The notes: generated by a model not told the origin, from the sequence alone. A stretch of DNA of 64,000 bases from Pedobacter sp. (GCA_008015505.1 SSFR01000007.1:62001-126000); one strand, 5' to 3'; shown: positions 1 through 64,000, counted from the stretch's first letter. Program-made: numbers and translations.

Positions 1-199
1 GTTGCAAAAAAATAGAAGCGTCAGACAGCGGAAACCACGCCACGCACTATCCCCAGAGGGAAAGTGCATGAGCCATTTTTACGATATATGAAAATGGTAT
101 TCAGCCGAATTGAAAATTCCCAATAAAAATTTTTGGCTAAATTTGTGTTTAATGCATTTTTAAAAACAAAAGCACGGCCGAAAGTGGCCGTTATAGACT

Positions 200-718
200 A
201 TGAGAGAAAGAATAGCCGTAGATATGGACGGGGTATTAGCAGATATTTACGGCCAATTTTTAAAACATGAATTTGAGGACTTAAATATTAAACAAAGCTT
301 AGATTCACTAATTGGCAAGCTCGAAAACGAAGCATTTAGTAATCACGACAAGTATATAAATTCCCCCAATTTTTTTTACGATGCGGATCCAATTGAGGAT
401 AGCATTGAAATACTTGAGGAAGTAAACTCTAAGTACGACCTATTCATAGTTTCTTCAGCCATACAGTTCCCGTTAAGCTTGGATGAAAAAGTAAGGTGGC
501 TAAATAAGTATTTCCCATTCATACACTGGAAACAGATTGTTCTTTGTGGAAGCAAAGAGTTAATTAGTGGTGACGTCATGATAGATGACCATTTTAAGAA
601 TCTTGATTTCTTCAATGGTAAAACAATAATTTTTAGTCAACCACATAATTTAAACCGAGAGAATGGGAGACACATTAGAGTTGATAACTGGAAGGAAATA
701 GGAGCTATCTTATTATAG
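200..718 (+). CDS. 5'(3')-deoxyribonucleotidase, NT5C-like HAD family
   Basis: N-terminal MRERIAVDMDGVLADIY (HAD DxDG motif) and C-terminal VMIDDHFKNLDFF; typical length. Confidence 0.85.
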   Translation: MRERIAVDMDGVLADIYGQFLKHEFEDLNIKQSLDSLIGKLENEAFSNHDKYINSPNFFYDADPIEDSIEILEEVNSKYDLFIVSSAIQFPLSLDEKVRWLNKYFPFIHWKQIVLCGSKELISGDVMIDDHFKNLDFFNGKTIIFSQPHNLNRENGRHIRVDNWKEIGAILL

Positions 719-725
719 CACGGGA

Positions 726-2357
726 CTAGACAATAATCAGCTCGTGAATTTGTGAGGAATAACCATATTGATGTTGAAACTTCCCAATATAAAGCGTATC
801 CATCGCATCACTCAGGTGAGTGGCATCCTCTTGAGGGATTAGTTTGTTAGCCTCACTTCGCTTATCTTTTTCAAAGCCATTCTTGCCGATCCGAACACCT
901 GCCAGTTGCATCGAGGTGAGTACGTTTTTACAGTTTTCACGATTAAAACGAATTGGCTTGAAGCGTGTATCACTTTCCCTCAGGACGGCTTCCCACATGC
1001 GATATCGAGTGTCGTGTCGTGGCTGCTGGCCGATAAAGCGAGGATATACGATCCAGCCATTTGCCCGCAAACGTTCGCACACGATATCTGCAAGGGTTTT
1101 TAAACGTGTAGAATCAGTAGACACCGCCGTGTGGTCGTAATAGTAGAATACCTCACGGCAATTGTGATACGCATAATACTGGCAAAATTCATCGATCAAA
1201 TCGACTAAAACTTTCTTTTGTTTGTTAGTCACAAACATCGATTTGATGACACGAAAAAATCGTTCGCTTTCTTGACCTACCACCAGACTATTGATAGAGG
1301 CGTTATAGTCTAAGGAAATTTCTAGAGGTCGTCCCTTAAGCAGGTCTCGATCTTTGCGGCAATCGTTTAGCTTTCCCGCTGTAGCGATTCCTGTGCCCTC
1401 GATAAAAGCATAATCGTAATCGTCATAGGAATGAGTATCCAGATCAAGCAGGTGGTAAAAACCATTATCCGTATGGATTACGCGCTTATTGAGAATAGAG
1501 GCTTCAAAAACAGGTCGGGCCAGTTCGCGACGCCACTGTTTGATTTGCTCGGCGCCTAGTATCTCGACATTGTCAAGGGATGAAGCCTCACTATAAAATA
1601 CAGTATCGCGCCTTAGCTCATTCAAGGCGCGTGCATATTCACTAGATTTTCGCAAGAGATAGTCCTTGCGTCCTTGCGACAAGGTAGTCCCTTTGAGCTC
1701 GGTTTCGAATTGGTTAAGGATAAGTTGAAGATTGATAATCGAAGTAATTTTATCCGCGTCCATCTGCTGTTCTTTTTCAAAAATCCACTTTCCCTTTGGA
1801 CAGGTGGGCATGTCAGTGTACATGGTCACGGCATGATGAAGCGCCAGATGCCCAAAGACTTCTCGGTTGCCGCGGTTGGTTGGAGCAATGTCATCCATAT
1901 AGCGGTCATGGTTGAGAAACCGCGCTTCGTCGCATACGATGGCATCTAAGTTTTTGCCATTAGCTAGCCCCGGTCGGTCTTGGGATATGAGATGAAATAC
2001 ATGTCCATTCCACCAGAATACGGCATGCTCTGGCGTTAAGGCGGGATAGATAGCAGATGGTATTTGTAGTTCTTTAGGGGGATAACGTCGGACCCAAAAA
2101 TGTACATTGGTCTCATAGCCAAAGCGCTCCCAAGATTTAATCAACGGCGGTAATGTTCGATCAAGTAGTTGTAGATAGGTTGTCCCGACTAGCCCAGTCG
2201 AGCCGCGAGGCATCGCGTTTGCCGCTAGAATGGTTCGGTAGGCGATAGGTCCTTGAGTTTTGCCTGTGGCTCGTCCCCATACGCCGTATTCTTCCTTGGC
2301 TGACACCAATATAGACCGCTGTTGAGGCTTATTGAACCAAAGCTTAATTTGTCGCAT
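726..2357 (-). CDS. phage terminase large subunit-like ATPase/nuclease
   Basis: Walker A-like GRATGKTQG near the N-terminus, IVCDEARF Walker B-like segment, EISLDYNASINSLVVGQ nuclease-like segment; overlaps the upstream small-subunit-like ORF. Confidence 0.8.
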   Translation of the reverse strand: MRQIKLWFNKPQQRSILVSAKEEYGVWGRATGKTQGPIAYRTILAANAMPRGSTGLVGTTYLQLLDRTLPPLIKSWERFGYETNVHFWVRRYPPKELQIPSAIYPALTPEHAVFWWNGHVFHLISQDRPGLANGKNLDAIVCDEARFLNHDRYMDDIAPTNRGNREVFGHLALHHAVTMYTDMPTCPKGKWIFEKEQQMDADKITSIINLQLILNQFETELKGTTLSQGRKDYLLRKSSEYARALNELRRDTVFYSEASSLDNVEILGAEQIKQWRRELARPVFEASILNKRVIHTDNGFYHLLDLDTHSYDDYDYAFIEGTGIATAGKLNDCRKDRDLLKGRPLEISLDYNASINSLVVGQESERFFRVIKSMFVTNKQKKVLVDLIDEFCQYYAYHNCREVFYYYDHTAVSTDSTRLKTLADIVCERLRANGWIVYPRFIGQQPRHDTRYRMWEAVLRESDTRFKPIRFNRENCKNVLTSMQLAGVRIGKNGFEKDKRSEANKLIPQEDATHLSDAMDTLYIGKFQHQYGYSSQIHELIIV

Positions 2358-2964
2358 GGTCTATTGTAGATGGTTCCGCAGGTGACTGCTTGAGTGATTT
2401 AAGCAGTTTTTGTACCAACTGGTCTGGATGTTCTATTTTTTCGAAACCGAGCGCTGATGGGTCGCTAACAATCACCGGCGTGGCAGGTTCCCACTGACTT
2501 AAATTGGGCGTCTCCACGTCTACTTTGTCAAGCCCATGTAATAGCCGAAGTTCTTTAAAGAAAGCTGCAGCTGCTTTAAAATCGCCCCTAGCGGCAGCCT
2601 CGCACATGAACTCCTCCCCATATTGGATCATTTGCCCGCGGGCAAATTCTTTGTCATTGCGACTTTGCGTTGACAGGAAAAAAGCTTTGGCTGTTTCAAT
2701 GTCAATATAAGCTTGGCGCAAGCTAATTTTGAAACGTTCTACGAGCCACTCGGCAAGCTCTTTTACACGCATGGGCCTGGAAAAGTCTTTGCCATTTTTA
2801 CGGATCAGTTTGCCGTGTTGCAACTGCTTGTCGGCCTCGCTAATACGGTCTAAGAGCTGTTTATCAGCATCTGAAAGGCCATCCAAATCATGTGAAAGCC
2901 ATGCTCGCGTAATGCGATCTAAAGCTGTTTCACCGGATATTTGTTTGGGTTTAATCACTTGCAT
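2344..2964 (-). CDS. putative terminase small subunit / phage DNA-packaging protein
   Basis: HTH-like segment (VKELAEWLVERFKISLRQAYIDIETAKAFF); 14 bp overlap with terL. Confidence 0.55.
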   Translation of the reverse strand: MQVIKPKQISGETALDRITRAWLSHDLDGLSDADKQLLDRISEADKQLQHGKLIRKNGKDFSRPMRVKELAEWLVERFKISLRQAYIDIETAKAFFLSTQSRNDKEFARGQMIQYGEEFMCEAAARGDFKAAAAFFKELRLLHGLDKVDVETPNLSQWEPATPVIVSDPSALGFEKIEHPDQLVQKLLKSLKQSPAEPSTIDHATN

Positions 2965-3559
2965 GGCCTATTAGTGCTTGAAGTCGTTTTTGATGTTTTT
3001 GGAGTAGCTGTTCGGTTTTTGTCTTGTTTTTGCAATGGGAATTTTTTAGCCGCTTTTTAGCTTTGCTGATGGCCTGGTGAAGGAGTTGTTTTTCTTTTTC
3101 CCTCACTACGGGATGTTCCTTCTCGGGAGTCTCAAAATACCCATGGGCTTGAAAAAAGTCTATTTGCGTCCATATTTCGCACTTCTTTTGGTGTAGCTTC
3201 AGTAGCTGTTTCGCTGTTTCAAATAAAATAGGCTGAGATGTGCTCAAATCAAGCACGGCTTTATTTCGCTCAATTTGCCTAACGATATCGTCGCGTTTAC
3301 GTAACAATGCAAGGTATTTGGCTTGGTCTTCTTGTAAGTTAGCTTGTGGAGGTTTTGGACCTTCCTCCTCCAATTTGGGTGGCGAACTTACTTTACCGAC
3401 GAGTTTTTGCAGTTCTTCGGCTAGTTTTTGTTTGTTGTAGGCATCTGGGCCAGATCGGAAACGCTTTTTTAGAAAACTATTGGTGCCGTGTAGTTCATAC
3501 AACGAAATCCCCGCTACATAATCGCGCGGGGAGTCCAGCCATATTTTTATTGCTAGCAT
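2951..3559 (-). CDS. hypothetical phage protein, charged/coiled-coil
   Basis: ORF in phage operon with overlapping ends; Lys/Glu/Gln-rich helical composition. Confidence 0.6.
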   Translation of the reverse strand: MLAIKIWLDSPRDYVAGISLYELHGTNSFLKKRFRSGPDAYNKQKLAEELQKLVGKVSSPPKLEEEGPKPPQANLQEDQAKYLALLRKRDDIVRQIERNKAVLDLSTSQPILFETAKQLLKLHQKKCEIWTQIDFFQAHGYFETPEKEHPVVREKEKQLLHQAISKAKKRLKNSHCKNKTKTEQLLQKHQKRLQALIGHASD

Positions 3560-4053
3560 TAAGCCACTTGTTTAGGCTTTTGAGCCGCCCTTTTATCTTC
3601 CCTAAATTTCCAAGGCGGCGTAGGGTTTGCGGTACTCCACAAGCCATTTTTATTCATCTTGGCTGATTTTTCAATGATATATAGCTCAGCGTCTTTAGAG
3701 TACTTTAAGTAATGCCATGCATGTCCGTTTGCAACGAGCAGTCTGTTTATATTCTGATTATTTAAAAAAACAACACCGACAGACCTAGCGTATTTGTCTT
3801 TTGTTTGAATCTCCACCACGACATTTTTTTGATCAATCATCGATTTTAAAAAGTCGCGGGAAGCGATGCCATGCGCTTGATCCAGTTCGGGAGCATCAAT
3901 GTTTGCAAGGCGGATTTTGAGTACAGTACCATCGGTTTGAGTTAATCGAAATGTGTCACCGTCGTGTATATTTGAGGCTATGCCGCTCACTTTCTGTGCA
4001 AAAGCAATAGCTTGAGCTGCAATTAGAAATGTTAGAATTAATATTTTTTTCAT
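3559..4053 (-). CDS. thermonuclease (SNase-like) family protein with signal peptide
   Basis: MKKILILTFLIAAQAIAFAQ signal peptide; SNase motifs HDGDTFRL, IRLANIDAPELDQ, YARSVGVVFL, HAWHYLKYS. Start trimmed from ORF 3559..4128. Confidence 0.85.
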   Translation of the reverse strand: MKKILILTFLIAAQAIAFAQKVSGIASNIHDGDTFRLTQTDGTVLKIRLANIDAPELDQAHGIASRDFLKSMIDQKNVVVEIQTKDKYARSVGVVFLNNQNINRLLVANGHAWHYLKYSKDAELYIIEKSAKMNKNGLWSTANPTPPWKFREDKRAAQKPKQVA

Positions 4054-4136
4054 TTTTTTTGATTTGGTATGATTTCTAAAAAGATATTGCCAGCATCGAC
4101 GAGGTCTGCGAAGGCAGCTGCTTTGCACACATCTGC

Positions 4137-4718
4137 CTAATTGCTTTTTTGCACACTGGATGGCATTTTATCGCTTGGAATATCGCCCTTATAAACATAA
4201 TAGGGAACCTTTCCGTAAGCTTCAAAAGTGACTTTGATACCCGTGGAACCCGTAGGCCCAGTACCAAGATCAAATTCCACATTGACCACTTGTGCCGGCA
4301 TACCTTCCGAACCTATTTGTACAAACTCGTTGTCTTCCCCTGCACGGCGCATCAAGACAATGCCTTGATAGTTTTTTATCGCTGTCACTGTTCCTAAATT
4401 ATCTGCAGTAAGTCTCGGAATAAAAAACTCGGCGGGTCCCTGTTTGAAAATTTTACAAAGCTCTTCGCCCTCCAGTGCCCCTTTAAAACCAGACTTTTTA
4501 AACATCGAATACATTTTCACAGGGCCTTTGCCCGTGTTCATGACATGCGACTCGTTTATTTCAACTAAGGAAGCCGCTGTTGTTCCTGCTTTAGGCCGGG
4601 ATATTGTTTTCATCCAAGAGATCGGCAGAAAATAAGTGTCCTGTTGTATCCCACTAGAATTATCTTCACCATCCGTATAGCTTAAACCATAATTGGTTAT
4701 TTTCTCAAAAATGCTCAT
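4137..4718 (-). CDS. hypothetical phage structural protein
   Basis: ORF between capsid and packaging genes; start chosen at MSIFEKITNYG, overlapping the neighbouring ORF by 4 bp. Confidence 0.5.
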   Translation of the reverse strand: MSIFEKITNYGLSYTDGEDNSSGIQQDTYFLPISWMKTISRPKAGTTAASLVEINESHVMNTGKGPVKMYSMFKKSGFKGALEGEELCKIFKQGPAEFFIPRLTADNLGTVTAIKNYQGIVLMRRAGEDNEFVQIGSEGMPAQVVNVEFDLGTGPTGSTGIKVTFEAYGKVPYYVYKGDIPSDKMPSSVQKSN

Positions 4719-4912
4719 ATGTTGTCCTTTTGATTTGTTTTGGGTTGCGAAATAGCCCCTGATCCGATTTCTAGCAGATAGGCGCATACCTCCGGATCAT
4801 TTTCTAGCGCTTCCTTGGTATACTGTTTGCGCATTTCTGGGATATAGACACCAAAATGGACGGTATACTTAGCCACACCTGGTGCGGCTAAGTTTTCATT
4901 TTTAGGCTTCAT
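4715..4912 (-). CDS. hypothetical small phage protein
   Basis: Co-directional small ORF (MKPKNENLAAPGVAKYTVHFGVYIPEM). Confidence 0.45.
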   Translation of the reverse strand: MKPKNENLAAPGVAKYTVHFGVYIPEMRKQYTKEALENDPEVCAYLLEIGSGAISQPKTNQKDNI

Positions 4913-4921
4913 GTAGGTTGA

Positions 4922-5863
4922 TTAAACTTGGTCATTTACCCGCATTGCATCATAATCTCGAATTGCATATCCAAGATTGAACATCACTCGCCACTTAATA
5001 ATTTCGAATTCTGAATGCGTATGAATTTTATCCATGTCATTATCTCCATCTATACCCATCAGCAAATTTTCTTGAGGAGTTGCGATAATACGCTGAGATT
5101 CCCTCATCCATGTACATGGAATTACTCTGACCATCCCAGCTGTATTATCTACATGAAATACGCCGTCTGTATTGCACGCAAAGTTTTTCTTATACCGCTC
5201 TCGATAGTCCTTATTGTACTTATCAAAAAGATCGTAGCTGCAATACAAATTAAAACCATGCGCCCTAAATTCAGTCGGCATGGCTTCCATCACCATTTCA
5301 AACTTGGATACAGCATTTTGTGCTGTAATTTCGCCAGTAGCGACTGGGACAATACCACTACCAGGAACACTATTTTCTGATTCAATAGCTTTGGCAATTT
5401 GGGTGCCTATACCATCAAAACTTTTTGAAACAGAGCTTCCATCCACTTTCTTGGCGTAGTAGGCATACTTATTCACTTCGCGGGCAATCCCTTTCGCTGT
5501 CGTCTCTGCAATAAATTCAGCAAAGGGTAAATCATCCAAACTAACACCTCGACGCTGTCTTTCTGACCGCCACGTTAGGCGCTCTCTTAGCGGGTTAATT
5601 TTTATATCCCGTTTTAGTAGCGTTGTAGTTAAATCGCGCCCTGTGTAATGTAAATCTTTCCCAACAGAATCAAAATCTTCGAAATCATAATAAGATTTAA
5701 CACCTTCGTCAATGGTCAACTTGGTTAACCTCAAAGTGTTTTTTATGCCGCGCATAACTGTCATATGCTTGGCTAAATCCATAGATTCGTGAAGTGTTGA
5801 AAAAATCTCATGTTGGTAAGCTCCAGCATAAGCATCTATTATTTCGGTATCTGTTAAAGACAT
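4922..5863 (-). CDS. putative phage major capsid protein
   Basis: 313 aa ORF directly downstream of the ClpP-like prohead protease in the packaging operon; composition and length compatible with an HK97-like or related capsid. Inferred from position. Confidence 0.55.
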   Translation of the reverse strand: MSLTDTEIIDAYAGAYQHEIFSTLHESMDLAKHMTVMRGIKNTLRLTKLTIDEGVKSYYDFEDFDSVGKDLHYTGRDLTTTLLKRDIKINPLRERLTWRSERQRRGVSLDDLPFAEFIAETTAKGIAREVNKYAYYAKKVDGSSVSKSFDGIGTQIAKAIESENSVPGSGIVPVATGEITAQNAVSKFEMVMEAMPTEFRAHGFNLYCSYDLFDKYNKDYRERYKKNFACNTDGVFHVDNTAGMVRVIPCTWMRESQRIIATPQENLLMGIDGDNDMDKIHTHSEFEIIKWRVMFNLGYAIRDYDAMRVNDQV

Positions 5864-5875
5864 ATTGATCGATTT

Positions 5876-6856
5876 TTATTGTTTAATATTTTTTGAAAGA
5901 AGAGCACGTTCCCCGCGATCGAAGGAAGTTTCAAAGTTTTGTCCTCGACTGCTATGGTATGCCTTATCTGTTGAAGCATATGCGCGCAAAGGGGGGGTAG
6001 ATACTGCATCAAGGCGCTTACGCAAGGCATCCAGCTGTGCGGGTAAATCTTCTGTCTCTTCTTCATTTAAAATGGCCTCGAATGACTGTAAAAGTCCCTC
6101 AAAACCTAGAGCACAGTTTTCCAGTCGTGATAAAAGATCATTCATTATTTGATCTGAACTAGGCTCCTGTATAGTGTCTTCATTTTTTACTGGCCCCGAA
6201 AAGTGCTTGTTGGGACTTAGGCGAGCGTTTAATATTTGTCTTATTGGATTCATATGTTGATTGTTTTTTTGATGATTTAAATGGAAAGCCTCCACAAGCT
6301 TATTGTACGTCAGCTGATGGATATTTTGGGGAATGTCTTTTGCTTGATGCGTTTCGATCTGGTCGATCAGGCCCACTGAGAGGGCCTCAGCGGGTGAAAA
6401 TAAATGATCTTGAAAGTTAAGCCAGTTTTGATGGACATAATCCAAGCTTTTACCACTCTTAGCGGCAATTAAATCCGCCAGAATAGTATCGTATTTTTCT
6501 ACTTCAGCTGCTGTTTGTCGCAGTTTTTGTGCGTGGCCATATTCGTTTGTACTCACATTGTGGAGCATCAGCAAGCTGCCTTGTGACATATATACCCGAT
6601 GACCAGCCAAAGCAATCATCGCGGCCATGGAGTAGGCAATGCCATCTACGTGCGTGTATACAGGAACTTTAGATGACTTAATTGTATTGAAAATGGCCAG
6701 CCCATCCCATACTGATCCGCCAGGAGAGTTGATATGGACATGGATGGTATGCCCCGCTTGTTCAAGCTTTTGGAATTCCTGAACGAATGCTTCTGCTGTG
6801 ACACCGTCCTGGCCTATTACTCCGTAAAGGAAGATCTTGTGGTTTTCCCGATCCAT
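5876..6856 (-). CDS. ClpP-like (S14) prohead protease, possibly fused to scaffold
   Basis: HVHINSPGGSVWDGLAIFNTI, GIAYSMAAMIALAGHRVYMSQGSLLMLHNVS (catalytic Ser and His contexts); long C-terminal extension. Confidence 0.8.
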   Translation of the reverse strand: MDRENHKIFLYGVIGQDGVTAEAFVQEFQKLEQAGHTIHVHINSPGGSVWDGLAIFNTIKSSKVPVYTHVDGIAYSMAAMIALAGHRVYMSQGSLLMLHNVSTNEYGHAQKLRQTAAEVEKYDTILADLIAAKSGKSLDYVHQNWLNFQDHLFSPAEALSVGLIDQIETHQAKDIPQNIHQLTYNKLVEAFHLNHQKNNQHMNPIRQILNARLSPNKHFSGPVKNEDTIQEPSSDQIMNDLLSRLENCALGFEGLLQSFEAILNEEETEDLPAQLDALRKRLDAVSTPPLRAYASTDKAYHSSRGQNFETSFDRGERALLSKNIKQ

Positions 6857-6915
6857 CTTTCAATTTTTCCAAAAATGAAAAGAGGAAAGAGAACCAGAAA
6901 TGACACAAGTACTAA

Positions 6916-7503
6916 TTAGCCCACTGAAACACTTACGCGATTCGAGAAGTCAAAAATAGGCTGGGTCTCCTGGTCAATTAATGGATTCAATCGTGTACTT
7001 TGCTTACGTCTTTCCCTGAAGTACCACTGCTTCATGTTCAAAAAGGGTAGTTCATCTTCTGAAAATCCATAGTAATCAAGAAATGATCGGATATTATGAT
7101 CCGTTTCTTTAAAGGATGCGTTGGGATGCTCGCACCATTTAAACAGCTCCTGCCTAATAAGCTTGTCTATAGCCGTATTGAAGCGTTTAAAATTTCTAGT
7201 AGAAAATGCTACTGCACGATCACGCGCGTGAAAATTATTCCAGGAGATCACAAAGTCATAAGTAGCACCTAGAAATACAGGTGATGAATCATCTACTGCA
7301 CCATTTTTAGTGGGCACTTTAAATATGCCATTAAACAGCAATGCGGCATAATTTGGCTCTCCTGAATAAATGCGTGGGCCATATTGTGCCACTAAATAAC
7401 GACGGATGTGGGGATATACGGGAATGCGGATTATATACATACTAGAATGGTCTGTATTAAATATAACGCCGCAATATACGATATTGTTGTCTTTAAAAGA
7501 CAC
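6916..7503 (-). CDS. hypothetical phage-associated protein
   Basis: 195 aa ORF, co-directional with head genes. Confidence 0.5.
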   Translation of the reverse strand: MSFKDNNIVYCGVIFNTDHSSMYIIRIPVYPHIRRYLVAQYGPRIYSGEPNYAALLFNGIFKVPTKNGAVDDSSPVFLGATYDFVISWNNFHARDRAVAFSTRNFKRFNTAIDKLIRQELFKWCEHPNASFKETDHNIRSFLDYYGFSEDELPFLNMKQWYFRERRKQSTRLNPLIDQETQPIFDFSNRVSVSVG

Positions 7504-7517
7504 TATTGTCTTGATAT

Positions 7518-7562
7518 AATTTTTTGATACCCTCTAGGCTACTTAGAGGGTATCAAAAAATT
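7518..7562. terminator. bidirectional hairpin terminator or attenuator
   Basis: Perfect 19 bp inverted repeat aattttttgataccctcta / tagagggtatcaaaaaatt with 7 nt loop; A/T tracts on both sides. Confidence 0.7.
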
Positions 7563-7585
7563 TATTAATCAGGCTAAGCGTATAG

Positions 7586-7879
7586 CTAGGCATCCTTGAA
7601 TCCCGTACTTGCAGAATTAGCACGGTACAACATCGATTTAAATAGAAAATTCAGCTTTCTTAGAAAAAACAGTTTGATTTTTAGATCTCTGGACAAGGCA
7701 TCATCGTGTGTTTGGTCAGTTACTGCTTCTGAGATATCTAAAAAAATATCCTCAAAGTCTTCTAAGCCTAATCCTCTCTCTTTACATGAATTTAGAAAGC
7801 TAGATAAATCGGCAAGTGTTATTTCGATTTGTTTGCCATTAGATAATACAATGTTTGATGCTTGTTTGTTGGTTAACAT
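7586..7879 (-). CDS. hypothetical protein
   Basis: 97 aa ORF; an antisense ORF overlaps but the minus frame matches the operon direction and has a plausible N-terminus. Confidence 0.45.
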   Translation of the reverse strand: MLTNKQASNIVLSNGKQIEITLADLSSFLNSCKERGLGLEDFEDIFLDISEAVTDQTHDDALSRDLKIKLFFLRKLNFLFKSMLYRANSASTGFKDA

Positions 7880-8021
7880 AGAATAAAAACTTAGTCATTA
7901 AAATTTTCCCAATATTCAAGATTAAGTTTCATAACCACACTAGGAAAAAACTACGAAAAAATGCGTGATTTTAGCGTGAATTTACAATCACGAATACGTG
8001 ATTTTGATTTTTAAAAAATAA

Positions 8022-9068
8022 TTATTCGTTTAAATAAATATTAAATTTCTCCAACAATTCCTTTCTACTCCGAACATCTGCTTTATTACGCATCTTTTCA
8101 ATGCGCTTTTCGACCGTCCGAGGAGACGTATCATTTAAAATTTTGCCTATTTCTTTATCTTTCATATTGCCAAGTGTTAATTGCCACATCACTTGTCTTT
8201 CTGCGGGAGAAAAGTCTAACAATTGACATGTTTTATTAAATGAATCATCATGATACTCATAGCACGTGTCTGTTGCCTTTTGCAACAGATTAACCATATA
8301 ACGTTTAAGTTCATCGGCGATATCTAAATTACCAATCCCTTTCACCTCTTTTTCAAAATAAATCGATTTTAGTCGCCTGCGTTCATTTTCCTTCTCTGAA
8401 TAGGATTCATCGAGCCATTTGTCAAAGAACCAATTAGAAATTAGAAAAGGTGCATTGAGAAAAAAATCGCACACCTGCTTGGAGGCATTGAAAAAAATAC
8501 TAATGAATGGAACGATAACCCATGGCGCTACATTCATTAGAATTAATAGTTGTTCTTTTAGAAGGTGCTTATCTCTGGTTTCCCGATAGTGCCCAATGAT
8601 CGATCGTAATGACTCATAAATCAGAATCAAAAAATATGAAACTGGAAGAATAAACATACATATCCTTACCTCCATCAAATTTTGCCGAATAGGATAAACC
8701 ACGCCAAATACAGCAATCACAGGCACGAGTATGCATAAAGCGCCATACTTTCCATGCCATTTCAATGATTGAAACTCGAGCATTTTGTATAAATACAATG
8801 GGAAATAACTGGCCAACACATAACCAAACCCCCTTCCAAGAAAAAACTGCAGCGTAGAAGGGACAGAAACATTTTCGTAGAGGATCGGAAGAATTAACTG
8901 TTTAACAGTTATGAAAAACAGCACTACCAGAAAAATGAGCTGCCAGCGCTTCTTATCCCCCATTGGTCGTGAGACATAGAATCGAGTATAGCTATAAAAA
9001 AGCATACACTCACAAAGAAGAATAATAAAGGTAACCGGATGGAGTTCGAGACCGTAAAAGGTAGGCAT
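8022..9068 (-). CDS. membrane-bound LuxR-type (GerE HTH) transcriptional regulator
   Basis: Several N-terminal hydrophobic TM segments; C-terminal LDFSPAERQVMWQLTLGNMKDKEIGKILNDTSPRTVEKRIEKMRNKADVRSRKELL is a GerE-like HTH. Confidence 0.75.
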   Translation of the reverse strand: MPTFYGLELHPVTFIILLCECMLFYSYTRFYVSRPMGDKKRWQLIFLVVLFFITVKQLILPILYENVSVPSTLQFFLGRGFGYVLASYFPLYLYKMLEFQSLKWHGKYGALCILVPVIAVFGVVYPIRQNLMEVRICMFILPVSYFLILIYESLRSIIGHYRETRDKHLLKEQLLILMNVAPWVIVPFISIFFNASKQVCDFFLNAPFLISNWFFDKWLDESYSEKENERRRLKSIYFEKEVKGIGNLDIADELKRYMVNLLQKATDTCYEYHDDSFNKTCQLLDFSPAERQVMWQLTLGNMKDKEIGKILNDTSPRTVEKRIEKMRNKADVRSRKELLEKFNIYLNE

Positions 9069-9119
9069 GGTATTTTTTAGATATGAAACAATTAAAGTTT
9101 CAAAACTAAAAAATACTTA

Positions 9120-9164
9120 TTACAAACTCATTATATACTAATTTAGTATACAATGAGTTTGTAA
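9120..9164. terminator. hairpin between mqnC and LuxR-type gene (terminator or operator)
   Basis: 21 bp inverted repeat with one mismatch (ttacaaactcattatatacta / tagtatacaatgagtttgtaa), 3 nt loop. Confidence 0.5.
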
Positions 9165-9172
9165 GCGTAACA

Positions 9173-10297
9173 TTAATATGCAATCACTTGTTGATCTATT
9201 GACTGTGGTAAATCCCTAAATTCATACTGTTGTGTACGCAACTGTGGTTCGAAACCTGCTTCGTGTATGGCATCTTGAATGCCTTGTGATGTAAAACGAT
9301 GGGGAGCACCTGCGGCTGATACGACATTTTCCTCAATCATAATTGATCCAAAATCATTAGCTCCAGCATGTAGGCATTGCTGGGCAACTTCTTTACCGAC
9401 AGTAAGCCATGATGCCTGGATATTTTTTATGTTAGGCAGCATGATGCGGCTTAAGGCAATCGTACGAATATATTCGTCCCCAGAAACTTGGTTAGTAACG
9501 CCGCGAACTTTTTTGAGAAGTGTACCATCATCCTGATACGGCCAAGGAATAAAGGCAATAAATCCTTTCGCATGCGCGGGCTTTTCTTCTTGGACCTGAC
9601 GCAGCCAAACTAAATGCTCAAAACGTTCTTCGATAGTCTCCACATGACCAAGCATCATGGTTGCTGAAGTTGTTAAATTTAATTGGTGGGCCGCACGCAT
9701 GATGTCAAGCCATTCTTGCCCACCACATTTGCCTTTGGATATTAATCGACGCACGCGATCATTTAGTATCTCGGCGCCAGCCCCAGGCAAAGAATCTAGT
9801 CCAGCTTGAATTAAAGCGGTTAGCACTTCTGTATGAGTAAGACCTTCTAGTTTTGCAATGTGTGCAATTTCTGGTGGGCCAAGAGAGTGTAGTTTTAATG
9901 TAGGAAAGGCTTCTTTTAGCTTTTTGAATAAATCAACATAAAAGGCCAAGCCCAAGTCGGGATGGTGTCCGCCTTGCAATAACAATTGCTCACCCCCATA
10001 ACGAAAAGTTTCTTCTATTTTCCGTTTATAGGTGTCAAAATCTGTGATATAGCTTTCCTTGTGGCCTGGTATTCGATAGAAATTACAAAACTTGCAATTG
10101 GCCACGCAAACATTGGTAGTATTCACATTTCGGTCAATAATCCATGTGACTTTACCATGAGGAACTTGTTTTTTCCGAAGCTCATTGGCTACATGTGCCA
10201 GCGATTCTGTGGTGGCATTTTTAAATAAAAAAACGCCCTCTTCTTGTGTAAGAAATTCAAATTGAGAAGCGCGATGGAGAAGGTCTGAAGTATGCAT
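9173..10297 (-). CDS. mqnC: cyclic dehypoxanthinyl futalosine synthase (radical SAM, menaquinone pathway)
   Basis: CVANCKFCNFYR radical SAM CxxxCxxC, QGGHHPDLGL, LDSLPGAGAEIL, full-length alignment to the MqnC family from memory. Confidence 0.88.
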   Translation of the reverse strand: MHTSDLLHRASQFEFLTQEEGVFLFKNATTESLAHVANELRKKQVPHGKVTWIIDRNVNTTNVCVANCKFCNFYRIPGHKESYITDFDTYKRKIEETFRYGGEQLLLQGGHHPDLGLAFYVDLFKKLKEAFPTLKLHSLGPPEIAHIAKLEGLTHTEVLTALIQAGLDSLPGAGAEILNDRVRRLISKGKCGGQEWLDIMRAAHQLNLTTSATMMLGHVETIEERFEHLVWLRQVQEEKPAHAKGFIAFIPWPYQDDGTLLKKVRGVTNQVSGDEYIRTIALSRIMLPNIKNIQASWLTVGKEVAQQCLHAGANDFGSIMIEENVVSAAGAPHRFTSQGIQDAIHEAGFEPQLRTQQYEFRDLPQSIDQQVIAY

Positions 10298-10390
10298 AGC
10301 ATGCGAAAGTACGGTGTGAACGGCAAAAATACATATGCTATCTATTTTATTTCTAACATTCTATTAATTTTTTGTTCCCAAAGTCGGACT

Positions 10391-10518
10391 GTGTTGTCCC
10401 ATGCTGTCCCACGCTGTCCCATTTTTTAGCCTATTGAAGCATATGTTTTATTTATAACATATTGATATATAGATAATTAAATAAGAATAATACATAATGG
10501 GACACGTGGGACAGCGTG
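10391..10518. repeat. origin-like inverted iteron array, TGTCCC type
   Basis: Left: gtgttgtccc atgctgtccc acgctgtccc (three 10 bp units, 10391-10420); right: inverted gggacacgt gggacagcg (9 bp period, 10499-10516); ~75 bp AT-rich spacer with hairpin atatgtt-8nt-aacatat (10441-10462). Confidence 0.75.
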
Positions 10519-10537
10519 TTTTTGCCCTTTAAATCTA

Positions 10538-13348
10538 TCAGAATGGCATTTTTTCCAATTCACACCGTTCCTCCTCAAAGGTCATACCCATTTCCTTATA
10601 TTTTGCTCTCAGTTCGTGCGCTGATTCTCTTCTTATCAAATCAATCCCCAGCTCATTATATTTGAACTGAAAGCATCTGTTCTGTTTGCCTCCAAAAAAA
10701 CGCCGAACACGTGCCACAAAGCTTTTAGTGTCACTTTCCAAATATTTCTCTAGGGTGGCTTTATCTAGCATGTTGGGGTCACGGCGTTCCTGCAATGTTT
10801 TAGCATAGTCGTGGTAAATATCTTGTACGCGGAGAAATAGATAACCATCCTTGAGAATGAAGTGCGTATCCTCATCTAACTTATAACTGTTAAACAGATG
10901 CTCGACTACATCCCAGAACTTGGAAGCATCATCAGACCCTTTCAGTGTAGCAAACTGATTAATTAAATTCTGTTTTACGTCTTCTTTAAAAGTCAGCAGG
11001 TTAAAAGGTAATACCACTTGAGTAGCTATTAATTCGGCCGTGGCTATTAGAGCCGCGTAGTTCATAAATAGTCTATCATCTACCTCATTGTTATTTACTG
11101 CTTTAATAAGCCTCTTTTGTTCAATCTCAAACACGCTTTTAAATTGTTTGTCGAACAGTTCGCGATAGCGTAAAAGCTCAACGGTGATACAGCTTAACCC
11201 TTTAACTTCTAAATCTTGAAGCTTTCTAAATTCAGCACGTTGGGTTTCTGTAAAAGAAGTCTCTTTCATAGATATCAAGATGCAACGAGTAAAAAGGGCA
11301 TTTTCAATGGTGGGCATTTCTTGACCGGATACAATACAAGCCGAACTAATAGGGGTACTTTCGGTACTGAAGGTGTTGTCCTTTTTACCTCGTTCGTATC
11401 CTATTCGGTCAAATATATTTTTTAAAGATTCGATAATTTTAGGGTTTAGATTGTTTTTGTATTCGTCCATCCACACTAGGCCATTAGCAAATTGTCCCAT
11501 TTTTCGCATAAATCCTACCACTGTACTGGCTCCGCCTAACATGATTTGTTCTTGCGGCTCGCCAAACATCCGCATTAAAGACCCTATTAATGTTCCTTTA
11601 CCAGAACCACGTTTGCCATACACGAACAGTAGGGGGAAACGTTTTCCGATGTCCCTAAAAATGATATCGGAAAATAGTGCCATGATGTAAAATATAATAC
11701 CAAAATGCCCTTGTCTATTGTAAACTAAGGCATATTGCCTAGCCCAACAAGCAAAATCTACGGTGGAATGCTGATAGACAAACTTTTTGTAGTTGGCAAG
11801 CATATCTTCTTTTTCCAAAAAAATATTAGATAATGCTGGGATGAAAAAATTTTGTGGATGCGTATCTCCCTTGTTATCTGCCAAATGATGTTCCACGATG
11901 CCATAATCGTCGATGGGCATGAAGGCATCAGCAACAGTATCATAAATTCCGTTAGCAAAAGCATAAAACTGCCCCCTTTTGTGCCAGCCCAATTTCTTGA
12001 CCAGTTTGGTAGGACGCTCTTCACGCTGTAATTTGTCCTGTAATCGACATAAATCGGCTTCATTGCCCTTAAAGATAAAATTCCCTTTTCGCGCCACTGC
12101 TTTTTTAAAACTGACTACAGAAACAAAGTCATCCGTATTCATTTGACAAATCTCAAGATGTCCATGCACGTTTAATATTTCAATTAATCTAAATGCTTCC
12201 TCTTCGGAAGTACCAACATGATAAAGTATCTTCATCCTAAAGTTGGATATATTGACCTTTTTTCCCTTAAGGTCCAAACTCCAATAACTGCCTCCACTTT
12301 CCCAAATTCCGAATGCTAGATAGTCCTTTGTGTCGGCCTCATTGCCTATAATTTCGCTGTAATCCGCTTCTGTTTTTGCCTCACTAATCGTTTTTGGTAG
12401 GGATATTTTTATCCCATGATTTTTGCAAAGGATAAAGAATTTGGCGGGGGTTTTAAAAATGGTTTTTCTAAGTGCATCATCAAACTTGCGATCGGCATCT
12501 TTTTTGTCATAGGCATCATTGTATTGTACAGCTCGATGGTACAAATCCCTGGCATCTTCGCCCAAAGTGCTTAACGAAAATCCAACCAGTAATCGATCTT
12601 CATAATCATTATCAGTGATATCAATTTTTGCAGCTTCAATTTGTTCTATACAAAATAATACACGTTTTAGATTCTTTGAACGCTCATACTTCCTGCTGCC
12701 AGTCGTTTTTTCTTCAGTATGATCAAATTGGTCAGGTGTTGATTCTTCAACCGAATCAAAGGCGTACTGCTTGCTTTCTGGATTAAATTTAGCCACTAGA
12801 GTAGGAGTGGTTTTTTTAGCCACATCGAATGTAAAAAGTTTACTTTCTGGATTAAAGTAGGCTTGAGGATCATAGCTAACAAAGCAGGCGCGTGTAACAT
12901 CTTTTCCTGATTTATCAACTATCAGCGATGCTACTTCAAAAAATTTAGTGAGTGCTAAAAAGCTTTGCAAATGCAAATGGGGTTGAATCTTGACCAGTAC
13001 TTTAAGTCCCTTTCCACCTGGTGAGCGAAAACAGGCTAGGGTGAAGTCTTGTTGGCAAACGTAGTCGAAATACTCTTCGGTGTTGATGTCATCAAAATCA
13101 AGGCATATGATGCCACTATGTTCGATTAAGCTTTCCGTCAAACGCTTTTTAAACTTTCCGGAGAAAGTAAAATAATCTAGGTTTTTTTTGATCACATTTC
13201 TGACATGTGGATCACTTGAATTACGCAGGCGATCAATATCTGTTTTGTACTTCTCGCTGCGAATAATCCTTATAGCATCCTCCACATTCATTTCCAATGA
13301 GGGGATTTTTTGGGTAATACCGTTCCTGTAAAACGAAAATGCTTTCAT
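10538..13348 (-). CDS. VirE_N/BT4734-like primase fused to helicase/ATPase domain
   Basis: GIICLDFDDIN (AEP-like DxD), SPGGKGLKVLVKI, PriCT-like middle, Walker A FVYGKRGSGKGTLIGS; 936 aa. Confidence 0.78.
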   Translation of the reverse strand: MKAFSFYRNGITQKIPSLEMNVEDAIRIIRSEKYKTDIDRLRNSSDPHVRNVIKKNLDYFTFSGKFKKRLTESLIEHSGIICLDFDDINTEEYFDYVCQQDFTLACFRSPGGKGLKVLVKIQPHLHLQSFLALTKFFEVASLIVDKSGKDVTRACFVSYDPQAYFNPESKLFTFDVAKKTTPTLVAKFNPESKQYAFDSVEESTPDQFDHTEEKTTGSRKYERSKNLKRVLFCIEQIEAAKIDITDNDYEDRLLVGFSLSTLGEDARDLYHRAVQYNDAYDKKDADRKFDDALRKTIFKTPAKFFILCKNHGIKISLPKTISEAKTEADYSEIIGNEADTKDYLAFGIWESGGSYWSLDLKGKKVNISNFRMKILYHVGTSEEEAFRLIEILNVHGHLEICQMNTDDFVSVVSFKKAVARKGNFIFKGNEADLCRLQDKLQREERPTKLVKKLGWHKRGQFYAFANGIYDTVADAFMPIDDYGIVEHHLADNKGDTHPQNFFIPALSNIFLEKEDMLANYKKFVYQHSTVDFACWARQYALVYNRQGHFGIIFYIMALFSDIIFRDIGKRFPLLFVYGKRGSGKGTLIGSLMRMFGEPQEQIMLGGASTVVGFMRKMGQFANGLVWMDEYKNNLNPKIIESLKNIFDRIGYERGKKDNTFSTESTPISSACIVSGQEMPTIENALFTRCILISMKETSFTETQRAEFRKLQDLEVKGLSCITVELLRYRELFDKQFKSVFEIEQKRLIKAVNNNEVDDRLFMNYAALIATAELIATQVVLPFNLLTFKEDVKQNLINQFATLKGSDDASKFWDVVEHLFNSYKLDEDTHFILKDGYLFLRVQDIYHDYAKTLQERRDPNMLDKATLEKYLESDTKSFVARVRRFFGGKQNRCFQFKYNELGIDLIRRESAHELRAKYKEMGMTFEEERCELEKMPF

Positions 13349-13377
13349 TTTTTAATGGGTTTTGGGGAGATGAATGG

Positions 13378-13782
13378 TTATTTTTTGCTATTGGTTGGCT
13401 TTGATAGAGATTCTATTATCTCATCTAGAAGGTCGGGATTGCTAAAGCGTATCACAGTTGTACTGGTGTTGTTCACCAGAACATGAATAGCAAATTGATC
13501 AGGGCCTTCGCATTCTACTTTAGTGATCCGTAAGGGGTGATTCTGGGGTGGGTTGCCCTGTAGAGCATGGTTGGGTAGGGGGATGTTTTTCTGGTTTCGC
13601 ATGTCAGATGAAATTTTGTAAATAATAGCCCAGGTCGCTGCGAAACCAGCTGGATTACAGAAGTTGCAGGACTTGCACCTGATCGCCTGAGCTTTATTTT
13701 GATTAATAAATTTTGAGATGGATTGCTCCATCTGGTTTCGCGCTTCAAACGTGCGACTATTTTTTGGGAAATACAAATACAT
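13378..13782 (-). CDS. hypothetical protein with Cys cluster
   Basis: 134 aa, RCKSCNFCNPAG; co-directional with primase. Confidence 0.45.
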   Translation of the reverse strand: MYLYFPKNSRTFEARNQMEQSISKFINQNKAQAIRCKSCNFCNPAGFAATWAIIYKISSDMRNQKNIPLPNHALQGNPPQNHPLRITKVECEGPDQFAIHVLVNNTSTTVIRFSNPDLLDEIIESLSKPTNSKK

Positions 13783-13792
13783 CAGTGCTTTT

Positions 13793-14053
13793 TTAGATAT
13801 GGAGCTGTTTTAAAATAGGATTAACCTCCAGGTGCTCGTATTCAAAGGCCAGAAGGTCATGAATAAAGCGTGCAGCTGTCTTTTCTTGCTCTAAAAGATA
13901 TTCAAGCATTTCGGTGACTTTGTTTGTGGTGTGGGTTAAGTTCTTTGCCTGAGCATATTTTAGCCATGAGATATTATGCTCCAGTATGGAGATTTTCTCT
14001 TGGCACCTGTCGAGTTCCTCCAACATGGAGTCTACGGCTTCTGTGTTGATCAT
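13793..14053 (-). CDS. hypothetical helical protein
   Basis: 86 aa, coiled-coil-like composition, co-directional. Confidence 0.45.
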   Translation of the reverse strand: MINTEAVDSMLEELDRCQEKISILEHNISWLKYAQAKNLTHTTNKVTEMLEYLLEQEKTAARFIHDLLAFEYEHLEVNPILKQLHI

Positions 14054-14072
14054 GGTGTTTGTATTTAGATGA

Positions 14073-14645
14073 TTATACTAAATTGAGTTGATGAGCCAGA
14101 ATCGCTAATGCAGGCTTGCCAGCGATGCCAGCTTTGTAGGCTATTTGATCCTTGTGGTAGCGCAGTGTGCCCAATGCTATGAAGAGTTCCGCGCAAATAT
14201 CTTCGTCCGTCTTAGCTTGTCCGATGAGCTTTAGAACGTCAATATCACGTTTTGATAGAATTCCATTTTTAAGTTGGATGGAAGCGCAAAGCCTTCCTTC
14301 ATAGGGACACTTCCCCCGCCGTCCACATTCGATATATTCAGAATGAATGATTAAGCCATCGGCGGTGATATCTGCATTTTGATCGAAGCCACCAAAACGA
14401 CAGAATATATACTGTCTAATTTGTGATCGATAATCGGTAATATCCCAATCAACCAATGCTTTCAACGCTTTAGGGTTTTTGAGCATATCTGCCTCAACGA
14501 TTTTTATGATGTGCGCAGGAATATTTTCAAAGGTGTAAGTCATGCCGTTGTGTATGCATTTGATTTCATTCTGATGAATGAAAAATTCAACACCGTTGTC
14601 GACTAGGCCAGCGGGTAATTTTTGATTTTGATCAATTAAGTTCAT
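14073..14645 (-). CDS. LuxR C-terminal HTH regulator with Cys-rich middle
   Basis: C-terminal LSKRDIDVLKLIGQAKTDEDICAELFIALGTLRYHKDQIAYKAGI; ECGRRGKCPYEGRLC cysteine motif. Confidence 0.65.
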   Translation of the reverse strand: MNLIDQNQKLPAGLVDNGVEFFIHQNEIKCIHNGMTYTFENIPAHIIKIVEADMLKNPKALKALVDWDITDYRSQIRQYIFCRFGGFDQNADITADGLIIHSEYIECGRRGKCPYEGRLCASIQLKNGILSKRDIDVLKLIGQAKTDEDICAELFIALGTLRYHKDQIAYKAGIAGKPALAILAHQLNLV

Positions 14646-14877
14646 GGATAAATAGGAGTTTAGATTTTAAAATTTCTTTTTCACTTTCTGGGAGTCCAGA
14701 TAAATCAATGGCTTTTGTAACTACGTGGCCATTATTCCTCAACCTGAGCATCACTTTGTTGACGGTTGAAATACTTTTCCCTGCCTCTTGTGCTACTCTT
14801 TTTTGCCAGCCTCTTGGCATATGTTGGCGAATCTTGTTCAGCTCCCTTTTTCCAAGTGTTCTTTTTCTTTGACTCAT
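14632..14877 (-). CDS. small HTH-like protein
   Basis: MSQRKRTLGKRELNKIRQHMPRGWQKRVAQEAGKSISTVNKVMLRLRNNG; start trimmed from ORF 14632..14973. Confidence 0.5.
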   Translation of the reverse strand: MSQRKRTLGKRELNKIRQHMPRGWQKRVAQEAGKSISTVNKVMLRLRNNGHVVTKAIDLSGLPESEKEILKSKLLFIHELN

Positions 14878-15038
14878 TTGTGTAACTAGATCGATGAAAA
14901 TGTGTATTATATTTGTGACTGTCTTGAGATGACAAATATGATTATAAAAAACAGTACTGTCAATAATCGACATTAAATAAAATTCAATATATAAGTAAAT
15001 AATTGATATTAAGAAACTTAAGTTTTAAAATAAAGATC

Positions 15039-15428
15039 ATGGAAATACAAATAGGTGCTAGAATAGATAACCTTAGGCACAAAAGGAATGTATCAGTAGA
15101 GGAGCTTAGCGAAACGCTCCATATAACTGAGCGAAACGTTTATAAGCTTTTTAAAAAAAATGATATCTGGGTTAGCCAGTTGTGGGATTTAAGCGAGAAA
15201 CTCGATTATAATTTTTTTGAGCTCTATAAACCTGCAACCTCTGGGGAACCAGCCAAACAGAAGCCAACCTTGGAGGGCATCAAAGATTTAAAAAAGACTA
15301 AGGTTGACGAAAAGGCATTGGAGGTAAACTTTGCTGTTCAATATCTACCAGAAGCATCGGACAAGCTAGGTCAATTTATACTTAATGTTCAAATAATGGC
15401 AGAGGAGATGGGGATCAAGGTGGTGTAA
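15039..15428 (+). CDS. XRE-family HTH regulator
   Basis: IGARIDNLRHKRNVSVEELSETLHITERNVYKLFKKNDIWVSQLWDLSEKLDYNFFEL; start trimmed to MEIQIG. Confidence 0.7.
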   Translation: MEIQIGARIDNLRHKRNVSVEELSETLHITERNVYKLFKKNDIWVSQLWDLSEKLDYNFFELYKPATSGEPAKQKPTLEGIKDLKKTKVDEKALEVNFAVQYLPEASDKLGQFILNVQIMAEEMGIKVV

Positions 15429-15450
15429 AAGCTACTTCATCTGGTTTGAC

Positions 15451-15571
15451 GTGTCTAATGGTGTCTAGTCGTGTCTAGTAAAAGCAATGGTGTGTGTTTT
15501 GTAAAGTATTGATTAATAGAACTGTATATTATATTTTATACATATAGACAGACTAGACGGACTAGACAAGC
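15451..15571. repeat. origin-like inverted iteron array, TGTCTAG type
   Basis: Left: gtgtctaatg gtgtctagtc gtgtctagta (three 10 bp units, 15451-15480); right: inverted tagacagac tagacggac tagacaag (9 bp period, 15545-15570); AT-rich spacer with hairpin tgtata-8nt-tataca (15523-15542). Confidence 0.75.
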
Positions 15572-15715
15572 CAAAGAAGGGGTTGGGATTATTCATTGCT
15601 TTGAATGCAAAAACATCCCTGACCCTTATATGTGGTTCGCATTTTTAATACAAGTGTTTTTTAATTGATTGGTTATCAGGTTATGTTAAACGCCAGGTGG
15701 GCGCACTCAAAAAAT

Positions 15716-15751
15716 AAAAACCGCAGTCTTGATATGAAAGAGGCGGTTTTT
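15716..15751. terminator. intrinsic terminator
   Basis: aaaaaccgc ... gcggttttt stem followed by cttttt. Confidence 0.6.
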
Positions 15752-15920
15752 CTTTTTAGATGGTGTTTGTAGAAGTGGACAAGGTCCACATTATAGTCCA
15801 CCTATGAGTAAGGCGGTCGAAGTAAAGGCTAGCAGTATTCGTTGTATTTAAGGCTATTTTAATATCTGGAAATTTCGTAAATTTGATAATAAGGCTAGAA
15901 CCTTGAAATTTTTGAAAATT

Positions 15921-16322
15921 ATGAAAAAGATATGTTATATCGCTGCTTTGTTGATTTTGCCAGCAATCGGGTATAGTCAATCTAGTGCATTTGTTTCTGA
16001 TCAAAATCCCCGCTATCAGGAGAGTCAAGATCACTATATGAAGTTAAAGGACTCATTAGTTACTTTGCACGGTACTACAGTGCAAAATACTTATAAGGCA
16101 TATGACTGGCGAGAAGATCGAGCGGCTCGAAGACAGCAGCGTCGTGAGTGGCGTCATCAAGAGCGTCTTTATGAAATTATGTATGGGGGGTATGATTACT
16201 ATGGCTATTATCCGTATTCCTCCGGTTATTATTATCGCCCTTATTCTGGTCATAGGCCTTATTGGGGTTATGGGAATCGTTGGCGTAGTGGTTTTCATCT
16301 GGGCGCTGGTTATTCTTGGTAA
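15921..16322 (+). CDS. hypothetical secreted protein, Tyr/Gly-rich C-terminus
   Basis: Signal peptide MKKICYIAALLILPAIGYSQ; C-terminal YGGYDYYGYYPYSSGYYYRPYSG. Confidence 0.6.
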   Translation: MKKICYIAALLILPAIGYSQSSAFVSDQNPRYQESQDHYMKLKDSLVTLHGTTVQNTYKAYDWREDRAARRQQRREWRHQERLYEIMYGGYDYYGYYPYSSGYYYRPYSGHRPYWGYGNRWRSGFHLGAGYSW

Positions 16323-16409
16323 TAGTTTACCAAGTCGGAGGCTTTCCTTTTTACTAAATAAGTGATACATCTGAATTAAATTTTTTATAAACTATCCTAA
16401 CAATTAAAA

Positions 16410-17003
16410 ATGAGACTTAATAAATTGATTATGTCTGCTGTTGTTGCAGCATCTGTGTTAATAGTTTCTTCATGCGCGCGCAAGGTAACTCGGATAGATC
16501 CGAATCAACAGATAGATATTAGTGGCGGGTGGAATAATACAGATGCGCGTTTGGTTGCAGAACAAGCTACGAGTGATATTTTGAGTGCTTCTTGGCTTAC
16601 TAATCATTTAAGTGATCATGCTGGTAAGAAACCCGTAGTGATTGTTGGAATGGTTTATAATAAGAGTCATGAGCATATTGAAGCAGAAACCTTTGTTAAG
16701 GAAGTTGAGCGATGCTTTATCCAGTCGGAAAAAGTGCGCTTGGTGCAGGGTGGCAAAAAGCGTGAAGAGCTTAGAGCAGAAAGAGCAGATCAGCAAACCA
16801 ATTCCTCGGTTTCAACGATGAAAAAATTTGGTTTAGAAAATGGTGCTGATTATATGCTTCAAGGATCGATTAACTCCATTGTTGATGCGCTAAATAGGAA
16901 GAAAGTAGTTTATTATCAGGTGAATTTAGAGTTGACCAATCTCCAAACGAGTGAGGTAGTTTGGATTGGTGAGAAGAAAATAGCGAAATACGTTAAGAAC
17001 TAA
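16410..17003 (+). CDS. LpoB-like penicillin-binding protein activator lipoprotein
   Basis: Lipobox VSSCA; DISGGWNNTDARLVAEQ, KKFGLENGADYMLQGSINSI, YYQVNLELTNLQTSEVVWIGEKKIAK match the LpoB family. Confidence 0.75.
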   Translation: MRLNKLIMSAVVAASVLIVSSCARKVTRIDPNQQIDISGGWNNTDARLVAEQATSDILSASWLTNHLSDHAGKKPVVIVGMVYNKSHEHIEAETFVKEVERCFIQSEKVRLVQGGKKREELRAERADQQTNSSVSTMKKFGLENGADYMLQGSINSIVDALNRKKVVYYQVNLELTNLQTSEVVWIGEKKIAKYVKN

Positions 17004-17063
17004 TTTATAAGCAGATTTTTTGGGGCGGGATATGTTAGTGTTGGGCTAGCATGATATTGTTTA

Positions 17064-18509
17064 ATGTATTTTATGATGATAATCAATCGACTGAAATTGG
17101 TTCAAGCATCAGTTCTTATGGGACTGATGCTTTTTTTGTTTAGCTGTGCTACCTATAATGATCGGATAGCTCACTATTATGATCATATTAAGAGTGGGAA
17201 TTATGTAGCAGCAAATAAAGATCTAGATCATAACAAGCTTTTGCAGAAAGACCGGAATAGACTTTTATATCTGCTTGAGAAAGGAAAAACATATCATCTG
17301 CTTCATCAGCCAGATAGTAGTAATTTATATTTTAATCTAGCGGATGACTACATGGAACAGCAAGCGTGGTCAGACGCAAAGGATGTTGCTGTAGGAACCT
17401 TGGTTAATCCCATGATGGAAAAATATAGGGGTGAGGACTTTGAAAAATTCATGATTCACTATTATAAGGCTTTGAACTATTTGTACCTCAATAAAATGGA
17501 AGATGCCTTAGTAGAGGCTAGGCGCATTAGTTTACAAACGCAGGAGCAGAGTAATAAGTTTAATGATAAAACAACGCGTTATTCTAAAGATGCTTTTTCG
17601 ATGAATCTTCAAGGAATGCTTTACGAAGCAGGTGGAGATATGAACAATGCATTTATTGCTTATCGTAACGCACTTGAAACTTATTTAAGTAGCCCTACAA
17701 AGACTTATTATGGAGTGTCTTTGTCTAAACAACTGGAGAAGGATGTTATTCGTACTGCTTATTTGAACGGGTTTCAGTCGGATGTTGATTTTTATCAGCG
17801 TAAATTCAATATTCAGTATCAGCCACAGCACGTTTCTGAAGGGGGAGAATTAATTCTGTTTTGGGAAAATGGCCTTGCGCCAGTAAAAGATGAGCAAGAG
17901 TTTTTTTTCTCGCTTTTGAGAGGGGCAGGTGGGGTATTTTACTTTTCAGATCCTTCAGGCCAAATGATGATTCCATTCACTGGGGCAGCAGAGGTGAACA
18001 TGAATGGAGTGAATTTGAATGATTTTCGTTCCTTGCGTGTTACCTTTCCTAAGTATGTTCCCAGCCCAGTATATTATACGTCTGCTACGGTATCAGTAAG
18101 TAATACTACAACCCATTTAGAAAAGGTAGAAGATATTAATATGCTAGCTATTGAAACCCTAAAACAGCGTTTCGCTAAAGAAATGGCGATAACTCTTTCT
18201 CGGGTGGCTATTAAAAAAATTGCAGAATATGCTGTTAGGGGGGGGAAGGGAAATAAGGGTGATGATGCTGCGAGTAGAGAGTTATTAGCAGGAGCAATAC
18301 AGTTATATAGCTTGTTTTCTGAAAAATCGGATACGCGTAATTGGCAAACACTACCCGCATCGATTTATTATGCGCGTATTCCACTGCAAAGGGGAAAGAA
18401 TGAAATTCAGATAAAGTGTAGAACAGTCTCTGGTCAGGATCAATCCCATACCATTACGGTGGAAGGAACAGGAGGGATTACGCTTTATAACTATGCTACG
18501 TTGAAGTAG
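17064..18509 (+). CDS. COG3014-like TPR lipoprotein
   Basis: Lipobox LFSCATY; YKALNYLYLNKMEDALVEARRI, downstream of lpoB-like gene. Confidence 0.65.
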   Translation: MYFMMIINRLKLVQASVLMGLMLFLFSCATYNDRIAHYYDHIKSGNYVAANKDLDHNKLLQKDRNRLLYLLEKGKTYHLLHQPDSSNLYFNLADDYMEQQAWSDAKDVAVGTLVNPMMEKYRGEDFEKFMIHYYKALNYLYLNKMEDALVEARRISLQTQEQSNKFNDKTTRYSKDAFSMNLQGMLYEAGGDMNNAFIAYRNALETYLSSPTKTYYGVSLSKQLEKDVIRTAYLNGFQSDVDFYQRKFNIQYQPQHVSEGGELILFWENGLAPVKDEQEFFFSLLRGAGGVFYFSDPSGQMMIPFTGAAEVNMNGVNLNDFRSLRVTFPKYVPSPVYYTSATVSVSNTTTHLEKVEDINMLAIETLKQRFAKEMAITLSRVAIKKIAEYAVRGGKGNKGDDAASRELLAGAIQLYSLFSEKSDTRNWQTLPASIYYARIPLQRGKNEIQIKCRTVSGQDQSHTITVEGTGGITLYNYATLK

Positions 18510-18592
18510 TATCTTTTTTCTTTAGGTTTTTTATAGGTAAAATAGTTCATCTATTTTTTCTTTCGCCTCCCCATTACTTATTTTGTGATGCG

Positions 18593-20191
18593 CTAGTTTT
18601 TAATATTCGATCCCTTCGGTGAAAATACTTTACTAAAAGTACCGAGAACACTATTACCAACGAACGCGCTTGCAGCAAGTGCACCACTAAAAATATGAGT
18701 TGTAGGCTCTCCTGTAGGCTCAATAACGGTAGCTTGTATATTATTCGTAGAATCTGCTGCAGTGAGAACAGCACGAGCCTCATCGATAACAACAATAGCG
18801 CGATTATTATCAGGAGTCTTACCAACAGCGATAATAGCATTACTTTCACTATCAATAGAGGTTTGATTAGTCATACTTCTGTCATTGTTGTTACCAAAAG
18901 CCCGGGCAGCAATTTTCATAGCTTCGGTAATAGCAGTCATGGCACCATTGCCAACATTGCTTGCAGCAGCAAGGGCACTGTTTAAGGCACTATTTGCAGT
19001 AATAATACTGCCACTACTAATACTACCTGCAGCAGCAAAAGCTGCATTTCCGGCAAAACTAGATGCGACTAGAGTACTATTCATAGCACTATTGGCAGCA
19101 ACGATAGAACCATTGCCAATACTACCTGCAGTAGCAAGAGCGCTATTTAAGGTACGAGATGCAGCAATGGTGGAACCATTGCCAATACTACCTGCAGCAG
19201 CAAGAGCGCTATTTAAGGCACGAGATGCAGCAATGGTGGAACCATTACCAATACTACCTGCAGTAGCAAGAGCGCTATTTAAGGCACGAGCTGTAGCTAC
19301 AAGAGCACCATTGCCAGTACTACTTGCAGCAGCGAGGGCGCCATTGCCGACATTACCTGCAGCAGCGAGGGCGCCATTACCAGCACTACCTGTTGCAACA
19401 AGAGTTCCATTACCAGCAGCCTCAAGATATCTCAGTGCATTATTATACATTTCCCAGAAAAGATTATCAGGAACGCCTTTATTAAAAAAATCACTGGCTT
19501 TCAGTATTTTATTTAAGAAATATATGGTAGTTACTTCAGAAAACTTGATTTTACGTATATCAGGACAAAGAATTTCGGCAGATTTAACACCCAATTTGGT
19601 ATGGTATGTCCCCAATATGGGTAATATATTGTTTTTTATATTGGATGGATCTAGAGAATCTGAAATTCGTAATCCTGCTCCTAGTTGGTTAAGGGATAAT
19701 TGAATGACCCACATTACAAACTGTGTAGGAAGTAAGTTAGTGGGCATTTTACTTAGCTTGGGCACAGCTGGAGAACCAAATGGTCGACTAGTTTTAGAAG
19801 GAGCGATCTGATATCCAGAAAGAGACAAACTACTCATTGCCACCCCAGCTATCTTGTCAGCTAGATTAGGACTTTTAGGTCGAAATATATTGAACTTACT
19901 ACCTTCTTTTAATACTGATGCGATTATCAATTGGCTGGTTACAAAATATCTTCTTTCTGAAGGGTTCCATTCTAGGTAGATTAATTTATCTTTTGAAGTA
20001 ACGATCCCTGTAAAGCCACCTTTTTTATTATTATAGTCATCATATAAGGTGAATATATCTCCAGGTTCTAAGTTTGATAATGAAACACGAAACAGCTCTT
20101 TACCATTTAGTCTACGTAAACACTCACTTAATATGCTTTTCATTTGTTTAGTAAACATATCTCGCCACATTTGGTTGCTTGCTGGGTTCAT
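18593..20191 (-). CDS. hypothetical protein with ~16 tandem 11-aa repeats
   Basis: Non-repetitive N-terminal ~260 aa, then units such as LNSALATAGSI / GNGSTIAASRA; codons read as an open 532 aa frame. Confidence 0.6.
   Translation of the reverse strand: MNPASNQMWRDMFTKQMKSILSECLRRLNGKELFRVSLSNLEPGDIFTLYDDYNNKKGGFTGIVTSKDKLIYLEWNPSERRYFVTSQLIIASVLKEGSKFNIFRPKSPNLADKIAGVAMSSLSLSGYQIAPSKTSRPFGSPAVPKLSKMPTNLLPTQFVMWVIQLSLNQLGAGLRISDSLDPSNIKNNILPILGTYHTKLGVKSAEILCPDIRKIKFSEVTTIYFLNKILKASDFFNKGVPDNLFWEMYNNALRYLEAAGNGTLVATGSAGNGALAAAGNVGNGALAAASSTGNGALVATARALNSALATAGSIGNGSTIAASRALNSALAAAGSIGNGSTIAASRTLNSALATAGSIGNGSIVAANSAMNSTLVASSFAGNAAFAAAGSISSGSIITANSALNSALAAASNVGNGAMTAITEAMKIAARAFGNNNDRSMTNQTSIDSESNAIIAVGKTPDNNRAIVVIDEARAVLTAADSTNNIQATVIEPTGEPTTHIFSGALAASAFVGNSVLGTFSKVFSPKGSNIKN
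18884..19414. repeat. 33/66 bp tandem coding repeat
   Basis: Recurring block gcaatggtggaaccattgccaatactacctgcagcagcaagagcgctatttaaggcacgagatgca with 66 bp higher-order period around 19130-19290. Confidence 0.8.
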
Positions 20192-20266
20192 TTATTTATA
20201 AAAAGTCTGATTGTTAATAATTGAATTAGACATTCGTGATTAGCGAATGTCTAATTCTAAGGTATT

Positions 20267-20427
20267 GAGCTAGTCTAAGGTTTATCTTTTTTTACTTTTT
20301 TGGTTTTTTCGGCTGCAATTTCGTTGGATTTTTCGCAATAGTCTCTTTCTATTGTTTCAAAATCAGCCTTATTTCGTTCAAAAATAAATGGTAATTACTT
20401 CCTAAAATAAACCTCAGATCAGCGCTC
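20267..20427 (-). repeat. ~161 bp MITE-like / structured repeat element, copy A
   Basis: Reverse complement closely matches 30780-30941; terminal inverted repeats gagctagtctaaggtttat / ataaacctcagatcagcgctc; internal hairpin caatag/ctattg. Confidence 0.75.
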
Positions 20428-20435
20428 ATTGTGTA

Positions 20436-20642
20436 TTATTTCTCTTCTGTTTTGACTAGTTTATATATGGTGTATCCTATTGCGGCAAGTCCTGCAGGAG
20501 CAAGCATAATTAAGAATCCTCCTAGTATGGTGGCTCCCACAGTAGCTGTAGTTGTAATAGGTTCAAATCCCCCATTTTGTTCTCTCATCTCATTTGCGCC
20601 CATTTCATGAGCATCAAACATCTTTAAATCTAAGGTTTTCAT
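20436..20642 (-). CDS. double-glycine leader peptide, bacteriocin-like
   Basis: MKTLDLKMFDAHEMGANEMREQNGG leader followed by a hydrophobic Gly/Ala-rich ~43 aa core (FEPITTTATVGATILGGFLIMLAPAGLAAIGYTIYKLVKTEEK). Confidence 0.6.
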   Translation of the reverse strand: MKTLDLKMFDAHEMGANEMREQNGGFEPITTTATVGATILGGFLIMLAPAGLAAIGYTIYKLVKTEEK

Positions 20643-20825
20643 CTTTTAATAATTTATATTTTCAATATATGAGACCAAATCTTGCGCAAGAGTCTGATTT
20701 GTTCTAACGAAGCTATGAAAATAAAATATTATTAAAAAAATATTAAATATGTATTAACAATTTTTAACATTAACACTTTAATGAAGTGCTTTTGCTCCCA
20801 ATTATTGTCCTATATTGGGGCTTTA

Positions 20826-20870
20826 AAGCAAGTAAGCCAATCTTCTTAGTGAAGATTGGCTTACTTGCTT
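20826..20870. terminator. terminator downstream of rpsJ
   Basis: Perfect 20 bp stem aagcaagtaagccaatcttc / gaagattggcttacttgctt, 5 nt loop. Confidence 0.7.
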
Positions 20871-20897
20871 AGAGATGATGTATGTGTTATTGGTATA

Positions 20898-21203
20898 TCA
20901 CACTTTAATTTCTACTTCAACACCACTTGGGAGCTCTAGCTTCATTAAGGCATCCACAGTTTTGGAATTGGAACTGTAGATATCTAATAAACGCTTATAC
21001 TCACATAGTTGGAATTGCTCGCGTGCTTTTTTATTCACGTGTGGTGAGCGTAGTACAGTGAATACCTTCTTTTCTGTTGGGAAGGGAATGGGACCGCTTA
21101 CTACAGCACCTGTAGGTTTAACTGTTTTTACGATTTTCTCACCAGATTTGTCTACCAAGTTGTAATCGTATGATTTTAATTTAATTCGGATACGTTGGCT
21201 CAT
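20898..21203 (-). CDS. rpsJ: 30S ribosomal protein S10
   Basis: [64 protein letters not shown]. Confidence 0.97.
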
Positions 21204-21319
21204 TGTTTTTTGCTTATCTACTATAAGAGCTATTCACTATAGTAGTTTGTGATTAATTTTTTGTACTAATTACTATCCAAGCTCTTCCCCCTTTTGGGGG
21301 GAAGGCGGGGAGATTCTTT

Positions 21320-23428
21320 TTATACGTTTTGTGTTTTTCTTCCTTTAACCTTAGCGATGATCTCATCTTGTACGTTTCGGGGCGCTTCTTCATAATGGTC
21401 AAATTCCATTGTTGAAGTGGCTCTACCTGAAGTGATCGTACGAAGCTGAGTTACGTAGCCAAACATTTCGGAAAGAGGAACCTGGGCTTTGATTACTTGT
21501 GATCCCGCTCTGGTATCCATTCCTTGAAGTTGTCCACGACGACGGTTCATATCTCCAATCACATCACCCATATTTTCTTCGGGTGTGAGTATTTCTACTT
21601 TCATGATAGGTTCCATTAATACGGGTCTAGCTTTAGGCAGTGCTTCACGGAAGGCTGTACGCGCACAAATTTCAAAAGATAAGGAGTCGGAATCGACAGC
21701 GTGAAATGATCCGTCAATCAGACGAACCTTCATATCTTGCAGCGGATAACCAGCCAAAACACCATTAGCCATAGCAGCAGCAAAACCCTTTTCGACAGAA
21801 GGAATGAATTCACGGGGAATTGCTCCACCCACAATCTCATTGACAAACTGCAAACCTGATTTACCTTCATCTACCGGAGAGATCACAACTTGGATATCGG
21901 CAAATTTACCACGACCACCTGTTTGTTTTTTATAAACTTCTCGGTGTTGAATAGACCCTGTGATTGCTTCTTTGTAAGCTACTTGAGGAGCTCCCTGGTT
22001 TACTTCTACTTTAAACTCACGTTTCAAACGATCCATGATAATATCTAAGTGAAGCTCACCCATACCCTCAATGACGGTTTGACCAGTTTCCTCGTCCGTT
22101 TTTACGCGAAAAGTAGGATCTTCTTCAGCTAATTTACCTAATGCGATTCCTAACTTATCTACATCCGCTTGTGTTTTAGGTTCAATAGCCAAACCAATTA
22201 CAGGTTCGGGGAAGTTCATTGATTCCAAAATGATTGGATTTTTTTCGTCGCAAAGAGTGTCCCCTGTTTTGATGTCTTTAAAGCCAACCACTGCAGCAAT
22301 ATCTCCCGCTCCAACATTTGGAATCGGATTTTGTTTATTGGCATGCATTTGGAAAATACGAGAAATACGTTCTTTAGCCTCAGAACGTGTATTGTACACA
22401 TAAGAACCTGCTTCCAGATTACCTGAGTATACACGAATAAAGCATAGGCGTCCTACAAATGGATCCGTTGCAATTTTAAATGCAAGTGCAGAAAATGGTT
22501 CCTTGATATCCGGCGTGCGGAGTATTTCTTCACCAGTGTTAGGGTTTGTTCCTGTGATACCTTTTGAATCTAATGGTGAAGGCAATAGTTCCATCACATA
22601 ATCAAGCATGGTTTGTACACCTTTATTTTTGAAAGATGAGCCACAAACCATAGGAACGATTTTTGCATCCAACACAGCCTGACGTAGGGCATCTAGTACT
22701 TCACGTTCAGTGATTGTTTCGGGGGCTTCGAAGAATTTTTCCATCAAGCCCTCATCGTATTCAGCTACTGATTCTAATAGTTTTTCTCTCCATTCGGTAG
22801 CCTCTTCTAGCATATCATCTGGAATAGGAACCTCAGTAAAAGTCATTCCTTTATCGTGTTCGTTCCAAACAATACCACGGAAGTTGATTAGATCTACCAC
22901 GCCTTTGAAGTTATCTTCAGCACCGATAGGTAACTGTAGTGGAACGGCATTGCTACCAAGCATATCTTTTACTTGCTTAACTACCTTTAAGAAGTCTGCT
23001 CCTGAGCGGTCCATTTTATTAACGAATCCGATACGAGCGACGTTGTAGTTATTTGCTAGACGCCAGTTAGTTTCTGATTGGGGCTCAACGCCGTCAACAG
23101 CCGAAAATAGAAATACCAATCCATCTAGTACGCGCAATGAACGATTTACTTCAACCGTAAAATCTACGTGACCCGGCGTATCGATAATATTGATGTGATA
23201 GGTATGATTTCTATATTTCCAATTTACTGTAGTGGCTGCAGAAGTAATAGTGATACCTCGCTCTTGTTCCTGAGCCATCCAGTCCATGGTTGCGGCACCT
23301 TCATGTACCTCACCAATTTTGTGGCTAACACCAGAATAATACAGGATCCGCTCTGTGGTAGTTGTTTTACCTGCATCGATATGGGCAGCAATTCCAATGT
23401 TTCTTGTATATTTTAAATCTCTTGACAT
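21320..23428 (-). CDS. fusA: elongation factor G
   Basis: [32 protein letters not shown], full-length EF-G. Confidence 0.98.
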
Positions 23429-23442
23429 GCCTTGGTTCTTGA

Positions 23443-23910
23443 TTAGAATCTAAAGTGAGAGAATGCTTTATTTGCTTCAGCCATTTTGTGAGTATCTTCC
23501 TTCTTCTTCACTGCAGCACCCTCACCTTTGGAAGCAGAAATGATTTCTCCAGCTAATTTTTCTATCATAGTTTTTTCGCCACGTTTGCGCGCGTAGTTGA
23601 TCAGCCACTTCATTCCTAAAGCAGTTTTTCGTTCTGGGCGAACTTCTGTAGGAACTTGAAAGTTTGCTCCACCTACTCGACGAGATTTTACCTCTACCGA
23701 AGGCATGATATTATTAAGTGCTTTTTTCCAAGCTTCTAGACCACTTTCGGTAGTTTTCTTCTCTACTAATTCAACAGCATCATAAAATATTGCGTAAGCA
23801 ATTGATTTTTTGCCGTCGTACATCATATTATTTACAAATCGAGTAACCATGACGTCGTTAAACTTCGGGTCAGGCAGAATGATTCTCTTTTTTGGTTTTG
23901 ATTTTCTCAT
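23443..23910 (-). CDS. rpsG: 30S ribosomal protein S7
   Basis: [45 protein letters not shown]. Confidence 0.97.
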
Positions 23911-23929
23911 GTTGCTTTCCTCCGTTTAA

Positions 23930-24352
23930 TTATTTCTTTTTTCCTTTAGCGGGAGCCCCTTTTGTTGCAGCGGCTTGCCCAGGTTTAGGTCTCTTGGTTC
24001 CGTATTTAGAACGACGTTGATTACGTCCAGTAACACCAGAAGTATCTAATGCACCACGGATAATATGGTAACGAACTCCCGGCAAATCCTTTACACGACC
24101 TCCACGAATCAATACGATAGAGTGTTCCTGTAAGTTGTGTCCTTCACCAGGAATGTAGGCATTTACCTCTTTGCCATTGGTTAAGCGTACACGGGCAACT
24201 TTACGCATAGCTGAGTTTGGTTTTTTAGGGGTAGTGGTGTATACACGTGTACACACTCCTCTTCGCTGTGGACAACTGTCCAACGCTGGAGACTTACTCT
24301 TGTCTTCCAGAGCTACTCTACCTTTTCTAACTAATTGTTGAATAGTAGGCAT
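23930..24352 (-). CDS. rpsL: 30S ribosomal protein S12
   Basis: [12 protein letters not shown]...[51 protein letters not shown]. Confidence 0.98.
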
Positions 24353-24566
24353 TTTTCCTTTTTGTTACTTAATTAAGTTTTGACCTAAATTATAGGATTG
24401 CAAAGGTAGTATTTAAAATTTGATTATCAATGGGTTGGATAAGCTTACTAGTCGGAAATGGACCAAATGTAAATACACTTATTTAACAATTAGGACTATT
24501 AATATGCTATTGTTTTAAATAGATTAATAATCATACTTTTAGCGAAAGTGTAATTAATCAAAAAAG

Positions 24567-25262
24567 ATGAATCATTTGCGTAAAAAAGCATTATTATGTG
24601 GTATAGCTGGGTTGATGTCCTTTTCTGTTGTCGCCCAGAGTAAGCAATCCACCAGTCAAACGAAGTCGAATGTTACTTTTGGTGTAAAAGCAGGGGCTAC
24701 TTTTTCTAAGTTTTCTCTTTCGGGTGATAACTCAGTGGGTTATACATCATCTTCTCTTCCCTCCTTCTATGTAGGTGGTACGGTGGATATACCTCTTTTT
24801 GGCCTCTTGTCTGTTGAGTCTGGTTTGTCGTTGATAGGTAAGGGTAGTAATATTCATTTCCCTTCACTTCCACCAACTTCTATGGATATAAAATATTCTC
24901 CTATCTACTTAGAACTTCCTGTAAATCTGGTATTAAAGCAGAAACTTGGTCCAGGCAGTATTTTTATAGGGGCAGGACCTTATTTGAGTTTTGGTTTAGG
25001 AGGCAAGATTAAAGTGACTACTGTAGATCTACAAGGTATTCTGACCGTGGACAAAGATGGAAGTCTACAATTTGGTTCAGATACCTCTAAGGATATTAAA
25101 TCAACCGATTTTGGATTAAACGTTTTGTTAGGTTATCAGTTGAAAAATGGACTAAATATTCATGGAGGATATGGTTTAGGCTTGACAAATATTAATCCCG
25201 AGCCCACTGCACCAACATCTAAGAATACAGTTATTTCTGTGGGCTTAGGTTACTCATTTTAG
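24567..25262 (+). CDS. outer-membrane beta-barrel (PorT-like) protein
   Basis: Signal peptide, TFGVKAGATFSKF, LLSVESGLSLIGKG, C-terminal NTVISVGLGYSF. Confidence 0.75.
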   Translation: MNHLRKKALLCGIAGLMSFSVVAQSKQSTSQTKSNVTFGVKAGATFSKFSLSGDNSVGYTSSSLPSFYVGGTVDIPLFGLLSVESGLSLIGKGSNIHFPSLPPTSMDIKYSPIYLELPVNLVLKQKLGPGSIFIGAGPYLSFGLGGKIKVTTVDLQGILTVDKDGSLQFGSDTSKDIKSTDFGLNVLLGYQLKNGLNIHGGYGLGLTNINPEPTAPTSKNTVISVGLGYSF

Positions 25263-25420
25263 TGTTGTATTGATGTTTACTATCTGTCATAAGAGAGGAA
25301 GTAGTCTCATTTCGTGGTGAAATTATACGGGGAAAACGCCTAAATCCTAATAAATTTTGTCAGCATACGAGTTATGAACTACTAATACTTTGGCTAGCTT
25401 TGTATGAAAAAAATAGAATT

Positions 25421-26311
25421 ATGAGTGTACTTGTTAATAAAGATTCTAAAGTTATAGTTCAAGGTTTTACAGGTAATGAAGGTACTTATCATGCTTCGCA
25501 GATGATTGAGTACGGTACTAATGTAGTTGGTGGAGTTACTCCCGGAAAGGGTGGGCAAAGGCATTTGGATCGTCCGGTATTTAATACGGTTAGGGAAGCC
25601 GTTGATCAAGTAGGTGCTAATGTATCGATCATTTTTGTGCCTCCTGCTTTTGCTGCTGATGCCATTATGGAAGCTGCTGAGGCAGGTATCAAAGTGATTG
25701 TATGTATTACTGAGGGTATTCCAACTAAGGATATGATTCAAGTGAAGGAGTACATTTCGGGACGAGACTGTCGGTTAATTGGGCCAAATTGTCCAGGTAT
25801 TATTACTACTGGAGAAGCTAAAATAGGTATCATGCCAGGTTTTATTTTTAAGAAAGGGCATGTGGGGGTGGTGTCTAAGTCAGGAACTTTAACCTATGAA
25901 GCAGTTGATCAAGTAGTGAAAGCAGGTTTGGGTATTACAACAGCTATTGGTATTGGTGGAGATCCAATTATTGGTACTACGACCAGAGAAGCCGTGGAAT
26001 TATTAATGAATGATTCAGAAACATGGGGTATCATCATGATTGGCGAAATAGGTGGTGGGATGGAAGCCGAGGCTGCTCGCTGGATTAAGCAGTATGGAAC
26101 TAAGCCTGTGGTTGGATTTATTGCAGGTCAGACTGCTCCTGCGGGACGTCGTATGGGACATGCGGGTGCAATTGTTGGTGGGGCTGATGATACGGCAGCA
26201 GCAAAAATGAAAATCATGGCCGAGTGTGGTATTCGTGTGGTGGAGTCTCCGGCCGAAATTGGAGAAGCAATGGCCGAAGAGTTGCAAAAAATAAAAGTGA
26301 CGAATACATAG
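25421..26311 (+). CDS. sucD: succinyl-CoA synthetase alpha subunit
   Basis: [55 protein letters not shown]; start trimmed to [10 protein letters not shown]. Confidence 0.95.
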
Positions 26312-26319
26312 GTAAAATT

Positions 26320-26345
26320 AAAGGGCAGAACAGTTTCTGCCCTTT
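26320..26345. terminator. sucD terminator
   Basis: aaagggcagaa-cagt-ttctgcccttt then T-run. Confidence 0.75.
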
Positions 26346-26374
26346 TTAATTTCATAATACAAGGTTAAAAGCCC

Positions 26375-28177
26375 ATGCGGAATTTATACTTACTCTTAGT
26401 AGTTTTTTTACTTTCTACAAGTGTAAAGGGACAGCTCATCAATGATGAAGCTTTGGCTGCACAATATAATCAGGCTGGTGATTTCGATAAAGCACTTACA
26501 CTTTATCGAAAGCTATTCAACAAAAGCAAAGATGCCAGGTTCTATGTTCCCTACTTTTCCTGTTTATTGCGTGCAAAAAAATATGATGAAGCTGAGCAAT
26601 TGGTTAAACGACAGCTGAAAAGTGTTCCATCGGATAATACTTATGTGGCAGATTTAGCTAAGATATATCAGGAGCGTGGCGAACTCAATAAACTTGCTGA
26701 GTGGTACAGCAAGATTATCAAGCAGTTACCTAGAAATGAATTAGCAATAAAGAGTCTGGCTGTTGCTTTTTATAACGTGGGTATTTATGATTATGCAATT
26801 AAAACCTATTTGGCTGGTCGTGATTTATTAGTTGATGAGCATGCATTTTTCACTGAGCTGATCGATCTGTATCGTTTACGTAAGGATAAGATTATGCTTA
26901 CCCACGAGTATCTAAATGCACTTGCATTGAATCCTGCGCTTTTAGGACAAATAGAGGATACTTTGCCTAGTGTTTTTGAAGATCAGGGAGATTATGATTT
27001 TTTAAAGACTGCGTTGCTCAAGCGTTTACAAAAAGATCCCCAAAATATTGCCTTTACTGAGTTACTTATTTGGCAGTTTATCCAACGGAGAGATTTTGCC
27101 ATGGCACTCAAGCAAACCTTGGCCTTAGATAAGCGTTTAAACGAAGAAGGCCATCGGGTGTATGACCTCTCCAAATTATTGGTAAGTAATCAGGCTTATA
27201 ATCAAGCTATTGAGGCTTTGGACTATTTGATAGCTAAGGGGGCTAATGCCAAATTTTATATTCAGGCGAAAATTGATTTGCTGGATATTAAAACCAAATT
27301 AGCAATAGCTGGTAATTATTCAACAGCTGATTTACTTGCTTTGGAAAAAGATTATCAGGATTTGCTACGGGACATTGGGAAAAGTACAGAGACCGCCTTC
27401 GCCATACGTGCTTTGGCTAATTTGCAAGCCTATTATTTACACAAGCCTAATGATGCAAAAGCGGGTTTAGAAGAATTATTAAATATGCCTAGGTTGACAC
27501 TATCAACCATTGGGCAAGTTAAGCTAGAATTAGCTGATGTGGATGTTGTTTCAGATGAAGTTTGGGATGCGGCTTTGATCTATGGCCAGGTTGAGAAGCA
27601 GTTTACGGGTGAGCCTTTGGGGCAGGAAGCTAAAGTCAGGAATGCCCGATTATCCTATTATCAGGGTGATTTTGCCTGGGCTAAGATGCAGCTAGATGTA
27701 TTGAAGGGGGCGACTTCGCAATTGATAGCTAATGATGCACTTAATTTAAGCTTGTTACTATCCGACAATTTACAAGGTGAGTCTGATACCAGTGCCCTGA
27801 AGAAGTACGCTCGTGCTGATCTATTAATTTTCAAAAATTTACCTGATCAAGCATTGTCGGTGTTGGACAGTATTGGTGTGCTTTATCCGAAGAACTCATT
27901 GGCAGATGATATTCTTATGGCTAAAGCCAAAATTTATGTAGCTAAAAACAGTTACCTTGAAGCGATTACCCAGTTGCAAAAAATCATAACAGAGCACGGT
28001 ACTGGTTTATGGGCAGATGATGCACTTTTTATGATGGCTGATATTGCCGAAACAAAACTCAATCAGCCCGAAAAAGCGAAGGAATTCTATCAAAAAATCA
28101 TTGTGGATTTTCCTGGGAGCCTATATGTGATTGAAGCTAGGAAGCGGTTCCGTAATCTTCGTGGGGATAAGCTATAA
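26375..28177 (+). CDS. TPR-repeat protein with signal peptide
   Basis: N-terminal signal; repeated TPR-like helices, e.g. DFDKALTLYRKLF, AKEFYQKIIVDFPGSLYVIEARKRFRNLRG. Confidence 0.75.
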   Translation: MRNLYLLLVVFLLSTSVKGQLINDEALAAQYNQAGDFDKALTLYRKLFNKSKDARFYVPYFSCLLRAKKYDEAEQLVKRQLKSVPSDNTYVADLAKIYQERGELNKLAEWYSKIIKQLPRNELAIKSLAVAFYNVGIYDYAIKTYLAGRDLLVDEHAFFTELIDLYRLRKDKIMLTHEYLNALALNPALLGQIEDTLPSVFEDQGDYDFLKTALLKRLQKDPQNIAFTELLIWQFIQRRDFAMALKQTLALDKRLNEEGHRVYDLSKLLVSNQAYNQAIEALDYLIAKGANAKFYIQAKIDLLDIKTKLAIAGNYSTADLLALEKDYQDLLRDIGKSTETAFAIRALANLQAYYLHKPNDAKAGLEELLNMPRLTLSTIGQVKLELADVDVVSDEVWDAALIYGQVEKQFTGEPLGQEAKVRNARLSYYQGDFAWAKMQLDVLKGATSQLIANDALNLSLLLSDNLQGESDTSALKKYARADLLIFKNLPDQALSVLDSIGVLYPKNSLADDILMAKAKIYVAKNSYLEAITQLQKIITEHGTGLWADDALFMMADIAETKLNQPEKAKEFYQKIIVDFPGSLYVIEARKRFRNLRGDKL

Positions 28178-28210
28178 GGTTCCATATGCAAATGAATTAT
28201 CTTTGCACCC

Positions 28211-28519
28211 ATGATTATTTATAATGTTACTGTTATCCTGGATGAAGTTATTCATGTAGACTGGGTGAATTGGATGAAAAATGGGCACCTTCAAGAGGTG
28301 ATGAATACAAACTGCTTTATTTCCAGTCGTGTTTTAAAAGTACTTGAGTCGCCCAACGATGGCGTGACTTATTGCGTTCAGTATACTGCAGAAACACTCG
28401 AGAAATACAGAATGTATCAAGCTGATTTTGCACCTGCTTTACAAGCTAAGTTCCCTGCTCATTTTACTAATAAGTTTGTGGTTTATCGTACCATAATGGA
28501 GGTGGTTGATTGGGTATGA
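28211..28519 (+). CDS. DUF4286 family protein
   Basis: MIIYNVTVILDEVIHVDWVNWMKNGHLQEVM pattern. Confidence 0.75.
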   Translation: MIIYNVTVILDEVIHVDWVNWMKNGHLQEVMNTNCFISSRVLKVLESPNDGVTYCVQYTAETLEKYRMYQADFAPALQAKFPAHFTNKFVVYRTIMEVVDWV

Positions 28520-29064
28520 AGTTTATCAAGACGCACATCGATGGTTTGTATATCATCGAACCTAAACTATGGGAAGATGATCGTGGGCATTTCTATGAAA
28601 GCTATAATAAGCAGCTTTTTGAGGAGGCTGGTATCATTGCTGATTTTGTACAAGATAACGAGTCGCTTTCCAACCGGGGGGTAGTACGCGGGTTGCATGC
28701 TCAAAGGGCGCCTTTTGCTCAGGGCAAATTAATGCGCGTTGTACAAGGAAAGGTGATGGATATTGTCGTAGATATTCGGAAGCATTCGCCCACTTTTGGG
28801 CAGTATGTGCGTGTTGAACTAAGTTCAGAGAATCGCCGCATGTTTTGGGTTCCCCCTGGATTCTTACATGGCTTTGCTGCATTAGTTGATCATACTATTT
28901 TTAATTACAAAGTAACAAGCCTATATGATAAGGCATCCGAAGTTGGTGTGGTATGGAATGATCCTGATTTAAATATCGACTGGGGAATTACTGATCAGGT
29001 GGCGCATGTATCTGAAAAAGATAAGTTGCTACCGCGCTTAAAAGAGATTGAAGCCCCATTTTAG
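28516..29064 (+). CDS. rfbC: dTDP-4-dehydrorhamnose 3,5-epimerase
   Basis: DDRGHFYESYNKQLFEEAGI, QDNESLSNRGVVRGLHAQ, VPPGFLHGFAAL; 4 bp ATGA overlap with the upstream CDS. Confidence 0.93.
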   Translation: MKFIKTHIDGLYIIEPKLWEDDRGHFYESYNKQLFEEAGIIADFVQDNESLSNRGVVRGLHAQRAPFAQGKLMRVVQGKVMDIVVDIRKHSPTFGQYVRVELSSENRRMFWVPPGFLHGFAALVDHTIFNYKVTSLYDKASEVGVVWNDPDLNIDWGITDQVAHVSEKDKLLPRLKEIEAPF

Positions 29065-29088
29065 GTGTATGATAAAGCCTCATCCTAA

Positions 29089-29108
29089 CCCTCTCCGAAA
29101 GGAGAGGG
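29089..29108. terminator. GC-rich hairpin terminator
   Basis: ccctctcc-gaaa-ggagaggg followed by gattttt. Confidence 0.6.
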
Positions 29109-29135
29109 GGCGATTTTTCTACTCAAAAAGGATTT

Positions 29136-29975
29136 CTATTTAATCAGATTATACAGCTCATCCAATTTAGGTGATAGTACAATTTCTATCCGTCGGTTTC
29201 GACTTCTGCTATCGGGGGTTGAGCCACTGGCAATGGGTTGAAACTCACCTTTTCCTGTTGCGGTGATGCGGGTGTTTTCAATTTTTTCAATCTCGGTCAG
29301 GTAGCGTACTACGGAGGTAGCACGCAAAACACTTAAATCCCAGTTATCTTTTATTTGCCCTAAGTGTGCCACGCGCTGGTTATCGGTATGTCCTTCCACA
29401 GAGATATTGATCTCGGGTTGATTTTTGAGCACTTTGGCTAATTCCTGTAAAGCGAGTTTGCCTTTTTCATCGATGATGATGCTTCCGGTGTCAAACAGAA
29501 GCTTGTCAGTTAAAGACACATATACCTTACCATTTCGGATATCGACAGATAAGCCACTTTGTTGAAAGCCTAATAGGGCTTTTTGAAGTTTATCTTTGAG
29601 CGCGTTGGTCGCTTCATCACGTTTGCGTAAAACTTCTTCTACTTCTTTTAATCGTGCTTCTCGTTTTTTAAGGTCTTCAGATAATTGATTGATTTTGGAA
29701 GCACTATTTGAGCGCAAAGAGGTATAGTTAGCATGTAATTGGTCAGCCTTACCTTGCAGTGCAGCGATTTGCTGATTAAGCCTAATGGTGTCTATTCTTA
29801 ATTGGGCAATTTGGCCCTCTAGGGATTCTATTTTGACTTTGGCGTTGTTCAAGCCATCTGCAATAGAATCACACTGAGATACCAGCGTACGATATTTTTT
29901 AGATGATAAGACTACACAGGCATTTAGTGAGCTTAAGACTACTATTGCCGATAATAAACCAAATAGATATTTCAT
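29136..29975 (-). CDS. OmpA-family peptidoglycan-binding lipoprotein/coiled coil
   Basis: Coiled coil then LLFDTGSIIIDEKGKLALQELAKVLKNQPEINISVEGHTDNQ...SRNRRIEIVLSP. Confidence 0.88.
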   Translation of the reverse strand: MKYLFGLLSAIVVLSSLNACVVLSSKKYRTLVSQCDSIADGLNNAKVKIESLEGQIAQLRIDTIRLNQQIAALQGKADQLHANYTSLRSNSASKINQLSEDLKKREARLKEVEEVLRKRDEATNALKDKLQKALLGFQQSGLSVDIRNGKVYVSLTDKLLFDTGSIIIDEKGKLALQELAKVLKNQPEINISVEGHTDNQRVAHLGQIKDNWDLSVLRATSVVRYLTEIEKIENTRITATGKGEFQPIASGSTPDSRSRNRRIEIVLSPKLDELYNLIK

Positions 29976-30032
29976 ATTTTTTAAATAGTAATTAGTACAA
30001 TTTTATTTTTCAGATGAGCCAGTAGGCTAATG

Positions 30033-30695
30033 CTACCCGATCGCCCTACGAAGAAATGCAATAAATGGATAAAGCTCACTAAATCCTTTTACGACTTTTT
30101 TGGTTGCATCAGCTCCTTGTAGGTCATCTGGTGACAGGGGATGACTCACTGTGAAACTTTTCAGTTGAAGGTAAGAGATATCCGGATGATCTACCGAGTA
30201 TCCTTTAGGAGCTGCTTTCAATTTGTCTTCCGCATCTAAATATCCAAAGTAGTTTTTGAATGAATGACGATCAATAACGGTATGAAAATCAGCCCCATTA
30301 TAATCTATTTCCTGGCGAATGGCTTTCAGAATATTTGCTTCGGGCATCCAGCATCCTCCTGCGAGGAATGATTGTTTGGGGTGAATATGTAAATAATATC
30401 CAGGGCCATTAAAATTTTTCCCATCAGGGGAAATTCCTACACCAAAATTGGTTTTATAAGGGGTTTTATCTTTGCTGAATCGGATGTCACGATAGATGCG
30501 CATCACGCAATCTTTGGGATCGAGATCAGTAGGAAGCCCCGGGTCTATTTTGCACAGTTCTTCTTTGATCTGAGCTACAAAAGCGAGTACATTTTCGCGT
30601 GCCTCATCATGTTGTTGCTTATGTGCATGAAACCAATCACGATTATTGTTTGTCGCTAATTGGCTTAAAAAAGTGAGGGTTTTGGGATGGATCAT
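30033..30695 (-). CDS. DUF2461 (TIGR02453) family protein
   Basis: LTFLSQLATNNNRDWFHAHKQ, VMRIYRDIRFSKDKTPYKTNFGVGISPDGK. Confidence 0.85.
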   Translation of the reverse strand: MIHPKTLTFLSQLATNNNRDWFHAHKQQHDEARENVLAFVAQIKEELCKIDPGLPTDLDPKDCVMRIYRDIRFSKDKTPYKTNFGVGISPDGKNFNGPGYYLHIHPKQSFLAGGCWMPEANILKAIRQEIDYNGADFHTVIDRHSFKNYFGYLDAEDKLKAAPKGYSVDHPDISYLQLKSFTVSHPLSPDDLQGADATKKVVKGFSELYPFIAFLRRAIG

Positions 30696-30779
30696 GAATT
30701 TCGGAAAAGTAGTTTTACTCCTCCAAAAATAAGAAACTTGATGGTTGTCTGGATCACCTTATCTTTGGTGTCTGAACTT

Positions 30780-30941
30780 GAGCTTGCTTAGAGTTTATTT
30801 TATGAAATTATTGCAGGTTATTTTTGAGCGAAATGAGGCAGATTTTGGAGCCATAGCGGGGCTTCTATGGCGAAAAAATCTAACGAAATTGCAGCCAAAA
30901 AGAACCAAAAGAATAAAATCAAATAAACTCTAAACAAGCTC
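30780..30941 (+). repeat. ~161 bp MITE-like / structured repeat element, copy B
   Basis: Terminal inverted repeats gagcttgcttagagtttattt / aaataaactctaaacaagctc (20/21 pairing); internal hairpin gccatag/ctatggc; same sequence as copy A in opposite orientation. Confidence 0.8.
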
Positions 30942-30997
30942 CTTTAAACAAGTTCAATGTGTCGAATTGAAACGACAAATGTTTTACAGAGCCTGGT

Positions 30998-31489
30998 ATG
31001 CGAAGTTTTTTTCTTTATTCTTGTTTGCTTATTATGAGTTCCTGTAAATTCAATTCGAATATACAGGGGCATGGGGTAGACTATTTGCAGGGTGTTTGGG
31101 TAGAAGATCATGCAGGTTATCAAATACAGCGATTAGAATATACCCTCCACACGTTTAAATTTACTTGTGATTCATTTTATTTGAAGCTAGATACTTACGC
31201 CAAGGTGAACCGGTATTTCGATCATTGTTTTAATCAGGGCCATTGGACTGAATATGTCAAGGGTACTTATTTGGTTAATAAGGATACTTTAGTACTGAAT
31301 GGAACATTTACTAAATCGAACTTTAAGCAAAAAATATCAGGTTGTTATCGTATTGGGCAATATGTGCGGGCTTTTTTTATTGAAAAAAAGTGTGATAGTT
31401 TCCTTATTCTTCAGGACGTTTCGCAGCATATGCCAGTTTCATTACGTTTGCAGCAAAAAATAAGTTGTATTCCTAAGCCAATCAATTAA
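30998..31489 (+). CDS. hypothetical lipoprotein
   Basis: Lipobox IMSSCKFN; LQGVWVEDHAGYQIQRLEYTLHTFKFTCDSFYL. Confidence 0.6.
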   Translation: MRSFFLYSCLLIMSSCKFNSNIQGHGVDYLQGVWVEDHAGYQIQRLEYTLHTFKFTCDSFYLKLDTYAKVNRYFDHCFNQGHWTEYVKGTYLVNKDTLVLNGTFTKSNFKQKISGCYRIGQYVRAFFIEKKCDSFLILQDVSQHMPVSLRLQQKISCIPKPIN

Positions 31490-31524
31490 ACGCAGCGTTA
31501 CTTTTTAATTAAAACATATCAAAA

Positions 31525-32322
31525 ATGAATAACAGACCTATAAAGCATTTTACAATAGCTTTTTTCCTCTTTTATCTGCCTTTGAAAAGTATGGGATGGG
31601 GTGTTATTGGGCATCGCGTAGTTGGGGAAATAGCTGATAGCTATTTGAAGCCCAGTACACGTTTGGAAATCAAAAAAATTCTGGGGAATGAAACATTGGC
31701 CATGGCTAGCACTTGGGCAGACTTTGTGCGATCAGAAGCTGCCTATAATTACTTAAACAATTGGCATTATATTAATCTGAATCGGGGGTACTCCCATGCT
31801 CAGATGGAGGATTTTTTAAAGATAGATACCAGTACTAATGCCTATTCGAAGATTAATCTTTTGATGAAAGAGCTCAAAAACAAAGAGTTGGCGATGGGTA
31901 AAAAGCGAATGTATTTACGTATGCTCATTCATTTGGTGGGGGATATTCATCAGCCGCTGCATTCGGGAAACAAATCGGATCGTGGTGGCGGCGAAATTAA
32001 AGTGACTTGGTTTGATAGACAAAGTAATTTACACTGGGTTTGGGATGCTGAGATGATCGATTTTCAGCAATTAAGTTATACTGAGTATGCTAACTCAATT
32101 AATGAGACTACTGATAGTCAGCGGGATGATTGGACCAAAGGGGGGCTGAGCAGCTGGCTATTTGATGCCTATCGGCTTTCGGATGTAATTTATGCCAGTG
32201 CAAAATCGGGAGATAAGTTAGACTCTAAATACAACTATGACCATATTACTATTGTCAACGGGCAACTTTTAAAAGGAGGGGTTCGTTTGGCTGCTTTGTT
32301 GAACCAATTATTTGCCAGTTAA
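31525..32322 (+). CDS. S1/P1 nuclease
   Basis: WGVIGHRVVGEIADSYL, WADFVRSE, LIHLVGDIHQPLHSGNKSDRGGGEIKV, NLHWVWDAEM. Confidence 0.92.
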   Translation: MNNRPIKHFTIAFFLFYLPLKSMGWGVIGHRVVGEIADSYLKPSTRLEIKKILGNETLAMASTWADFVRSEAAYNYLNNWHYINLNRGYSHAQMEDFLKIDTSTNAYSKINLLMKELKNKELAMGKKRMYLRMLIHLVGDIHQPLHSGNKSDRGGGEIKVTWFDRQSNLHWVWDAEMIDFQQLSYTEYANSINETTDSQRDDWTKGGLSSWLFDAYRLSDVIYASAKSGDKLDSKYNYDHITIVNGQLLKGGVRLAALLNQLFAS

Positions 32323-32326
32323 TTCG

Positions 32327-32770
32327 ATGAAGATATTGATGGTTTGTTTGGGCAATATTTGTCGTTCGCCGCTTGCTCATGGCATATTGGAGCATTTAGC
32401 TAAAAGGGAGGCTTTGGACTGGGAAGTGGATTCTGCAGGCACAGGTAGTTGGCATATTGGTTCTGCTCCTGATAGGAGATCTATTGCGGTAGCCAAAAAA
32501 TATGGAATAGATATCTCTCAGCAGCGTTGTAGGCAATTTAAAGTCAGTGATTTTGATAGTTTTGACCAGATTTATGTAATGGATAGTCAGAATCTGGAAG
32601 ATATTCTTTCCCTTGCCAGAAATGAAACTGATAAAGGTCGTGTGGCTCTTTTGTTAGAAAATGACAGTATTCCTGATCCATATTATAACGACGCTCAATT
32701 TGAACCTGTTTTTCAGCTAATTGATCAAGCTTGTCGCTTACTATTAAAGAACCATAAGGAATCAAAGTAA
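32327..32770 (+). CDS. low molecular weight protein-tyrosine phosphatase
   Basis: MVCLGNICRSPLAHGIL (CxxxxxR), DSAGTGSWHIG, DPYYND. Confidence 0.93.
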   Translation: MKILMVCLGNICRSPLAHGILEHLAKREALDWEVDSAGTGSWHIGSAPDRRSIAVAKKYGIDISQQRCRQFKVSDFDSFDQIYVMDSQNLEDILSLARNETDKGRVALLLENDSIPDPYYNDAQFEPVFQLIDQACRLLLKNHKESK

Positions 32771-32793
32771 GAGCTTTTGAGTACCTTCGTGGC

Positions 32794-34167
32794 ATGGCTT
32801 TAATTAAACCAAGTATTCCCAAAGGAACACGCGATTTTTCACCCAAAGAAATGGTGAAGCGTAATTATATTTTTGATACGATACGGTCTGTTTTTAGCAA
32901 ATTTGGTTATCAGGAGATTCAAACTCCAACGATAGAGAACCTTTCTACACTTACTGGTAAATATGGTGATGAGGGAGATAGACTTATCTTCAAAATTTTG
33001 AATTCGGGTGATTTTTTAGCTAAAGTAGATGCACAAAAATTGCAAGCTAAAAACTCGGATAGTCTTGTATCTGAGATTAGTGAGAAAGCACTTCGTTATG
33101 ACTTGACAGTTCCTTTTGCTCGCTATGTGGTTATGCATTATCATGAGTTGTCTTTTCCATTCAAGCGCTTTCAGATGCAGCCTGTTTGGCGCGCTGATCG
33201 TCCGCAAAAGGGGCGTTATCGTGAATTTTATCAATGTGATGCCGATGTAGTAGGTTCAGCTAGTTTGCTAAATGAAGCTGAATTGGTACTCATTTACGAT
33301 GAGGCACTCACTAAGTTAGGTCTAAAAGATTTTACCATTAAGCTTAACAATCGTAAAATATTAGCTGGAATAGCTGAAATTATTGGTAAGCCTAATTTGA
33401 TTGTAGATATGACTGTCGCTATCGATAAGCTGGATAAAATTGGGCTGGATGGTGTATGTAACGAATTGAAAGAGCGTGGATTTACTCAGACAGATATCGA
33501 TCAATTAAAGCCTGTTATTCTGCTTCGGGGAAGCAATGCTGAGAAATTAGTGCAATTACGTTCAATTTTGTCGACTACAGCTATTGGCTTAAAGGGTATA
33601 ACAGAAATAGAGCAAATCTTTTCCTATCTCGAGTACTGGCCATTAGAGCGAGCAAATGTGGAATTGGATATTACTTTAGCTCGGGGACTCAACTATTATA
33701 CAGGGGCCATTTTTGAAGTCAAGACTAATGAAGTATCAATGGGAAGCATTGGAGGGGGGGGGCGTTACGATGATTTGACAGGTATGTTTGGTTTGAAAGA
33801 TTTAACAGGGGTTGGAATTTCTTTTGGTGCCGATCGTATTTATGATGTGATGGAAGAGCTTGGTTTATTTCCCCAAGCGGTCTCTCAGGGTTCTCAAGTA
33901 CTCATCAGTAATTTTGATAGTCGAGCAGAAACTTATGCATTGCCCTTATTGCATCAGCTTCGGGCTAAGGGAATCGCTGTAGAAATATATCCTACTCCAG
34001 CCAAACTTAAAAAACAAATGAGCTATGCCAATGATAAATCGATTTCATATGTGATTCTCATTGGCCAGGATGAAATGCAGTCGGGTTTACTCACTTTGAG
34101 AGATATGCGAACTGGCGAGCAGAGAAAGCTTTCAATTGAGCAGATTGTAGCAACATTGATTTATTAG
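32794..34167 (+). CDS. hisS: histidyl-tRNA synthetase
   Basis: KGTRDFSPKEMVKRNYI, RYDLTVPFARYV, MQPVWRADRPQKGRYREFYQCDAD, ARGLNYYTGAIFE. Confidence 0.96.
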   Translation: MALIKPSIPKGTRDFSPKEMVKRNYIFDTIRSVFSKFGYQEIQTPTIENLSTLTGKYGDEGDRLIFKILNSGDFLAKVDAQKLQAKNSDSLVSEISEKALRYDLTVPFARYVVMHYHELSFPFKRFQMQPVWRADRPQKGRYREFYQCDADVVGSASLLNEAELVLIYDEALTKLGLKDFTIKLNNRKILAGIAEIIGKPNLIVDMTVAIDKLDKIGLDGVCNELKERGFTQTDIDQLKPVILLRGSNAEKLVQLRSILSTTAIGLKGITEIEQIFSYLEYWPLERANVELDITLARGLNYYTGAIFEVKTNEVSMGSIGGGGRYDDLTGMFGLKDLTGVGISFGADRIYDVMEELGLFPQAVSQGSQVLISNFDSRAETYALPLLHQLRAKGIAVEIYPTPAKLKKQMSYANDKSISYVILIGQDEMQSGLLTLRDMRTGEQRKLSIEQIVATLIY

Positions 34168-34201
34168 AGTCTCTTTTTATTGTAGGATAATTGTTTTAAA
34201 G

Positions 34202-34516
34202 ATGGATAAAGTTGGTTATCGGTACACCTGCGCAATGGAGACGCAGGTTAAAGAAGAAGTTTTAACACTGGAGGAAATATTGGTGGGGATTAAGGCTTCA
34301 CATCATCTTATTTTATGGAATGATGATACCAATACCTTTGATCATGTGATCGATTGTTTGGTCCGATATTTAGACTATACGGAGCGACAAGCCCAGCGAA
34401 TCGCTTGGACGGTTCACAATGATGGCAAATGTATTATTTTGGAGGGTTCTTATACTGAGGTTGAAGTTTACCGAAAGATACTTCAGCAAGAAGGGCTTAG
34501 TGTGACTGTAGAGTAA
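34202..34516 (+). CDS. clpS: ATP-dependent Clp protease adaptor ClpS
   Basis: HLILWNDDTNTFDHVIDCLVRYL; start may instead be 34235. Confidence 0.85.
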   Translation: MDKVGYRYTCAMETQVKEEVLTLEEILVGIKASHHLILWNDDTNTFDHVIDCLVRYLDYTERQAQRIAWTVHNDGKCIILEGSYTEVEVYRKILQQEGLSVTVE

Positions 34517-34537
34517 AACAAACTAAAACAGATATAT

Positions 34538-35626
34538 ATGAAAACAATCATGCTCTTACTAGCTACCTTAAGTGTTAGTATTGTTACGCTTCATGCGCAG
34601 ACGTCCAGTAGCAATATTGGTAAACTTAGGGTGGTATCACAACTTAAGATACGTCCGGGAAATGTGGCCGTATCTAAGTATGGACGCATTTTTTCTACTA
34701 CACATCCACTAGGTAATCACTCATTACAATTAATTGAGATAACGGGCATGAGGTCCTATATTCCTTTTCCGAGCGAATCCTATCAAAAAATGGATCAGCC
34801 AGCCTCTGACGAAAAATTTGATTCACCATTAGGATTAGTATTTGATTCCCATGATCATCTTTGGACTATTGATATGGGAATAGCGCTTGGGCGAACGCGC
34901 CTTTGGTGTTTTAATATTAGAAACAAAAAACTGCTCGAAAAAATTACATTACCTGAAGATATCGCACCCAAAGGTAGCAATATCAAAGATCTGGTCATAG
35001 ATGATGAAAATGGCTGGGCCTATATGTCTGATATTAAAAATCCGGCAATAATTGCCATTAACCTAAAAACAAAAGAAGCACGTAGGTTTAGCCATCACTC
35101 TTCTCTACAAGCGGAAGATATTGACATGGTTATTGATGGGAAAACGATTCATTTCGCTGGTAAACCAATACGTATTGGTATCAATCCAATCACTTTATCT
35201 GCGGATAATGAAACTTTGTATTTTGGCGCTATGAATGGCCAAACCTGGTACCAAGTTCCTACAAAGTACTTTAGAGAAGGAGCCAGTGATGCAATGATTA
35301 GTACCATGATCAAGGTTAATGGTAAAAAACCTTTGTCTGATGGGGCAAGTACTTCAGCTAGTGGTAACCATTATTTTACTGACTTGCAAGGTCATGGCAT
35401 TACTAAGCTATCACCCGATGGTACTTTGAGTACTTTAGTTACAGACAATAATAAAATAAAATGGCCTGAAAGTATACGTTTTGGTCCGGATCAATATCTT
35501 TATTTATCTGTTAATCAATTAGATAGGACACCTGCTTTTACTGGACATGAAGATGAAGGAGAAGCTCCATACTATATTTTAAAAGTGTATACTGGAGAAG
35601 ATCGAGTAAATCTAGCCTCGAAATAA
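34538..35626 (+). CDS. major royal jelly protein/yellow-like beta-propeller protein
   Basis: Signal peptide; GNVAVSKYGRIFSTTHP, LGLVFDSHDHLWTIDMG, NIKDLVIDDENGWAYMSD. Confidence 0.75.
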   Translation: MKTIMLLLATLSVSIVTLHAQTSSSNIGKLRVVSQLKIRPGNVAVSKYGRIFSTTHPLGNHSLQLIEITGMRSYIPFPSESYQKMDQPASDEKFDSPLGLVFDSHDHLWTIDMGIALGRTRLWCFNIRNKKLLEKITLPEDIAPKGSNIKDLVIDDENGWAYMSDIKNPAIIAINLKTKEARRFSHHSSLQAEDIDMVIDGKTIHFAGKPIRIGINPITLSADNETLYFGAMNGQTWYQVPTKYFREGASDAMISTMIKVNGKKPLSDGASTSASGNHYFTDLQGHGITKLSPDGTLSTLVTDNNKIKWPESIRFGPDQYLYLSVNQLDRTPAFTGHEDEGEAPYYILKVYTGEDRVNLASK

Positions 35627-35656
35627 TATCTCAGCTTCTTCTCCAATTTATCCCAT

Positions 35657-35696
35657 GAAAAAGGGCAACCCAATCTTCTTTGGGTTGCCCTTTTTC
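35657..35696. terminator. bidirectional terminator between convergent genes
   Basis: gaaaaagggcaacccaa-tcttct-ttgggttgccctttttc, perfect 17 bp stem. Confidence 0.85.
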
Positions 35697-35714
35697 GTGT
35701 AAGTTATCGTATCG

Positions 35715-36968
35715 CTAAATACCAAAAGCTTCTTTAATCATATCTACGCTATCTAGTTTTTCCCAGGTAAATAGTTCTACTTCTACTTTTTTGGTATCGC
35801 CACTACCGCTGGTAAACTGTTTGGTGATGATTTTGCTTTCACGTCCCATATGTCCATAAGCTGCAGTTTCAGAATAGATGGGGTTGCGTAATTTCAATCG
35901 TGTTTCGATACCATAGGGAGTCATATCGAATAGCATTGCAATCTTGTCAGCGATTTGTCCATCTGTAAAATCTACTTTAGCTGATCCGTAGGTGTTTACA
36001 TAAATACCCATCGGATCTTTCACACCAATTGCATAGGAAACCTGAACCAATATCTCGTCACAAATACCAGCAGCGACCATATTTTTAGCAATGTGACGTG
36101 TGGCATAAGCAGCTGATCGGTCTACTTTGGATGGATCTTTGCCTGAAAATGCTCCACCACCATGAGCTCCTTTTCCGCCATAGGTGTCTACAATGATTTT
36201 TCGACCAGTTAAGCCGGTATCACCGTGTGGTCCACCAATCACGAATTTGCCAGTGGGATTAATGTAGTATTTGATTTGATCGTTAAAGAGGGCCTGTAGT
36301 TCGGGTTTCAATTGTTTTTTAACACGAGGAATTAAGATAGAAACGATATCCTCATAGATTTTTTTCTGCATGGCTAGTTCTCCATCGAACTCATCATGTT
36401 GGGTAGAAACCACAATTGTGTCAATGCGCACAGGTTTGTGATCATTGTCATACTCAATGGTAACTTGTGATTTTGCATCGGGTCGTAAGTAGGTGATTTC
36501 TTTTCCTTCGCGTCGTAAAGTAGCCAGTTCGAGTAAAATTTTGTGTGCTAAATCTAATGCCAAAGGCATGTAATTATCAGTTTCATTGGTAGCATAGCCG
36601 AACATCATACCTTGATCTCCAGCACCTTGATCTTGTTTTTTCCCACGAGCAACACCTTGATTGATATCAGGAGATTGTTCATGAATAGCAGAAATGACAC
36701 CACATGAATTAGCTTCGAACATATATTCTGATTTGGTATAACCAATTTGTTTTACCACATCGCGTGCAATTTTTTGTACGTCGATATAGGTATTTGATTT
36801 GACTTCGCCGGCTAGAACGACTTGTCCAGTGGTTACCAGGGTTTCGCATGCCACTTTGGAATCAGCATCCCAAGCCAAGAAATTGTCAATTAATGCATCT
36901 GATATTTGATCGGCGATTTTATCTGGATGACCTTCCGATACAGACTCTGAGGTGAATAAGTAAGGCAT
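35715..36968 (-). CDS. metK: S-adenosylmethionine synthetase
   Basis: [64 protein letters not shown]. Confidence 0.97.
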
Positions 36969-37234
36969 AAAATTCGATTTGAATTAGTTAATAAATTGGT
37001 AGGTAAGTAATAGAAGAGGAGTGTTGATTGGATAAAGCCAATTGTGTTTTAGCAATTTTTTTATGTGGTTGCAATCAACGCAAATCATTCCACCTTTTAC
37101 GAACGCAAAAATAGTATATATTCCTGAAGCTCGAAAAATTAGAAGTACTTTCGTGTGATTTCCCCAATTTGAAAACAGAATCTGATAGAATTGTATTCAC
37201 TTTTGGGAGTTTATGTAACTGAAAATGAATATAG

Positions 37235-38104
37235 GTGAATAAAATTCTATTTATAATTAATCCAATTTCAGGGGGGACGAGTAAGCGTAATTTCCCAGAT
37301 CAAGCTATTCGTTATCTCGATCCCGCAAAATTTTGTCCCTATTTTTTGTTTACCGAAAGAGAAACTCATGCTTATGAGTTGACTCTGGAGGCTATTCAAT
37401 CAGGTGTAGATATTATTGTCGCAGTAGGTGGGGATGGTACAGTTAATGAGGTGGCATCTGCTTTGGAAGGATCGGACAAAATCATGGGTATAATTCCTTC
37501 TGGATCTGGCAATGGACTAGCTAGATCTATTGGTATTCCTATGAATCCTATGCGAGCGATTAATAAGTTAAACGAATTGAAAATTGATCTGATTGATTCT
37601 GCAATACTCAATGATTATAAGTTTTTTAATGTGGCAGGAGTAGGCTTTGATGCACATGTAAGTGCTCGCTTTGCCAAAAGTAAAACCAGGGGCTTGTTAG
37701 GATATATTCAAATAGCTGCTGCGGAAATTATTCGGTATAAATCTCAACATTATACGCTTGAAATTGATGGTAAACGAATTGAGCGAGATGCATTTTTAGT
37801 GAGCATAGCCAATGCTTCTCAGTATGGGAACAACATGTATATCGCCCCATTTGCATCGCTTAGTGATGGTGTATTGGATATATGTATTGTCAAACCATTA
37901 CCTATATATTATCTTCCCATTATGGGTTTTCATTTATTTAATAAAACAATACATCGGTCTAACTATATGGAAATTATACAAGGAAGAAATATTAAGATTC
38001 ATCGACAACAATCAGGACTTGTTCATTTAGATGGCGAACCCAGGCAGATTGAGGGTGATTTGCAAATCGCTTTAAAGCCGCTTTCTTTGCGTGTGATTCA
38101 TTAG
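37235..38104 (+). CDS. diacylglycerol/lipid kinase family protein (YegS/BmrU-like)
   Basis: ILFIINPISGGTSK, VAVGGDGTVNEVASALEGSD, IIPSGSGNGLARSIGIP; GTG start. Confidence 0.9.
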   Translation: MNKILFIINPISGGTSKRNFPDQAIRYLDPAKFCPYFLFTERETHAYELTLEAIQSGVDIIVAVGGDGTVNEVASALEGSDKIMGIIPSGSGNGLARSIGIPMNPMRAINKLNELKIDLIDSAILNDYKFFNVAGVGFDAHVSARFAKSKTRGLLGYIQIAAAEIIRYKSQHYTLEIDGKRIERDAFLVSIANASQYGNNMYIAPFASLSDGVLDICIVKPLPIYYLPIMGFHLFNKTIHRSNYMEIIQGRNIKIHRQQSGLVHLDGEPRQIEGDLQIALKPLSLRVIH

Positions 38105-38119
38105 ATAAGTTTTATTCTC

Positions 38120-38461
38120 ATGTCAAAAAAGAATAAGTCAGTCAGTGGGATAGTCTATTCTACGGATCCTCAGTTTTTATATCAATTTGAGCAGGAGCAA
38201 GCACATGATACCCTACCTCCTGCTCAACAGAGTTTGCGTGTTCAGTTGGACAAGAAGCAAAGAAAGGGCAAAATAGTTACTTTGATCACTGGATTTGTTG
38301 GTACTGTAGCGGACTTAGAAGCACTTGGTAAGAAATTGAAACAAAAGTGTGGGGTAGGAGGCGCAGCAAAAGATAGTGAGATCCTTATTCAAGGAGATTT
38401 TTGTGATAAAATAAGTGCAATATTGATAGATGATGGTTATAAAGTGAAAAGAGTTAGGTAA
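38120..38461 (+). CDS. SUI1/YciH-like translation initiation factor
   Basis: RKGKIVTLITGFVGTVADLEALGKKLKQKCGVGGAAKDSEILIQGDFCDKI. Confidence 0.9.
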   Translation: MSKKNKSVSGIVYSTDPQFLYQFEQEQAHDTLPPAQQSLRVQLDKKQRKGKIVTLITGFVGTVADLEALGKKLKQKCGVGGAAKDSEILIQGDFCDKISAILIDDGYKVKRVR

Positions 38462-38621
38462 AGAGCCGGCCTAAAGTTTATTTTATAATTCAACTATGAA
38501 ATAGGATGTAATGTAGTAGATTTTATTTATCGGTGGTATTTTTTGCTCAATTGATAATAATGCTTTGTAAACATTCATGTACTTATTATTTTTACGAAAT
38601 ACCCATACCTATTGTAAGCCT

Positions 38622-40226
38622 ATGAGTAATATATTGTGTCAACCTTCGAATTTCAAATATTTAAACCTCGATCAGGTAAAAAATATTCATTACCAACTTT
38701 CGCCAGCTGAGCTAATAGAAGCGGCGATTTGCCATAAAGAAGGTACTTTGGCTGATACTGGAGCATTAGTGGTTGATACAGGAGAGTTTACTGGACGCTC
38801 GCCTAAAGACCGTTTCATTGTTGCAGATGATATAACAGAAAATGCGGTGTGGTGGGGGGATGTGAATATTCGTATTAGTCCGGATAAATTTGAGCAACTT
38901 TTTCAAAAGGTAACTAAACATTTGAGTGCTGGGCGAGCTATTTATGTTCGGGATGCTTCTGTTTGTGCAAATCCTAAGTATAAATTATCCTTACGCATTG
39001 TAACAGAAAACGCATTTCAGAATTTATTTGCTAATAACTTGTTCCTTCCTCCAGATCAGGTAGATCCAGTAAAACGGCCTGAATGGACTATCATTGCCGC
39101 TCCAAGTTTTAGGGCTATACCGGCTGAAGATGGTACGAGACAGCATAATTTCTCAATTATTAACTTTTCGAGAAAAATTATTTTAATAGGGGGAACTGCT
39201 TATACGGGAGAAATTAAAAAAGGAATGTTCTCTGTGCTGAATTTCATTTTACCGCAGCAACATGTTTTGTCTATGCATTGTTCTGCTAATGTGGGACAGA
39301 ATGGGGATACAGCTATATTTTTTGGCTTATCAGGTACTGGGAAAACAACCTTGTCAACAGATTCTGAGCGAGCTTTAGTGGGGGATGATGAACATGGGTG
39401 GTGTGCAAATTACATATTCAACTTTGAGGGGGGGTGTTATGCTAAGTGTGTGAATTTGAGTGCAGATAAAGAGCCTCAGATATATGATGCAATCAAGTTT
39501 GGCGCTTTGCTAGAAAATACCATTTATTATAAAAATACCCGTACGGTTGATTTTGCAGATATTACTAAAACAGAAAATACACGGGTTGCGTATCCAATAC
39601 ATTATATTAAAAATAGCATTATCCCTTCATTAGCATCTTTGCCTCAGAATATATTTTTCTTGACGGCAGATGCCTTTGGCGTTTTTCCACCAATTTCTAA
39701 ATTGACGGCAGGGCAAGCGATGTATCATTTTATTTCGGGATATACGGCCAAAGTAGCTGGCACGGAAGCTGGTATTAATGAACCTCAGGTTACTTTTTCG
39801 GCTTGTTTTGGGAAAGCATTTTTACCACTTCATCCAACAAAATATGCTGAATTATTAGGAGAGAAAATGAAAAAAAGTAGTGTGAATGTTTGGTTAGTGA
39901 ATACGGGATGGACAGGTGGGGCTTATGGGGTTGGGAGTAGAATGAAACTTTCTTTTACACGAGCAATGGTTACTGCAGCAATTAAGGGCGAATTAAATAA
40001 GGTTGGTTTTGACGAGCATCCCATATTCGGTTTAATGATACCTTTGAGTTGTCCTGATGTGCCATCAGAAGTATTGAATCCAAAAAATACCTGGTTCGAT
40101 AAAAGTGCATATGATCGAGCGGCTCTTGATTTGGCCCATGCATTTATCTTAAACTTTAAGCAATTTGATGCATTTGCTAATGATGAGATTAAAAGTGCTA
40201 GCCCTAGAGTAGCCGTTCGGATATAA
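38622..40226 (+). CDS. pckA: phosphoenolpyruvate carboxykinase (ATP)
   Basis: DTGEFTGRSPKDRFIV, MHCSANVG, FFGLSGTGKTTLSTD; start trimmed to MSNILCQ. Confidence 0.95.
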   Translation: MSNILCQPSNFKYLNLDQVKNIHYQLSPAELIEAAICHKEGTLADTGALVVDTGEFTGRSPKDRFIVADDITENAVWWGDVNIRISPDKFEQLFQKVTKHLSAGRAIYVRDASVCANPKYKLSLRIVTENAFQNLFANNLFLPPDQVDPVKRPEWTIIAAPSFRAIPAEDGTRQHNFSIINFSRKIILIGGTAYTGEIKKGMFSVLNFILPQQHVLSMHCSANVGQNGDTAIFFGLSGTGKTTLSTDSERALVGDDEHGWCANYIFNFEGGCYAKCVNLSADKEPQIYDAIKFGALLENTIYYKNTRTVDFADITKTENTRVAYPIHYIKNSIIPSLASLPQNIFFLTADAFGVFPPISKLTAGQAMYHFISGYTAKVAGTEAGINEPQVTFSACFGKAFLPLHPTKYAELLGEKMKKSSVNVWLVNTGWTGGAYGVGSRMKLSFTRAMVTAAIKGELNKVGFDEHPIFGLMIPLSCPDVPSEVLNPKNTWFDKSAYDRAALDLAHAFILNFKQFDAFANDEIKSASPRVAVRI

Positions 40227-40306
40227 GACTTATTTTTAAATTTGGTTTTAAAAAAAATAAATCTTTTATTGGTGGGATGTTGATTCCTGTGAATCACAAG
40301 TCGTTT

Positions 40307-40377
40307 GCTCTGAATTTTATCAAAATACGTGCGATACCACTCAGGGTAATCCTGAATAAATTTGATAAAACAGGAGC
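40307..40377. promoter_or_regulatory. structured intergenic element upstream of exbB
   Basis: Nested inverted repeats gctc..ttttatcaaa .. cagg-gtaat-cctg .. tttgataaaa..gagc. Confidence 0.4.
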
Positions 40378-40516
40378 GATCATCTATTTATTGGAATATA
40401 ATAGATTTGCTGTCCGTGTATCGGGAATAGATTTATAGGTATAGGATAGCTTTTACAAGCTAATTTGGTTAACAAAAAACAAGTAATTAAAAAACAAATA
40501 ACTAAAAATTAAGAAA

Positions 40517-41344
40517 ATGGCAAACCCACCAAAACCAACAATGGCGAAGAAAGAGAGCTCTGGTTCCAGCATTTTTGCAAGTTTATCGATTGTCATCTGT
40601 TTACTGATCGGATTTGTTCTTTGGAAATTTGTGATGGGGGATGCTTCAAACTTTGAAGGGGGAGATCCAGTCAATGGACACCCGCTACCAGGTAATTATT
40701 TTGGGATGGTTTATAAAGGAGGGTATATTGTTCCCGTATTGATGGGGATGTTATTGATGGTGATTATATTCTCTTTTGAGCGCTTTTTTGTGATTAATAA
40801 AGCTACTGGGAAGGGTAACGTGGATGTTTTTGTCAAAAATATTCAAGGGTTTTTGGGTGCTGGTCATGTGGATTCAGCCATGTTAGAGTGTGATAAGCAA
40901 GAAGGTTCTGTTGCCAATGTGATCAAATCTGGGCTAAAGAAATATAGAGAAATGGAGCATGAAGCCAAAATGGATACGGAGCAAAAGTGCTTAGCTATCC
41001 AGAAAGATATTGAAGAAGCAACTGCATTGGAGATGCCTATGCTAGAGAAGAACCTAACAGTTATTGCCACATTGGTATCTATTGGTACATTGATGGGTTT
41101 GTTAGGTACGGTAACTGGTATGATCAAGGCTTTTGCCGCATTATCATCTGCGGGTTCTCCGGATCAAGCTACTTTAGCTAATGGTATTTCAGAAGCATTA
41201 ATTAATACGGCTACGGGTATTTCAACCTCCGCATTAGCTATCATTATGTATAATGTATTTACTTCTAAGATTGACAAGTTAACCTATTCGATTGATGAGG
41301 CTGGCTTTTCTATTGTTCAGACCTATGCAAGTACGCATAAGTAA
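40517..41344 (+). CDS. exbB: MotA/TolQ/ExbB proton channel family protein
   Basis: ATLVSIGTLMGLLGTVTGMIKAFAAL, ISEALINTATGISTSALAIIMYNVF. Confidence 0.92.
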   Translation: MANPPKPTMAKKESSGSSIFASLSIVICLLIGFVLWKFVMGDASNFEGGDPVNGHPLPGNYFGMVYKGGYIVPVLMGMLLMVIIFSFERFFVINKATGKGNVDVFVKNIQGFLGAGHVDSAMLECDKQEGSVANVIKSGLKKYREMEHEAKMDTEQKCLAIQKDIEEATALEMPMLEKNLTVIATLVSIGTLMGLLGTVTGMIKAFAALSSAGSPDQATLANGISEALINTATGISTSALAIIMYNVFTSKIDKLTYSIDEAGFSIVQTYASTHK

Positions 41345-41426
41345 ACATAGCGTCCTTAATCATTTTTGGATTATAACATTTGATAATTTACGACGATCAC
41401 TATACGAAATAGTTTAACACAAAGTC

Positions 41427-42050
41427 ATGCCCAAAGTAAAAGTCCCTAGAAAAAGTACGGCTATTGATATGACAGCGATGTGCGATGTGGCTTTCTTGTT
41501 GCTTACATTTTTCATCTTGACTGCAACGGCACGTCAGCCTGAGCCACTTCCTGTAGATACCCCAGCCTCTACGGTGAAAGTTAAGCTACCGGAACTGGAT
41601 ATAGCTACCCTAACGGTTGGTCGGGGCAAGGTTTTCTTTGGAGTAAAGGGTCAGCAGGTACGTGAGCTCATGTTGGATAAGATGGCTAAGCGATACAATA
41701 TTCAGTTTACTCCAGAAGAAAGGAAAAGGTTTTCACTGATAGAAAGCTTCGGCGTGCCTATTGCCAATCTAAAACAAATTATTGCTTTGAGCGGAGATGA
41801 ACGTAATAGGCTCGGGCTTCAACCAGGTATACCTCTTGATTCAACAGATAATCAACTAAACGAATGGATTTTACAGGCGCGTTATGCCACTAAAGAGTTA
41901 CATAATGTGGATATGCGTATTAGCATTAAAGGAGATTCTAGGGAACAATATCCCGAGATCAAAAAAGTGATTGATATTCTTCAAAAGCAAAAAATCAATA
42001 AGTTTAGTTTGATCACTTCATTGAGAAAAGGCGAAGAAAAAAACAAGTAG
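41427..42050 (+). CDS. exbD: ExbD/TolR family biopolymer transporter
   Basis: STAIDMTAMCDVAFLLLTFFILTATAR. Confidence 0.9.
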   Translation: MPKVKVPRKSTAIDMTAMCDVAFLLLTFFILTATARQPEPLPVDTPASTVKVKLPELDIATLTVGRGKVFFGVKGQQVRELMLDKMAKRYNIQFTPEERKRFSLIESFGVPIANLKQIIALSGDERNRLGLQPGIPLDSTDNQLNEWILQARYATKELHNVDMRISIKGDSREQYPEIKKVIDILQKQKINKFSLITSLRKGEEKNK

Positions 42051-42111
42051 TACATGTTTTCTGAATTGTGTTTATTGATTAATGCTTCTACAAAAATTAA
42101 ATAATTAGATA

Positions 42112-42663
42112 ATGGCAGAATTAAACACCTCCGGTGGGGGAGGGAAAAAAGGTGGTAAAGTCAGGAGTAAGAAAATGTCTACTCGCGTTGACCTGACTGC
42201 AATGGTTGATTTGGCTTTTCTCTTGATCACTTTCTTCATGCTCACCACAACACTTGCTAAACCTCAGGCGATGGATTTAGCCATGCCTGATAAGGATGAG
42301 AAAAATAAAGATGCAAAGCTGGAAGTAGCTGATAATCGAACTATGACTATTCTTTTGGGTAGTGCCAATCGCTTGGAGTGGTACATGGGAGCTGTAGATA
42401 AGCCACTTACTCCTCCAACAGTAGATAATTTTGGTAAAAATGGTATCCGTAAAGCCATTATTGAACAAGCAAAGAAAGTATTAGAGGCTACAAAAAATCC
42501 CAAAAAAGGATTAATCGTGTTAATTAAGCCTAGTGATAAGTCTAATTATAGAAATTTGGTTGACATTTTGGATGAGATGAAAATATCCAATGTGCAGGTT
42601 TATGCCATTGTTGATATCACAAAACCAGAAATAGCTTTGCTTACAAGAGACCATATTTATTAA
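42112..42663 (+). CDS. exbD: second ExbD/TolR family protein
   Basis: STRVDLTAMVDLAFLLITFFMLTTTLAKP. Confidence 0.9.
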   Translation: MAELNTSGGGGKKGGKVRSKKMSTRVDLTAMVDLAFLLITFFMLTTTLAKPQAMDLAMPDKDEKNKDAKLEVADNRTMTILLGSANRLEWYMGAVDKPLTPPTVDNFGKNGIRKAIIEQAKKVLEATKNPKKGLIVLIKPSDKSNYRNLVDILDEMKISNVQVYAIVDITKPEIALLTRDHIY

Positions 42664-42707
42664 TGCCTCTTAAAAATTTGGTATATTAAATTCTTAAAAA
42701 ATAAAGT

Positions 42708-43526
42708 ATGCTAGGATCAAAACTAGATCTATTCGATCCACAATGGTTAGAGGTGGTTTTTTTTGGGCGGAATAAGGCTTATGGAGCATACAGTCTTCGT
42801 AAAAATGATTCGCGTACGACAAGTATTGCAATAATTGTCGGTGCGACATTATTTATACTTGCGGTAAGTCTGCCTCTGGTAATTAGATATATTTCGGGAA
42901 TTATGCCTCAGGAAGAGAAGTTTAAACAAACAGAAGTCGTGCTGGCTCCACCACCTCCGGTAAGTAAGGAGGAGACGCCACCACCACCGCCTGAGCCTCC
43001 TAAGCCTAAAGTCGATCAGGTAAAATTTCCTCCTCCAGTGGTGGTTCCTGCTGAGAAAGTGCGAGACGAAGAGCCCCCAACTGTGGAAGAGCTTAAAAAA
43101 GCAGATCCGGGCCAAAAAACAATACAAGGTGACCCCAATGCAGAGGTTAAAATTGAAGAGCCAGTAGGTGAATCAGAAGCTAAAGTTACAGAGGACAATA
43201 CATTGCATGATTTTGCAACAGTAGAGGTGTTACCAAGTTTTCCAGGTGGAGATGCTGCCTTTGGAAAGTATCTTAGTAAAGCTATACGGTATCCGGCAGT
43301 AGCTCGTGAAAATAATATTACAGGTAGGGTAATTGTGAGTTTCGTTGTGGAAAAAGATGGTTCCTTGACAGATATCAAAGTATTACGTGGTATAGGTGGG
43401 GGCTGTGATGAAGAGGCTGTTCGAGTTTTAAAACAAGCACCAGCATGGAAGCCAGGTATACAAAATGGGCGTCCGGTACGTGTTAGTTTTACTATGCCTA
43501 TATTTTTTCAACTGTCATCCGAATAA
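42708..43526 (+). CDS. tonB: TonB family energy transducer
   Basis: Proline-rich APPPPVSKEETPPPPPEPPKPK linker; C-terminal YPAVARENNITGRVIVSFVVEKDGSLTDIKVLRGIGGGCDEEAVRVLKQAPAWKPGIQNGRPVRVSFTMPIFF. Confidence 0.93.
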   Translation: MLGSKLDLFDPQWLEVVFFGRNKAYGAYSLRKNDSRTTSIAIIVGATLFILAVSLPLVIRYISGIMPQEEKFKQTEVVLAPPPPVSKEETPPPPPEPPKPKVDQVKFPPPVVVPAEKVRDEEPPTVEELKKADPGQKTIQGDPNAEVKIEEPVGESEAKVTEDNTLHDFATVEVLPSFPGGDAAFGKYLSKAIRYPAVARENNITGRVIVSFVVEKDGSLTDIKVLRGIGGGCDEEAVRVLKQAPAWKPGIQNGRPVRVSFTMPIFFQLSSE

Positions 43527-43540
43527 GAAGTTATTTTTTC

Positions 43541-43759
43541 ATGTATAGTAAAGAGTTTTCAAATAAACAAAAATCGCCTATGCAGCGATTTTTGTTTATT
43601 TCAGGCTTATTGATGTTTGGGCTGTACTTTGGATTGGGTATTGCCATCATATGTTGGAAAGATTTTCCATTAGCACTTTCTTTTGGCTATAGGGTTGCAT
43701 TTGGGTTGCTGTTAATCGTATATTCCTTTATTAGATTTGTGCGCCTCTTGAAAAGATAG
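43541..43759 (+). CDS. hypothetical small membrane protein
   Basis: 72 aa with two hydrophobic segments; alternative start at 43580. Confidence 0.5.
   Translation: MYSKEFSNKQKSPMQRFLFISGLLMFGLYFGLGIAIICWKDFPLALSFGYRVAFGLLLIVYSFIRFVRLLKR
43561..43601. terminator. perfect 17 bp hairpin after tonB, inside the next ORF
   Basis: aaataaacaaaaatcgc-ctatgca-gcgatttttgtttattt. Confidence 0.65.
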
Positions 43760-43760
43760 T

Positions 43761-44651
43761 ATGAAATGGCCGAAGATTACATTTTTTGCTTTTATTGTGT
43801 TGGTAACTTGTTGTAATACGCCCCAGGAACATACTTATACTTCTGGAAGCACCAGAATACTTGTTGATGAGTCTTTGGCCCCCATTATCGATGATGAAGC
43901 ATATGTGTTTCAAAACATTTATACTAAGGCTAAATTGGTCTTAATGTATAAGCCAGAAAATCAGCTTATGTCATTGTTTTTGAATGATAGTGCTCGGGTA
44001 GCTATTTTATCGCGGGAATTGACCAAAGAAGAGGCTAAATTTTATGAAAATAAGAAAATAAAGATACGAGCCACATGTTTTGCTATTGATGGAATAGCAC
44101 TTATTACACATCAATCTAACCCAATCTCTGAGGTAACTGTAGATGAATTAATCGATGTGTTGACAGGAAAATCTGGTAAGATAAAAAGTTTGATTTTTGA
44201 TAATCAAAACTCAAGTACAGTGCGGTATTTTAAGGAGATAGCAGGAGTAGATGTATTACCACCACATACAGTGTATGCGTTGAAATCTAATTTGGAAGTG
44301 ATTCAATATGTGTATAAAAATCCAGGCTCAATAGGTGTTGTTGGAGTTGACTGGATAGAGCAACCGGATAGAATAGTGGAGAAACTAGTTGAACAGCTTA
44401 AGATATTGGGTGTGAAAAACAAGTTGGGTAAGCCAGGGTCAGATGCATACTATAAGCCTAACCAAAATGATATTGCTCTTGGAGTTTATCCATTCACTAG
44501 GTCGTTATATATTATTAATTGCCAGGGTGGACCGGGTCTAGGTGCTGGTTTTGCTTCGTTTTTGGCAGGCGAAAGGGGGCAGCGAATTATATTAAAGTCG
44601 GGGCTTTTACCTAATCAAATTCCCCCTCGTGAAGTAGTTGTTAGAAAGTGA
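43761..44651 (+). CDS. PstS-like phosphate-binding lipoprotein
   Basis: STRILVDESLAPIIDDEAYVFQ, NPISEVTVDELIDVLTGK, GVYPFTRSLYIINCQGGPGLGAGFASFLAGERGQRIILKSGLLP. Confidence 0.82.
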   Translation: MKWPKITFFAFIVLVTCCNTPQEHTYTSGSTRILVDESLAPIIDDEAYVFQNIYTKAKLVLMYKPENQLMSLFLNDSARVAILSRELTKEEAKFYENKKIKIRATCFAIDGIALITHQSNPISEVTVDELIDVLTGKSGKIKSLIFDNQNSSTVRYFKEIAGVDVLPPHTVYALKSNLEVIQYVYKNPGSIGVVGVDWIEQPDRIVEKLVEQLKILGVKNKLGKPGSDAYYKPNQNDIALGVYPFTRSLYIINCQGGPGLGAGFASFLAGERGQRIILKSGLLPNQIPPREVVVRK

Positions 44652-44674
44652 AATTATTTATAGCATAAGGATAT

Positions 44675-46345
44675 ATGATAATGATTGGAAAGAAGTGGTG
44701 TCTGAGTATTGGGTTCCTTTGGGCGTGTACAGCGGTATATGCACAGAGTTTAGCTGATGCTAAAAAAGCCATCGATGCAGAACAGTATCAGAAGAGTAAA
44801 TCGATGCTTCAGGTTTTGACTGTTAATCAGCCTACTAACGCAGAGAATTATTTCTATTTGGGTAGTGTTTATATGAAAACAGACCATCCTGATTCAGCAA
44901 AAATGATCTTTAGCAAAGGGGTATCTATCAATGTTAATTATCCGTTGAATTATGTAGGACAAGGAGCTGTCGCATTAGCAGAAGGGGACTCAGTGGTAGC
45001 AAAAGAACGTTTTGATCGAGCGCTTTTACTAGCAGGTAGGCGAGATGTTTTGCCTTTTCTGAACATTGCTACAGCATATATTAAGACCTCTAAGCCAGAT
45101 TACGTACGAGCGTTGGCGTATTTAGAAAAAGCCAAGGAAATAAATGATAAGGATGCCGGGCTTTATTTGGTTATGGGAGATGCTTATCGAGGCCAGTTAA
45201 AAAATAGTGAGGCATATAGCGCCTATCGTACTGCTTTTGATCTTAATAAAACATTATTACGTTCTAAGGTGGAGCTTGGTGTAATCAATAAAATGTCCAA
45301 AGCTTTTCAGGAATCGGTGGATGAGTTTAATAGTGTACTGTCCATCGATCCTAATTATGGTCCTGCATATCGTGAATTGGCTGAAACATATTACTTATGG
45401 GCTAATTCCGATGCAGCAAAGTATAGTGCAAGGATTAAACAAGCCTTATCATACTATGAGAAATATATGGACTTAACGGATCGCTCATTGGATTCCCGGA
45501 TGCGTCATGCTGATTTTTTAATTCTTGCCAAGGAATACAAAGCTTTAGAAGCTGAGGCGAATGAAATGGCTAAAATTGATCATGTAAATCCTAGAATATT
45601 GCGCTACAAAGCCTATGCTGCTTATGAAAATGGGAATTATGATTCTACTATTCAAGCTTTAAAAGACTTTATGGGTAAGGTTGATCCTAAACGCATTATT
45701 GCTCAGGATTATCTTTATTTAGGACGAGCAGAAATTAAGGTGGGATCAATAGATGAGGGTATTGAGGACTTTAAAAGAGCAATTAGTATAGATTCAACAA
45801 GTACCTCTGCAATGAGTGAGATAGGTAAAACACTTTATGATGCTAAAAAATACGGTCAAGCAGCTCAAGCTTATGAGTTATCAGTGAAAAACTCTAAGCG
45901 TAGTCTATTGGATTATTATTATTTAGGGTCGTCCTATTATTTTGATTACGGTTCGAGAAAAGTGTCTAATCAAAATGTGGATGCTACACTTTTAGCAAAA
46001 GCTGATTCTGCTTTTAGCTACTTAATACAACGTGCACCAACTACACATGCAGCTTGGCAGTTTAGGGGGCGTATCAATCGTCAGTTGGATGATGAAAATG
46101 ATAGTAAAGGGTTGGCTGTACCTTATTATGAAAAGTATATAGATATTATTACCGTGACTAAACCAGAACTTGCTGCTAAAAATGTGCCCGGTTTGGTAGA
46201 AGCATATACCTATTTAGGCTCTGTGGCTGCAAGGAGAGATCGAAATAATGGCAAAGCGAAAGAATATTTCGATAAAGTGTTAGCACTTGACCCTAATAAT
46301 GAAGTGGTCAAACAAGCATTAAAGGCAATTAGTCCGAAGAAGTAG
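44675..46345 (+). CDS. TPR-repeat protein
   Basis: Multiple TPR units; signal peptide; C-terminal GKAKEYFDKVLALDPNNEVVKQALKAI. Confidence 0.85.
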   Translation: MIMIGKKWCLSIGFLWACTAVYAQSLADAKKAIDAEQYQKSKSMLQVLTVNQPTNAENYFYLGSVYMKTDHPDSAKMIFSKGVSINVNYPLNYVGQGAVALAEGDSVVAKERFDRALLLAGRRDVLPFLNIATAYIKTSKPDYVRALAYLEKAKEINDKDAGLYLVMGDAYRGQLKNSEAYSAYRTAFDLNKTLLRSKVELGVINKMSKAFQESVDEFNSVLSIDPNYGPAYRELAETYYLWANSDAAKYSARIKQALSYYEKYMDLTDRSLDSRMRHADFLILAKEYKALEAEANEMAKIDHVNPRILRYKAYAAYENGNYDSTIQALKDFMGKVDPKRIIAQDYLYLGRAEIKVGSIDEGIEDFKRAISIDSTSTSAMSEIGKTLYDAKKYGQAAQAYELSVKNSKRSLLDYYYLGSSYYFDYGSRKVSNQNVDATLLAKADSAFSYLIQRAPTTHAAWQFRGRINRQLDDENDSKGLAVPYYEKYIDIITVTKPELAAKNVPGLVEAYTYLGSVAARRDRNNGKAKEYFDKVLALDPNNEVVKQALKAISPKK

Positions 46346-46500
46346 ATTTTCGTGGATTTGATTTTAAGAATTCTTCCTGTTGCTGAACAAGCTCTAATAT
46401 ATCTTGTCTTAATAGTGGTCACAGAATCTAAATAAAGCTTACCTTCTTTCCATCTACCGATGATGACTATATTGATAGCTCTCGTGTGTCATTAAATTAA

Positions 46501-46541
46501 AACCAAAGCCCATTTAAATTTTGCTTAAACAGGCTTTGGTT
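46501..46541. terminator. terminator between convergent transcription units
   Basis: aaccaaagcc ... ggctttggtt stem with T-run. Confidence 0.6.
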
Positions 46542-46565
46542 TGGCATTTTTTTAATTCGATTTTA

Positions 46566-48479
46566 CTACATCGCCTGAATGTGTAAATGGTCTAATGCAT
46601 CAGCAAAGAGGAAGAGAATATTTGCTCCTCGAGTTGCAGCATTATCGATAGCGGTTTTCAGTGTATTGCGTGAGTTTGTATTGGCAATAAAGTTGAGATC
46701 AGTAGCTGTTCTTCCAGATGGAGAGTGTTCATTGTATTGATTGGGAAGAAATAAATTTCCAGTAGTGGGAAGGTCCTGATACTGTGGCAACAGTGTCGGA
46801 GGTGTGGTATTGGCATACACCGTAATGTGGTTATTGTATGTCCTGAAATCGTGTTCAGCCCCTGATCCGTCCGCATAAGGTGGGCGTGGTAGTCCAAGGG
46901 CATAATTTCCTGGTGCTAAGTTATTGATGGCAGCCACGACCGCATTCAAACACTGTGCTTGATTACGAACATCAATGCGAATGCCATCGATATGAGTTAA
47001 ATCTACCGCTGTACCATTGGAGTGATGCGAAGAACGCGGTCTAATATAGCTCAGGATTCCAAAAGCCGGATTAGCGCTTTGATTATGATTTAGCGAAAAA
47101 TAAAGCATTTGATTGATGCTTTGAAGTAGGGATAGCGAAGGAACAAAGGTGTTGTCACCCAGTTGATAGTTACCATTGGTCCGGATGTATTCTAATTGCT
47201 GCCTGATATTGCTTGGAATATTTACCCGACCGGGATTGGAAAGAATGTCATTTACCACTTCTTGGATGGTTACGCTCTGTGCGGAAGATATACTTTGTCC
47301 AGTAGATGGCGGAGTATCGTATTGGATGAGGTTATTATGATCGATAATAGATATGAGTGAATCGGCATAACCTGGATCAGTGGCATATCCGGCTCGGGCA
47401 ATTTCTCTAGCAAATTGACGTCCGTCATTAGTATGGTTGAAAGCTTCTCGGTATCTGCTGTTATTTACTAAAAAATTGCCATGATCATTGAAACTGTCGG
47501 TGGCACTAGCATATGCTCTAAAATAGTCTTTTACTCGCCAGCGGTATTTAGTTGCACCACTGCTATCAGTAAAGGCTTCGATAGAAATAATCTCGGGGTA
47601 TGGATGACGACTCTGATCGTTATCGTTATGAATTTCGGTGGTGGTTAATAGTTGTCTTTGTCCTGTCCAGCTTGAACCGGCTTTAATACCAAAAAAGTTG
47701 AGACTAGGAGCATGCCTACCCCAACCTGATTCTAAGGCTGCTTGTGCCAGTGTCACTGAGGCTGGAACACGAGTGGTACGCATACTATCGATTGCATTTT
47801 GCGAATACTGACTAATAAAATCAGTCTGAACTGAAAATTCTCCTGATAAACTATTCCAACTAGCAGCGATGGATTGTGCACTTGAAGTTCCTGTAAATAA
47901 GGCAATTTCTCGGTTTCTTCTGTTTATTAAACCTTGTGAGTCAACAGGCCGCCCATTGATCCTGACTTTTACCCATTTTCTCATTTCGGTGGGTACGGCA
48001 TCGTAATTGCCTTGATTAAGTAAACGACGTAGGGTGGAACGATTCCAAGCACCCGTACCAATGTTGTATACGAAGCTGGCTAGAGCGTCAAATTGATTTT
48101 GACTAAGGGTGACGGTGACGGTGTCGTTGAGCACTTGTTGGGTACTATTTATTCGGGTCATCAATAGTTCGGTAGCTCTCTCTTCGGTGATGCCATTAGT
48201 GTAGGGTTGTTCAGAGGCATCTCCATTGCAATTGCCATGATGAATGAGTGTACCATAACCAATGGTACAATGTCCAGCTTGATCATTATATTTTTGTGGC
48301 ATGAAACGTTCAAACTGTTTGATGAGGTTGACCCCACTGGTGGAAACTTGCCAGTTATTAGTCAAAGCTCGTGATACGTCAGTAGATGCAGCCACCGACA
48401 GTGTTTTGGTAATTTGACGCTTTTTATCAGGTGAATCTAATAATAAGGTATTCATCTGGATGAATCTGTTGTCTGACAT
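46566..48479 (-). CDS. three-domain peptidoglycan hydrolase: GH24 lysozyme + GH73/FlgJ-like glucosaminidase + M15-like metallopeptidase domain
   Basis: GH24: LIKQFERFMPQKYNDQAGHCTIGYGTLIH, QFDALASFVYNIGTGAW; GH73: VPASVTLAQAALESGWGRHAPSLNFFGIK; M15-like: SSHHSNGTAVDLTHID and terminal DHLHIQAM. No signal peptide. Confidence 0.8.
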   Translation of the reverse strand: MSDNRFIQMNTLLLDSPDKKRQITKTLSVAASTDVSRALTNNWQVSTSGVNLIKQFERFMPQKYNDQAGHCTIGYGTLIHHGNCNGDASEQPYTNGITEERATELLMTRINSTQQVLNDTVTVTLSQNQFDALASFVYNIGTGAWNRSTLRRLLNQGNYDAVPTEMRKWVKVRINGRPVDSQGLINRRNREIALFTGTSSAQSIAASWNSLSGEFSVQTDFISQYSQNAIDSMRTTRVPASVTLAQAALESGWGRHAPSLNFFGIKAGSSWTGQRQLLTTTEIHNDNDQSRHPYPEIISIEAFTDSSGATKYRWRVKDYFRAYASATDSFNDHGNFLVNNSRYREAFNHTNDGRQFAREIARAGYATDPGYADSLISIIDHNNLIQYDTPPSTGQSISSAQSVTIQEVVNDILSNPGRVNIPSNIRQQLEYIRTNGNYQLGDNTFVPSLSLLQSINQMLYFSLNHNQSANPAFGILSYIRPRSSHHSNGTAVDLTHIDGIRIDVRNQAQCLNAVVAAINNLAPGNYALGLPRPPYADGSGAEHDFRTYNNHITVYANTTPPTLLPQYQDLPTTGNLFLPNQYNEHSPSGRTATDLNFIANTNSRNTLKTAIDNAATRGANILFLFADALDHLHIQAM

Positions 48480-48580
48480 AGGTTTTAGTATTTAATGATT
48501 TCGCCGTTAATGAGGTGTTGCGTATTTCAACATTTTTAGTGCCTCTAAAGTTTATCTGAATTTAAGATTTAGGACAGTTC

Positions 48581-50239
48581 TTATAGAACTTTTCCCAATT
48601 CAAAATGCATCCCATCTTTATGTCCATTAAAGTGTCCTCCCCAGAAAAAACCATTGTTGCCAGCAATGGTTACTAATTCGCGTACAGATCCATTTTGTCC
48701 GACCAGGGCAGGCTCACCACCAAATGTGTTCCAGGGAGCATTGATGTCGAAAGCAGTTCCCCAGGCATGGTTACTTAGTGGCCTTGGTGAGCGACTTTGT
48801 GTGCCTCTTATAAATCTGGGGGCATATCCACCCTCAAAAGTTTGTATTCGATCGAGTAAGCCGGCAGCTTCCCAAGCAGCCCAAAGTCTAATTAATGCAT
48901 CGGCTCCCAATCGGTGAAACGCGATCGTGCCATTTTGTATAGTTTGGTTGCCAAATCGTTTGCCGTTTAATTGGGGGATGCTCACATTGGTGATATTTGT
49001 GTTGCGCCAATCCCCTAGGACTCGGATGCCATCGCCGTTAAAAGTCGATGGATCAGGCTCGTAGTCAAAGTGTCCATAAATTTGTAGTCTTTCGCTTGTG
49101 TTATAGGGCCTGATGGTAGTGGGGCGTTCTGGATAATTGGTACTATGAATATCAACAGTTAATGAGTTAGATGTTGTTGATAGATTGGGTGGGGCTGTAT
49201 TTACTTGATTTGTGTTTGATTTTTTTTGAATATCTTCGAGATCGTGTAAAAATTCAGTAGGATCAAAATCCATCTCACTACTTAATTTTTTGTTTGATTT
49301 GGGCTGTTTGCTTACCGTTTTTTTTACCTGGTTTATTTTTTTCTCAGTTTGATTGATAGCGTCCAGATCATCAAAGCGCTTCTCGAGTTCACTGGTGTTT
49401 AGAGGGATGGTTCCCAGGTTATAGGCATTGGCATACTGCATATTTTCCTTGATGCGATCGAAGATAGCATGCGGATTTTCTGATGGATCAGCTTGTTTTG
49501 TTTTGGGTGCATTTGGTTCGATTGATTGTTGTTTACCCAATTCACTTCTGTCCACTGTTTTTCCTGATGCTGAGTCGTACACTTTTTGACCTGAAAGAAT
49601 GGCTTGTAGGTCATTGATTAACTCTTGTTCTTTGGCCGATTGTGTTTCGCTGGTATTAGGGTTAGCTAGAGGTTGATGATCGGGAGCAGATGTTCGCGTT
49701 TGATTAATGTTTGATTCAAGGGGAAATGTTGGCGGTGCGTCGTATGTATTTAAAGATTGAGCTTGGGCGCTTAGTGTATTACTGGAGGCGAAGGGCTCTA
49801 ATATGCTGGTTTGATATTCTTGATCTGTGCCTGTCGGATTAGAATTGATGGGTTGATTGGATAATGTGGGATCACTCGAGTAATAGGACAGAGAATTGAT
49901 AACATCGTGGTTATTCTCTATCGTATTGAACGATTTTGTAATATAGTTGGAAGAGCTATCTGCAGGAGAAAAGGAATAGCCCACCACATATTCTTCTTCT
50001 TCTGATTCATTAGGGGTAGACTGTTCTACCACATATTCTTCTTCTGACTCACCTGGCAGTGCTGATGCCTGCACAATATATTCTTCCTCAATGGATTGCC
50101 CATAGGCACGTAGTGGTTGTGGAATCACTCCCCCGTCATCAAAATTAGTTGCTGTGGTTATTTTTATTTTTTTATTAAATCCATAATAGTCACTGAGCAA
50201 ATCGTCATAGTTGTCAAATAATTTCCGCTTCCTTTTCAT
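48581..50239 (-). CDS. M15-family peptidase with long low-complexity N-terminal region
   Basis: C-terminal LSNHAWGTAFDINAPWNTFGGEP...GGHFNGHKDGMHFELGKVL; N-terminal (E)EEY(I/V)V repeats. Confidence 0.75.
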   Translation of the reverse strand: MKRKRKLFDNYDDLLSDYYGFNKKIKITTATNFDDGGVIPQPLRAYGQSIEEEYIVQASALPGESEEEYVVEQSTPNESEEEEYVVGYSFSPADSSSNYITKSFNTIENNHDVINSLSYYSSDPTLSNQPINSNPTGTDQEYQTSILEPFASSNTLSAQAQSLNTYDAPPTFPLESNINQTRTSAPDHQPLANPNTSETQSAKEQELINDLQAILSGQKVYDSASGKTVDRSELGKQQSIEPNAPKTKQADPSENPHAIFDRIKENMQYANAYNLGTIPLNTSELEKRFDDLDAINQTEKKINQVKKTVSKQPKSNKKLSSEMDFDPTEFLHDLEDIQKKSNTNQVNTAPPNLSTTSNSLTVDIHSTNYPERPTTIRPYNTSERLQIYGHFDYEPDPSTFNGDGIRVLGDWRNTNITNVSIPQLNGKRFGNQTIQNGTIAFHRLGADALIRLWAAWEAAGLLDRIQTFEGGYAPRFIRGTQSRSPRPLSNHAWGTAFDINAPWNTFGGEPALVGQNGSVRELVTIAGNNGFFWGGHFNGHKDGMHFELGKVL

Positions 50240-50250
50240 GGTGGTAGGGG

Positions 50251-51003
50251 TTAAATGCGAATGTTCATTTTTACGATAGCGTAGGGGTCTAGGGTTAAGA
50301 TCAATTCATTTTCTTGCCCTGAGATATGACTTTTATTTAAAGCTATCTTGAGTTCATCAGAGCTGGAGTGAACTACTTCAGCAAGTTTATTGTTTAATAC
50401 AGCCACAGGTGGATAGTTTTGATTAAGGGAAAAATTTTGTCCTTTGAGATGTAGATAAGGCAGATTGTTGTCATCTAAGGATAAACTCACTGACCGTACC
50501 ATAGGTGGATTTTGGTTTCGTCTAGATTTTTGTATTTGATTGGCTAAGGTTTTGAAATCGATGGTATCATCGGATACACGTGCGATGTCTACTTTTTTAC
50601 TTTCGAGCTGATTGAGATCATCGACTGATGTGACCCCTATTTTGCGAAGTTTGTTTTTAGTTTTTTGGTCGATGTTGATTTGGTCAATGGATGTATCTCC
50701 CTTTACATTGGTCATTTTAGTAGTTGCTCGAACCTGTTGATCGGTGATGGAACCAAGTTGTATATTCACTTTTGATGCGCCTTGTTGTCCGGGTTGGGCA
50801 GTAATAAATTTGATGTTATCTCCATCAAATGTGGGGAAGATATTGAGATCGATAGCTAAATCTTTGACTGTATAAGTTAGTTGTTTGTTGATTGCCTTGA
50901 TTGCTAGGGTTTCGCGTGTTTTGTCAAGCTCAACTACGAGTGAGTCGACAAAATCTTCCAGATTCCAATAGGTATTATTGCTATTATTGGTTTCGGTTGC
51001 CAT
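50251..51003 (-). CDS. hypothetical protein: Trypco2-like N-terminal, HhH-like middle, IPT/TIG-like C-terminal
   Basis: LEDFVDSLVVELDKTRE...GASKVNIQLGSI; KLRKIGVTSVDDLNQLESKKV; PYLHLKGQNFSLNQNYPPVAVLNNKLAEVV. Confidence 0.5.
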   Translation of the reverse strand: MATETNNSNNTYWNLEDFVDSLVVELDKTRETLAIKAINKQLTYTVKDLAIDLNIFPTFDGDNIKFITAQPGQQGASKVNIQLGSITDQQVRATTKMTNVKGDTSIDQINIDQKTKNKLRKIGVTSVDDLNQLESKKVDIARVSDDTIDFKTLANQIQKSRRNQNPPMVRSVSLSLDDNNLPYLHLKGQNFSLNQNYPPVAVLNNKLAEVVHSSSDELKIALNKSHISGQENELILTLDPYAIVKMNIRI

Positions 51004-51259
51004 CTTCCAGATGTGTTTTAGCTTTTAGCGTGATGTTATGGTATGATGGACGAAAAGAGGTATCAACTCGGTATAAAGGGGGGATTGCCCCGATGGTTAC
51101 CTTCCCATTTTCATCCACAACGATGTCGAGTTCAACCGGTGTCCCTATCTCAATTTCGTCGATGTAGAAATGAATGCCATTGTCCTCATCGTTGATATTA
51201 CCTTTGATATCAAGCACTTTTTCAATGATTTGTCCGAAACTGATGAATGCGCTATCCAT
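50984..51259 (-). CDS. hypothetical small protein, possibly related to the Trypco2-like fold
   Basis: Overlaps neighbours by 20 bp and 8 bp; IDEIEIGTPVELDIVVDENGKVTIGAIPPLYRVDTSFRPSYHNITLKAK. Confidence 0.5.
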   Translation of the reverse strand: MDSAFISFGQIIEKVLDIKGNINDEDNGIHFYIDEIEIGTPVELDIVVDENGKVTIGAIPPLYRVDTSFRPSYHNITLKAKTHLEDGNRNQ

Positions 51260-51434
51260 TAGATTGTGGTTTGATGTTAACCGGTGTTAGCGCTACTTTA
51301 GTATTGATTTCAATATCAAAACCATCAAAATGGTATTCCACTTCGAGATTTTCACTTGATTTTGAATCCAAGCTGTCTGTGTCCTTATCGTCGGTCATAT
51401 AACGAACTAGTGGGTCATAAGTAGTGTTTATCAT
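51252..51434 (-). CDS. hypothetical small protein
   Basis: 60 aa ORF overlapping next CDS by 8 bp. Confidence 0.45.
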   Translation of the reverse strand: MINTTYDPLVRYMTDDKDTDSLDSKSSENLEVEYHFDGFDIEINTKVALTPVNIKPQSNG

Positions 51435-51450
51435 GGTAGTGGTGTGTTAG

Positions 51451-53517
51451 TTAATTATTGTTTGATTTTAATCCTAAAATCCGGGCACTTATGGGCAATG
51501 GAAATTTAATTTTAACAGGTGTGATATGGCTGGCATATCCATTTTCATTGAGTGACTCAATTTTACCTAAAGTCAATTCGGTTAGTTTAAAAATGGGTAT
51601 TACCCAAATGGTTCCCTGCTCGTAGGATTTGCCTTTAAGTTTGATATTGTGTATCAATTCAGAGGCGTTCGTTCGTGTGAAATCTAGGTTTTTAAGGGCA
51701 TTTAGTTTTTCTTCGTCCAATAATTTTTCGCCATCCCATCCATCCATGAGTTTATTTATTTCGGATAAACTTAATTCGATTCCAGCTTTCATCTTTCCAG
51801 CTGTGGTATCAATTAGACTTTCTTTGTCTTTAGGTTCGATGGATAACTTGGTGTCGGTTAATCCATTGGATGTATGATCGGGGGCGATGGAGAAGGTATA
51901 TTTTAGATCCACTTCTAGTTCCCAGCTAAACTTTTTCTTTCCTGTGACGGGTGATTGCCATATTTTGTTCCAAAAGCTTCGATATAGTTTCATATCGCTA
52001 AGCTCTTTTTCTTGTGAAACGGTTGTTCCTTGATCTTGGAAAAAGTATTGTCCTACAAATAGGGCATGACATGAGCCAACAGCTTTGAATTCTTTTTGCC
52101 CTTTCGTTAACCAGCGCATCTCGACAAAAATGTCTAGGGCATTTTGTAGCGGAATACTGGCGAGCTCATTTTTCGAAAACTCGAAGTCGGAAATGGTATT
52201 GGCAATGACATCTTTTCTTTTAAAGGTTTTGATGAGATAAATTTTTTGAGTAGTTGTATCCTTAAAGGAAAAGGTATAGATGGCTTTTGGTAATGGGCTT
52301 TTAGGGGTAGTGGGGGTGTTGATTTTTATTTTGAAAATAATTCGATCGCTTTTTTGTAGGATGAGTGTGTCTTGGCCTATATACTTTTGCGGTTCTAAAT
52401 TTTCGAATGTGAGTAATACATTATTGCTAAGTGTGAATGCTTCGGTATTTAATAAGCTATGTGCAGTAGCTACAGCTGGAGTAGGTGCCGGAGCTGGTGC
52501 AGCTGCGGGTTGATTTTGTAGTTGAGCCAATAATTGAGCTAAAACTGCCGGATCAATTGTTTGCGCAGGATTTTGTCCCGTGGATGCTTGATTTTGTAGT
52601 AGTTGTTGCATCATTAATCGGCGCTGTACTTCACTGGCTAGGCCTGACATGAGCTGATTATTGGCTTGTTGAACTTGTAGCCGATGCTGTTGCGTAGCGT
52701 TGACTAGCTGAGGAAGTAGTTGTAGTCCTTGCTGTATAATTGGGCCTGCTAGTGTTGCAAGCAGGGCATCGTCAATACCGAAAACCATGGCGTTAGACAA
52801 AGGGCCATTATTTTGACCATTCATAAATCGGTTCGAGATATGATGGTCCTGGTGAAATATAGATTGTTGGGTGCTTACGCCTGTTAGGGATGGTAATAAA
52901 GCCCTTAACAAGCTGGAAAGTATACCTGCAATATTGGTTGATTGTTGTGTTGTTTGTACGGTATTGCTGCCGGTATTCGGGTTTGAAGCATTTCCATTGG
53001 GCTGGGTCAATAGATTGATAGCCGCAGGCAGGACAGCTCGGGCTACATTGCCAATGAGCTCCTCAAAGGAGTATTGCGTAGCCAATTCCTGTTGATTTTT
53101 ACTGATGCTTCTACTTGGATTGAACGTTAACTGACTCATTGGTATGCTTGCGATTGTTGATATCCCAAAATTTGTTGTGTTTATTTCCTTTAATGCAAAA
53201 GGGATTTTAACGACATCAGATACAGCTAGAGATTTGCCCTTTTCGTCTTTTGCACTAATTAATTGGATATAACAGCTAGTTCTATTAAAATAATTTTTAG
53301 GTAATCGTATTTCTTCTGAGGTATCACCCATGAAGAAGGTTTTCTTTTTTGCTTTAAAAGGGGTGGAGCGCGTAATATTTGCAACCCATTGGATACCACC
53401 CCTTACATCGGTATTTTGTCCAATAGTAAATTTATAAAAGGTGTTTGTGCCAATGTCTATTTTAAATCGGTAATGGTTTTTATCGGCTGCGCCCCAATGT
53501 AAAATAGCTAATGCCAT
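51451..53517 (-). CDS. large hypothetical protein with two beta-rich segments and a Q/A/P-rich linker
   Basis: 688 aa; YRFKIDIGTNTFYKFTIGQNTDVRGGIQWVANITRS; QLLQNQASTGQNPAQTIDPAVLAQLLAQLQNQPAAAPAPAPTP. Confidence 0.6.
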   Translation of the reverse strand: MALAILHWGAADKNHYRFKIDIGTNTFYKFTIGQNTDVRGGIQWVANITRSTPFKAKKKTFFMGDTSEEIRLPKNYFNRTSCYIQLISAKDEKGKSLAVSDVVKIPFALKEINTTNFGISTIASIPMSQLTFNPSRSISKNQQELATQYSFEELIGNVARAVLPAAINLLTQPNGNASNPNTGSNTVQTTQQSTNIAGILSSLLRALLPSLTGVSTQQSIFHQDHHISNRFMNGQNNGPLSNAMVFGIDDALLATLAGPIIQQGLQLLPQLVNATQQHRLQVQQANNQLMSGLASEVQRRLMMQQLLQNQASTGQNPAQTIDPAVLAQLLAQLQNQPAAAPAPAPTPAVATAHSLLNTEAFTLSNNVLLTFENLEPQKYIGQDTLILQKSDRIIFKIKINTPTTPKSPLPKAIYTFSFKDTTTQKIYLIKTFKRKDVIANTISDFEFSKNELASIPLQNALDIFVEMRWLTKGQKEFKAVGSCHALFVGQYFFQDQGTTVSQEKELSDMKLYRSFWNKIWQSPVTGKKKFSWELEVDLKYTFSIAPDHTSNGLTDTKLSIEPKDKESLIDTTAGKMKAGIELSLSEINKLMDGWDGEKLLDEEKLNALKNLDFTRTNASELIHNIKLKGKSYEQGTIWVIPIFKLTELTLGKIESLNENGYASHITPVKIKFPLPISARILGLKSNNN

Positions 53518-53528
53518 AATTTCGAGCT

Positions 53529-54575
53529 TTATCTGCTAGGTCCAGCTGCTGCAGGAATACCCGGTACGCCAGCTGCTGGTGTTGCAGGTTTTAGGGCTGC
53601 TATACCACCGTCTGCATACATGTTGGCAAAGTTGTCCAGTTTGAAGTAGTCTGTTTTGAACTTGATATTAACATGTCCTTTTAAGGTGGCTGATAAATCG
53701 TCTGTTGCTTTTTTGTCTGATGTGTTTACTTGGATATTGGTATTAGTTATATCAATAGAACCACTTGGCCCTCCAAAGATGCTTCCCAATATGCCGCCGT
53801 CCATCTCCATATGCGAGGAAACCGTATTGATGTTTTGGTCATCATGGTGCGCTGTACTGGCACGTGTTGCTTTGATTGAAAACTCCACCGCAGCATCGAT
53901 CTCTCCTTTTTCAACGACTAATCGGGTAACACCCATTAGGAGTACTTCGCGTAGTGCTGCTCGATGTTCTTTGGCCATCATTAGCTTGGCTTCAAACAAG
54001 TCTTTCTTTACCTCGGCATCTTCCATGTCGTGCTTATCCCCATCTGGATTAGTGAGGACTAGTTTACTACTGCCGTCGGCATTTTTTTCGGTGCTGATAT
54101 TGTATTTATCTCCTTTTGACTCAGCCATATGACCAAAGGCATCTTCGTCTTTTACTTTTTTGATAAAATCGCCAGCATCTTTGGTCGCCTCTTTCATCAG
54201 CTTGATATAGCTATCGGTTTGGGTTTTCATCACCTTGAGGTTGGCATCAAAGACCGCTTTAAGTAGGTCGGCAACAAATTTGGGGAAGTCAACTGAGTCA
54301 ACTAATTCCTTAAAGGATTGTGTATCGCCTTTGAATGCAGGATCATAACCTTTGTAGCCCATATCCTTGCCACTGTCTGTGGCCATACTTTCGGCAATCC
54401 CATGATTACGCATTTCCTTTGAGGCATAATCATCAACTAGAGATTGATAAATACTTTTTTGTGAATCAAAGGGCATTTGTTTAAAAACATCACTCATGGC
54501 TAGCACTTCACGTGCTTTAGCCCGTGCATTATTTTTGATTTGCTCGACAGAAGGCAAGATGTTTATTTGATTCAT
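53529..54575 (-). CDS. hypothetical protein, helical with beta-rich C-terminal portion
   Basis: 348 aa; FPKFVADLLKAVFDANLKVMKTQTDSYIKLMKEATKD; NTNIQVNTSDKKATDDLSATLKGHVNIKFKTDYFKLDNFANM. Confidence 0.6.
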   Translation of the reverse strand: MNQINILPSVEQIKNNARAKAREVLAMSDVFKQMPFDSQKSIYQSLVDDYASKEMRNHGIAESMATDSGKDMGYKGYDPAFKGDTQSFKELVDSVDFPKFVADLLKAVFDANLKVMKTQTDSYIKLMKEATKDAGDFIKKVKDEDAFGHMAESKGDKYNISTEKNADGSSKLVLTNPDGDKHDMEDAEVKKDLFEAKLMMAKEHRAALREVLLMGVTRLVVEKGEIDAAVEFSIKATRASTAHHDDQNINTVSSHMEMDGGILGSIFGGPSGSIDITNTNIQVNTSDKKATDDLSATLKGHVNIKFKTDYFKLDNFANMYADGGIAALKPATPAAGVPGIPAAAGPSR

Positions 54576-54696
54576 ATTTATTCGTGTTAGTGGTAAATAC
54601 TTTTTACTGCTATAAGCCTTAAGACACTTATCGTAAATTAAGGACAGATTGAATTATATACCGTTCCTCCCTTTAGAGGGGGGCGTGGGTTAGACT

Positions 54697-56643
54697 TTAA
54701 AAAGCCCATTCATCTTTGCTACTGTTATCTGTTCTGGCATCGGTTTTATTATTGGAATCCGTATCGCTGTCTTTATCTCGATCTCTGGTCTTGTCTTTAT
54801 TTTCGGGTTGTTTATCATCATTGTCATCATCAAATGATTGCAGTTGTGCCTGAGTGATAATATAGGCATCCACATTGCTAATAAAGTCTGAGAAATTTTT
54901 ATCGTCTTCAAACGAAGCTGGATTATATTTGGCTATCGAGTCGAATATTTCAAATCCTAGTTTAGCTTTATTATAAAGGATGGTTGTTTTGGGTCTCTGT
55001 TGTTTCATGCCTTCATAGAGCAGCTCTACTACCTTCCACCAGGTGCCTCCAGCGGGGACTAATTGTTGCACGATTTCTGGGTGGTTTAATACCCTTTTGA
55101 TAATAAAATTCAATTCTTCGTAAATAATGGGGGTAATCACATTAGCCATTCCTGAGCAATGGGTAGAAAGATTGTATTGCAAGTCTTCTACCGCTTGCAT
55201 GATGGGTTGTCTAGACACATAGCTTTCAGGATTTGGGCTTTCTTGGGCACGTTGAATGTATTTAGCTCCTTCCATGATGAGGATCTTGAAGAGTTTATTA
55301 AACTCTTTATTGACGATCACATCTTCGGTAATTTGGCCAGATCCATAATTAAATACCTGCTTATAAAACATGTATCGTTCTGTTGGTCGTGTACGATCAA
55401 CAATTTTTCCGTTGAGGATATTGGTGAACTTGTTCGAGAATACATATAACTGAAGGTCTTCGCGCAGCGTTTTGTCCGAAATTTGAATCGTTCCTCGGAT
55501 CATGAATTTATGCGTGAAGTAATTCATTACGTCAAAAATATTTAGCTCGTCGCCCAGTGTCATTGAATAAAACATTTGTGCAGCGCAACGGATATTATTA
55601 ATGGCAATGGTTACTGTTGAGGCTTGTTCATCTAAAAAGTCGACATCAAAATCAGAAGCAGGTTGGCTATCACTAGTGGACCCATTGCCATTACTCGACA
55701 CTTCCATCAGCGATGGATTGTTCTTAATGTCATTAAGAAAAATGGGTGCTAAACTGTCGTAGTTTGCTTTGGTTACTGGAATGATCGAGTGTTTGATTTC
55801 ATAAATCAGCGGCTGAATCAGTTCAGCAGGAATGGTGGTTCGATTATATAATGCCGAGCCATCTATTAAGGACAGCTCTTTGCTATTGGTAATATAGTCT
55901 TCGAGCTTGCTATGAACTAATGGGCCGAATGTAAGGGATGACAATGCAGGATTGGTATTTAAAATAGCCTTGATGATCAGGTCATCCGATGAGTTATAAT
56001 GAACATCTACTTTTTCGGCATTGATGTATTGGCGGGCTGCACTGATTTGTGTGTATTTGAGAATGTTTCGTAGCCCATTTGCATTCCCAAAAATAAAATT
56101 AATCAGTCCATTGATTTCTGTATTGCCTGCAATCACATAGCTGTAAGCCAATAGATAGTCAACAATGGCAGGATAGGTTAATAGGGTCTTGGTATTGTTA
56201 TCAAAGTTAGTCCATAGATTTTCATTGATCTGGGTATTAAAGCTGTATTTTAACAACGATAATGGAGCAGTGGCATCAATATATTCTTCGATGGTTTGTA
56301 GATTAGCGCTGTTGTTTGAGGAAGAAATATTGTAAATATTTTCCAATAAACTGTCTGATCCTTCCCATTGATTGCTGTCTTGATGCTTGGTTCCAAAGCA
56401 GCGGGGACTTAATTGTTTAATTAATAGGTCTGCTGGGAGCATGCCATCTATGCCGGTTTTTGTTTTGACATTGTCAGGGCTCTGTTGTTTGGCTAGAAAG
56501 ACGGGCTTTGCTAAGAGTGTGTTTAATGCGACAAGTTGACTTTTGACATTGGAATCTACTGCTGCATCGACACCATTGGTAGTTACGTTTGCCCTGCGAA
56601 TCTTAACTCCGCCTGTTGAAGGAAGAACAATGTTTGTTGCCAT
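54697..56643 (-). CDS. large hypothetical protein with acidic/basic low-complexity C-terminal tail
   Basis: 648 aa; C-terminal DDDNDDKQPENKDKTRDRDKDSDTDSNNKTDARTDNSSKDEWAF. Confidence 0.6.
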   Translation of the reverse strand: MATNIVLPSTGGVKIRRANVTTNGVDAAVDSNVKSQLVALNTLLAKPVFLAKQQSPDNVKTKTGIDGMLPADLLIKQLSPRCFGTKHQDSNQWEGSDSLLENIYNISSSNNSANLQTIEEYIDATAPLSLLKYSFNTQINENLWTNFDNNTKTLLTYPAIVDYLLAYSYVIAGNTEINGLINFIFGNANGLRNILKYTQISAARQYINAEKVDVHYNSSDDLIIKAILNTNPALSSLTFGPLVHSKLEDYITNSKELSLIDGSALYNRTTIPAELIQPLIYEIKHSIIPVTKANYDSLAPIFLNDIKNNPSLMEVSSNGNGSTSDSQPASDFDVDFLDEQASTVTIAINNIRCAAQMFYSMTLGDELNIFDVMNYFTHKFMIRGTIQISDKTLREDLQLYVFSNKFTNILNGKIVDRTRPTERYMFYKQVFNYGSGQITEDVIVNKEFNKLFKILIMEGAKYIQRAQESPNPESYVSRQPIMQAVEDLQYNLSTHCSGMANVITPIIYEELNFIIKRVLNHPEIVQQLVPAGGTWWKVVELLYEGMKQQRPKTTILYNKAKLGFEIFDSIAKYNPASFEDDKNFSDFISNVDAYIITQAQLQSFDDDNDDKQPENKDKTRDRDKDSDTDSNNKTDARTDNSSKDEWAF

Positions 56644-56656
56644 TGGATTTCGGTTT

Positions 56657-57961
56657 TTAAGATAACATGTTGTTTAATAATTTGAATGAATCAGCCAGAT
56701 TGAGTAAGCCAAAACCTGATCTGATATCCCGTACTTTATCGGTGAGTCGGTCGGATGTATTTCTCAGGATGTAATTGATTTGCCGATTTGATAGTTTGAT
56801 GCCTTTTTCGTTAGCTAATGATTTCATTAGTCCAATGGAGCCACTTACAAATGGCGAAGCCTGTGATGTCCCAGATAGATAAGCGTATTTGCTGTCTGGA
56901 AACGAGCTATAGATATGATAGCCAGGTGCAACTAGTGTAATGGGGGCCCCATAGGAAGTGAAACTAGTTACTTGTCCAGTTAAATCAACAGCGCCAACAG
57001 CAATGACTCCATTTAAAGCAGCTGGATAATACATTTCTTGGGTACCGTCATTTCCACTGGCAGCTACAATGGTCACATTTTTATTGATGGCATAGTTAAC
57101 GACATCTTCGTGTGGCAAACCGCCGCCAGTGTGTTTGATGCCTAGACTCATATTAATGACGTCGGCACCATGATCTACGGCCCATTTAATTCCGTTGTTG
57201 ATGTTATCCACGATGCCTGCCCCAACGATGTGATTGCCAGTTCTCATGGGTGCGAGTACTCTGCATGAGAGTATACTGCACCCTGGGGCAATGCCTTCGC
57301 TCATATTTAAGCCTTTTGCGGCAATAATACCTGTTACATGTGTACCATGTCCTACTTTATCTTCATCTGAATCATCGTGTAGGCCAGTTACTTCGCCTAT
57401 AAAGGAAGTGGTATCTAAACCTTGTAGGTTGACAAAATCTTTATGTTGGATGACCTGATCTTTAAATTCAGGGTGTTTGATATCAATGCCTGTGTCTAGT
57501 ACGGCTACCTTGATTTGCTTGGTGCCTTTGGTCCAAGCTTTGGCATAGGGCAGATAAATCATTTTAGCAACAGCGTCTTCATCTGCGTAAGTAAATGTAG
57601 TAGATGTACTGGGGATAGGAGTAGTTCCTATTGTGATTGGATGAACATAGGTTACAAAAGGTAACGTACGGATTTGGTGGATGAGTCTATCGGGCAGTGT
57701 TCCGTCTTCTTGTAAAATGATTCGGAATGTTAGGTGAAAGCCGGATAATATTTCTTCATAATTCCAGCCGTTGGCATGTGCTTTATATTGTCTAGTTACC
57801 CAAAATTTAAAACCGGATTGGATTAGTAATCTATCTAAAGTGGGTTCAAATTTTTCAATCACCACACTTTTGTCTGTAATAAAATTTTCCCAATAGGGAA
57901 TATTGGCTGGCAGCGTGGCCAGCGAGTTGGGCTTTATTTTAATAATAAAGTGTTCTTTCAC
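56657..57961 (-). CDS. S8 subtilisin-like serine protease without obvious signal peptide
   Basis: Catalytic triad contexts VAVLDTGIDIKHPEF, GHGTHVTGIIAAKG, LSGTSQASPFVSGS. Confidence 0.9.
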   Translation of the reverse strand: MKEHFIIKIKPNSLATLPANIPYWENFITDKSVVIEKFEPTLDRLLIQSGFKFWVTRQYKAHANGWNYEEILSGFHLTFRIILQEDGTLPDRLIHQIRTLPFVTYVHPITIGTTPIPSTSTTFTYADEDAVAKMIYLPYAKAWTKGTKQIKVAVLDTGIDIKHPEFKDQVIQHKDFVNLQGLDTTSFIGEVTGLHDDSDEDKVGHGTHVTGIIAAKGLNMSEGIAPGCSILSCRVLAPMRTGNHIVGAGIVDNINNGIKWAVDHGADVINMSLGIKHTGGGLPHEDVVNYAINKNVTIVAASGNDGTQEMYYPAALNGVIAVGAVDLTGQVTSFTSYGAPITLVAPGYHIYSSFPDSKYAYLSGTSQASPFVSGSIGLMKSLANEKGIKLSNRQINYILRNTSDRLTDKVRDIRSGFGLLNLADSFKLLNNMLS

Positions 57962-58172
57962 CCGATTTGAATTATGGTTTCAACATTCAGAATGATGCAG
58001 ATGACAGAAAGGTTATCAAATATAATAGTTGTTTTCATTGATTTATAAAAAATAAATTAAATTCTTAGTTAAAAAATATTTTAGTTATATATGCTGAGAA
58101 ATTACAATAGGGATGGGTTCATTATTCTCAATTTCTCCTCATTCTATTTTATCTTTGTTCCAGCTAAAAAAT

Positions 58173-58547
58173 ATGATGGAAGCACAAAGTACAGCAGTAA
58201 ATTATTTGCCGATTATTTTTCAGATGGTTGTGGCTATTGGGTTTGTGGTGGGCACGATGGCCGTTACGCACCTGATTGGTCCTAGACGAAATACTTCGGA
58301 TAAATTAATTCCCTTTGAGTCGGGAATAAAATCAATTGGGAATGCACGTCAACCATTTTCGATCAAATATTTTTTGGTGGCAATTTTGTTTGTGCTTTTC
58401 GATGTGGAGGTAATTTTTATGTATCCCTGGGCGGTTAATTTTAGAGATTTTGGTGTAAATGGACTGATTGAAATGTTCATTTTTATGGGTACGCTTCTTT
58501 TGGGCTTTATATATATTCTAAAAAAAGGGGCTCTAGATTGGGATTAA
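58173..58547 (+). CDS. nuoA: NADH-quinone oxidoreductase subunit A
   Basis: YLPIIFQMVVAIGFVVGTM, KLIPFESGIKSIGNARQPFSIKYFLVAILFVLFDVEVIFMYPWAV; longer ORF starts at 58113. Confidence 0.92.
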   Translation: MMEAQSTAVNYLPIIFQMVVAIGFVVGTMAVTHLIGPRRNTSDKLIPFESGIKSIGNARQPFSIKYFLVAILFVLFDVEVIFMYPWAVNFRDFGVNGLIEMFIFMGTLLLGFIYILKKGALDWD

Positions 58548-58658
58548 TATTTAGAATATTTCTAAATAGTGCTTATTTATTAGGAAAACATTAACAATAT
58601 GTAATTTTGAGAGCTCATTCGAAACGTGTTTTGGAATGGGCTTTTTAGTTTGGAAACC

Positions 58659-59201
58659 ATGGGTGATGTAAAACTAGTAGATGCTCCCCCAGGCGTAGAA
58701 GGTGCTGGGTTTTTCGCCACTGCTTTGGATAAAGCGGTGGGTATGGCTCGTGCCAATTCATTGTGGCCACTTCCTTTTGCCACTTCTTGTTGTGGGATTG
58801 AGTTTATGGCTACGATGGGTGCGCATTATGATTTTGCTCGTTTTGGTTCGGAGCGGCCTAGTTTTTCGCCCCGTCAGGCAGATTTGTTGATGGTGATGGG
58901 AACGATCGCTAAAAAAATGGGCCCTGTACTTCGTCAGGTGTATATTCAAATGGCCGAACCGCGTTGGGTAATGGCGGTTGGCGCTTGTGCTTCGAGTGGG
59001 GGAATATTTGATTCTTATTCTGTTTTACAGGGAATTGATGAAATCATTCCTGTAGATGTGTACGTGCCTGGCTGTCCACCTAGACCAGAGGGCATGATTG
59101 ATGGGTTGATGAAAATACAGGACTTGGTTCGAAACGAGTCGCTTCGTCGTCGGAATTCACCAGAATACAAAGAGTTGCTGAGTAAATATGGAATACTATG
59201 A
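58659..59201 (+). CDS. nuoB: NADH-quinone oxidoreductase subunit B
   Basis: ANSLWPLPFATSCCGIEFMA, MGACASSGGIFDSYSVLQGID, VPGCPPRPEGMIDGLM; ORF can start at 58626. Confidence 0.95.
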   Translation: MGDVKLVDAPPGVEGAGFFATALDKAVGMARANSLWPLPFATSCCGIEFMATMGAHYDFARFGSERPSFSPRQADLLMVMGTIAKKMGPVLRQVYIQMAEPRWVMAVGACASSGGIFDSYSVLQGIDEIIPVDVYVPGCPPRPEGMIDGLMKIQDLVRNESLRRRNSPEYKELLSKYGIL

Positions 59202-59701
59202 GTAAACTGAGCAATCAAGTTGTACTGCAAAAAATAACAGCTCGCTTTGGGGATCAAATTACGATTCCTACAGAGCCGCCTGGATTATTGAGCTTTGAAA
59301 CAAGTAAGGAAAATATTATCGACGTATTGACCTATCTCAAAGACGATAAAGAACTACAATTTAATTTTTTGACAGATCTAACAGGTATTCACTATCCAGA
59401 ACAAGCATTGCCTATTGGTGTAGTGTATCATATTCATAGTTTAACGAACAATGTGCGGGTTAGGGTAAAAGTATTTCTTAGCGATGACACCCCTACGATT
59501 CCTAGTGCAACTAAACTTTGGGAAGGTGCTAACTGGATGGAACGAGAAACCTATGATTTCTTTGGGATTAACTTTGAAGGGCACCCTAATTTAAAGCGAA
59601 TATTGAATGTGGACGAAATGACGGTTTTCCCTATGCGTAAGGAATACCCGTTAGAAGATCCTAATCGTGTTGATAAAAAAGATTATTTCTTCGGAAGATA
59701 A
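59198..59701 (+). CDS. nuoC: NADH-quinone oxidoreductase subunit C
   Basis: WEGANWMERETYDFFGINFEGHPNLKRIL. Confidence 0.94.
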   Translation: MSKLSNQVVLQKITARFGDQITIPTEPPGLLSFETSKENIIDVLTYLKDDKELQFNFLTDLTGIHYPEQALPIGVVYHIHSLTNNVRVRVKVFLSDDTPTIPSATKLWEGANWMERETYDFFGINFEGHPNLKRILNVDEMTVFPMRKEYPLEDPNRVDKKDYFFGR

Positions 59702-60916
59702 ATGAATCACAATCATCCTGTTTATACGGATAATGATCCTCAAAATGAGACGACCACGTTAAACCTGGGTCCTACGCATCCGGCCACGCATGGTGTATTC
59801 CAGAATGTGTTGGAAATGGATGGCGAGCGTATTGTCAGTGGTGTTTCAACGATTGGTTATATTCATCGTGCATTTGAAAAGATAGCGGAGCACCGCCCAT
59901 ATTATCAGATCACACCTTTAACAGATCGCTTGAACTATTGTTCCTCTCCGATTAATAATATGGGTTGGCATACCACGGTGGAGAAGTTACTCGATATCAA
60001 GATCCCCAAGCGTGTGGACTACATGCGTGTCATCATCATGGAGCTTGCTCGGATTTCTGATCATTTGATTTGCAATGGGATATTGGGTGTGGATACTGGG
60101 GCCTTTTCTGGCTTTTTGTATTTGATGGAAGAGCGAGAGCATATTTATGAGATTTATGAAGAAATATGTGGTGCTCGTTTGACAACTAATATTGGTCGAA
60201 TCGGTGGATTTGAGCGCGATTTTAATGACATCGCTTTTGCCAAGATTCGCAGGTTTTTGAAAAAATTTCCTCCCATCTTAAAAGAGTTCGAGGCGTTGTT
60301 CAATCGCAATCGCATATTTATTGATCGTACTTCGGGGGTAGCAGCCGTTGATCCTGAAACAGCGCTTAATTATAGTTGGTCAGGACCTATATTAAGGGCT
60401 ACAGGTGTGGATTACGATGTTCGTTTGAATGAGCCTTATTGCTCGTACGAAGACTTTGATTTCGATATTCCAGTAGGAACAACAGGCGATATATACGATC
60501 GTTTTATTGTTCGCAACGAGGAAATGTGGCAAAGTTTGCGCATTATCGAACAGGCTTTGAAAAAGATAGAGAAAGAGCCTAAAGGTATTTTTCATGCAGA
60601 TGTTCCTGAGTTTTATCTCCCACCGAAGGAAGAAGTTTATAACAATATGGAGGCTTTGATCTATCATTTTAAAATTGTGATGGGAGAGATTGATACGCCT
60701 AAAAAGGAAGTATATCATGCGGTTGAAGGGGGAAATGGTGAGCTCGGTTTTTACCTGGTGAGTGACGGTGGACGGTCGCCGTATCGTTTGCATTTCCGTA
60801 GACCGAGTTTTATCAATTATCAGATGTATGCGCCGATGAGCAAGGGAATGTTGCTTTCGGATGCTATTTTGAATATGAGTAGTTTAAATGTTATTGCAGG
60901 CGAATTAGATGCTTAA
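59702..60916 (+). CDS. nuoD: NADH-quinone oxidoreductase subunit D
   Basis: LNLGPTHPATHGVFQNVLEMDGERI, RAFEKIAEHRPYYQITPLTDRLNYCSSPINN. Confidence 0.96.
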   Translation: MNHNHPVYTDNDPQNETTTLNLGPTHPATHGVFQNVLEMDGERIVSGVSTIGYIHRAFEKIAEHRPYYQITPLTDRLNYCSSPINNMGWHTTVEKLLDIKIPKRVDYMRVIIMELARISDHLICNGILGVDTGAFSGFLYLMEEREHIYEIYEEICGARLTTNIGRIGGFERDFNDIAFAKIRRFLKKFPPILKEFEALFNRNRIFIDRTSGVAAVDPETALNYSWSGPILRATGVDYDVRLNEPYCSYEDFDFDIPVGTTGDIYDRFIVRNEEMWQSLRIIEQALKKIEKEPKGIFHADVPEFYLPPKEEVYNNMEALIYHFKIVMGEIDTPKKEVYHAVEGGNGELGFYLVSDGGRSPYRLHFRRPSFINYQMYAPMSKGMLLSDAILNMSSLNVIAGELDA

Positions 60917-61424
60917 GCTTACAGAAACCAAGGAGGCCAAATTTTCTTCGGAATTGATCGCTAAGTTCAATGCAGTTTTAAATGGCCGTTATCCCACAGG
61001 AAAACAAAAGGCGGGTTTATTACCTATTTTGCATTTGGTACAAGCGGAATATGGGTGGTTGAGTTCTGGGGTGATGGACCAAGTGGCTGAATATTTAGAT
61101 ATCAAGCCCATTGAGGTGTATGAGGTAGCCACATTTTATACCATGTTTTTTTTAGAGCCTCGGGGGAAATATGTGTTTGAGGTTTGTCGAACTGGGCCAT
61201 GTTGCTTGGTGGGTGCGGAAAAAATTATGGATCATTTAGAAAAATCGCTAGGTGTAAAGGAAGGAGAAGTGACTTCAGATGGTTTGTTTAGTTGGAGAGG
61301 AGTAGAGTGTTTGGCGGCTTGTGGGACGGCACCTGTTTTACAGATTGGTCCTGAGTATACCTATTACGAGCATTTGACCGAAGAAAAGGTTGATGAATTA
61401 ATTAAAGAATTAAAAAATAAATAA
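60909..61424 (+). CDS. nuoE: NADH-quinone oxidoreductase subunit E
   Basis: EVYEVATFYTMFFLEPRGKYVFEVCRTGPCCLVGAE, RGVECLAACGTAPVLQIG. Confidence 0.95.
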   Translation: MLKLTETKEAKFSSELIAKFNAVLNGRYPTGKQKAGLLPILHLVQAEYGWLSSGVMDQVAEYLDIKPIEVYEVATFYTMFFLEPRGKYVFEVCRTGPCCLVGAEKIMDHLEKSLGVKEGEVTSDGLFSWRGVECLAACGTAPVLQIGPEYTYYEHLTEEKVDELIKELKNK

Positions 61425-61435
61425 TATAGCCTCTT

Positions 61436-62761
61436 ATGGCTCAAAAATTACTCTTAGAACATGATCATGTGCCCGATATTCACACGTTTGATGTTTATCG
61501 TGGAAAAGGAGGTTATCGTGCAGTTGAAAAAGCGTTCAAAGCTATGTCTCCGGATGAGGTGCTAGAAGAGGTGAAGAAATCAGGTTTGCGTGGTCGTGGT
61601 GGAGCAGGCTTCCCTACTGGGATGAAATGGAGCTTTTTAGCTAAGCCAGAAGGTAAACCAAGATATCTGGTCTGTAACGCTGATGAATCTGAGCCAGGTA
61701 CTTTTAAGGATCGTTATTTGATGACCCGTCTTCCTCATTTGTTGATTGAGGGAATGATTGTTTCGAGTTTTGCTTTGGGCGCTAATACCTCTTATATCTA
61801 TGTTCGAGGGGAGATGATGCCGCAGATTCGAATATTAGAGAAGGCAATCGCGGAAGCAAAAAGTGCCGGTTTTTTAGGAAAAAATATTTTAGGATCGGGT
61901 TATGATCTGGACCTTTTTGTGCAGCCGGGAGGTGGAGCCTATATCTGTGGTGAAGAAACGGCTTTATTGGAGTCTTTGGAGGGTAAAAGAGGTAATCCAC
62001 GTATTAAGCCCCCTTTCCCGGCGATTGCGGGTTTATGGGGATGCCCAACAGTAGTGAATAATGTGGAATCGATTGCTGCAGTGGTTCCTATTATCAACGA
62101 TGGTGGGGATGAGTATGCTAAACGAGGTAATGGGAAGAGTACAGGAACTAAACTAATTTCGGCTTCTGGAAACTTAGTTAAACCAGGTGTGTATGAAATT
62201 GAATTAGGTTTGCCCGTTGAAGAGTTTATTTATTCAGAGGAGTATTGTGGAGGGATAGCGAATGGAAAAAAGCTAAAAGCAGTGGTTGCTGGAGGTTCAT
62301 CTGTGCCTATTCTGCCTGCTAATTTGATTTTGAAAACAGCCACTGGCAATCCCCGCTTGATGAGCTATGAGTCGTTATCGGATGGTGGTTTTCAAACGGG
62401 GACGATGTTAGGTTCAGGTGGTTTTATTGCTTTTGATGAGGATGCTTGTATTGTTCGCAATACTTGGAATTATACGCGCTTCTATCATCATGAGAGTTGC
62501 GGACAATGTTCACCTTGTCGGGAAGGCACGGGTTGGATGGAAAAAGTACTCCATCGCTTGGAGCATGGACATGGTAAGATGAGTGATATTGATTTGCTAG
62601 TGGATGTGGCCAGAAAGATAGAAGGGAATACCATTTGTCCACTAGGTGATGCAGCAGCATGGCCTGTGGCGAGTGCTATTCGTCACTTCCGGGATGAATT
62701 TGAATGGCATGTGACGCATGCGAATGAGGCGATGGAGCGAAATTATGTAAACGGACAATGA
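61436..62761 (+). CDS. nuoF: NADH-quinone oxidoreductase subunit F
   Basis: SGLRGRGGAGFPTGMKWSFL, NADESEPGTFKDRYLM, ESCGQCSPCREGTGWM. Confidence 0.96.
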   Translation: MAQKLLLEHDHVPDIHTFDVYRGKGGYRAVEKAFKAMSPDEVLEEVKKSGLRGRGGAGFPTGMKWSFLAKPEGKPRYLVCNADESEPGTFKDRYLMTRLPHLLIEGMIVSSFALGANTSYIYVRGEMMPQIRILEKAIAEAKSAGFLGKNILGSGYDLDLFVQPGGGAYICGEETALLESLEGKRGNPRIKPPFPAIAGLWGCPTVVNNVESIAAVVPIINDGGDEYAKRGNGKSTGTKLISASGNLVKPGVYEIELGLPVEEFIYSEEYCGGIANGKKLKAVVAGGSSVPILPANLILKTATGNPRLMSYESLSDGGFQTGTMLGSGGFIAFDEDACIVRNTWNYTRFYHHESCGQCSPCREGTGWMEKVLHRLEHGHGKMSDIDLLVDVARKIEGNTICPLGDAAAWPVASAIRHFRDEFEWHVTHANEAMERNYVNGQ

Positions 62762-62785
62762 ATGGTTGTTTGGTATTAAGGTCAA

Positions 62786-63274
62786 ATGCTAGGGAAAAAT
62801 TATCCATGTGAGTTTGAAACAGAGAAGGGTAGCAAGTATACTATCTCTGAAAATAATGTCATTCGTGAGAAGAAGGCTACTAATGAGTCATTTAATGATG
62901 AGAATAGGAACATTTTTTATGCCCCTGAGACGGCCTATAGGACACTCATGGATGGACGTCTAAAAAATCTTGCATTCAAAGTGTTGAGAATTCCTCTCAA
63001 TGCTGAGCAAGTGACTATTTGTTTGGCGAATAAAAAGCAAGTTGTTGTGGGAGTCAAACCAGAAGTTGGTTCGCACCCAGTTGATATGTTTCTTAACAAT
63101 GATGGTAGGTGTATGTTTAGTATCATAAATGTGACTCTAGATAATCGGCCAGTAGCAGGTCTTCATGCTGACAATCTCGAGGTGGACGACGATGGTAAAA
63201 TCATAAAATATATTTGTACAGGCAAAGGAGAGTTAAGACTGCACCGTTTTCATATTGGACATAAAATAGTGTAA
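62786..63274 (+). CDS. hypothetical protein inserted between nuoF and nuoG
   Basis: 162 aa in-operon ORF (MLGKNYPCEFETEKGSKYTISENNVIREK), no recognised family. Confidence 0.6.
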   Translation: MLGKNYPCEFETEKGSKYTISENNVIREKKATNESFNDENRNIFYAPETAYRTLMDGRLKNLAFKVLRIPLNAEQVTICLANKKQVVVGVKPEVGSHPVDMFLNNDGRCMFSIINVTLDNRPVAGLHADNLEVDDDGKIIKYICTGKGELRLHRFHIGHKIV

Positions 63275-63358
63275 TTTATTTAGGAGAAGAGATTTTTTTA
63301 GTGATTTGTGACGGATAGCGTAATAATTGTCCAAATCAGTCAGAATAGTTAAAGTACC

Positions 63359-64000
63359 ATGTCAGATCAAGTGAAATTAACCATAGACGGAATATCTGTT
63401 GAAGTAGATCCAGGAACGACTATCCTAAATGCTGCACGTCAGATTGGTGGAGACTTGGTGCCGCCTGCTATGTGTTATTATTCCAAGCTCGAGGGTAGTG
63501 GAGGTAAATGTCGTACGTGCTTAGTTAAGGTGAGTAAGGGATCCGAAAAAGATCCGCGGCCAATGCCCAAATTAGTGGCATCCTGTCGAACTACTGTGAT
63601 GGATGGTATGGAAGTACAAAACTTAACTTCACCCGAAGTGATCGAAGCGCGTAAGGGTGTGGTAGAGATGCTGTTGATTAATCATCCACTAGATTGTCCG
63701 ATTTGTGATCAGGCAGGGGAGTGTGATTTGCAGAATTTAGGTTATGCACATGGGGCTTCGGGTACACGATACGAATTTGAACGTAGAACATTTGATAAAA
63801 TAGATATTGGAGATAAAATACAGCTCCATATGACGCGCTGTATTTTGTGCTATCGTTGTGTGTTTACGGCTGATCAGATTACCAATAATCGGGTGCATGG
63901 TATTTTAGGTCGAGGAGATACTTCTGAAATATCCACCTATATCGAAAAGGCTATTACGAATGATTTTTCGGGAAATGTGATTGATGTTTGTCCAGTGGGT
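63359..64000 (+). CDS. nuoG: NADH-quinone oxidoreductase subunit G (truncated by window end)
   Basis: Translated by eye: MSDQVKLTIDGISVEVDPGTTILNAARQIGGDLVPPAMCYYSKLEGSGGKCRTCLV...HPLDCPICDQAGECDLQN...TRCILCYRCV; no stop before 64000, so absent from the ORF track. Confidence 0.93.
   Translation, partial: MSDQVKLTIDGISVEVDPGTTILNAARQIGGDLVPPAMCYYSKLEGSGGKCRTCLVKVSKGSEKDPRPMPKLVASCRTTVMDGMEVQNLTSPEVIEARKGVVEMLLINHPLDCPICDQAGECDLQNLGYAHGASGTRYEFERRTFDKIDIGDKIQLHMTRCILCYRCVFTADQITNNRVHGILGRGDTSEISTYIEKAITNDFSGNVIDVCPVG

What the first reader, a model, noticed from the sequence alone, without database searches (positions are those of the whole stretch)
46566..57961. Nine-gene co-directional cluster of unrecognised proteins with a subtilase and two wall-degrading enzymes: candidate undescribed system
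Seen: nine minus-strand ORFs with short gaps or overlaps (20 bp at 50984-51003, 8 bp at 51252-51259) over 11.4 kb. The order is S8 protease, 648 aa unknown, 348 aa unknown, 688 aa unknown, three small beta/HhH/IPT-like proteins, M15 peptidase, and a triple-domain peptidoglycan hydrolase. None of the enzymes shows an obvious Sec signal. Knowledge: subtilases and lysozyme/M15 domains without Sec signals occur in phage tails, eCIS, T6SS effectors and other assembly-delivered weapons, but no sheath, tube, baseplate or AAA+ component is visible. Inference: a secreted or assembled complex, or protease-activated conflict machinery, with wall hydrolases as payload or exit apparatus.
Basis: partly seen in the sequence, partly recalled or inferred. 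Interest (0 to 1): 0.82.

Follow-up and report, generated by a model that had tools for sequence, protein, structure and literature searches.

The report
New nine-gene wall-breaching protein machine
Nine neighbouring bacterial genes form a rare unit, passed between at least five bacterial phyla, that pairs six proteins of no known family and a protease with swappable, tag-bearing enzymes that cut cell walls or lipids, and it looks like an undescribed machine for carrying such enzymes.

Summary
In detail: nine minus-strand ORFs lie at the stated coordinates, and the cluster is real. The same genes in the same order (S8 protease, P8, P7, P6, P5, P4, P3, P2, P1) occur in Bacteroidota, Acidobacteriota, Chloroflexota, Planctomycetota and Pseudomonadota, with a reduced relative on a cyanobacterial plasmid. 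In this genome the cluster is a 12-kb insertion between a TPR gene and nuoA; eight of eight relatives lack it there. Its tree and identities do not follow the organisms, so it moves horizontally. It is rare, absent from phage collections, and no contractile sheath gene was found in the genome. P3-P8 match no confident family. P1 and P2 are modular: constant docking-like regions (M-x-NR-[FLIM]; a D-[LM]-[KQ]-A-I-L-S-G domain) joined to enzymes that differ between lineages (GH24, GH73, M15, C70, DUF4056, DUF4347-type). Best reading: a cytoplasm-assembled chassis plus activating subtilase that docks and deploys wall- and membrane-attacking payloads. Assembly and delivery are inferred. No description was found in the open literature searched.

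The parts
56657..57961 (-). P9: S8 subtilase, 434 aa, N-terminal prodomain-like region, no signal peptide; first gene of the cluster
   Evidence: Pfam PF00082 2e-53; D/H/S catalytic motifs intact in 21 of 21 loci listed
56708..57520 (-). S8 catalytic domain (aa 148-418)
54697..56643 (-). P8: 648-aa chassis protein, no known family
   Evidence: syntenic homologues
53529..54575 (-). P7: 348-aa core chassis protein, 61-88% identical across most loci of five phyla; helices then four long beta strands around a Gly-rich loop (low-confidence model)
   Evidence: four paralogues in the Burkholderia relative
53754..53810 (-). P7 Gly/hydrophobic loop (GGILGSIFGGPSG) between predicted strands
   Evidence: a similar loop (FLQTIFGGPSK) in a remote P7 relative
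51451..53517 (-). P6: 688 aa, N-terminal beta domain (1-107), low-confidence helical hydrophobic middle (140-363), C-terminal beta domains (364-688)
51252..51434 (-). P5: 60 aa, FDG[FY]...K[VI]xL[TN]P motif
   Evidence: a small ORF in this position in all 18 loci inspected
50984..51259 (-). P4: 91-aa protein, no known family
50251..51003 (-). P3: 250 aa, 46-74% identical across phyla; HhH-like middle, IPT/TIG-like C-terminus (weak)
48581..50239 (-). P2: payload carrier, 552 aa, M15_4 D-Ala-D-Ala carboxypeptidase at the C-terminus
49355..49633 (-). P2 proposed docking domain (aa 203-295: DLQAILSGQKVYD ... IFDRIKENMQYANAYNLGTI)
   Evidence: exactly one copy in each of 17 genomes; motif census
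48596..48790 (-). P2 exchangeable enzyme domain, M15_4 (aa 484-548)
   Evidence: replaced by DUF4056 in L015 and by an unnamed domain in L017/L018/L022
46566..48479 (-). P1: payload, 637 aa, GH24 + GH73 + M15-like
48462..48479 (-). P1 N-terminal tag (MSDNRF; M-x-NR-[FLIM] in relatives)
47907..48320 (-). P1 GH24 lysozyme (aa 54-191)
47328..47801 (-). P1 GH73 glucosaminidase (aa 227-384)
46569..47042 (-). P1 M15-like region (aa 480-637, motif only)
   Evidence: sequence shows it; no Pfam hit
46346..58112 (.). Whole inserted segment between the TPR gene (ends 46345) and nuoA (starts 58113)
   Evidence: TPR gene and nuoB are about 0.5-0.7 kb apart in 8 of 8 relatives, 12.3 kb in the window

Best explanation
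This is a mobile, self-contained protein machine. P3-P8 form a cytoplasm-made chassis, with P7 as the most conserved and probably the repeated subunit. The S8 protease matures or fires it by cleavage. P1 and P2 are payloads that dock through a short N-terminal tag (M-x-NR-[FLIM]) and a conserved D-[LM]-[KQ]-A-I-L-S-G domain. Their enzyme ends attack peptidoglycan (here GH24 + GH73 + M15-like, and M15_4), while other lineages carry papain-like, DUF4056 (predicted lipid-acting) or DUF4347-type domains in the same slots. The assembly most likely leaves the cell (by lysis or a membrane lesion) or is deployed on contact, and acts on the envelopes of other cells. Shown: synteny, horizontal spread, modular payloads with constant regions, intact S8 motifs, no signal peptides, no sheath gene found. 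Inferred: physical assembly, docking, proteolytic triggering, export and target.
For: Same gene order in 23 loci from five phyla. Insertion absent at this site in 8 of 8 relatives. P7 is 65-70% identical between phyla where EF-G is 54-58%, yet 65% within Bacteroidota (L019) where EF-G is 78%. The tree rejects the Bacteroidota rows without Lewinella as one clade (AU p = 5e-8) and the two Pseudomonadota together. Payload swapping behind constant regions. One docking domain per genome in 17 genomes. The tag sits on three downstream genes in G495 and on P1 elsewhere, against one chance hit in the scan. The AILSG motif occurs only in payload proteins over 517 kb in six frames, including a tagged 1055-aa protein with DUF4347 domains. 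Four P7 paralogues in the Burkholderia version suggest a repeated subunit. No signal-like N-termini.
Against: No structure or experiment shows assembly. The P7 model is poor (pLDDT 55), and fold searches gave no convincing relative for P6 or P7. There is no recognisable pore, tube or release gene, and no immunity gene, which allows a purely intracellular role. Several loci are MAG contigs; among isolates only Chitinophaga, Caballeronia and the plasmid-borne cyanobacterial and Burkholderia relatives are secure. The tag is short and its docking role is inferred from conservation.
Confidence: 0.45

Rival explanations
1. Intracellular protease-armed suicide (abortive-infection) system: a trigger activates the S8 protease, which releases wall- and lipid-cutting enzymes inside the producer and lyses it.
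For: No signal peptides; no immunity gene or conserved neighbour beyond a regulator; subtilase plus DUF4347-type and lysozyme modules; weak Trypco2 match in the Burkholderia P3 relative (E 0.0098), Trypco2 being a domain named from conflict systems (PMC7159879); lysozyme and papain-like wall-enzyme modules are effector-associated domains in one system of that paper.
Against: No NTPase, STAND, MoxR or sensor component in the cluster; no PADLOC family beyond subtilase-type matches; neighbourhoods are not defence-rich; a bulky, highly conserved chassis with docking-like regions is more than a suicide switch needs; the enzymes would need a way into the periplasm.
Confidence: 0.2
2. No assembly: P1 and P2 are secreted singly by an unknown route and P3-P8 are dedicated chaperones or exporters.
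For: The docking-like regions could equally be secretion signals; the tag is N-terminal.
Against: P3-P8 lack clear transmembrane segments expected of an exporter; P7 conservation and duplication look structural.
Confidence: 0.13
3. Self-lysis or envelope-remodelling module used in development or matrix/DNA release.
For: Multi-specific peptidoglycan cutters; many hosts are Chitinophaga; sigma-54 regulators precede the cluster in some lineages.
Against: Very sporadic distribution (2 of 149 other Chitinophagaceae sampled) and horizontal spread argue against a core developmental role; lipid and protease payload swaps are unexplained.
Confidence: 0.12
4. Degenerate phage tail, eCIS or T6SS with its lysis cassette.
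For: Lysozyme, M15 and subtilase domains also occur in phages (PHROGs hits for P1, P2, P9).
Against: No confident PHROG hit for P3-P8 (best E 0.0054, to a family of unknown function); no significant phage or viral-contig homologue of P7, none of P3 or P8 in phages; no sheath found in the genome with a working control; the conserved unit stops at these nine genes.
Confidence: 0.05

Closest known systems
Extracellular contractile injection systems (PVC, Afp, MAC) and T6SS
   Same: Cytoplasm-made multi-gene assemblies that carry enzymes without Sec signals (eCIS review PMC12961389; general knowledge)
   Different: No sheath found in the genome; no tube, baseplate, spike or AAA+ family hit in the cluster; chassis proteins unrelated by profile
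Polymorphic toxin systems, including lipocone toxins (PMC12419801)
   Same: Constant N-terminal part joined to interchangeable enzymes; CapCone-clade and VanY-related domains occur in both sets
   Different: No immunity gene, no signal peptide or known secretion domain; a large constant six-protein chassis plus subtilase travels with it
'Broken-hairpin' signal-less toxins (PMC12419801)
   Same: Wall and lipid enzymes with a shared short domain, no signal peptide, no immunity gene
   Different: Their shared domain is a C-terminal hairpin on single proteins; here the shared parts are N-terminal or internal and a nine-gene cluster is constant
Trypco / vWA-MoxR conflict systems (PMC7159879)
   Same: Protease next to a Trypco2-like domain; wall-enzyme effectors predicted in an allied system
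   Different: No NTPase, vWA or MoxR gene; the protease is a subtilase; the Trypco2 match is sub-threshold and in one remote relative only
Mycosin-type S8 proteases (T7SS MycP)
   Same: Highest-scoring NCBIfam profile for P9 (178 bits)
   Different: Below the family cut-off of 279 bits; no T7SS gene recognised in the cluster; no signal peptide or membrane anchor

Membership tests
eCIS / T6SS / phage tail | Contractile sheath protein | tested here: not met
   PF04984 not found in the whole genome G000; control genomes rang
eCIS / T6SS / phage tail | Tail tube (gp19/Hcp-like) | tested here: inconclusive
   PF06841 no hit in G000, but no control genome rang either
eCIS / T6SS / phage tail | Chassis proteins related to phage structural families | tested here: not met
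   PHROGs: best hits E 0.0054 and weaker, unknown function; phage/viral searches empty or insignificant
Phage lysis cassette | Holin or other transmembrane release protein | tested here: not met
   No signal-like N-terminus; highest mean 19-residue hydropathy in the window proteins is 1.63 (P6)
Polymorphic toxin system | Constant N-terminus with interchangeable C-terminal toxic domain | tested here: met
   P2 and P1 families
Polymorphic toxin system | Adjacent immunity gene | tested here: not met
   No conserved flanking family except sigma-54 regulators in some loci
Polymorphic toxin system | Known secretion signal or delivery domain | tested here: not met
   No signal peptide-like N-terminus; no such Pfam or NCBIfam domain
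Known anti-phage defence system | Match to a curated defence family and residence in defence islands | tested here: not met
   PADLOC: only subtilase-type matches above noise; 70 flanking proteins, few hits
Trypco / vWA-MoxR conflict system | NTPase core and trypsin-type protease | tested here: not met
   None of the nine proteins matches an NTPase or trypsin
Bacterial microcompartment or encapsulin | BMC or encapsulin shell protein | tested here: not met
   No such Pfam match in any of the nine
S8 subtilase | Asp/His/Ser triad | tested here: met
   Motifs in 21 of 21 loci listed
Delivery particle (works-like test) | Physical particle containing chassis and payload | not testable with these tools
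   needs purification and EM

The most novel reading that the evidence does not exclude
A new class of enzyme-delivery particle, unrelated to phage tails and to known secretion systems: a subtilase-triggered chassis that picks up tagged wall- and membrane-cutting payloads, makes its own entry hole (P6 hydrophobic middle, P7 hairpins) and attacks neighbouring or prey bacteria, spread across at least five phyla by horizontal transfer.
Probability: 0.3. Interest if true: 0.93.

Novelty: categorically new. Interest (0 to 1): 0.78.

Why it matters
If the reading is right, bacteria share a payload-carrying machine that owes nothing to phage tails, with short tags that define its cargo. That would open a new route to study interbacterial killing or programmed lysis. 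If it is instead an intracellular suicide device, it would still be a nine-gene conflict system with six proteins of no known family. Either way the cluster is a defined, testable unit, present in cultured Chitinophaga and, in reduced form, on plasmids of laboratory cyanobacterial strains.

Tried and rejected
Rejected: contractile or phage origin. Rejected: extra payload genes with the docking domain elsewhere in host genomes; each of 17 genomes has exactly one. Not supported: a common beta-module shared by P3, P4 and P7 (hhalign null; the alignments are shallow). Led nowhere: PDB profile searches with P3, P4, P6, P7 and P8 (a YraP match to P8 at E 0.0016 is isolated and unconvincing), and with the LTHG/MNC domain of P1 relatives. 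Foldseek of the P6 and P7 models gave scattered Ig-like or coiled matches at low TM-score. Trypco2 in P3 itself: not among the families listed for the 14 members scanned. The conserved antisense ORF 'c7' is the shadow of the P3/P4 genes. Promoter-like sites are as many as in shuffles. Literature searches found no description, but only the open-licence PMC set was searched and no preprints.

Full report
Observation. I name them by position: P9 (S8), P8 (648 aa), P7 (348), P6 (688), P5 (60), P4 (91), P3 (250), P2 (552, M15_4) and P1 (637, GH24 + GH73 + M15-like). Pfam, PHROGs, NCBIfam and PADLOC recognise only the enzymes. P3-P8 have no confident match in any of them, nor in the PDB by profile for the five searched (P3, P4, P6, P7, P8). 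No protein shows a signal-peptide-like N-terminus in a hydropathy scan.

Conserved unit. A scan of 85,488 species genomes with P7 gave 23 loci. In these the same eight or nine genes stand in the same order and direction, apart from loci cut by contig ends: Chitinophaga (many isolates), Mucilaginibacter, Flavihumibacter, a Chitinophagales bin, Lewinella, Acidobacteria, Chloroflexota, Caballeronia, a beta- and a gamma-proteobacterial bin, and Candidatus Brocadia. The 60-aa P5 looks dispensable in a BLAST list, but a small ORF is there in all 18 loci inspected, most with an FDG[FY]-type motif. A reduced relative (S8, P8, P7, P6, P4, P3 and a peptidoglycan-binding protein) lies on Tolypothrix plasmids. 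A remote Burkholderia pyrrocinia megaplasmid cluster has four P7 paralogues, P8- and P3-like proteins, an S8 protease and an amidase/C92/C70 protein. Several of these loci are metagenome bins; Chitinophaga, Caballeronia and the plasmids are isolates.

Mobility. In eight relatives of the window's genome, one of the same genus, the TPR gene and nuoB are about 0.5-0.7 kb apart; in the window they are 12.3 kb apart. So the cluster is an insertion, absent from this site in the relatives. P7 is 65-70% identical to the Acidobacteria, Chloroflexota, Caballeronia and Brocadia proteins, where EF-G of the same genomes is 54-58%. Within Bacteroidota (L019) P7 is 65% and EF-G 78%. A P9+P7+P3 tree rejects the Bacteroidota rows (Lewinella left aside) as one clade (AU p = 5e-8) and the two Pseudomonadota together. 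The cluster is rare: P7 was found in 5 of 398 Bacteroidota (three of them remote), and in none besides the seed of 299 Pseudomonadota, 301 Chloroflexota and 297 Acidobacteriota; in the family of Chitinophaga in 2 of 149 others. Flanks differ from locus to locus and are ordinary; they are not defence-rich, and the only recurrent neighbour across distant lineages is a sigma-54 activator in some non-Bacteroidota loci.

Modular payloads. This is the strongest clue to function. The P2 family has a constant N-terminal half: YYG, FDNGE, EEYVV repeats, and a domain with D-[LM]-[KQ]-[AS]-I-L-x-G ... FDxIAxxMxYAxAYxLGxxxL. Behind it the C-terminus changes. It is M15_4 in the window and L019, with an alignable C-terminus in most Chitinophaga, DUF4056 in the Acidobacteria locus (E 6e-37), and an unnamed domain with NAFGDHFLTDAFxxGH in Chloroflexota, Caballeronia and Brocadia. 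DUF4056 has been placed in the lipocone superfamily, other families of which are predicted lipid-acting toxins (PMC12419801). The docking domain occurs exactly once in each of 17 genomes.

P1 proteins begin with M-x-NR-[FLIM] (MSDNRF in the window) and then carry different modules. In Chitinophaga these are one or two C70 papain-like domains + GH24 + GH73 + M15-like. In L017, L018, L019 and L021 there is a domain with conserved LTHG ... MNC (a caspase-like His/Cys pattern by inspection only, PDB search empty) + GH24, with M15_3 added in L019 and L021. In G495 (L037) three genes downstream of P3, of 1055, 175 and 183 aa, all start with M-[KR]-NR-[LMI]; the 1055-aa protein also holds a DLKAILSGEKLYD motif and DUF4347 domains. 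Scanning the fetched loci in six frames, the N-terminal tag finds only payload-position proteins plus one chance hit, and the AILSG motif only payload proteins over 517 kb. I read both as docking signals. That is an inference from conservation, not a binding test.

Chassis. P7 is the most conserved part. Its AlphaFold model is poor (pLDDT 55): an N-terminal helical part, then four long strands around a Gly-rich loop. P6 has better-modelled beta domains at both ends and a low-confidence, hydrophobic helical middle. Fold searches gave no relative worth naming. Remote P7-like tandem pairs of about 254-284 aa exist without an S8 gene nearby in other Bacteroidota. Four paralogues in Burkholderia and pairs elsewhere fit a subunit that is repeated in an assembly (inference).

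Mechanism. I commit, at 0.45, to a cytoplasm-assembled chassis with a maturing or triggering subtilase and docked, exchangeable enzymes that attack the envelope of other cells. Supporting steps shown here: one mobile unit, constant chassis, constant docking-like regions, variable enzymes, intact S8 motifs, no Sec-type signals, no sheath gene found. Steps inferred: assembly, cleavage, exit and target. The main rival, at 0.2, is an intracellular suicide device; the lack of an immunity gene and of signals fits it, while the lack of any sensor or NTPase and the non-defence neighbourhoods do not. Singly secreted enzymes with dedicated chaperones (0.13), self-lysis in development (0.12) and a degenerate phage-tail machine (0.05) follow.

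Comparison and novelty. It works like a payload system (eCIS, polymorphic toxins) but fails their tested defining features: no sheath, no phage-family chassis, no immunity gene, no known secretion domain. No description was found in the open-licence literature searched, though subscription papers and preprints were out of reach. I therefore rate it categorically new as a gene system, with the mechanism open.

Noticed in passing
window 726-7503: Looks like a prophage fragment by eye (terminase-like, ClpP-like and capsid-like ORFs on the minus strand); unrelated to the cluster.
   Followed up: no
window 10538-15428: ORFs resembling mobile-element replication/primase and regulatory genes (936-aa protein and small neighbours).
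   Followed up: no
window 18593-20191: 532-aa ORF with long imperfect Ala/Gly-rich repeats (GNGALAAAG...), composition unlike its neighbours.
   Followed up: no
L034:8367-10591, L035:5265-6906, L029: Tandem pairs of short P7-like proteins (254-284 aa) without S8 or other cluster genes nearby: a possible minimal relative of the chassis.
   Followed up: partly
L026:2391-24055 (Burkholderia pyrrocinia plasmid pBPJTT): Remote version with four P7 paralogues, a 1254-aa amidase/C92/C70 protein, sigma-54 regulator, and downstream cyclase and patatin genes.
   Followed up: partly
L037:1316-6191: Three genes sharing the M-x-NR-[LMI] start; two of them (175 and 183 aa) carry weak transthyretin/Ig-like matches rather than enzymes, perhaps adhesion or spacer payloads.
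   Followed up: partly
L017:15540-16745, L018:10650-11864, L022:15362-16579: A roughly 400-aa domain with NAFGDHFLTDAFxxGH, without a Pfam or NCBIfam match where scanned, in the P2 payload slot where DUF4056 stands in L015; possibly a new lipocone-like or metal-dependent enzyme.
   Followed up: partly
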